IMG/VR virus record: IMGVR_UViG_3300037520_000741
Span: 1 to 26,435 of that record
DNA from: a virus
DNA: 26,435 bases
Reading direction: 5' to 3' (one strand)
Shown here: one piece after another, positions 1 to 26,435 of the stretch
Layout of the letters: every line of letters starts with the position of its first letter
Position numbering within the stretch: the stretch's first letter is position 1
Program-made: the position numbers and the translations under genes
Notes under the pieces: generated by a model
The model's input: the letters and a program-made list of their open reading frames with translations, nothing else
Database searches by the model: none
What the model was told of the DNA's origin: nothing

Positions 1-181
1 GGGTGGGGGTGGTGCATTGTTGTTGAGTTTGTGAAAACGTTGAAAAAACGTAATCGTTTGAGTGACATAGTAATAATGTAGGGCTGGGGGTATCTTTGGT
101 CAGTTCGGGGGGTGGGGGATGGGTGGGGTCACGGGGTTTGGCGGCGTCAAGTCTTTGGGGTGGCGGGTTTTCTCCGGACAC
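1..181. other. G-rich non-coding stretch with G-quadruplex potential
   Basis: No convincing gene is seen here. The plus strand is rich in G-runs. The clearest cluster is at 107-128, where runs of 6, 5, 3 and 4 G are separated by only one or two bases, a textbook intramolecular G-quadruplex pattern. Further runs occur at 1-12, 81-90 and 134-164. The stretch lies just past the terminator of the minus-strand operon, so it may be a spacer, a genome-end region or a replication-related site. I cannot tell which, because the window starts here. Confidence 0.5.
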
Positions 182-205
182 AAAAAAGCCGACACGAGGT
201 CGGCT
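182..205 (-). terminator. Rho-independent terminator of the minus-strand operon
   Basis: Read on the minus strand, AGCCGAC and GTCGGCT form a 7-bp GC-rich stem around a CTCGT loop, followed by a run of T (182-187 on the plus strand is all A). It sits 22 bases past the stop of the 32-aa membrane peptide gene, as expected for the end of the operon that runs leftward from 1252. Confidence 0.85.
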
Positions 206-226
206 GATCTGTCAGGCGGGTTAGGC

Positions 227-325
227 TTAGGGCTGCATGGCTAGCATTACCACCATGAAGGCGTAGAACACTGGTACAAATACCAGAATCCCGACAATCG
301 TTTTAAACCATTCCATTTTAGTCAT
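227..325 (-). CDS. Small single-span membrane peptide (32 aa)
   Basis: This short gene encodes a 32-residue peptide that starts MTKMEWFKTIVG and is almost entirely hydrophobic from about residue 8 to 29, which is enough for one membrane span. Its ATG overlaps the stop of the 68-aa gene upstream in an ATGA arrangement, so it is probably translationally coupled to it. The rho-independent terminator follows directly, making it the last gene of the minus-strand operon. Small one-span phage peptides include holin-like, antiholin-like and superinfection-exclusion proteins. Nothing in the sequence decides between these, so the function is unknown. The gene call rests on the overlap, the hydrophobic profile and its position before the terminator. 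Confidence 0.6.
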   Translation of the reverse strand: MTKMEWFKTIVGILVFVPVFYAFMVVMLAMQP

Positions 326-528
326 GGCGCTACTACCTCAAGGTCGCGTATGTAACAAGCGCATTCTTCGCCCATTGTTGGATCATTATCTAAGTTGTAG
401 AAAATGCTCCTCGCGCCTATATGACTTATGTTCTTCGTTGACCATCGTTTATCCGGATGATTCTTGCATCGTAATGGGATATGCCCATCAGGATAAAGGT
501 CTGTTATTCTTCCATCGTTCACGGTCAT
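322..528 (-). CDS. Small Cys/His phage protein of unknown function (68 aa)
   Basis: Sixty-eight residues, starting MTVNDGRITD. It has one Cys and one His close together near residues 21-24 (CKNH) and two cysteines near the C-terminus (ECACYIRDLEVV), so it could bind one zinc ion. The end, an ECxC segment followed by a hydrophobic run, looks like other short phage proteins, but I cannot name a family with certainty. The start is supported by a ribosome site (AAGGAAAAC) seven bases or so upstream on the minus strand, similar to the AAGGAGAAAC leaders of the rightward genes. It lies 52 bases downstream of the 223-aa gene and overlaps the membrane peptide gene by four bases. Confidence 0.7.
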   Translation of the reverse strand: MTVNDGRITDLYPDGHIPLRCKNHPDKRWSTKNISHIGARSIFYNLDNDPTMGEECACYIRDLEVVAP

Positions 529-580
529 GATGTTTTCCTTGGTGGTGGCGCATTCCCTTGCGCCTTGGTTGCTAGGTGGA

Positions 581-1252
581 TTACTTCACAGACTTCATGA
601 AGGCCTTCAAATCCTCGTCCTCTAACGGTGCGTCAAGTGCTTTGAGTCCGGCGGTCAGGTGCTCGAGGAAAGCCACCAATTTATCACCCTGCACATGTCC
701 CTTGATCTTGGCGTCGTTGTCGGGTGCTGTCAGCATACGATAGAGCTTGCCTGACTCGATTACGCATCGTGCGTATTCATCACGGGTTCGGCTCGTTGTG
801 CTGTCGCCACCTTCGCCACCTTCTTCACCTTCTTCACCTTCGCCAATGGGCGCGGTGATCTTCGGGAATGTCAATTCATATCCCATGGGGCGAATTCTTC
901 CCCATTTGGTGGCTGTGTTTGAATGCCCTTTGTTGGCTGCAAAAAACTCAGCCTTGACTGGTGCTAGCGCCTTTGCAAGCTCGCTCACCTCGCGGTGTAT
1001 AACCTCTGACCAATGGCGGCCGTCTGCCGCTGCCATTGCATCGGCTAATTTGAAGTTTATCAGGGCGGCTACGGCTCTTTCCGCGCTGCCGCTTATGCGC
1101 TGCCCTGCGTGGTCAACTGCACAAATCTCGGCAATGCTGTGATTCTTCACAACAGCTTCAAGTGCTATCTGTCCAGCGTCTGCGGCTAGTCCTGCAATCT
1201 GCGCGGCCAGTGTGTTGTTAGTGTTCAATGTAACAGTGTTCAGGTTTTCCAT
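581..1252 (-). CDS. Phage protein of unknown function with acidic Gly/Glu linker (223 aa)
   Basis: First gene of the minus-strand operon. The N-terminal 130 residues are Ala-rich and probably helical. A low-complexity stretch of Gly and Glu (about residues 138-149) links them to a C-terminal helical part of about 70 residues. No catalytic motif is visible and I do not recognise the family. The start is well supported: the leader CGGAGAAGCACCATGG is identical to the one in front of the VWA/peptidase gene at 4346 on the other strand. This suggests that both operons use the same phage-specific initiation context. A copy of the TAACGACCGTTA element lies 114 bases upstream of the ATG. The Gly/Glu linker resembles the one in the protein at 4346, although the folds around it do not look related. 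Confidence 0.75.
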   Translation of the reverse strand: MENLNTVTLNTNNTLAAQIAGLAADAGQIALEAVVKNHSIAEICAVDHAGQRISGSAERAVAALINFKLADAMAAADGRHWSEVIHREVSELAKALAPVKAEFFAANKGHSNTATKWGRIRPMGYELTFPKITAPIGEGEEGEEGGEGGDSTTSRTRDEYARCVIESGKLYRMLTAPDNDAKIKGHVQGDKLVAFLEHLTAGLKALDAPLEDEDLKAFMKSVK

Positions 1253-1366
1253 GGTGCTTCTCCGGTGCTCCGGCCAGATCGGAGCGGTTGGGTTATTTGG
1301 TCTGGCGAAGCCATTTTATCATACTAGGGCGTTTGTACCACAAATCTGTCCGGTCATAATTCAACA

Positions 1367-1389
1367 TAACGACCGTTATGTAGTGACCG
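1367..1389 (+). promoter_or_regulatory. Repeat element copy 1 (GACC centre)
   Basis: TAACGACCGTTA (1367-1378) inside the longer inverted repeat CATAACG-AC-CGTTATG (1365-1380), then five bases and TGACCG. The upstream TGACCA arm is absent. It lies 114 bases upstream of the leftward gene's start, so it could act on that operon. Confidence 0.7.
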
Positions 1390-1420
1390 GCTTTTTGACC
1401 AGATTTGGTGCTCACGCAGG

Positions 1421-1511
1421 ATGATAGTAACCAAGGGAAGGTAAGTGGTTAGGCAGCTAGTGGTAAAGACATCTGGTGACGAATGATAGTAACCAAGGGA
1501 AGGTAAGTGGT
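1421..1511 (+). repeat. 29-base perfect direct repeat, two copies 62 bases apart
   Basis: The 29 bases at 1421-1449 recur exactly at 1483-1511; each begins ATGATAGTAACCAAGGG. Each copy holds the same seven-codon reading frame (MIVTKGR, then TAA), but neither has a convincing ribosome site beyond AGG before the first. The second copy runs straight into repeat element copy 2. They look like binding sites or remnants of a duplicated leader. Confidence 0.8.
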
Positions 1512-1530
1512 CAGCACCTAACGACCGTTA
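1508..1530 (+). promoter_or_regulatory. Repeat element copy 2 (GACC centre)
   Basis: TAACGACCGTTA at 1519-1530, preceded by GCACC as in copies 3 and 4. The hexamer before that is TGGTCA, the reverse complement of the usual TGACCA. There is no downstream TGACCA and no gene follows directly, so this copy is not simply a translation leader. Confidence 0.7.
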
Positions 1531-1559
1531 TGTAGGCGCGGTTTATGGCGTGGTACGTC

Positions 1560-1864
1560 GTTACAATGTTATAAAACTAAATTTGTAATGTTACACGCTA
1601 AGTCATTGATTCGTAATGTGAAAACGGTATTGTTACAATGTTACGTCAAAAAAGAGGTGTCGGGCTTTTTCGTGTGCGGTAGAGTAGCAACAAACCTTGG
1701 CACACATTCCGTTATAAAATCCCCAAAAGGTATATATATATGATTTTTCATGTAACATTATAACTTTACCGTCACAGTGCAACAAAGCCCAGTATCCATG
1801 CGGGTTACGATGTGGTACGCAACGTTACAACCCCCATAACATTGCAGAAACATTGTAACGTTAC
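1560..1864. repeat. Iteron cluster (GTTACAATGTTA-like) around an AT-rich core
   Basis: Left of the core the motif reads forward: GTTACAATGTTAT at 1560, the palindromic TGTAATGTTACA at 1584 and GTTACAATGTTAC at 1632. Right of the core it reads mostly reversed: TGTAACATTATAAC at 1751, CATAACATTG at 1835 and CATTGTAACGTTAC at 1851; a partial GTTACAA sits at 1824. Between them, 1731-1747 is an alternating TA run followed by GATTTTT. This inverted layout around easily melted DNA fits an initiator-binding origin. Regulator sites for the divergent operons are the alternative. Confidence 0.6.
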
Positions 1865-1913
1865 CCCCTGAAATTGATCACTTTTTGATCAAAGTTGCGC
1901 TAAGTCATTGATT
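1596..1913 (+). repeat. 16-base direct repeat flanking the iteron region
   Basis: CGCTAAGTCATTGATT occurs at 1596-1611 and again at 1898-1913, 302 bases apart and in the same orientation. The second copy follows a pair of TTGATCA motifs at 1874-1880 and 1885-1891. It is a separate motif from the iteron, so a second protein may bind here. Confidence 0.75.
1757..1785 (-). promoter_or_regulatory. Possible leftward promoter inside the iteron region
   Basis: On the minus strand there is a perfect -10 box TATAAT (1757-1762), 17 bases after TTGTTG (1780-1785), a weak -35. The -10 overlaps the iteron-like TGTAACATTATAAC. If real, it would drive the leftward operon with a leader of about 500 bases. 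The weak -35 and long leader keep confidence low. Confidence 0.3.
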
Positions 1914-1980
1914 AGCAACCTGCTCGGGACTAAATTGCCCTCCTCCGCACCCAAACTGACCACACGTATGCCCACTCCCC

Positions 1981-2010
1981 TTGACATTTACACGAACAAT
2001 GTGGTACAAT
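1981..2010 (+). promoter_or_regulatory. Strong sigma-70-type rightward promoter
   Basis: TTGACA at 1981-1986 and TACAAT at 2005-2010, spaced by 18 bases. Transcription would begin near 2017, giving a leader of about 98 bases. The leader holds a perfect hairpin (AGGAAAA at 2013, TTTTCCT at 2023) and repeat element copy 3. The -10 box is overlapped by GTGGTAC, a motif also present in or near other control sites of this window. Confidence 0.8.
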
Positions 2011-2065
2011 AAAGGAAAACTTTTTTCCTGAGAGAGATCGGAGCTAGACCGTACCAGCAACCCTG

Positions 2066-2099
2066 TGACCAGCACCTAACGACCGTTATGCAGTGACCA
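2066..2099 (+). promoter_or_regulatory. Repeat element copy 3 (full form, GACC centre)
   Basis: Complete architecture: TGACCA, GCACC, TAACGACCGTTA, TGCAG, TGACCA. It lies in the leader of the first rightward gene and is followed directly by the ribosome site and ATG at 2115. Confidence 0.8.
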
Positions 2100-2114
2100 C
2101 CAAGGAGAAACACT

Positions 2115-2318
2115 ATGTATTGCGATTGCACCAACTACATCAACCCAGCCCGCGTTGCGCTCGGGTATCACACATGCCTGACATGCGGTGAGCACGCTGC
2201 CAAAACAAAACGCAGCCACTACACCATAGTGCCTATGCACAAGCAGGGTTACATGGCGTTCACAGGCCAAGATGCCCGAGACGTAGTCAAACAGATCAAC
2301 CCCAAACGTACTTACTAG
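2115..2318 (+). CDS. Small Cys-motif phage protein (67 aa)
   Basis: A 67-residue protein beginning MYCDCTNYINPARVALG. It has a CxC at residues 3-5 and a CLTC (CxxC) at 21-24, followed by a conserved-looking stretch (SHYTIVPMHKQGYM). This is the layout of a short phage zinc-ribbon-like protein in which the CxxC is followed by a basic segment and a H-x-x-YM motif. The general type is common in small early-gene blocks of phages, but no function is known to me. The start has a good ribosome site (AAGGAGAAAC). It is the first gene after the strong promoter at 1981 and is probably expressed early. Confidence 0.75.
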   Translation: MYCDCTNYINPARVALGYHTCLTCGEHAAKTKRSHYTIVPMHKQGYMAFTGQDARDVVKQINPKRTY

Positions 2319-2328
2319 GAGAAACACC

Positions 2329-2577
2329 ATGCGAGCACTGATTGAACTGAACGGCAGAAAGCACATCCTGACAATGAAGCAGGCCGAGGAAGTAATCACC
2401 CTCATCCACAGCTACGGCACTGAGGTGTACGACACCAAGACGAGCTACAGCACCAAACCGTACACGACGCACCACCACGTGTACGAGCTAACACCCACGG
2501 AGATGGGCAAAGGCGAGATCACGTTCCTGACCGATGCCCTGTACGGCATGGGCAAGCTCAACGGCAGACCCGAGTAA
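2329..2577 (+). CDS. Hypothetical phage protein (82 aa)
   Basis: Eighty-two residues, starting MRALIELNGRKHILTMKQAEEV. The N-terminus looks like a short beta-hairpin followed by a helix (TMKQAEEVITLIHSYG). The middle is rich in Thr, Tyr and His. No catalytic motif is seen and I do not recognise the family. A ribosome site (TAGGAGAAACACC) lies directly before the ATG, only ten bases after the previous stop, so the two genes are co-transcribed. Repeat element copy 4 starts two bases after its TAA. Confidence 0.7.
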   Translation: MRALIELNGRKHILTMKQAEEVITLIHSYGTEVYDTKTSYSTKPYTTHHHVYELTPTEMGKGEITFLTDALYGMGKLNGRPE

Positions 2578-2578
2578 C

Positions 2579-2601
2579 TGACCAGCACCTAACGACCGTT
2601 A
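2579..2601 (+). promoter_or_regulatory. Repeat element copy 4 (GACC centre)
   Basis: TGACCA, GCACC, TAACGACCGTTA. Here the ribosome site GGTAGGAGAA replaces the downstream TGACCA arm, and the next ATG follows at 2616. Confidence 0.75.
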
Positions 2602-2615
2602 GGTAGGAGAATGAG

Positions 2616-2795
2616 ATGAACTGCACTATATGCGGAAAACCGATAACCCTTGCACCCAGTGCCAAGGAACGCGCCGACAAGTACGGCGGCAAGCCCAGTG
2701 ACTACACTAAACTGTTTACAGAGCACAGTAGCTGTGCGCTCGACAAGCGGGAACGGGAAACACTGGAGCTAATGCAGCGAGTCAACAACCGATAA
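2616..2795 (+). CDS. Small zinc-finger-like protein (59 aa)
   Basis: This 59-residue gene begins MNCTICGKPITLAPSAKERA. A CxxC at residues 3-6 and a His and Cys (HSSC) near residues 39-42 together could hold one zinc ion. Between them is a short basic segment, and the C-terminal 17 residues look helical. This resembles small phage zinc-binding proteins, but there is no recognisable function. The start is set by TAGGAGAATGAG just upstream; the earlier ATG at 2611 runs into a stop after one codon. It is followed 28 bases later by the AAA+ ATPase gene and is probably in the same transcript. Confidence 0.7.
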   Translation: MNCTICGKPITLAPSAKERADKYGGKPSDYTKLFTEHSSCALDKRERETLELMQRVNNR

Positions 2796-2823
2796 ACACA
2801 ACCAAACCAACTGGAGATATACC

Positions 2824-3888
2824 ATGCAAGTACAAATGAAGACCAAACTGAACCACAAGCAGATCACTGACCTGATCGTAGCCAACCCCAAGGTGCGATT
2901 CTACGTAACTGGCGAGCCGGGTATCGGCAAGTCTGCGCTTATCAAGATGATCCGTGAGCGAACCGGATACGACACGGCATACGTGGATGTGCCAACCCTA
3001 GACCTAGGTGACGTTGCCATGCCAGTCGTGGATCACGAGTCCAGAACGACACGCTATTACCCAAACGCACGGTTCAAGCTGCATCTGGGTAAGCCCGTAG
3101 TCATTATGCTGGACGAGTGGACGAAGGGTTCCACACCAGTGAAGAACATGACGCACCCCATGTTCGAAGTAGACAACCCACGACTGGGTGATGTGCCAGT
3201 ACCCGCAGGCAGCATAGTGTTTCTCACTGGCAACCTGACAACGGACGGTGTGGGCGACTCCATGCAAGCACACAGTAGACAGCGGGTCACGGAGGTGGAG
3301 TTGATGAAGCCCGATGCCGAGTACTGGCTGGAGAACTTTGCTGTGCCTAACGGCATAAATCCAATCGTGTGTGCGTGGGTAGACCGCCATCCCTATTGCT
3401 TGGCCTCATATACAGACGAGGGACAAGAAGGCAACGAGCTCATATTCAACCCACGTGTGCCGCAAGGTGCGGTGGTATCGCCGCGTACGCTGGAGAAGTT
3501 ATCCGGCATCGTGACTAACCGCGAGCACTACGACACAGACTCACTGCTTGCCGCAATGCAGGGCACAGTGGGGTACAGCGCAGCGGAGAGCGTCATGGCG
3601 TTCATTCGGCATCAGGACTCACTGCCCAGCTACAAGTCCATAATTGACAACCCAGAGACAGCCCAAGTGCCGCAGGATCAGGGAGCCATAGCCGTCCTCA
3701 GCTACGGCCTGCTGGAGAAGGTGGAGCGAGCCACGCTGACAGCCATCATGCGATACCTCGAGCGCATAGACCTCGAGTGGCAGTCACTGTTCTGTGTGAA
3801 TCTGGCACGGCACAAGACCAAGAATAACTTTGCGTTCGAGAACGGTGCGTTCGCTAAGTGGTGCGCGACTAACCAAGACATACTTTAA
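2824..3888 (+). CDS. MoxR-like AAA+ ATPase (354 aa)
   Basis: AAA+ ATPase of the MoxR/AAA_5 type. Visible motifs are Walker A GEPGIGKS (residues 30-37), Walker B VVIMLDE (92-98), a sensor-1 Asn in FLTGN (about 137) and a likely arginine-finger region HSRQR (about 150-154). These ATPases usually act as ring-shaped chaperones that remodel a target together with a VWA-domain partner, as in the RavA-ViaA pair. The gene two places downstream (4346) encodes just such a VWA protein with a peptidase motif, so they probably work together; the partnership is inferred. The C-terminal 150 residues look helical and have no family I can name. Ribosome site GGAGATATACC. Repeat element copy 5 follows its stop directly. 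Confidence 0.85.
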   Translation: MQVQMKTKLNHKQITDLIVANPKVRFYVTGEPGIGKSALIKMIRERTGYDTAYVDVPTLDLGDVAMPVVDHESRTTRYYPNARFKLHLGKPVVIMLDEWTKGSTPVKNMTHPMFEVDNPRLGDVPVPAGSIVFLTGNLTTDGVGDSMQAHSRQRVTEVELMKPDAEYWLENFAVPNGINPIVCAWVDRHPYCLASYTDEGQEGNELIFNPRVPQGAVVSPRTLEKLSGIVTNREHYDTDSLLAAMQGTVGYSAAESVMAFIRHQDSLPSYKSIIDNPETAQVPQDQGAIAVLSYGLLEKVERATLTAIMRYLERIDLEWQSLFCVNLARHKTKNNFAFENGAFAKWCATNQDIL

Positions 3889-3889
3889 T

Positions 3890-3912
3890 TGACAACAGGC
3901 TAACAATTGTTA
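3890..3912 (+). promoter_or_regulatory. Repeat element copy 5 (AATT centre)
   Basis: TGACAA (one change from TGACCA), CAGGC, TAACAATTGTTA. The palindrome extends to CTAACAATTGTTAG. The ribosome site GGTAGGAGAA follows, as in copy 4. TTGACA at 3889 looks like a -35 box but has no good -10 partner. Confidence 0.75.
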
Positions 3913-3926
3913 GGTAGGAGAACGAG

Positions 3927-4298
3927 ATGGGATACAGAAGCGACGTAGAGATTTTGTTTTACCCAGAAAAGCCGGAGGACTTTGCCATGCTTAAGCTGTA
4001 TGTGGACGAGAACCTGCCGGACAAGTTCGAGGTGGGTGACATGACGTGCAACCGTTGGCCGCAGGGTAACAAGTACCTGCACATACGCATGGAGAGTGTT
4101 AAGTGGTATCCCTCGTACGAGGATGTAGTTGTGTACACGGAGTGTTTCGGTAACTGGGCGACTATGTTCGGCTCCACGCCAAGGTTCCACTACGAGTTCG
4201 TCAGGTTGGGGGAGGATGACAACGACATCGAGACCGACTACAGCGAGAACGCGGAGTTCGCAATGCGAGCCGAGCGCAGTATAGCTATAAACTTTTAA
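3927..4298 (+). CDS. Phage protein of unknown function, MGYRSDV-type (123 aa)
   Basis: Starts MGYRSDVEILFYPEKPEDF, an N-terminus I associate with a family of small phage proteins of unknown function. It is rich in aromatic residues (WPQGNKYLHIRME, VKWYPSYEDV) and probably forms a small alpha/beta fold. The last third is acidic. No catalytic motif is visible. The start has a strong ribosome site (TAGGAGAACGAG). It lies between the MoxR-like ATPase and its likely VWA partner, with a copy of the repeat element on each side, so each of these three genes has its own element. Confidence 0.7.
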   Translation: MGYRSDVEILFYPEKPEDFAMLKLYVDENLPDKFEVGDMTCNRWPQGNKYLHIRMESVKWYPSYEDVVVYTECFGNWATMFGSTPRFHYEFVRLGEDDNDIETDYSENAEFAMRAERSIAINF

Positions 4299-4299
4299 C

Positions 4300-4333
4300 T
4301 GACCAGCACATAACAATTGTTATGCAATGACCA
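4300..4333 (+). promoter_or_regulatory. Repeat element copy 6 (full form, AATT centre)
   Basis: TGACCA, GCACA, TAACAATTGTTA, TGCAA, TGACCA. With its flanks the palindrome is CATAACAATTGTTATG. It lies one base after the previous stop codon and just before the ribosome site of the peptidase/VWA gene. Confidence 0.8.
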
Positions 4334-4345
4334 CGGAGAAGCACC

Positions 4346-5575
4346 ATGGATAACGTAAGACGGTTCAAGAAGATCAAGATATCTTTGATGCGTAGCCCTA
4401 TGTTCGTAGGACTAAGCGGCATCATGATGATGGGAAGGACGGAGATAACGTCGGACGTACCGACTGCGTGTACTAACGGCAGGGACGAGTGGTACAACCC
4501 CGAGTTTGTGTTCAAGTTCGGAGACAAAGGCACTGGGTTCGTCATCATCCACGAGAACATGCACAAGGCAGGCAGGCACTTGCAGATATACACCAAGCTG
4601 CACGCCATAGACCCAGACCTGACTAACAGGGCGTGTGACTACTGGATCAACGCAAGAATCAAAGCGTGTGACCCCAGAGAGACGCTGGTTGCGATGCCCA
4701 CCGATGAGAACGGCAAGGTGGTGGGGCTGTACGACCCCAAGTATGACGGCTGGACGGTGCTCCAGATATTCAAAGACCTGCAGGAGAAGCAGCAACAGCA
4801 GCAACAGCAACAGGGCGGCGAGGGTGGCGAGGGTGGCGAGGGTGGCGAGGGTGGCGGCGATGGGGAAGGGTTCGATGACCACGACTGGGAAGGTGCGAGC
4901 AAGCTGACCGAGGAGGAGACCAAGAGGCTGGAGCAGGACGTGAAGCAGGCGATACGCCAAGGGCAGATGGCTGCTAAGAAGATGGGTGCGGGCAGTGCGG
5001 GTGATCTGCTGGGGCTGGGTGAACTACTCAAGAGCCGCGTGGACTGGAAGGCGCAGCTGCGTGAGTTCATGACATCCACGTGCACCGACAAGCAGGAGAG
5101 CTCATGGCGTAGACCCAACAGGCGATACCTGCACCAAGACATCATTATGCCTACGCTCATAGGTGAGTCGATGAACGAGGTGGTGTTCGCACGTGACGCA
5201 TCGGGGTCTATGCTGTGTCGTAACCGCTTGGTGAAGGCAACGAGCGAGATGGTTGCGCTGGCGAGGGCGCTACGCATAGAGAAGATACACCTGATCGACT
5301 GGGATGGCGAAGTGGGGCGGCACTTGCAGTTCACTGCGGAGACATTCGAGGGAGCGCCAGAAGTAGAGAGCGTGAAGGGTGGTGGCGGCACTGATCCTAG
5401 GTGCGTAGCTACATACCTGCAAGACAAGCGCATCAAGCCTAACGCGGTGGTGATATTCACCGATGGCGAGGTGCCAAGCTGGGGTACGTGGGAGGTGCCG
5501 GTGTTGTGGCTGATCGCTAACAAGCAGGCAATAACCGCAGGCGTAGGCAAGACCATAAACGTGGATGACGAGTGA
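4346..5575 (+). CDS. Metallopeptidase-like / VWA-domain protein, DUF2201 type
   Basis: Two-domain protein of about 409 residues resembling the predicted metal-dependent peptidases of the DUF2201 family. The N-terminal domain holds HENMH (about residues 69-73), a fit to the HExxH zinc-protease signature, followed by a helix (KAGRHLQIYTKLH). A linker of poly-Gln then Gly-Gly-Glu repeats (about 149-176) joins it to a C-terminal von Willebrand A domain with the MIDAS residues DASGS (about 284-288), a Thr in GGGGTDP (near 349) and TDGE (near 372). Such proteins pair with MoxR-type ATPases like the one at 2824. Leader CGGAGAAGCACC supports the start. Its TGA stop is also the first TGA of repeat element copy 7. 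The substrate is unknown. Confidence 0.8.
   Translation: MDNVRRFKKIKISLMRSPMFVGLSGIMMMGRTEITSDVPTACTNGRDEWYNPEFVFKFGDKGTGFVIIHENMHKAGRHLQIYTKLHAIDPDLTNRACDYWINARIKACDPRETLVAMPTDENGKVVGLYDPKYDGWTVLQIFKDLQEKQQQQQQQQGGEGGEGGEGGEGGGDGEGFDDHDWEGASKLTEEETKRLEQDVKQAIRQGQMAAKKMGAGSAGDLLGLGELLKSRVDWKAQLREFMTSTCTDKQESSWRRPNRRYLHQDIIMPTLIGESMNEVVFARDASGSMLCRNRLVKATSEMVALARALRIEKIHLIDWDGEVGRHLQFTAETFEGAPEVESVKGGGGTDPRCVATYLQDKRIKPNAVVIFTDGEVPSWGTWEVPVLWLIANKQAITAGVGKTINVDDE
4791..4860 (+). repeat. In-frame CAG/CAA and GGCGAGGGT tandem repeats
   Basis: About eight Gln codons (mixed CAG and CAA) are followed by four tandem copies of the 9-base unit GGCGAGGGT, encoding Gly-Glu-Gly. They form the linker between the peptidase-like and VWA domains. 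Unit number could change by strand slippage without breaking the frame. Confidence 0.85.
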
Positions 5576-5606
5576 CCACAACATAACGACCGTTAGCTAA
5601 TGACCA
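5573..5606 (+). promoter_or_regulatory. Repeat element copy 7 (full form, GACC centre)
   Basis: TGACCA, CAACA, TAACGACCGTTA, GCTAA, TGACCA. The first TGA is the stop codon of the peptidase/VWA gene, and the last arm runs into the ribosome site AAGGAGTAAC of the HTH gene. Confidence 0.8.
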
Positions 5607-5619
5607 AGGAGTAACAACC

Positions 5620-5889
5620 ATGAAAGCAAAACTGATACTGAATGCTGATACCCGAGAGGCAATATTTCTAGACATGATCCACGAGCTATGGAAGTACTCA
5701 GATGAGGGGCTGCGGGATATCGCAGAGCAGGCAGGTTGCCACTGGGTCACGCTATACGCTTGGAAGTCAGGCAAGACCATGGCACCACGTATCGACAAGC
5801 TGGCACCTGTTGCCAGAGTACTGGGCTACAACATAGTCCTTCAGAAAACCAAACAACCTGTACCTAAGCACTTAAGGAGTGTGAAATGA
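5620..5889 (+). CDS. Small helix-turn-helix protein, Cro/C1-like (89 aa)
   Basis: Residues about 25-68 fit a Cro/C1-type HTH: a helix with LRDIAEQAG, a turn, a recognition helix (HWVTLYAWKSG) and PRIDKLAPVARVLG as the following helices. The N-terminal 20 residues may help dimerise, and the C-terminus is basic. It is probably a sequence-specific DNA-binding regulator of the phage. It is a candidate for binding the repeat element, one copy of which sits just upstream of its own start and would allow autoregulation; this is inference. The start follows AAGGAGTAACAACC. Its TGA overlaps the next ATG (ATGA). Confidence 0.75.
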   Translation: MKAKLILNADTREAIFLDMIHELWKYSDEGLRDIAEQAGCHWVTLYAWKSGKTMAPRIDKLAPVARVLGYNIVLQKTKQPVPKHLRSVK

Positions 5890-6332
5890 AACACAAACAC
5901 GCAGACAAGATGGCGGCGTACGCACAAGATGCACTAAATACGGACACACCTTGGGAGTTGTGGGAGGCTCGCGCCCCTCGCAAGCATGACTGGTTTGCGA
6001 TGAAGGGTCATCACCCGTGCTGGAGTGTAGATTTTGAGTACCGACGCAAGCCTCAAGAGCACACAGTCACGCTCAACACCGAGCAGATCAAAGAAATCCT
6101 CATGGCTTGCGAGTACCCGAGCTGGGAGAACGAGGACTTTAAATCTGGTGTGCTAGCGTTGGAAGCTGCGCTGGGTATACCGACAAAGACCAACGCTCAG
6201 ATAGCCTGCGACATGCTGGGACAAGCGCACAAAGCACTGGAAGAGCACTCAGCAGAAATCTGCGAGCCGAACGTAGACCACATCCAGCTGCTGGTGTGGG
6301 GCGCAATGAAATTACTGGAGCAACAAGCATGA
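5886..6332 (+). CDS. Phage protein with PWELWE-type N-terminal domain (148 aa)
   Basis: The first 55 residues contain DTPWELWEARAP, a Trp-Phe segment and FEYRRKP. This arrangement of a PW-LW motif, a central aromatic patch and a YRRKP end recurs in short domains of many phage proteins and has no known function. The rest is helical (NTEQIKEILMACE; NAQIACDMLGQAHKALEEH) and may oligomerise. The start overlaps the HTH gene stop by four bases, with the ribosome site AAGGAGTG inside the preceding gene, so the two are translationally coupled. It overlaps the next gene in the same way. Confidence 0.7.
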   Translation: MKHKHADKMAAYAQDALNTDTPWELWEARAPRKHDWFAMKGHHPCWSVDFEYRRKPQEHTVTLNTEQIKEILMACEYPSWENEDFKSGVLALEAALGIPTKTNAQIACDMLGQAHKALEEHSAEICEPNVDHIQLLVWGAMKLLEQQA

Positions 6333-6583
6333 ACAAAGAACGTGCGAACAAGAGTATACAAAAGCTGGCGGTGAAACTGATCCAGCCCATCAATGAGTAC
6401 ATGAGCCTCAATGATGGTGACGAAGAAGTGGCGAAGATGGCCGTTGTTCTGTCCGCTATCACTAGGATGATGGCGGGGGCGGTCATAGCACTAGGAATGC
6501 CGGAGGAAGTTGCGCAGGAGGCGCTCAAGCTGGAGATGCAGTTAGTACTGGAAGCAATGGCAGAAGACGAAACCAAACACTGA
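6329..6583 (+). CDS. Small helical phage protein (84 aa)
   Basis: I place the start at 6329, where ATG overlaps the previous stop (ATGA), rather than at 6296 inside the previous gene; that longer frame lacks a ribosome site. The product begins MNKERANKSIQKLAVKL and is nearly all helix. It has a moderately hydrophobic middle (MAVVLSAITRMMAGAVIALG) that may be a buried helix rather than a membrane span, and an acidic C-terminus. No family is recognised. Its TGA is the first TGA of repeat element copy 8. Confidence 0.65.
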   Translation: MNKERANKSIQKLAVKLIQPINEYMSLNDGDEEVAKMAVVLSAITRMMAGAVIALGMPEEVAQEALKLEMQLVLEAMAEDETKH

Positions 6584-6614
6584 CCACAGCATAACAATTG
6601 TTAGCTAATGACCA
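6581..6614 (+). promoter_or_regulatory. Repeat element copy 8 (full form, AATT centre)
   Basis: TGACCA, CAGCA, TAACAATTGTTA, GCTAA, TGACCA. The first TGA is the stop codon of the 84-aa gene. The second arm leads into AAGGAGAAAC and the ATG at 6627. Its downstream half matches copy 7 over GTTAGCTAATGACCAAGGAG, which suggests copying or strong constraint. Confidence 0.8.
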
Positions 6615-6626
6615 AGGAGAAACGCT

Positions 6627-7466
6627 ATGTCTTTTTCACAGTTCACTGATATGCCCAGCCTCGGCAATTACAAGCGAGCACTGGATCACTACAACTCAAT
6701 CACTCCGATACGGGGTAGGACAGAAGATGTAAGACCGCTGTGCAACACAACAACGGGCAGACGCAAGACGCACCTCCGCATACTACCCACTACCTACGAC
6801 GGGCTTGCGGCCATGGCGTGCAGACTATACGACACGGACGTGGTGATCTACGTGAGCGATGGGCGGGTGGTGATCGACAACGACTACCCAAGCCTGAGCA
6901 CTAACTCGTTTGCCAACGCACTAACACCACACGGTATGGTGCTGGGGCAGCGTTATAGCGAGACGTGGGTGTGGTGTAAGGATCAGGCGTACTGGCTGCC
7001 GGTACGAGCGAAGCTGGAGATGAAGCAGTACGACAACGGTATAGGCTGGTATCCGGTGGAGCCGCACACGTTTTACAAGCACGTGGCTAATCGCAAGGTG
7101 CTGAGTGCATTCACCAAGCAGTACAAGCCGTTCGGGGATCACTGCATGAATATACTTAAGCTCCTAGGTGCAAACGTTGAGGAGAACAAAGAGTACGTAC
7201 GCACACCAGATGCACAGGTGCTGCGTGATGCGAGTCGTGAGGGATGGGGCGAGGCGACTAAGTACTTCTTGCGCCATGCGGAAGTTACTACGTGGACATA
7301 TGGGTACAAGAGCCGGATCACTAAGCTTGTGCCAGCCAAGCTGAAGAAGGCGCTCCTCGACTATGTAAAGGTAGAGCACAACGAGGAGATTTTTGAGAAG
7401 GAAGCTGCGCCCATAGGCGTGGCGATCAACGACATTAACTGTAAGTACATAGGAGCAAGTAACTAA
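6627..7466 (+). CDS. Hypothetical phage protein (279 aa)
   Basis: I do not recognise this 279-residue protein. It starts MSFSQFTDMPSLGNYKRALDHYN and alternates predicted strands and helices, with a segment rich in Tyr and Trp (SETWVWCKDQAYWLPV; YDNGIGWYPVEPHTFYKHV) and a mostly helical C-terminal third. There are no visible nuclease, NTPase or HTH motifs. The start has a strong ribosome site (AAGGAGAAACGC) straight after repeat element copy 8. Its TAA overlaps the next ATG by one base (TAATG), so it is coupled to the 79-aa gene. A size near 280 aa and the position suggest a co-expressed early protein. Confidence 0.7.
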   Translation: MSFSQFTDMPSLGNYKRALDHYNSITPIRGRTEDVRPLCNTTTGRRKTHLRILPTTYDGLAAMACRLYDTDVVIYVSDGRVVIDNDYPSLSTNSFANALTPHGMVLGQRYSETWVWCKDQAYWLPVRAKLEMKQYDNGIGWYPVEPHTFYKHVANRKVLSAFTKQYKPFGDHCMNILKLLGANVEENKEYVRTPDAQVLRDASREGWGEATKYFLRHAEVTTWTYGYKSRITKLVPAKLKKALLDYVKVEHNEEIFEKEAAPIGVAINDINCKYIGASN

Positions 7467-7705
7467 TGATAATCAAACAAGATGGTACGCCGCTGGACTT
7501 GGATGACGTGTTCGAGGTGGAGGGTGTTAAGTACACGGTGCATGACATCGCGGGCAACACCGTGATCGCGTGGGGTAAGGACAACAGCAAGCTGCGCAAA
7601 CGGTTCCAAGCCGATGCTATAGGTATGACCGCAGATGAAGCGTCAACGGACAGATCGAAAGTTGTGCTGGCTCGCGTAAAGCTGCGCGACTACTGGGAGA
7701 ACTAA
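7466..7705 (+). CDS. Hypothetical phage protein (79 aa)
   Basis: A 79-residue protein starting MIIKQDGTPLDLDDVFEVEGVKYTVHDIAGNTVIAWG. The first half reads as a small beta-barrel-like fold of alternating strands and turns, as in SH3-like phage proteins. The second half is charged and includes a helical segment (KLRKRFQADAIGM). No motif gives a function. It overlaps both the gene before it and the gene after it by one base (TAATG at each end), so the three genes probably depend on re-initiating ribosomes. Confidence 0.65.
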   Translation: MIIKQDGTPLDLDDVFEVEGVKYTVHDIAGNTVIAWGKDNSKLRKRFQADAIGMTADEASTDRSKVVLARVKLRDYWEN

Positions 7706-7833
7706 TGCTGCGATACAAGCCAAGCAAGCACGTGCCGGTACGGGTGCGGCTGCCCAAGGGTATTGACATTCGTACCACAAAAGTATATAATGGTAGATGT
7801 AAAAGTAACAAACCAACTAAACAAACTAACTGA
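7705..7833 (+). CDS. Very small basic protein (42 aa) spanning a promoter
   Basis: ATG overlaps the previous stop (TAATG), and the frame runs 42 codons to the TGA that starts repeat element copy 9. The product begins MLRYKPSKHVPVRVRLPKG and is strongly basic, with many Lys and Arg and no acidic patch. The coupling at its start and the placement of its stop exactly in the element, as for the genes at 4346, 6329 and 9659, support it as a real gene. A strong promoter lies inside its second half. It may be a small nucleic-acid-binding peptide, or a leader frame that lets ribosomes run up to the element. Confidence 0.5.
   Translation: MLRYKPSKHVPVRVRLPKGIDIRTTKVYNGRCKSNKPTKQTN
7763..7791 (+). promoter_or_regulatory. 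Strong sigma-70-type promoter inside the 42-aa gene
   Basis: TTGACA at 7763-7768 and TATAAT at 7786-7791 with the optimal 17-base spacer: a consensus promoter. Transcription would begin near 7798, about 80 bases before the ATG at 7878, with repeat element copy 9 in the leader. The spacer holds GTACCAC (7772-7778), the inverse of the GTGGTAC that overlaps the -10 at 1981. Confidence 0.85.
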
Positions 7834-7864
7834 CCATCCCCTAACAATTGTTAGGGGGTAACCA
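7831..7864 (+). promoter_or_regulatory. Repeat element copy 9 with 20-base perfect palindrome
   Basis: TGACCA, TCCCC, TAACAATTGTTA, GGGGG, TAACCA. The arms extend to CCCCTAACAATTGTTAGGGG (7838-7857), a perfect palindrome and the longest among the ten copies. In RNA it could fold into a strong hairpin just upstream of the ribosome site at 7866. Confidence 0.85.
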
Positions 7865-7877
7865 CTGGAGAAGCATC

Positions 7878-8765
7878 ATGGGTATTTCAAACTCAGCAGT
7901 ATTGGTACAGCTCAGCATCAGCACGTGGGGTACTGAGCGACTCGACCGAGGGCAAAGCGACCGCATCAACGCGATCAACAACGCCGACTCAAAGGCTGGC
8001 AAGGTGCACAAAGACTTGATGTGCGGCACGTCACTGGCGAAGGACATCGAGTTGTACGTGGCGAAGTGCAGGCTGTTCAACAACGAGCAGACACTGCCGT
8101 GGCAAGACCGAGGGACAAGGCTGCTACCGACCAGTATGTTCATGCAGTACAAGGCCGACATGAACAAGCGAGAAACTAAATTCAACGCGATGGTAAACAA
8201 GTTCGTGCCTAATTTTGAAGCGGCTAAGCAGACTGCACGTAACTACCTAGGTGCTATGTTCAACGAAGCAGACTACCCACGGGCTGAGGACGTAGCGAGT
8301 AAGTACCGATGGTCTCTGGTGATTAGCCCGATACCGGAGTCAGGGCACTTCTGCATTGACGTGCCAGCTAAGGAGCTAGCTGAAGTGAGGCTGTCATGCG
8401 ACTCAGATGTGGAGCGCAAGCTGGCCGAGGCGATGCGTAAACCGTGGGAAGACCTGCACAGTATGCTGCGCAGCATGAGCGAGAGGCTCGAGGAGGTTGA
8501 GATACCCACGGAGCGTGACGAGAACGGGGTACTGATAAAGCCTAAGTATCGGCGGTTCCACGATTCGTTTGTATCCAACGCGATACAGCTGTGCGACCTG
8601 CTCAAGCACATGAACGTGACGGGTGACCCCAAGCTCGAGGAGGCGCGGCGCAGGGTTGAGATAGCAGTTAGGGGCGTAGACGTTGAGGACGTTAAAGAGT
8701 CGGTGATCGTGCGCTCTCAGGTTAAGTCCAAGCTCGACAGCATACTGGGGCAGTTCGATTGGTAA
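7878..8765 (+). CDS. DUF3150-like phage protein (295 aa)
   Basis: I start at the ATG at 7878, preceded by CTGGAGAAGCATC, because the longer TTG start at 7848 lies inside the palindrome. The N-terminus (VQLSISTWGTERLDRGQSDRI) and the middle, a long helical part followed by RWSLVISPIPESGHF, resemble DUF3150 proteins in layout; I recognise this by general pattern only. Such proteins often occur near MoxR-type ATPases and VWA proteins, as here (2824 and 4346), and their function is unknown. The C-terminal half is mainly charged helices that may form coiled coils (MRSMSERLEEVE). It has its own consensus promoter at 7763. Confidence 0.6.
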   Translation: MGISNSAVLVQLSISTWGTERLDRGQSDRINAINNADSKAGKVHKDLMCGTSLAKDIELYVAKCRLFNNEQTLPWQDRGTRLLPTSMFMQYKADMNKRETKFNAMVNKFVPNFEAAKQTARNYLGAMFNEADYPRAEDVASKYRWSLVISPIPESGHFCIDVPAKELAEVRLSCDSDVERKLAEAMRKPWEDLHSMLRSMSERLEEVEIPTERDENGVLIKPKYRRFHDSFVSNAIQLCDLLKHMNVTGDPKLEEARRRVEIAVRGVDVEDVKESVIVRSQVKSKLDSILGQFDW

Positions 8766-8774
8766 GGGGCGCAC

Positions 8775-9662
8775 ATGAAAATAAAACTAGGTAAGGTGAG
8801 TAACATGAAACGAGTACCGTATTCGGAAGTAGCTAAAGAACTAGGCAGTAAACTGGTATGGATCAAAGAGATACCCAAAGCGTACGAGCACCTCACGAGT
8901 AACGACGTGTATTTTGATGGGCTGTTGGCGGAGTTCCTTTTGAAGATGCACGACAAGCACCCTAAGTTTGTGTTCCAGCCACGGTGGATTATGTACGCAG
9001 ACTCCGAGAGTCCGTCAATTATCCACACGAACGTGTCGTGTGACAAGGTAGTTCTGGGTGATGTGGAGGTGTACGCAGGCACGTTCACGATGAGGAGCGA
9101 CCGGATAATCAGGGATAAGCCGAGGTCAGGCCGCGTACAAACCTCGGACATCAAGCGGGCAGGGAGGGAGTTCACTAAGTACTTCAAGCCGGAGAGCGCA
9201 GCTGAGGTGTTAGCGACGCGGGCAGGCGAGGCTAGGCGTGCAGTTTACAACGCCGTGGATACAGCAAGGGGCAAGCGCAAGCTGGCGTTGAACCTAGTTG
9301 ACTCGTACCTGCTTCAGCACATCATGGACAACCTCGACACGTACGGGGTTATAGCTAAGAGCTACGGTGCAACGGACGCTATGCTGGACGCGGCTAAGCT
9401 TGGGTACGAGGAGTGGTCTGTGATCGACAGCGCGGTTGGCGATAAGTTCGATGGGTACATTGTGCACATCAAGGACGGGCTGTACATGGTAGGCAGGCGA
9501 CACAGAGAAAAGGCGTGCGATGTGTATGAGGCTAAGGACTTACCTGCTTACATCAACGACAAGCTCGGCCAGCTCAAGTTGGTGCAGGACAACACGTACA
9601 TACGCAACGTGGGGCTGCGTGTGGACGACAACACATTCTATGTAAGAGGGGAACTGTTATGA
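8775..9662 (+). CDS. Hypothetical phage protein (295 aa)
   Basis: I do not recognise this protein. It begins MKIKLGKVSNMKRVPYSEVAKELG. The N-terminal 120 residues mix strands and aromatic residues. The middle is a positively charged helical region (ATRAGEARRAVYNAVDTARGKRKLALNL). The C-terminus returns to a strand-rich part (DGYIVHIKDGLYMVGRR). The start at 8775 has AAGGGGCGCAC before it; the ATG at 8805 is an alternative. Nine bases separate it from the DUF3150-like gene, and its TGA overlaps the next ATG, so it is likely the middle gene of a three-gene unit driven by the promoter at 7763. Confidence 0.65.
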   Translation: MKIKLGKVSNMKRVPYSEVAKELGSKLVWIKEIPKAYEHLTSNDVYFDGLLAEFLLKMHDKHPKFVFQPRWIMYADSESPSIIHTNVSCDKVVLGDVEVYAGTFTMRSDRIIRDKPRSGRVQTSDIKRAGREFTKYFKPESAAEVLATRAGEARRAVYNAVDTARGKRKLALNLVDSYLLQHIMDNLDTYGVIAKSYGATDAMLDAAKLGYEEWSVIDSAVGDKFDGYIVHIKDGLYMVGRRHREKACDVYEAKDLPAYINDKLGQLKLVQDNTYIRNVGLRVDDNTFYVRGELL

Positions 9663-9832
9663 GTAAAACGCGTAAGGAAGCTATGGTGCACGTGAACGTG
9701 AGGCTACCGGTGGAGGTGCTGGACTACTTCATGCAGTACAACAACTACACGAAGGCGATACGTGCGGCGCTTGAGCAGCATGTGGCACAGGCTACGGAAG
9801 TAGACGCAAGCCCCGAGACGGACAACCCCTGA
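9659..9832 (+). CDS. Ribbon-helix-helix DNA-binding protein (57 aa)
   Basis: The 57-residue product starts MSKTRKEAMVHVNVRLPVEV. It shows the compact ribbon-helix-helix pattern: a short strand (VHVNVRLP, about residues 10-17), a helix (VEVLDYFMQY), a turn with Asn-Asn-Tyr-Thr, and a second helix (KAIRAALEQHVAQ). Such Arc/CopG-type proteins bind short inverted repeats as paired dimers and are usually repressors. Its TGA is the first TGA of repeat element copy 10, and it closes the block that carries all ten elements. This makes it a good candidate for the protein that reads them, though nothing in the sequence proves it. It overlaps the previous gene by four bases (ATGA). Confidence 0.7.
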   Translation: MSKTRKEAMVHVNVRLPVEVLDYFMQYNNYTKAIRAALEQHVAQATEVDASPETDNP

Positions 9833-9863
9833 CCACAGGATAACAATTGTTAGGTAGTAACCA
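9830..9863 (+). promoter_or_regulatory. Repeat element copy 10 (AATT centre), last copy
   Basis: TGACCA, CAGGA, TAACAATTGTTA, GGTAG, TAACCA. It lies between the ribbon-helix-helix gene and the terminator at 9873. No gene follows before the terminator, so this copy cannot be a translation leader. It may act on transcription or on the 3' end of the message. Confidence 0.75.
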
Positions 9864-9872
9864 CACCTTATG

Positions 9873-9897
9873 AGCCCGCCCAGTGCGGGCTTTTTTT
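9873..9897 (+). terminator. Strong rho-independent terminator
   Basis: AGCCCGC (9873-9879) pairs with GCGGGCT (9885-9891) around a five-base loop, then an unbroken T-run to 9897. It closes the block of genes carrying the repeat element. Confidence 0.9.
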
Positions 9898-9910
9898 CGT
9901 CTAAAATAAT

Positions 9911-9938
9911 TTGACACTGTCCACACACATGATATAGT
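9911..9938 (+). promoter_or_regulatory. Sigma-70-type promoter of the second rightward block
   Basis: TTGACA at 9911-9916 and TATAGT at 9933-9938 with a 16-base spacer, starting 14 bases after the terminator T-run. Transcription would begin near 9945, which is why I place the next gene's start at 9978 and not at 9954. Confidence 0.8.
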
Positions 9939-9977
9939 TCCCTTATCGACTTTATGTCTGCGAAGAAGGGGAAGTAT

Positions 9978-10280
9978 ATGGCACTCACGCCAGAGAAGAA
10001 AGTTAAGCTCAAAGTTGCTGCACTACTCAAGGAACGGGGGGTGTACTACTTTTCTCCCGCCACATTCGGTATGGGTCGCTCAGGCGTGCCCGACATCATC
10101 TGCTGTCACCTAGGTAAGTTCATAGGCGTTGAGTGCAAGGCAGGCGTAAACAAACCCACAGAGCTACAGAAGCGCGAGCTAGCTGCCATAGAGAAGGCTG
10201 GCGGCGTTGCGCTTGTCATTAACGAGACCAACCTAGACCTGCTGACGCAGGCGCTAAACACCATAGAACGAGGACACTAA
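9978..10280 (+). CDS. VRR-NUC domain nuclease (100 aa)
   Basis: A small stand-alone VRR-NUC (PD-(D/E)XK superfamily) nuclease. Visible are SGVPDIIC (the PD motif), a glycine turn and GVECKAG (the ExK motif), then KPTELQKRELAAIEKAGG, the family's helix with a conserved Gln. The family cleaves DNA, often structured or branched substrates, and is common in phage replication modules. Full-length VRR-NUC phage proteins are about 90-110 residues, so this one looks complete. I choose the ATG at 9978 because GAAGGGGAAG lies just before it. The upstream ATG at 9954 would leave a leader of only about nine bases from the predicted transcription start. It is the first gene after the promoter at 9911. Confidence 0.85.
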   Translation: MALTPEKKVKLKVAALLKERGVYYFSPATFGMGRSGVPDIICCHLGKFIGVECKAGVNKPTELQKRELAAIEKAGGVALVINETNLDLLTQALNTIERGH

Positions 10281-10281
10281 T

Positions 10282-10650
10282 ATGAACCAAGGCTTAGCTA
10301 TATTGATGGAGCGCATAGACACAAACCCAGAGGAGTTTTATCAGTATTCTAATCCCACTACGGGGCTTGGGGGGGTTACTCACACCTCATCGCGTTGGAG
10401 CGCGGTCATTCTAATGGCATTAGATGAGCAGCGAAGTGGTGACTTTATCACCCCCGAGGAGCGTGCCGAGCTACGCCGCAAGCTGGGCGTCGTGAGTGGT
10501 GACGCCTTTCACAAACATGTGCTACGCAAGCTAATGGAAGACCAGACTGGTGATGATAGTAGTGACCAGCGCAGCGGTGGGAAGAAAGTTACCTTTCAGC
10601 AGTTAACGGCTTTGAACGCAAAATTAGGGAACGCAAGCTCCAATATTTAA
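10282..10650 (+). CDS. Hypothetical phage protein (122 aa)
   Basis: A 122-residue protein that begins MNQGLAILMERIDTNPEEFYQ two bases after the VRR-NUC stop, so the two are in one operon. The sequence has a Gly/Thr-rich loop (NPTTGLGGVTHTSSRW), a helical middle (AVILMALDEQRSGD; TPEERAELRRKLG) and a polar C-terminal part rich in Asp and Ser that may be flexible. There are no catalytic motifs. Association with a nuclease suggests a role in DNA metabolism, but this is only context. Confidence 0.65.
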   Translation: MNQGLAILMERIDTNPEEFYQYSNPTTGLGGVTHTSSRWSAVILMALDEQRSGDFITPEERAELRRKLGVVSGDAFHKHVLRKLMEDQTGDDSSDQRSGGKKVTFQQLTALNAKLGNASSNI

Positions 10651-10792
10651 GTTACGTCCCAGCGGGCGGTGGATGTATGTCTAAAAACACCCGCAGTATG
10701 CGAGGGGTCAACAGCCGGATGGTGTGGCCTCCAACCTCGGCGCATACCGGCTAGCCCACGATACGGGCTCCACTAATTTAAGGAGAAACACG
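10651..10792 (+). other. Short non-coding or leader region with hairpins
   Basis: 142 bases between two genes. AGCCGG (10713) can pair with CCGGCT (10747), and directly after it AGCCC (10753) pairs with GGGCT (10765). There is no T-run, so this is not a clear terminator. A 25-codon frame from the ATG at 10677 to the TAG at 10752, preceded by GGTGGA, starts MSKNTRSMRGVNSRM; it could be a leader peptide or chance. The region precedes the acidic protein gene. Confidence 0.4.
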
Positions 10793-11134
10793 ATGAACGA
10801 CTACGATCCAGACGATTATGAATACCGCGTACTGTTGTCTGAACACCGCCACGCAAAGAAGAGCAACAAGTACTACGCACAGAATGATCCCGAAGCACCG
10901 GAGCCAGACGACGAAGACGACGAGGACGGTTTGATATATCTGACTGCCGATACAATCAACGGCGTGATGTTCAGCGAGAAGTTGGATAACGATTACGACG
11001 TACTGGGGGACATGGACTTTTATGATGCCCTGCCGTCCGTTGAAGATGGGGAGGTTATCTACGGTGCGGTTAGCCCAGATGTGTACAAACGTGTTGAGCA
11101 AGAGTACGGAGTGCGAGGTACAAACCATGATTGA
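10793..11134 (+). CDS. Highly acidic phage protein (113 aa)
   Basis: I place the start at 10793, with the strong ribosome site TAAGGAGAAACACG before it, rather than at 10724. The product has about 31 Asp/Glu against about 9 Lys/Arg in 113 residues, including a run of acidic residues (PDDEDDEDG, about residues 38-46). Very acidic small phage proteins can act as DNA mimics that block restriction or other DNA-binding host proteins (T7 Ocr is the known example). There is no sequence similarity here that I can see, so DNA mimicry is a hypothesis; a simple acidic linker-rich protein is the alternative. Its last eight bases overlap the next gene. Confidence 0.65.
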   Translation: MNDYDPDDYEYRVLLSEHRHAKKSNKYYAQNDPEAPEPDDEDDEDGLIYLTADTINGVMFSEKLDNDYDVLGDMDFYDALPSVEDGEVIYGAVSPDVYKRVEQEYGVRGTNHD

Positions 11135-11402
11135 TCTAAACAAGTACGACAATAGGTCTACGTCCGCAGCTGGAAGACTGCGTGACTTCATCAAGGACGA
11201 GGTGGGTCACCAGCCGTTCTGCGCGTCGCAGCTAGTACGTGCAGTGATGGACATTGATCCGTGGTTTGGTAAACGCGATGCCGAGTCGGTGCGATGGGCA
11301 GTGAACGATGTGATAAGAAACATGATTAAGGCTGGCAAGTTAGAGGTAGTGGGCGGTGAGAAACGCAGGCGCATGTTTATGCTGGTAGGGGGTGGGAAAT
11401 GA
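11127..11402 (+). CDS. Small winged-helix-like protein (91 aa)
   Basis: The start at ATG 11127 is preferred over the in-frame start at 11022, since a GAGG site lies before it and it overlaps the acidic gene by only eight bases. The product starts MIDLNKYDNRSTSAAGRLRDF. Its pattern is a helix (AGRLRDFIKDEVG), a second helix (ASQLVRAVMDI), a third (DAESVRWAVNDVIRNMIKAG) and a short hairpin with KLEVVGGEKRRRMFMLVG, which suggests a winged-helix DNA-binding fold. This is a reading of secondary structure, not of a known family. The Arg-rich hairpin would be the wing. Its stop overlaps the next ATG. Confidence 0.65.
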   Translation: MIDLNKYDNRSTSAAGRLRDFIKDEVGHQPFCASQLVRAVMDIDPWFGKRDAESVRWAVNDVIRNMIKAGKLEVVGGEKRRRMFMLVGGGK

Positions 11403-11893
11403 ACGCGGGTGAAATTGATTGCAACAACATGCCCGAGGGTGCGACGCACAAAAACCAGCGCACCGGCAGGTGGTACATGTACGAGTCGGGTGCGGGTGAA
11501 TACTCTAAAGGTTGGTACAGATCATCCGCTTCGGGGAGCCTCTGGGTAAAAATGAAGATGGGTAAAGCTGCGAAGGCCAATCTTATTGAACTACCTATCA
11601 CAAAGAGCAGACCAATTGAATACGAATTCGGCATGGCGCCGCTCAAAGCATCAGGCGGGAGTTACGTGCCGTTTCCTGAGAAGCCCAAAGCACTCGACGT
11701 GCAGGTTGGCGGTGGGCACTACAAAAGTTACGCCATACAACCTGTGGAGTTTATCCACAAGAACAAGATTCCCTACATCGAGGGCTGCGCGATCAAGTAC
11801 TTGTGCCGCTGGCGCGAGAAGGGCGGCATCGAAGACCTGAAGAAAGTTAAGCACTACATTGACCTGCTGATTGAGATGGAGCAACAACCATGA
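11399..11893 (+). CDS. DUF3310 protein, T7 gp1.7-like nucleotide kinase domain (164 aa)
   Basis: The C-terminal 70 residues fit DUF3310: VQVGGGHYKSYAIQPVEFI, then a GCAIKYLCRWREKGG segment and EDLKKVKHYIDLLIEME. In phage T7 the gp1.7 protein with this domain is a nucleotide kinase, so a role in supplying dNTPs is possible; many DUF3310 proteins are untested. The N-terminal 80 residues, rich in Gly, Tyr and Trp (PEGATHKNQRTGRWYMYESG), form a second domain I do not recognise. It overlaps the genes on both sides by four bases (ATGA) and sits in the operon leading to the DNA polymerase, consistent with nucleotide metabolism. Confidence 0.8.
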   Translation: MNAGEIDCNNMPEGATHKNQRTGRWYMYESGAGEYSKGWYRSSASGSLWVKMKMGKAAKANLIELPITKSRPIEYEFGMAPLKASGGSYVPFPEKPKALDVQVGGGHYKSYAIQPVEFIHKNKIPYIEGCAIKYLCRWREKGGIEDLKKVKHYIDLLIEMEQQP

Positions 11894-12051
11894 ACAAAGA
11901 ACATGACAGGTTGATAGGGTCAATCCTCGTACTGCTGATCTGCGTTATTGCAGTCATCTGGGGGACGCGAGATGGGGAGGTGGCCGAGGTACGCCACGCG
12001 ATGGAGTCATCATACGGCGAAGAGCCGAAACCGCAGGGGCATGGGAGATGA
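11890..12051 (+). CDS. Small single-span membrane protein (53 aa)
   Basis: Fifty-three residues with a short polar N-terminus (MNKEHDR), one membrane span (about residues 8-24, LIGSILVLLICVIAVIW) and a charged tail with several Glu, Arg and Pro. It resembles small phage inner-membrane proteins, and could act in superinfection exclusion or lysis, but nothing decides this. The start overlaps the DUF3310 stop (ATGA) and the stop overlaps the next possible ATG in the same way. Confidence 0.6.
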   Translation: MNKEHDRLIGSILVLLICVIAVIWGTRDGEVAEVRHAMESSYGEEPKPQGHGR

Positions 12052-12113
12052 AACACAATCAACATTACATAACTTATTTGCTGCACCGCATTGAGTGCAG
12101 GAGGGTGAGATGA
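12048..12113 (+). CDS. Possible mini-gene (21 aa)
   Basis: A 21-codon frame beginning MKHNQHYITYLLHRIECRR, with ATGA overlaps at both ends, the same linkage used through the whole operon. A 6-bp hairpin (CTGCAC at 12081, GTGCAG at 12095) lies in its second half, just before the ribosome site of the next gene. It may be a real small peptide or only a coupling frame that brings ribosomes to the next start. Confidence 0.3.
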   Translation: MKHNQHYITYLLHRIECRRVR

Positions 12114-12589
12114 GAAAAGATAGGGCAGATAAAAAATGGCTACTGCATCTTGAGGCATCAAGATCGGCGCTCGTTAGTGTGCTTGGATTTGATTCTTACG
12201 AAGAGTACAAAAACTATAAATATGGCACAGGCGGTTACAGCAAACGGGCAGCTAAGTGCCTGCGAAATTTTATTCCGTACTGCATACAAAAACTCAATAA
12301 AGATAGCAGCAAAGTTATTGTATTGAACCGCGAATATAAGCCCATTGGTTATTGCGGTTCATACCTTGATTGGGTTGAGTACAGTGATTTTGACTCTGCC
12401 ATTGCAGATATAGAAAGCCCTGAAATGAAAGCTTTTCTTACTGCCTGTGGCAAAGATAGAGCCGGTAGAGATTGGATGTGGTTTACGTGCAACGATAGCA
12501 CTGTGCCTTGGACAAATTCTAAAAATGCCAAACGTCTTATTGGTTTAATTGATGCGGCACTGTGCGCCACGGTGCAGGAGGATAAATGA
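12110..12589 (+). CDS. Hypothetical protein with AT-rich codons (159 aa)
   Basis: Start at ATG 12110, with GGAGGGTGAG directly before it. The product begins MRKDRADKKWLLHLEASRSAL. There are no known motifs; Cys, Trp and Tyr are frequent (CGSYLDWVEYSDFD; GRDWMWFTCND). The base composition differs from its neighbours: it uses AT-ending codons such as AAA, TAT, ATT and CTT far more than the surrounding genes, which prefer C- and G-ending ones. This suggests that it was acquired separately (a moron-type gene) into the replication operon. Confidence 0.65.
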   Translation: MRKDRADKKWLLHLEASRSALVSVLGFDSYEEYKNYKYGTGGYSKRAAKCLRNFIPYCIQKLNKDSSKVIVLNREYKPIGYCGSYLDWVEYSDFDSAIADIESPEMKAFLTACGKDRAGRDWMWFTCNDSTVPWTNSKNAKRLIGLIDAALCATVQEDK

Positions 12590-12810
12590 AGTCACCTAAG
12601 TATTACCATCTGCTGAAGTACTACCGGCTGATTGAAGAGGCTCCACCCGAGCTAGCCGACCAGCGCAAGAAGCTGGCCGACGACATCAAGAAGTACCTTG
12701 CCAGCGGCAAAAAGATAAAGCAGATACCCAAAGGCTACTCAAAGTTCAGCGAACAGCCTATGCGCAGCTGGATAGAAGAGTCACGTAAACGAAAATTTGG
12801 AGAACAATGA
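12586..12810 (+). CDS. Small basic phage protein (74 aa)
   Basis: Seventy-four residues beginning MKSPKYYHLLKYYRLIEEAPPELADQRKKLADDIKKYLASGKK. It is strongly basic and helical, with a C-terminal part (RSWIEESRKRKFGEQ) that could touch nucleic acid. No family is recognised. It overlaps its neighbours by four bases on each side. Confidence 0.65.
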   Translation: MKSPKYYHLLKYYRLIEEAPPELADQRKKLADDIKKYLASGKKIKQIPKGYSKFSEQPMRSWIEESRKRKFGEQ

Positions 12811-13025
12811 TGAAAGTATTTGTATGGAAGGAAGTAGAAAAATGCAGCCATAGTTATCACAGTGAGGGTGGCGTAGTTGTTTTTGCTGAGACCGAGGAAC
12901 GTGCGCGTGAGCTGGCAAATTCTCATAGCGGGTGCGCCATTCGTGAAGACGAGATGCCGTGTGACGTTCGCACAACCAGAGGCAAAGAGGCCGTCTACAT
13001 CATGGAAAACGCGGGGTGCTGTTAA
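12807..13025 (+). CDS. Small hypothetical phage protein (72 aa)
   Basis: Starts at 12807 or 12810 (ATGATG), with TTGGAGAAC just before. It begins MMKVFVWKEVEKCSHSYHSEGGVVVFAETEERARELAN, a strand-loop-strand-helix pattern. The cysteines (C14, C43, C52 and two at the end) could bind metal, but spacing gives no family. It lies directly before the DNA polymerase, whose ATG overlaps its stop (TAATG), so it could regulate translation of the polymerase. Confidence 0.65.
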   Translation: MMKVFVWKEVEKCSHSYHSEGGVVVFAETEERARELANSHSGCAIREDEMPCDVRTTRGKEAVYIMENAGCC

Positions 13026-14929
13026 TGAACCTCGTAGTTGGGGATTTTGAAACGTACTGGTCACAGACCCACTCACTTACCAAGATGAGTCCCATCGAGT
13101 ACGTGATGCACCCAGAGACAGAAATCATATCGCTGGCTATTAAATACGGTGACGAGCAGACGCAGGTTATCTTTGGCGAAGACTTAATCCGCGACCACCT
13201 TGAGGCGCAGGACTGGTCTGATGTCATGCTGGTGGCGCACAACATGTCTGCGTTTGATGCGATGATCTTTGCGTGGCGTTTTAAGATACAGCCCAAAGTG
13301 TGGGGGTGTACGCTGGCTATGGCTAGGCCGATACACAGTAAGACTACGGGTAACTCCTTAGCCAAGCTCGTTGCCCACTACGAGTTGGGTGAGAAAGACA
13401 ACACCGCACTACTCAACACCAAGGGTAAACACCTCGCTGACTTTACTGCCGAAGAAATTGAAGCGATGCGCCAGTACAACTGCGACGACACCGATCAGTG
13501 TTACGGCCTGTTCAACATCCTGATCAAACACTACAACGCAGTAGAGCTGTGGCAGATCGACGCTACGATACGTATGCTGGTTGAGCCTAAGTTTACACTG
13601 AACAAGCGGGTGCTAGATGGGGCGCTCAGTGACTCTCGGATACAGAAGCAGCAGGCGCTCGAGGCGATGGGGCGTATTCTGTACGGGGACACACTTGTAG
13701 ACGTAGAGGAGGGTGTACGCAGTATGCTTGCATCAGCCCCGCAGTTTGCAAAACTGCTAACTACCCTTGGTGTGGACGTACCAATGAAGGCAAGCCCATC
13801 AGACCCAACTAAGCAGATACCGGCGCTGTCCAAGACAGACCAAGAGTTCCTAGACTTGCAAGAGCATGATGACCCTATAGTTTCTTTAGCGGCAAGCACC
13901 AGACTCGATGTAAAATCCACGTTGCTACAAACCCGACTGGAGTCTTTTATTGCTACAGGTAACAAGCTACGTGGAAGGCTACCAATACCCCTGCACTACT
14001 GCGGAGCCGACACAACGGGGCGGTGGTCGGGGTTCATGTACAACCCGCAGAACCTGCCGAGAATAAACCCGGATAAGCCTAAGCTGTCCGACGCCCTGCG
14101 AAAGTCTATGGTTGCCCCGCCCGGGTACAAGGTTGTGGTGGCTGACCTGTCGGGTATCGAGCTGCGGGTGAACCACTTCTTGTGGAAGGTGCCAAGCTCC
14201 ATGGCGCTGTACCAAGCGTCTCCGGACAAAGCCGATCTGTATAAGGACTTTGCTGCAAAGCTGTACGAGATAACTGAAGCCGAGGTAATAAAAACGCAGC
14301 GGCAGGTGGGTAAAGTAGCGCACTTAGGTCTGGGGTTTGGATCGGGTGCGGCTACATTCCAGAAGGTAGCCAAGCTGATGGGTGGGGTTGACCTGACGCT
14401 CAAAGAGTCCGAGCAGATCACCTATCGTTGGCGGGACGAGTACGAAGAAATAGTCAGTGGCTGGAAAGCCTGTGAGGCTGCGCTGCCGTACGTACTGGCT
14501 GGCGACAAAGTGTACGAAGTTGACCCTTGGGGGCTTATCACGACGGAGAAAGGTGCACTGGTGCTGCCCAGTGGCAGGCGTATTCGCTACCCGGCGCTAT
14601 CCGTAGAGAAGGTGGGCAAGCACAAAGAGTGGGAGTACGGTCAAGGCCGGCACCGCACCAAGATATATTCTGGAAAAATTGACGAGAACTGCGTTCAGGC
14701 ATTGGCACGTGACATTATCGCGCAGAATGCGTACGACGTGTTCAAGGAGTTGAAGCTACGTCCGAGCTTGATGGTGCACGACGAGCTTGTTTACGTAGTC
14801 CCAGAGGAAGATGCGCAGCATGTACTGGACACTGTGCAGAGAATTATGCGGACTCCTCCCGTATGGTGGCCGGAGCTGATAACATGGTCAGAAGGTGACA
14901 TCGCACAATCCTATGGGGAAGCTAAGTGA
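13025..14929 (+). CDS. Family A DNA polymerase with 3'-5' exonuclease (634 aa)
   Basis: Phage replicative polymerase of the Pol I family. The exonuclease motifs are DFE (residues 7-9), NMSAFD (73-78) and YNCDD (151-155), so proofreading looks intact. The polymerase motifs are motif A DLSGIELR (374-381), motif B RQVGKVAHLGLGFG (426-439) and motif C HDE (585-587). Motif A has Leu and Gly where most family members have Tyr and Gln. In motif B the residue matching E. coli Phe762 is Leu (434), and the one matching Tyr766 is Phe (438). Length is typical of small phage Pol A without a 5' nuclease domain. I choose the ATG at 13025, which overlaps the previous stop, over the frame's upstream start at 13016. 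Confidence 0.95.
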   Translation: MNLVVGDFETYWSQTHSLTKMSPIEYVMHPETEIISLAIKYGDEQTQVIFGEDLIRDHLEAQDWSDVMLVAHNMSAFDAMIFAWRFKIQPKVWGCTLAMARPIHSKTTGNSLAKLVAHYELGEKDNTALLNTKGKHLADFTAEEIEAMRQYNCDDTDQCYGLFNILIKHYNAVELWQIDATIRMLVEPKFTLNKRVLDGALSDSRIQKQQALEAMGRILYGDTLVDVEEGVRSMLASAPQFAKLLTTLGVDVPMKASPSDPTKQIPALSKTDQEFLDLQEHDDPIVSLAASTRLDVKSTLLQTRLESFIATGNKLRGRLPIPLHYCGADTTGRWSGFMYNPQNLPRINPDKPKLSDALRKSMVAPPGYKVVVADLSGIELRVNHFLWKVPSSMALYQASPDKADLYKDFAAKLYEITEAEVIKTQRQVGKVAHLGLGFGSGAATFQKVAKLMGGVDLTLKESEQITYRWRDEYEEIVSGWKACEAALPYVLAGDKVYEVDPWGLITTEKGALVLPSGRRIRYPALSVEKVGKHKEWEYGQGRHRTKIYSGKIDENCVQALARDIIAQNAYDVFKELKLRPSLMVHDELVYVVPEEDAQHVLDTVQRIMRTPPVWWPELITWSEGDIAQSYGEAK

Positions 14930-15594
14930 AAAATCTAACATGGTCGTACAGCAGTCTGAAGACTTTTGAGCAGTGCCCGAAGAAGTATTACCACCTCAAG
15001 GTTGCCAAAGACGTCAAGGACACCGGCAGTGCTGCGACGGTGTACGGCCAAGATGTGCACAAAGCTGCAGAAGACTTTATAGCTATAGGTACGCCGATAC
15101 CTGCTAAGTTTAAGTTTGTAGCCCCAGCACTGGAAGCACTAAAACAAATCCCCGGCGAGAAGCATTGTGAGCTTAAGCTGGCGGTGGCGTACAACGATGC
15201 GGGGCATACGCCCACTAAGTTTTTTGCGAAGGACGTGTGGTGGCGGGGGGTTGCTGACCTGCTCATCATAGACGGCGACAAGGCGTTCATGGCTGACTAC
15301 AAGACCAGTAAAAACGCCAAGTACGCTGACACTACGCAGCTAGACATAATGGCCGCGGCGGTGTTCACCCATTACCCAGAGGTGAAAGAAATAAAGTCCG
15401 CGCTCATATTCGTGGTGAGCAACGAGTTCGTTAAGAAAGTACATAGTAGCGAGCTGCACAAGTCCTACTACGCAGCGTTTGATGCCCCGCTTGAAAGACT
15501 GGCTGGTGCATATGAGAGTGACGTGTGGAACGCTGTGAGCGGCCCGCTGTGCGCATACTGCCCAGTAAAATCTTGTGTACATAATAGGAGATAA
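14926..15594 (+). CDS. Cas4/RecB-type PD-(D/E)XK nuclease with Fe-S cysteines (222 aa)
   Basis: PDDEXK_1-type nuclease. It begins MKNLTWSYSSLKTFEQCPKKYYH, the typical opening with an early Cys (residue 17). It has a GVADLLIIDG strand and a DYKTSK motif (about residues 124-129) for the catalytic Asp and Lys, with a following Gln-rich helix (TTQLDIMAAAV). The C-terminus ends CAYCPVKSC. The early Cys plus these three match the 4Fe-4S arrangement of Cas4, AddB and related phage exonucleases. It probably trims or degrades DNA ends in replication or recombination. The start is GTG, overlapping the polymerase stop (GTGA), with GGGGAAGC before it. The gene carries its neighbour's ribosome site AGGAGATAA in its last codons. 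Confidence 0.85.
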   Translation: MKNLTWSYSSLKTFEQCPKKYYHLKVAKDVKDTGSAATVYGQDVHKAAEDFIAIGTPIPAKFKFVAPALEALKQIPGEKHCELKLAVAYNDAGHTPTKFFAKDVWWRGVADLLIIDGDKAFMADYKTSKNAKYADTTQLDIMAAAVFTHYPEVKEIKSALIFVVSNEFVKKVHSSELHKSYYAAFDAPLERLAGAYESDVWNAVSGPLCAYCPVKSCVHNRR

Positions 15595-15596
15595 AA

Positions 15597-15956
15597 ATGA
15601 GTGCTGTTAAACCGAACGAAACAGATTTCCGTGGGACTTACATTGATTCAGTAGAAGGCGGTGTGGACTGTGCTTACCCCAACTGTCGCAGTGGTAAAGT
15701 AGTCAAAGCGCAGGCATATGTCGTTTGGGATGTTAGTTTAGACTTAAACCTTATGTTCACCCGAGTAGCCCCCGTTATAAAACTTGCGATGCAAGAGCAC
15801 TTGCACCCGCATGAGCTAGAAGATAAATATCTACCTTGGTCTTTTATTCTTCATCCAGAGTGCGCCGCCGAATGGGGGATGCAATTAATATCTGACGGGC
15901 TTAAAGCTAATTCTCAAGTTGGGCGTGTTCTCAGCCACAGAGGAGAAATAAAATGA
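15597..15956 (+). CDS. Hypothetical Cys/His phage protein (119 aa)
   Basis: A 119-residue protein, starting MSAVKPNETDFRGTYIDSVEGG, with CAYPNC at about residues 25-30 and later LHPEC, so it may bind a zinc ion. It may be a small zinc-ribbon protein, but I know no family for it. Codons are more AT-rich than in the genes on either side (compare the gene at 12110), suggesting separate origin. Two bases separate it from the nuclease stop. Its TGA overlaps the next ATG. Confidence 0.6.
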   Translation: MSAVKPNETDFRGTYIDSVEGGVDCAYPNCRSGKVVKAQAYVVWDVSLDLNLMFTRVAPVIKLAMQEHLHPHELEDKYLPWSFILHPECAAEWGMQLISDGLKANSQVGRVLSHRGEIK

Positions 15957-16213
15957 CTAAAGAACGAAACTACCGCTCCGAGTACGACAACTACCAAGGC
16001 ACTGAGAAGCAAAAAAAGAACAGGGCCAAGCGCAACGCGGCTCGCAAAATGATGGCAGACGACGGTAAGGTTAGTAAGGGTGATGGCAAGCACGTCAACC
16101 ACAAGACCCCGATGTCCAAGGGTGGCGGCAACAGTAAAAGCAACCTGTCTGTAAAAAACGCCAAGGACAATTTCTCTTACCCAAGAACGAAAACGGGTGC
16201 TATGAAGGACTGA
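15953..16213 (+). CDS. HNH-like phage endonuclease domain protein (86 aa)
   Basis: A very basic 86-residue protein that starts MTKERNYRSEYDNYQGTEKQKKNRAKRN. The end HVNHKTPMSKGGGNSKSNLSV is the compact HNH signature (His, Asn-His, then Gly-rich turn and Asn) found in small phage HNH-like proteins. The usual zinc cysteines are missing, as is common in this phage group. It may nick or cut DNA, or just bind it through its Lys/Arg-rich N-terminus. Ribosome site AGGAGAAATAAA, overlapping the previous stop by four bases. Confidence 0.75.
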   Translation: MTKERNYRSEYDNYQGTEKQKKNRAKRNAARKMMADDGKVSKGDGKHVNHKTPMSKGGGNSKSNLSVKNAKDNFSYPRTKTGAMKD

Positions 16214-16215
16214 TC

Positions 16216-17766
16216 ATGCAAATCATAAACGACACGGCGGTAGTGCTGCGTACGCGCAAACCACACCTACTGGCCGAAAAGTCTGCGACGTATAAAATTA
16301 TAGAAGAAGTTGATGGGATGTACACGGTGGCGGTCAAGTGGACGCTGCGAGATGCGCAGATACTGGCTGGGTTGGGCATGAAAGATGTGCCGTCCACCAT
16401 CGAGCGGGACTACCAGTGGACTGGTAAGTTCAAGCCGTTCGCGCACCAGAAAGAAACCTCCGGATTTTTGACGCTACACAAGAAGGCGTTCTGCTTTAAC
16501 GAGCAGGGCACCGGCAAGACTGCATCCGTTATATGGGCCGCGGACTACTTGATGAAGGCGGGTCTGGTTAAGCGCGTATTGGTAGTGTGCCCACTGTCGA
16601 TCATGAAGTCTGCGTGGCAGCAAGACTTGTTTACCTTTGCCATGCACCGGGGGTGCGCGGTTGCGCACGGTAGCGCCGAGCAACGCAGGAAGATAATTGC
16701 GGAAGGCACCGAGTTCGTCATCATAAACTTCGATGGTGTGGCCGTTGTTCATGAAGAAATCGCAAAGGCCGGCTTTGACATGATAGTAGCTGATGAAGCT
16801 AGCTACATAAAAAACGTACAGACCGACCGATGGAAAGTTATAAACTCGCTGGCCTCGGAAATGGACTGGGTGTGGTTGCTGACGGGCACTCCAGCTGCGC
16901 AGTCGCCCACCGACGCCTTCGGTCTGGCTAGGATCGTAAACCCAGATAATTCTCCAAAGTATTTCGGGCAGTTCCGCGACAAAGTGATGTACAAAGCCAC
17001 GCAGTATATATGGCGACCGAACCGAGACGCAGACAAGATAGTGCACCAGCTACTGCAGCCGGCCATACGGTTCAAGAAAAGCCAGTGCTTGGACCTGCCC
17101 CCAGTGACCCACGTAGAACGGGAGGCTCCGCTTACCCCACAGCAGCAGAAGTACTACGACCTGCTCAAGAAGAAGATGATTATGGAAGCGGGTGGCGAGC
17201 AAGTAACCTCAGTCAACGCAGCCGTTAACATCAACAAGCTGCTGCAGATATCGGGCGGCGCCGTTTACACGGACAACAATGAGGTTGTGGAGTTTGACGT
17301 AAAGAATAGGCTGAACGTGGTGCTGGAGGTTATCGAGGAGTCGTCCCACAAGGTGCTTGTCTTCGTGCCTTTTACGCACACGATAGAGCTGTTGGAGACG
17401 TTCCTTACTAAGCACAAAATATCGTGCGGCGTTATATCTGGGCAAGTATCGGTAAACAAACGCAGTGAAATAATTCAGCGCTTCCAAAACGACCCAGACC
17501 CATACGTGCTGATCATACAGCCACAAGCTGCATCCCACGGGCTTACACTTACCGCGGCTAACACCATAATCTGGTACGCACCGGTGACAAGCGTAGAGAC
17601 TTACCTGCAAGCAAACGCCCGCATAGACCGGCCGGGGCAGCACAACCCCATGACCATCGTGCACATAAAAGGCAGTGAGGTCGAGGCTAAGCTGTACTCC
17701 ATGCTGCGTTACAACATAGACAACCACAAGAAAATAATCGAGCTGTACAACGAAATAAACACTTGA
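16216..17766 (+). CDS. SNF2-type DEAD/DEAH helicase (516 aa)
   Basis: A superfamily 2 ATPase/helicase of the SNF2 kind. Residues about 95-104 hold NEQGTGKTAS (motif I). VADEAS near 192 is motif II and LLTGTP follows as motif III. The second RecA-like domain ends with PQAASHGLTL and QANARIDRPGQ (motifs V and VI, with the Arg finger). A Gln-containing FAHQKETSGFL before motif I fits the Q-like motif. Phage members are thought to unwind or remodel DNA during replication or recombination, often near family A polymerases. Its length is typical and no domain is missing. It starts after AAGGACTGATC and ends the second rightward block; its TGA lies inside the -35 box of the next promoter. Confidence 0.9.
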   Translation: MQIINDTAVVLRTRKPHLLAEKSATYKIIEEVDGMYTVAVKWTLRDAQILAGLGMKDVPSTIERDYQWTGKFKPFAHQKETSGFLTLHKKAFCFNEQGTGKTASVIWAADYLMKAGLVKRVLVVCPLSIMKSAWQQDLFTFAMHRGCAVAHGSAEQRRKIIAEGTEFVIINFDGVAVVHEEIAKAGFDMIVADEASYIKNVQTDRWKVINSLASEMDWVWLLTGTPAAQSPTDAFGLARIVNPDNSPKYFGQFRDKVMYKATQYIWRPNRDADKIVHQLLQPAIRFKKSQCLDLPPVTHVEREAPLTPQQQKYYDLLKKKMIMEAGGEQVTSVNAAVNINKLLQISGGAVYTDNNEVVEFDVKNRLNVVLEVIEESSHKVLVFVPFTHTIELLETFLTKHKISCGVISGQVSVNKRSEIIQRFQNDPDPYVLIIQPQAASHGLTLTAANTIIWYAPVTSVETYLQANARIDRPGQHNPMTIVHIKGSEVEAKLYSMLRYNIDNHKKIIELYNEINT

Positions 17767-17790
17767 CACTGTAAAGTATTTAGGTACACT
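17763..17790 (+). promoter_or_regulatory. Sigma-70-type promoter of the third rightward block
   Basis: TTGACA at 17763-17768 overlaps the helicase stop codon; TACACT at 17785-17790 follows after 16 bases. The spacer start TTGACACTGT is identical to that of the promoter at 9911, so these two may be co-regulated. A leader of about 25 bases leads to AGGAGGA and the GTG start at 17823. Confidence 0.75.
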
Positions 17791-17822
17791 AACTCTCCCG
17801 GAAACCCAAAAGGAGGATTACC

Positions 17823-18230
17823 GTGAGCGACCTGAATGCTGCAACACTGGCTAGTATTTATATAAAAATGCGTAATGAAATCAAGGCCCTCGACGACAAG
17901 GCAAAAGAAATAAAGGAGAAGCAGGACTTAATAGCTAACACGCTGCTTGAGCTGTGTAACGCGGAAGACGCAAACACTATATCAACCCCCGAAGGCACGA
18001 TAAGCCGACGATTGCAGTCCAGCTACTGGACTAGCGACTGGGATAGTTTTTATCAGTTTGTGGGGGAACACGATGCGTACCATCTGCTTGAGAAGCGCAT
18101 ACACAACGGCAACATGAAAGAGTTTCTTTCGATGAACAAGGACTCCGTGCCCATGGGGCTGCAGTCCAAACAACACTACGTGATAAGCGTACGCAAACCA
18201 ACCAGCAAAGTAGGAGATAGTGATGAGTAA
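17823..18230 (+). CDS. Phage protein with N-terminal coiled coil (135 aa)
   Basis: Starts with GTG at 17823, preceded by an ideal AGGAGGA. The product begins MSDLNAATLASIYIKMRNEIKALDDKAKEIKEKQDLI, a helix probably forming a coiled coil. Then comes a conserved-looking region (ISTPEGTISRRLQSSYWTSD; a Trp-Asp-rich segment; LLEKRIHNGNMKEFL). Similar small proteins stand next to the single-strand DNA-binding gene in other phages, perhaps as a replication accessory or Gam-like protein; the likeness is only in general layout. It overlaps the next gene by eight bases. Confidence 0.65.
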   Translation: MSDLNAATLASIYIKMRNEIKALDDKAKEIKEKQDLIANTLLELCNAEDANTISTPEGTISRRLQSSYWTSDWDSFYQFVGEHDAYHLLEKRIHNGNMKEFLSMNKDSVPMGLQSKQHYVISVRKPTSKVGDSDE

Positions 18231-19152
18231 AGACGTATCCATTTTTAACAACCAGTCACAAGTGATTGCCTCTACCGGTCGTAGGGCAAGTGCTCTCGGT
18301 CAACAACTGGCCTCGTCAGCTAAGGTGTTCACTCGCCGCATTCAGACCAGCAACAAGGGCATTTTCCGCAAGATCATCAACGGCGAGCAGGTGGGTGACC
18401 CGATCCGTGACTCGTTCAACGCAATCATCGTGGGTATGCTCACCGAAGTGAGCCGAGTGTACTACGAAGACAAGTACGACCCTAACAAGGAGGCCACTGC
18501 ACCAAACTGCTGGTCTAATCAGGGCGACAAGCCCGAGGCAGACGTTAGCGACCCACAGCACTCCAACTGCGCTGACTGCCCGCAGAACATAAAGGGCTCC
18601 GGTGACAACGGCGGTAAAGCGTGTCGATACCAGCGCCGCGTTGCCATACTGCTTGAGGGTGACACCTCGGGAGACGTGTACCAGTTTAGTATCCCGGCAA
18701 AGTCTTTGTTTGGTAAAGGCTCTGGTAATGTGCATCCATTCGAGAGCTACTTCAAGTACCTCTTTATGAATCGTGAAGCGCCCGATACGGTGGTAACGAC
18801 TATAAGCTACGACATTAACGCCGATGGTATGGAGTTGCTGTTCTCCCCTACCCGGCAGCTTACTGATGCCGAGCTTGATCTTGTTGAGTTTGCACAGGCT
18901 AACCCAGAAACACAGCGGTACACTCGCATCACGGTTGCTCAAGCTGACGGCGTAACAAAGCTGCCACCCAAGGTTGAGGCGAAGAAAGAAGCAGCGAAGC
19001 CCGCACCGAAGGTTACCCGCTCAGAAGAACCGGATGACGACGAGCCGATGCCCGAGCCTGTAAAGCGCACAAAGGCGCGTGAAGAGCCAGAAGCTGAAGC
19101 AGTCTCCGATAAACTGGCTTCCGTAATCAGCGAATGGGGCGGGGTCAGCTAA
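18223..19152 (+). CDS. Probable ssDNA-binding protein with Cys4 site and charged tail (309 aa)
   Basis: The start at ATG 18223 is chosen over the GTG directly before it, since TAGGAGATA is better spaced. The N-terminal 90 residues are mixed. About residues 97-138 hold four cysteines (NCWSN, NCADCPQN, ACRYQ), a likely zinc or Fe-S site. The middle is strand-rich, with YQFSIPAKSLFGKGSG and ISYDINADGMELLFSP. The last 65 residues are a disordered tail of Pro, Lys and Glu with an acidic patch (EPDDDEPMPEP). This architecture and its position before the primase-helicase fit a phage single-strand binding protein, but the tail does not end in the usual DDDxPF tip, so the call is tentative. Confidence 0.55.
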   Translation: MSKDVSIFNNQSQVIASTGRRASALGQQLASSAKVFTRRIQTSNKGIFRKIINGEQVGDPIRDSFNAIIVGMLTEVSRVYYEDKYDPNKEATAPNCWSNQGDKPEADVSDPQHSNCADCPQNIKGSGDNGGKACRYQRRVAILLEGDTSGDVYQFSIPAKSLFGKGSGNVHPFESYFKYLFMNREAPDTVVTTISYDINADGMELLFSPTRQLTDAELDLVEFAQANPETQRYTRITVAQADGVTKLPPKVEAKKEAAKPAPKVTRSEEPDDDEPMPEPVKRTKAREEPEAEAVSDKLASVISEWGGVS

Positions 19153-19382
19153 TGAGCGTAGGATACTCATTGAGAATAGTTGAGCTCAATAGGTCCGCAG
19201 GCGAAGAACTACTAGGCGTAAAGTTGGGCAGGGTGTGCATACGTAACAATATGCCCGTTTCTGTGCTAGCTGCACGCCTAGGAGTCAGTCGGCAGACGGT
19301 GTACAACTGGTTTGTTGGCGCATCAAAACCCAGTCTAAACACAAAAATTAAAATAGAAGCCCTACTGACTACGCTGCGGTAA
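19152..19382 (+). CDS. Cro/C1-type helix-turn-helix protein (76 aa)
   Basis: I start at the ATG at 19152, which overlaps the previous stop (TAATG); the longer frame from 19134 lies inside that gene. The product starts MSVGYSLRIVELNRSAGEELLG. The HTH lies at about residues 25-58: VCIRNNMPVSVLAARLGVSRQTVYNWFVG, with a TVYNW recognition helix typical of Cro/C1 repressors. A basic helix follows. As a small repressor-like protein within a replication operon it could regulate the divergent origin/promoter region or its own operon. It is unlike the HTH protein at 5620 outside the motif. Confidence 0.8.
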   Translation: MSVGYSLRIVELNRSAGEELLGVKLGRVCIRNNMPVSVLAARLGVSRQTVYNWFVGASKPSLNTKIKIEALLTTLR

Positions 19383-19386
19383 CACC

Positions 19387-22278
19387 ATGGAAAACTTTGA
19401 CTTACTAGAGTACGTACAGCCACAAGAAGGCTGGTTCTGCATACTTGGGTTGGATTCCTCGGGCAGGCCGAACCAGACACTTGTTGCTACTAGGGAAGAA
19501 GTGGACGCTGTAGTCAAAAAGTTTGTCGCTAGAAAATTGGATGTGTATTTTGGTGTTGCTAAGTTTATAACCGATGAGAATAGGAAACAGGATAACGTCC
19601 TATCTTTAAAGGCGTTCTGGCTGGATATTGACTGCGGTCCGGCCAAGGCGGAGATAGACCCAAAGACCGGCAGACCTGCTGGGTACATCAGCCAAGCTGC
19701 TGGGGCCGATAAGCTCAAAGAGTTTTGCACCGCCGTTGGTCTACCAAGACCGACTATTGTGAACTCAGGGCGCGGTCTGCACGTGTACTGGACGCTTGAC
19801 ACCGTAATCAGTCCTACACAATGGAAGCCTGTGGCCGACAGGTTCAGGCAGTTGTGCGACGAGCATAAGTTCTACGTGGACTACAATGTCTTTGAAACGG
19901 CACGTGTGCTGCGAGTACCGGGTACACCCAACTTCAAGGACACTCCACCTAAGATCGTAACAGTACTCCACGTGGCCCCGGTCATGAGCTTCGATGCGTT
20001 CCGCAATATAGTGGGCGTCAGCGAGATTAAGCTCATGCCTTCCGCTAAACCAAAGAAACTGTCTGCGCTGGGTAAGGCGTTGATGGAGAACATGGGGAGT
20101 AACTTTGGCAAGATAATGTTACGAAGCGCAAAGGGGGATGGTTGTGCGCAGCTGCTAAGCTGCTATACAGAGCGAGAGGCGTTATCCGAACCGCGATGGT
20201 TCGACGCGTTATCGGTGGCTAAGTTTTGCTCTGACGCGGATGTAGCAATACACAGGTTGTCTTCGGACCACCCAGACTATGACCCCAGTGAAGTGGAAAA
20301 GAAGATATCGCACATCGTTGGACCCCACACTTGTGACGTGTTTGAGCGAAATAATGTGGGAGGTTGCGATGGATGCCCCTATAAAGGGAAGGTAAAGAGC
20401 CCAATATCGTTAGGCAGGGAGATACTCAGGCACGATGAGTCGGCCGGGGAAGAAGCAGCACTGCCAGCGGGAGACACCGCGTCCGAAGATACGGATGACG
20501 ATGGCATCGACATAGACGGTAAAGAACGCTGCGCAGCGCCCTACTTCCGCGGTAAGAATGGAGGGATTTATGTGCAGCTGGACGACGATGACGAGCCTAG
20601 GCTGGTCTACGAGCATGACTTTTTTGTTGTAAAGCGAATGAGTGACCCCCTGCTGGGTGACGTGGCAGTGTTTAGATTGTACGCACCGAAGGACGGTAAG
20701 AAGACTTTTACCGTACCTAACGCCAAGATTTCGCAGGTGCTTGAGTTTAGGAGAGAGTTAGCTAAGCACGGGATTTTAGGTTCCGAAGCGCAGTTTAAAT
20801 TAATCAACGCATATGTAATACACGCTCTGAAAGAGCTGCAATTTAAGAGGAAGGCAGAAGTTATGAGAAGACAATTTGGTTGGGCCGACGGGGACACTAA
20901 GTTTATCGTCGGGGAAAGAGAGATTACCAAGGACGGGGTGTATCACAGCCCACCGTCCTCAATCACCGAGTCGATTGCACCGTATCTACAAAGCGCCGGG
21001 GACTTAGAACTCTGGAAAGAAGTGTTCTCGCTGTACGGCAAGGAAGGCTTGGAGATTCAGGCGTTTGGTGCACTGACCGGTTTTGGCGCTCCACTGCTTA
21101 AGTTTACTGGGCAAAAAGGCGCGATCATCAACATGATCCACAGGTACGCCGGCACAGGCAAAACTACCATCTTGCGCATGGCAAACAGCGTATGTGGGCA
21201 CCCCGAGGAGCTACTGGGTAACTCCGAAGACACAAAGGTTGCTCGTATAACAAAGGTAGGCATACTCAACAACATCATCAACACCGTGGACGAGATCACT
21301 AACTTGGATGCCAAGACGTTCTCTGATCTGGTGTACGCCTACTCGCAGGGTAAAGGTAAGGACAAGGGTGACCCGCACGAGAACAAGCTGCGCTTGAATA
21401 ACACGACGTGGCGTACACCAACACTTACATCATCAAACGCATCATTCTACGACAAAATGGGTGCGCTTAAGACAACGGCTGACGGCGAGATAATGCGATT
21501 ATTAGAGTTTAAAGTTGAGTACACCGGTACTGATGTTATAAGCACCGCGCACGGCAAAAAGATGTTTGACCACCAGCTTAACGAGAACTACGGCTTAGCT
21601 ATTGTTCCGTACATTCAGTTCATTCTGTGCAATATGGACGAAGTTTTAGCGACGCTGCAGCGGGTGCAGGACAAGATAGACAGAGAGCTGAACCTAACAT
21701 CACGCGAGCGCAACTGGTCGGCTATGGCCGCAGCTAACCTGACTGGTGGTCTTATTGCGGAGCGTGTCGGGCTGCTCGTGGGCTGGAACATGGCGCGGTT
21801 GTATAAAGTGGTCACGGACAAGCTGCAGGAAATGAGGGCATTAACAAAGGCTCCCGTGAACAACGTAAGCGCAGTGGTCGGGGACTATATATACCGGCAC
21901 ATAAACAACATCCTCGTCGTGGAAGAAGGCGCGGACAAGCGCACACACCTGCCGATGGCCCCGCTGGTTGAACCTAGAGGCGAGCTGTTGATACGGTACG
22001 AGCCTGACACCAAGCGCATGTTCATCGCTATCACTGCCTTCCGCAAGGACTGTGTTGACTACCAAGTGGACTACACTGAGACGGTCAAGGAACTTAAGGA
22101 GAAAGGTCTGCTCGTAGAAATAATGAACAAGCGGCTGTCTAAAGGCATGAGCGTGGCGTCAGCTGGCGTGCGTTGCTTAGTGTTAGACTGCAACAACTCA
22201 GAGTTTATTGATGTGGATAGCTTAGTAGCTGCAAAACCAGCAGAGACAACCGATGGAAGTGGAATCAGTAAAGTATGA
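19387..22278 (+). CDS. AEP-like primase / DUF927-type helicase fusion (963 aa)
   Basis: A large replication protein. The N-terminal domain has FWLDIDCG (D80, D82) and NSGRGLHVYW with H132, followed by VLRVPGTPNFKD. This is the arrangement of archaeo-eukaryotic-type primases also used by RepB-like plasmid and phage primases. A Cys cluster (CDVFERNNVGGCDGC, near 318-332) may bind zinc. The C-terminal half resembles DUF927 helicases: Walker A HRYAGTGKTT (about 584-593) and a Walker B-like NTVDEI (near 632), followed by TSSNASF, a likely sensor region. It would prime and unwind DNA for the polymerase at 13025. It starts four bases after the HTH gene; its end overlaps the next small gene by 26 bases. 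Confidence 0.85.
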   Translation: MENFDLLEYVQPQEGWFCILGLDSSGRPNQTLVATREEVDAVVKKFVARKLDVYFGVAKFITDENRKQDNVLSLKAFWLDIDCGPAKAEIDPKTGRPAGYISQAAGADKLKEFCTAVGLPRPTIVNSGRGLHVYWTLDTVISPTQWKPVADRFRQLCDEHKFYVDYNVFETARVLRVPGTPNFKDTPPKIVTVLHVAPVMSFDAFRNIVGVSEIKLMPSAKPKKLSALGKALMENMGSNFGKIMLRSAKGDGCAQLLSCYTEREALSEPRWFDALSVAKFCSDADVAIHRLSSDHPDYDPSEVEKKISHIVGPHTCDVFERNNVGGCDGCPYKGKVKSPISLGREILRHDESAGEEAALPAGDTASEDTDDDGIDIDGKERCAAPYFRGKNGGIYVQLDDDDEPRLVYEHDFFVVKRMSDPLLGDVAVFRLYAPKDGKKTFTVPNAKISQVLEFRRELAKHGILGSEAQFKLINAYVIHALKELQFKRKAEVMRRQFGWADGDTKFIVGEREITKDGVYHSPPSSITESIAPYLQSAGDLELWKEVFSLYGKEGLEIQAFGALTGFGAPLLKFTGQKGAIINMIHRYAGTGKTTILRMANSVCGHPEELLGNSEDTKVARITKVGILNNIINTVDEITNLDAKTFSDLVYAYSQGKGKDKGDPHENKLRLNNTTWRTPTLTSSNASFYDKMGALKTTADGEIMRLLEFKVEYTGTDVISTAHGKKMFDHQLNENYGLAIVPYIQFILCNMDEVLATLQRVQDKIDRELNLTSRERNWSAMAAANLTGGLIAERVGLLVGWNMARLYKVVTDKLQEMRALTKAPVNNVSAVVGDYIYRHINNILVVEEGADKRTHLPMAPLVEPRGELLIRYEPDTKRMFIAITAFRKDCVDYQVDYTETVKELKEKGLLVEIMNKRLSKGMSVASAGVRCLVLDCNNSEFIDVDSLVAAKPAETTDGSGISKV

Positions 22279-22447
22279 AATAAACTGGCTGAACTTTAAG
22301 GTGGGGTCGTCGTTCTTTATACCCTGCCTTAATGCACGCAAGGCCAAGAAAAGGATAATGGACGATATCCGCCGTCTTCGCTATAAGGTCGTAACCAAAA
22401 TAGTTATAGAAGACGGCGTGCGTGGCGTCCGGGTGTGGCGGGTCTAA
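22253..22447 (+). CDS. Small phage protein (64 aa)
   Basis: Starts inside the primase-helicase gene at ATG 22253. The product begins MEVESVKYEINWLNFKVGSSFFIPCLNARKA and ends VIEDGVRGVRVWRV. The SSFFIPCLN...ARKAKKRI...GVRVWRV pattern is one I associate with small phage proteins of unknown role, giving a strand-helix-strand fold. No strong ribosome site is seen, so translation may depend on coupling with the upstream gene. Its TAA is directly next to the stop of the convergent giant gene, with no base between. Confidence 0.65.
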   Translation: MEVESVKYEINWLNFKVGSSFFIPCLNARKAKKRIMDDIRRLRYKVVTKIVIEDGVRGVRVWRV

Positions 22448-25400
22448 TTACTGCGCTTCTTCCGGTGGGTTAGTGACGGCTCTGGATGGCATAATTATTC
22501 TGTTTAAGTACGGAGCTACGGCGTCGCCTAGGTACAAGCCCTCATCCGTTATGCCGTCCCGTCGCAGCCTCTCTCCGAGTGAAGACATCAGATCATCCGT
22601 GGTTATGCCGTCAAAGAAGTTTTTGTAGTTGTACCTACGGACTTCCTGCAGTGCGTCGTCAAACTTGTTGCCGGCAACTATGGCTTGTCTGCTCTCCGGG
22701 CCGTACTCGTCAACAGCAGCATTTCTCTCTTTGAACGCTTTCTCGAAGCTGTCATACACCGCTACTTTTTCGGCTTTTATCTCGTCAATTAGCTTACGTG
22801 CAGCGAACGTCGATACTTGGCTTTCAGCTACTTCCGCAGAGCCAAAGCCCAAAGCCTGCCCCACTACCTTCCACCCGGTGTAGTACTCCTCTGGCTTAAG
22901 TACGTCCCCAGCGCGTGTCACGTTGCCGTCAGTAGCAAACCGCATAGCTTCCAGAGGCTCTCGTAGGAACGCAGGTGCCATCATCTCGAACCCCCTGAGT
23001 ATCTCCCCCTCATTAACCATGGTTTCGTAACCCTTGAGGAAATTGCGAGCTAAACTGGCACTTGGTCCGAACATAGTGTCGAACGCTAAGTTGACTGCCG
23101 TGTCCTCTAAACTATTGTCCTGCCGGCCGTAGCTGTTGTAGATCAAACCATCCAGAGACATAGACGATTGCACGTTCCAGTCAGTGAGTGCAGATGGAAC
23201 TCCCAGCTCAACGCCACGCTGCAGCTGCTGAGCTTGCTCCGGAGTAAGCCCCATAAAGTTAGCCAAGCTTGAGCCCGGGCCGAAGTACTTATCCAGCAGG
23301 TGATTCCTAAAGTACAGGTCTATGCTGCGCAGCCCCAGCGGGTTGCCAGCGTCATCTATGTCGTAGTACAGGTCAGCGTCTTCGTCGTCCAAATCGGGGC
23401 GTAGAGCCTCACGCAGCCCGTCAATCAACGCAACCATAGCGGTGTAGCCGAACATGCCAGTCACGCCGCCAAAAAACAGCCCCATGCCAATGGTGTCCCA
23501 GAACATAACCGCGGCTTCTTTCTTCTCTGCCTTGGTCAGCCCCGATGCAGCAAACGCTTTGTAGAAGTTAGTTACTATGTGGGCAAGCGCCTGCACGCGG
23601 TAAGTCATGAACTGATAGCCCATACGACCGTACCATGTCTTCGCAAACAAAGGTTTGTTAAGGGCACTATAGTCAAACATCAGGGTTTTGGTAAGCTCTA
23701 TGGCTTGCTCCGTCGCTGCTTCAATTGCAGCATCTCCTTTTTTGCCCTGTGCTAATTGTTTTTCGTAGGCCAGCTCAAAGGCAGACATGAAGAACACTTC
23801 ACGGGAAACGCGTTCCGCGTGGTGTATTGGAGCGGATACAAAGTTGAGACCGGCCTGTGCCCCCTTGCTTATTGAAGTCCCACCGCCAGCTTGGCGAAGC
23901 TCAGACTCCAGTGCATCCGCAGAGCCAGCAAGATCAGAGGCCCTAGTGTCAATGAACAAGTTGCGCACGTCCGCTACGTCGTACGCTTTTTGAAGCGCGT
24001 CTTTTATAGGGCTCTCGGTCACGTACTTGGAGTTACGCATCGCCGCTTCGCCCTTCTCATCGACCACATTACCGGCCTCGTCGAGCTCCGTACGGCTTAA
24101 CGCCCTAGCAGTTAGGAAGTTACCCATATACTTGGCAGCCATAGCCGCCGACTTGCCCGCACCGAATTTAGCGTGCAGCCCACCAAACCCAAACATAATT
24201 AACTGCGTGGGCTGAATGATTGCTGATCGCATAGAAGTGAGCATAAACAGGAACGACGCTTTGGTGCCCAGCCGAGAAGCGGCATCTGCTTTCTCTTCCA
24301 TAGAACCCATGCTCGGTGGACTAAGTGTTACGGTAGCGCGTTCCGCCAAAATATCTATAATTGCTGTTTTTTCCCTTATGTTTTTATCGGTAGCAGGGAT
24401 ACCCTTTAGCGACTCTTTACCCGCAGCTATTTCGTTGCGTATTTGGTTGCCGTACTTAAGCCTTGCCAGCTGATTAACGAGCGTTGATTGGTTAATCGCA
24501 AACGACCGAAGAGCATCCTCTTCAAAACCAAGCACGCCTTTGCGGTTGACCACAGACTTACGTGCAGCCCCGGATGGCAGTGTCTGCAGGTACAGTTGGT
24601 ATATGCTGTCTTTTAGGTCTTGCGCAGCGTCAGGTACGCCGGACTTCACTTTGTCTATACGCGCAAATAAGTCTGTTACTCTGGTGCTATCGTTGAGCAG
24701 CAGATCGCGCATTGTCCCTGCTCTGTCTTCTTGATCCACTCGGGTTAGTAGATCAGTCGGGTACTGAAGCTCGTACTCGCGTATAAAGTCTTCGCGCTTA
24801 CCATCAGTCTCAAACGACTTGTAAAACACACGCTTACCGGCAGAGTCCGTGACATTTAAGGCAAACCGGCCGGGGCGCGACAGGGGCGAGTACACTTTGA
24901 GTTTTAGCATCTCGGTGTAGTCCGCGACTATGTTAGCCATCAAAGCGCCTTTGTCCGACGAAGGGTCCGCCTCGGTGCCGGGTATCGCAGCATCTTTTCG
25001 TATGGTGTCTAGCAACAAAGTCACCGCTTCCTTTACATCTGCCCGGTACTTGTCCTGCACACGTGCGTAGAGGTCCAGTGCACCTTGCCCGTTAGGCGTA
25101 GCTTTTAACGCCGCAACGCGTTGAAATAACTCAGTTATGCTTTGGACCCTATCCGCTAATTCCTTTTTAGCTATGGTTAGCGCAGCTTTTTCTTCCCGGG
25201 TTCTGTTTTGCAATGGTATGCGGTCTATAGAACTGATGGTAAAACGAAGGTCACTTACTTCTGCGTCATTATCTATTGAGTTTTTCACGGACAAGAAAGT
25301 CTTGCTGTCCACGTCGTACACGACGATATTGAACAGCGTGCTGTCGTTAAACAAATCCGTAAGCGGTTTAGCGTTAGCTGGATTTTTAGCTATGTACGCT

Positions 25401-26435
25401 TCCCAGTCTTTTGCAATTCTTGAGGACGCGTCTATCCGCTGACTTCGGTACGAGACCAAGTCCTGCATCAGTTTAGCCAGCCTGTCCGCCATGCCTATCT
25501 GGTAATCTTTAGTGTTAGCCAGCGCCGTCAGCATGTTGGTGTCAAACGCCTGCAGCATAGCTCGGTACGCTCTTCCCGTTACGTACTTACCAAAGTAGCG
25601 CATCTGTTCAATGGCAGCTTTGGGATCGCGCAGCAGTTGATACAGCGACTTCTGCTTGCCCAACACGGCGTTGATGCGGTTCTGTACCGCCTTTGCTTGC
25701 TGCAGTGTACTGACCTGCCTACGCAGATTCTTTGCCTGTGCTATTTCACTGGCTTTGTACGGCGTACCGTTAAGAGTTTCCCAAGCTACTACGCCCGTCA
25801 AATCCAAAAGCTGCGTGAACGCGCTGTAGTCAGTGCTTGGCAACCCAATCATACGCGCAAGGTTTTTAGCCAAGTCGTTAAACGCGGAAACAACCCCCGC
25901 TATAAACCCCCTGCTGACCGGGGGCATTCCAAGCAACATGCGTTGTAGTGCGGGTGTAGTTATCCCGTAGCTTAAAAATTCTTTCAAATCCGTAAAGTTT
26001 TCTGTTCTTTCGGCCGCGGCGTCCAACTCTGGAGTGGTTCTTCCAGCTAGTTTTAGCTGCGCGTACCGGTTCCCCGCCGACACCATAAGTTCCAGTAGCG
26101 CTGCTATTGCTTCACGCGAGCCTTCTGGCACGGAGTTTTTGTCTACGAAATAGCTGTCCAGCATATCTACGGTTACAGCGTGAACCCCCTCGTGCAACGC
26201 AGTGCGTGTGTCGCCGCCTTCGGTCGAGTGCAGATAAATGGTGCCACTTTTCGGGTCATATAGACCGGCGGTAACAACTTTGTCGCCTTTTAAAAAAATA
26301 CTTCGTATGTTTTCTGGCACCGTGCTGGGGTCTGTGAACACCACGACTTTAGTACCAAGCGCGTTAGTCATGCGCTTTAGAATAAGCGCTAACCTTTTTT
26401 CAAACGGTGTGGCGTCGTTTAGCTTAGATATTGCG
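22448..26435 (-). CDS. Giant polyvalent phage protein with HExxH motif (partial)
   Basis: An open frame of over 1,300 codons that continues past the window edge: upstream of the ATG at 26369-26371 another 21 codons are open (AISKLNDATPFEKRL), so the N-terminus lies outside. Near its visible start is LHEGVH, fitting a HExxH zinc-peptidase site, with an upstream strand-rich part (GTIYLHSTEGG). Then come some 900 mostly helical residues, a hydrophobic segment (IGMGLFFGGVTGMFGYTAMV, which may meet a membrane) and a C-terminal part with Gly/Pro loops. This is typical of the large polyvalent proteins of tailed phages, which carry several enzyme domains and are thought to be injected with the DNA. 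The C-terminal part looks like an LPD38-type domain; that label is uncertain. Confidence 0.75.
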   Translation of the reverse strand, partial: AISKLNDATPFEKRLALILKRMTNALGTKVVVFTDPSTVPENIRSIFLKGDKVVTAGLYDPKSGTIYLHSTEGGDTRTALHEGVHAVTVDMLDSYFVDKNSVPEGSREAIAALLELMVSAGNRYAQLKLAGRTTPELDAAAERTENFTDLKEFLSYGITTPALQRMLLGMPPVSRGFIAGVVSAFNDLAKNLARMIGLPSTDYSAFTQLLDLTGVVAWETLNGTPYKASEIAQAKNLRRQVSTLQQAKAVQNRINAVLGKQKSLYQLLRDPKAAIEQMRYFGKYVTGRAYRAMLQAFDTNMLTALANTKDYQIGMADRLAKLMQDLVSYRSQRIDASSRIAKDWEAYIAKNPANAKPLTDLFNDSTLFNIVVYDVDSKTFLSVKNSIDNDAEVSDLRFTISSIDRIPLQNRTREEKAALTIAKKELADRVQSITELFQRVAALKATPNGQGALDLYARVQDKYRADVKEAVTLLLDTIRKDAAIPGTEADPSSDKGALMANIVADYTEMLKLKVYSPLSRPGRFALNVTDSAGKRVFYKSFETDGKREDFIREYELQYPTDLLTRVDQEDRAGTMRDLLLNDSTRVTDLFARIDKVKSGVPDAAQDLKDSIYQLYLQTLPSGAARKSVVNRKGVLGFEEDALRSFAINQSTLVNQLARLKYGNQIRNEIAAGKESLKGIPATDKNIREKTAIIDILAERATVTLSPPSMGSMEEKADAASRLGTKASFLFMLTSMRSAIIQPTQLIMFGFGGLHAKFGAGKSAAMAAKYMGNFLTARALSRTELDEAGNVVDEKGEAAMRNSKYVTESPIKDALQKAYDVADVRNLFIDTRASDLAGSADALESELRQAGGGTSISKGAQAGLNFVSAPIHHAERVSREVFFMSAFELAYEKQLAQGKKGDAAIEAATEQAIELTKTLMFDYSALNKPLFAKTWYGRMGYQFMTYRVQALAHIVTNFYKAFAASGLTKAEKKEAAVMFWDTIGMGLFFGGVTGMFGYTAMVALIDGLREALRPDLDDEDADLYYDIDDAGNPLGLRSIDLYFRNHLLDKYFGPGSSLANFMGLTPEQAQQLQRGVELGVPSALTDWNVQSSMSLDGLIYNSYGRQDNSLEDTAVNLAFDTMFGPSASLARNFLKGYETMVNEGEILRGFEMMAPAFLREPLEAMRFATDGNVTRAGDVLKPEEYYTGWKVVGQALGFGSAEVAESQVSTFAARKLIDEIKAEKVAVYDSFEKAFKERNAAVDEYGPESRQAIVAGNKFDDALQEVRRYNYKNFFDGITTDDLMSSLGERLRRDGITDEGLYLGDAVAPYLNRIIMPSRAVTNPPEEAQ

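Follow-up and report, generated by a model that had tools for sequence, protein, structure and literature searches.

The genes for a MoxR-like ATPase (P0001), a zincin/VWA protein (P0003) and a DUF3150-like protein (P0004), all encoded in a 26,435-nt stretch of freshwater phage DNA (hereafter the window), are a real unit that recurs in phages and on conjugative plasmids. We put the chances at about even that their products form a three-component, ATP-driven intracellular protein-remodelling machine consisting of a MoxR ring, a VWA-zincin subunit and the DUF3150 protein. The catalytic and metal-binding motifs of the trio are all intact, and they are kept in remote homologues. Two things are new here, a DUF3150 partner that is near-obligate and the distribution on plasmids; the constant link of the MoxR-VWA pair to a DUF3150 gene appears to be unreported, whereas the motor-gripper pair itself is already known from other phages. 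The three gene calls of a preliminary description of this DNA were borne out (Table 1), and only the start of the DUF3150-like gene was moved, from TTG at 7848 in the ORF listing to a plausible ATG at 7878 that follows GGAG.

Table 1 Positions of the three genes and associated features in the window
Feature	Position	Strand	Remark
82-aa protein	2329..2577	+	Accessory; between VWA and DUF3150 genes in close relatives
Palindrome copy TAACGACCGTTA	2590..2601		Upstream of 59-aa ORF 2616-2795 and MoxR gene
MoxR/midasin-clade AAA+ ATPase P0001, 354 aa	2824..3888	+	ATG start; phrog_1297, family profile
Palindrome copy TAACAATTGTTA	3901..3912		Between MoxR gene and ORF 3927
123-aa protein	3927..4298	+	Here between MoxR and VWA genes
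Palindrome copy TAACAATTGTTA	4311..4322		~24 nt 5' of VWA start codon
N-terminal zincin-like + C-terminal VWA protein P0003, 409 aa	4346..5575	+	DUF2201 architecture
HENMH codons, residues 69-73, putative zinc site	4550..4564	+	Translation; invariant in alignments
Gln/Gly/Glu-rich low-complexity linker between peptidase-like and VWA halves	4790..4866	+	27-nt direct repeats; low pLDDT
Palindrome copy TAACAATTGTTA	7842..7853		~24 nt 5' of DUF3150 start codon
DUF3150-like third component P0004, 295 aa	7878..8765	+	tblastn, fold match

The linkage of the three genes was evaluated from both ends in phage and plasmid loci with adequate flank. MoxR and VWA genes lay on the same strand within ~5 kb in 36/36 DUF3150-anchored loci, and MoxR and DUF3150 genes were likewise nearby in 32/32 VWA-anchored loci; the trio was present in the outgroups L009 and MinM2 too. 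The co-occurrence in other phages, on which the preliminary description had let its reading depend, was thus found in every locus counted, and together with the conservation of the zincin, MIDAS and AAA+ motifs in very divergent homologues, it upholds the functional association of the three genes. The small genes were not obligate across loci and were rejected as obligate fourth members: in 71/145 loci the VWA and DUF3150 genes flank a homologue of the 82-aa protein, and a homologue of the 123-aa protein adjoins the DUF3150 gene in some relatives (L003, L004, L006 and L008).

The trio is also carried by Burkholderiales plasmids, of which three were inspected and typed as conjugative by MOB-suite. 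On pBVIE02, the ATPase, DUF3150-like and VWA genes occur in that order near virB4-like genes, and further trios were found on Cupriavidus and Simplicispira plasmids. The numbers of DUF3150-like and VWA records were equal in each of the main genera (Burkholderia 13, Cupriavidus 8, Paraburkholderia 8, Variovorax 4 and Caballeronia 4). The plasmid operon resembles the phage locus in having all three components, contiguous, but it is deeply diverged, has the order MoxR, DUF3150, VWA and belongs to a plasmid rather than a phage.

P0001 matched phrog_1297 ('ATPase') at 1.6e-45, and it carries Walker A (GEPGIGKS, residues 30-37) and Walker B (VVIMLDE, ending at E98) motifs. When P0001 and P0003 were searched against the PDB as single sequences, only spurious matches came up; profiles performed better. 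The best PDB match of the ATPase family profile was midasin (6e-27), followed by Clp AAA+ proteins, CbbQ (2e-4) and NorQ (3e-4), so that its profile neighbours are MoxR/midasin-type AAA+ proteins; AAA_5 was detected in 19/25 family members. Across 25 divergent homologues, those of N4 and the plasmids included, G33, G35, K36, D97, N137, R154 and R221 were invariant. The motifs of the MoxR clade are thereby conserved, namely G33/K36 of Walker A, D97-E98 of Walker B, N137 of sensor-1 and R154, which is probably the arginine finger. Since midasin, Clp unfoldases, CbbQ and NorQ are the best solved relatives, the profile points to a remodelling ATPase. Midasin and CbbQ/NorQ act with a VWA/MIDAS partner.

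Both halves of P0003 scored above the Pfam cut-offs, as DUF2201_N (7e-31; 108.2 vs 23.2 bits) and as DUF2201 VWA-like (1e-10; 42.2 vs 26.4 bits). The PHROG label 'HNH endonuclease' for this protein was rejected, as it is a DUF2201 protein. Its AlphaFold model has a pLDDT of 83, falling below 50 at residues 161-175 of the linker. HExxH is part of the helix formed by residues 59-76, and D98xxxN102 of that formed by residues 90-108; among 13 divergent and 47 closer homologues, H69, E70, H73, H78, D98 and N102 of the zincin site and D284, S286, S288, T349 and D373 of the MIDAS were invariant, at identities down to ~20%. D98 is the putative third metal ligand. The VWA domain aligned with that of CLCA1 (Z 12.2, rmsd 3.1 over 134 residues). 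The family profile matched MJ1213 weakly (0.022) in the zincin-like domain, for which there is no solved structure. The fusion of a VWA domain with a metallopeptidase, implied to be novel in the preliminary description, turned out to be the normal DUF2201 architecture; it is that of N4 gp25 and has been published for jumbo phages (PMC7824862).

The third protein is called only 'DUF3150-like' because PF11348 (DUF3150) gave no above-cutoff match. Neither P0004 nor its phage family matched this Pfam model, a PF11348 search of seven records, the window included, returned nothing, and one plasmid homologue gave a weak match below the cut-off (0.0015; 18.3 vs 24.9 bits). The name rests on this plasmid match, on tblastn matches of P0004 to a MinM2 protein annotated 'DUF3150' (2e-18), and on the fold: the P0004 model (pLDDT 87) found the phage DUF3150 protein A0A6J7WV52 as its best BFVD match (E 3e-19, TM 0.85). 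In tblastn, Burkholderiales plasmid proteins matched at up to 4e-29. A possible weak match to the DUF3150 fold was seen in Mycobacterium phage Dylan (E 2.4e-3). A PDB fold search with the model gave no match at E <= 0.001, and Z (VIA) reached at most 8.5, with common helical bundles only; thus no function was assigned from the fold. When 84,980 bacterial and archaeal species were scanned with the DUF3150-like alignment, no confirmed relative emerged, but this is not evidence of absence because the peptide patterns were too specific; plasmid homologues do exist.

The palindrome TAACNNNNGTTA occurs in 10 copies, against 0.5 expected. The suggestion that each gene of the trio has its own copy held for the VWA and DUF3150 genes and failed for the MoxR gene, which comes second after the 59-aa ORF. 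In the relatives L001, L007 and L100, all three genes have their own palindrome ~25 nt before the ATG, and in L001 and L007, one leader variant of the repeat is common to these three genes alone. This exclusive variant suggests that the trio is jointly regulated. The phage also encodes HTH proteins (5620-5889 and 19134-19382) that are candidates for binding the palindrome, which may be either an operator or an RNA hairpin. The 17-bp palindromes of cluster O mycobacteriophages, the cluster K SAS/ESAS and the L5-type stoperators are likewise short elements in many copies, often at gene starts (PMC4351075, PMC3203893), but here the palindrome arm varies between related genomes and is mostly uniform within each.

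A chaperone/peptidase reading of the trio is reasonable. We infer that the MoxR-like subunit would assemble as an AAA+ ring bound by the VWA domain, whose Mg-MIDAS site would grip a carboxylate-bearing client peptide. The client would be pulled on or reshaped by ATP hydrolysis, and the fused zincin domain, on its flexible linker, would then clip it. The DUF3150-like protein would be a dedicated client or client adaptor, because its gene practically never occurs apart from the other two; the protein could instead be a third machine part. The machine would be made with early/middle DNA-metabolism genes. Its most likely target would be a complex for DNA processing or transcription, or one derived from the host, that phages and conjugative plasmids have in common, although the plasmid homologue could have changed its role.

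To our knowledge, midasin, RavA-ViaA, CbbQ-CbbO, NorQ-NorD and the tail MoxR-VWA pair of ATV have no fused metallopeptidase and no DUF3150. They resemble the present system in joining a MoxR-clade AAA+ ATPase to a MIDAS/VWA partner (PMC7159879). Iyer et al. 2021 (PMC7824862) describe, in jumbo phages, a MoxR partner with a vWA protein that has an N-terminal metallopeptidase; this two-protein architecture is identical, but those phages are much larger and no third DUF3150 component is noted in the passage on them. Phage N4, whose DUF2201 protein gp25 is an N4-like core gene, has an adjacent AAA+ ATPase and DUF2201_N/DUF2201 VWA protein with the same residues (gp24-gp25, Schitoviridae core; phrog_1297/phrog_1314). 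It differs in its identity of 20-26% and in that no DUF3150-like gene was found in the N4 record, nor in four other pair-only records. The VWA and MoxR trees gave no support for the trio carriers as one clade, and thus N4-type pairs may differ in role.

A role of the pair as an assembly chaperone with a processing peptidase, in which it would fold, assemble or clip the proteins of the virion, seems rather unlikely. This role is proposed in PMC7824862 for the same pair in jumbo phages, and it has an analogy in the tail machinery of Acidianus two-tailed virus. Giant polyvalent virion-type proteins (~1,800-2,900 aa frame), which might need such help, were found in 11/13 large trio phage contigs. 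However, no match to the polyvalent protein of the window was found in the trio plasmids or N4, and these proteins may be only a lineage marker. In the window, a fragment whose replication genes resemble those of other phages such as Rhizobium phage RHph_TM3_14A, the trio sits in the replication block on the same strand as polA, a PD-(D/E)XK nuclease, an SNF2 helicase and a primase, and the polyvalent gene is on the opposite strand. N4 gp24/25 are middle genes, and their homologues were absent among 13 virion proteins identified by MS in RPP1/RLP1 (PMC4193335). The evidence on virions comes from two N4-like phages, both without DUF3150. The plasmid distribution, the middle-gene timing and this absence weaken the virion-complex target and favour a remodelling/proteolysis machine that works inside the cell over one for virion assembly.

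We regard as unlikely a counter-defence or host-takeover protease, in which the machine would take apart a defence complex or a polymerase complex of the host. The trio is shared by phages and conjugative plasmids, which meet the same defences, and the N4 pair is expressed at a suitable, middle time; however, the genes keep a strongly conserved order and the pair belongs to the core of N4-like phages, unlike most counter-defence genes, which are patchy, and PADLOC gave no defence-system match or related signal. The zinc site of P0003 could be structural rather than catalytic, as in a remodelling machine without proteolysis. The weakness of the nearest solved match is in keeping with this, peptidase activity being predicted from sequence, but Glu70, a catalytic residue that zinc binding does not require, is shared without exception by the homologues aligned, and we consider this reading improbable. 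A CobS/CobT-like chelatase or cofactor-insertion system is very improbable: the MoxR+VWA pairing recalls chelatases and P0003 weakly matched a cobaltochelatase model (0.002) and, by profile, Mg-chelatase BchD (0.0056), but these matches cover nothing beyond the VWA/linker region. The N-terminal domain of the protein is zincin-like, the scanned proteins of the window included no recognisable large catalytic subunit of a chelatase, and CobS/CobT identity was rejected at 16.6 bits against a TIGR02442 cut-off of 779.

Returning to the intracellular remodelling machine, we tentatively suggest that it may be an undescribed mobile-element machine, common to phages and conjugative plasmids, that remodels and cleaves one intracellular target, such as a DNA-transfer, replication or host-surveillance complex. 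N4 gp24 and gp25 belong to the core of an entire phage family but have no known function; linking them with a third gene that is obligate, and with the trio on plasmids, narrows the likely function to something common to phages and plasmids. This function is testable with the pair in N4 on E. coli K-12 and with the trio on a Burkholderiales conjugative plasmid. Should the trio indeed be a remodeller-protease, its client would uncover an as yet undescribed step in phage infection or in conjugation.

All three genes that the preliminary description had named exist in the window, an IMG/VR virus record of 26.4 kb. The other plus-strand genes belong to DNA metabolism (a family-A DNA polymerase, a PD-(D/E)XK exonuclease, a SNF2 helicase and a primase/helicase), and these, together with a giant DarB-like polyvalent protein, identify the genome as that of a phage and not as cellular. 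A relative of the polyvalent protein, in frames of ~1,800-2,900 aa, was found in 11 of the 13 large phage contigs with the trio that were tested.

Positions, strands and basis of the genes discussed in the text
Feature	Position	Strand	Basis
MoxR-like ATPase P0001	2824-3888	+	ORF/translation of window
HExxH/VWA protein P0003	4346-5575	+	DUF2201_N + DUF2201
DUF3150-like protein P0004	7878-8765	+	ATG at 7878 is the likely start
Giant DarB-like/LPD39 polyvalent protein, C-terminal part (1307-aa ORF truncated by the window end)	22448-26435	-	

Scanning for the DUF3150-like gene yielded 463 confirmed viral contigs, and 80 of them were kept. The proposal that the three genes form a functional trio was borne out by their co-occurrence: the ATPase and VWA genes lay on the same strand in 36/36 DUF3150-anchored loci (all those with at least 4.5 kb on each side), with ATPase first, then VWA and DUF3150 as the usual order, and 32/32 VWA-anchored loci flanked by 4 kb or more on either side had the other two genes, although the effective n of both counts is smaller because overlapping pieces of a single contig account for some of the loci and because the loci were picked for their similarity to the window. 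The linkage extended to a distant locus, L009 (25-35% identity), to Synechococcus phage MinM2 and to Burkholderiales plasmids, in whose main genera the record counts of the DUF3150-like and VWA proteins were equal; the three plasmids inspected were typed conjugative. The DUF3150-like gene was not detected with the ATPase-VWA pair of N4, phCDa, SCTP-2, RHph_TM3_14A or an Acinetobacter plasmid. Since the trio carriers did not form one clade in the trees, losses or gains of the third gene occurred repeatedly. On the 75-kb Acinetobacter baumannii plasmid pRBH2-3, which resembles an N4-like phage-plasmid, genes for a toprim protein and for a small DNA-directed RNA polymerase lie close to the pair.

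P0001 matched phrog_1297 (1.6e-45) and, weakly, Pfam AAA. A profile of 25 P0001 relatives ranked midasin first among solved structures (6e-27), followed by Clp unfoldases, CbbQ and NorQ, which places P0001 close to MoxR and midasin. The residues invariant among the relatives, and kept even in N4 gp24 and the plasmid copies at ~20% identity, include Walker A Lys36, Walker B Asp97, sensor-1 Asn137, Arg154 and Arg221.

Judged by its sequence, P0003 is a textbook DUF2201 protein, with DUF2201_N ('putative metallopeptidase', 7e-31) and DUF2201 ('VWA-like', 1e-10). H69, E70, H73, H78, D98 and N102, as well as MIDAS residues D284, S286, S288, T349 and D373, were invariant in 13 homologues (at least 23% identity) and 47 closer ones. 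The AlphaFold model (pLDDT 83) puts HExxH on helix 59-76 and D98xxxN102 on helix 90-108, as expected for a gluzincin-like site, in which D98 would be the third zinc ligand. A weak profile match (0.022) to MJ1213, a minigluzincin, also points in a gluzincin-like direction for the N-terminal half, and the VWA half matched VWA domains of solved structures (Z 12.2, rmsd 3.1 over 134 residues). The label 'HNH endonuclease', which P0003/N4 gp25 carries in PHROG 1314 and in numerous RefSeq phage records ('homing endonuclease' in others), has no support in the domain content and looks like a propagated misannotation on phrog_1314 proteins.

The VWA-metallopeptidase fusion, which the preliminary description took to be unusual, is not new. 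N4 gp25 has the same fusion as P0003, and jumbo phages carry it next to a MoxR partner (PMC7824862). Both gp24 and gp25 of N4 belong to the 14-gene core of N4-like phages (PMC4193335).

Pfam gave no match for P0004, which shares 26% identity with a phage protein annotated as DUF3150 and 25-28% with plasmid proteins, one of which had a sub-threshold PF11348 match. Its model (pLDDT 87) matched a DUF3150-annotated phage protein (TM 0.85), and a fold search against solved structures returned no match. 'DUF3150-like' is the right strength of claim. No mention of DUF3150 was found in the literature searched.

The palindrome TAACNNNNGTTA occurs in 10 copies in the window against 0.5 expected. In the related loci L001 and L007, every gene of the trio has a copy ahead of its start, and a variant leader (GTTAGATGGAG in L001, GTTAGCTAATGGAG in L007) is confined to these three copies; elsewhere in the same contig almost every copy has GTTAGG. 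These observations support joint regulation of the module, which may work through an operator or a hairpin. At the same positions L100 has a wholly different palindrome, CGTACGG...CCGTACG. Gene order differs between window 2329-9662 and L001 1721-8298 with break points at repeat copies, as if the palindromes delimit exchangeable cassettes. Most relatives (among L001, L007, L017, L024, L100, L102, L110, L112, L116, L145 and the MinM2 locus L019) have a recurrent short palindrome of their own, as the window does at 1367-9852, with up to 21 copies per 11-21 kb locus (shuffled maximum 2) and 18 copies in 39 kb in L019 (shuffled maximum 8). The arms (TAAC..GTTA, CGTACGG..CCGTACG, AGATATCT, TAGTGAC..GTCACTA, GGTTCA..TGAACC) are mostly uniform inside each genome and change between related genomes; copies are intergenic in close relatives, and many are intragenic in distant ones. 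The last copy (window 9841; L001 8471; L007 13779) follows the block's final gene and immediately precedes a terminator-like, GC-rich inverted repeat.

Going by the protein families, a MoxR-type ring would hydrolyse ATP, the VWA partner would use its metal site to grip a client peptide, as in the general MoxR-VWA model (PMC7159879), and the fused zincin domain would cut the client. The DUF3150-like protein is probably an adaptor or a client, because it was not found without the ATPase-VWA pair. The literature searched yielded no experiment on any member. A virion-only role would agree with the assembly function proposed for the jumbo-phage fusion and its MoxR partner (PMC7824862), but the trio occurs on plasmids, the module is located in the replication block of the window, and N4 gp24/25 are middle genes without a homologue among the 13 RPP1/RLP1 virion proteins (PMC4193335). 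An intracellular target, which we would hold at about even probability, is therefore preferred. The trio is real, conserved and partly known; what is new is the obligate third component, the distribution shared between phages and plasmids, and the module-specific leaders.
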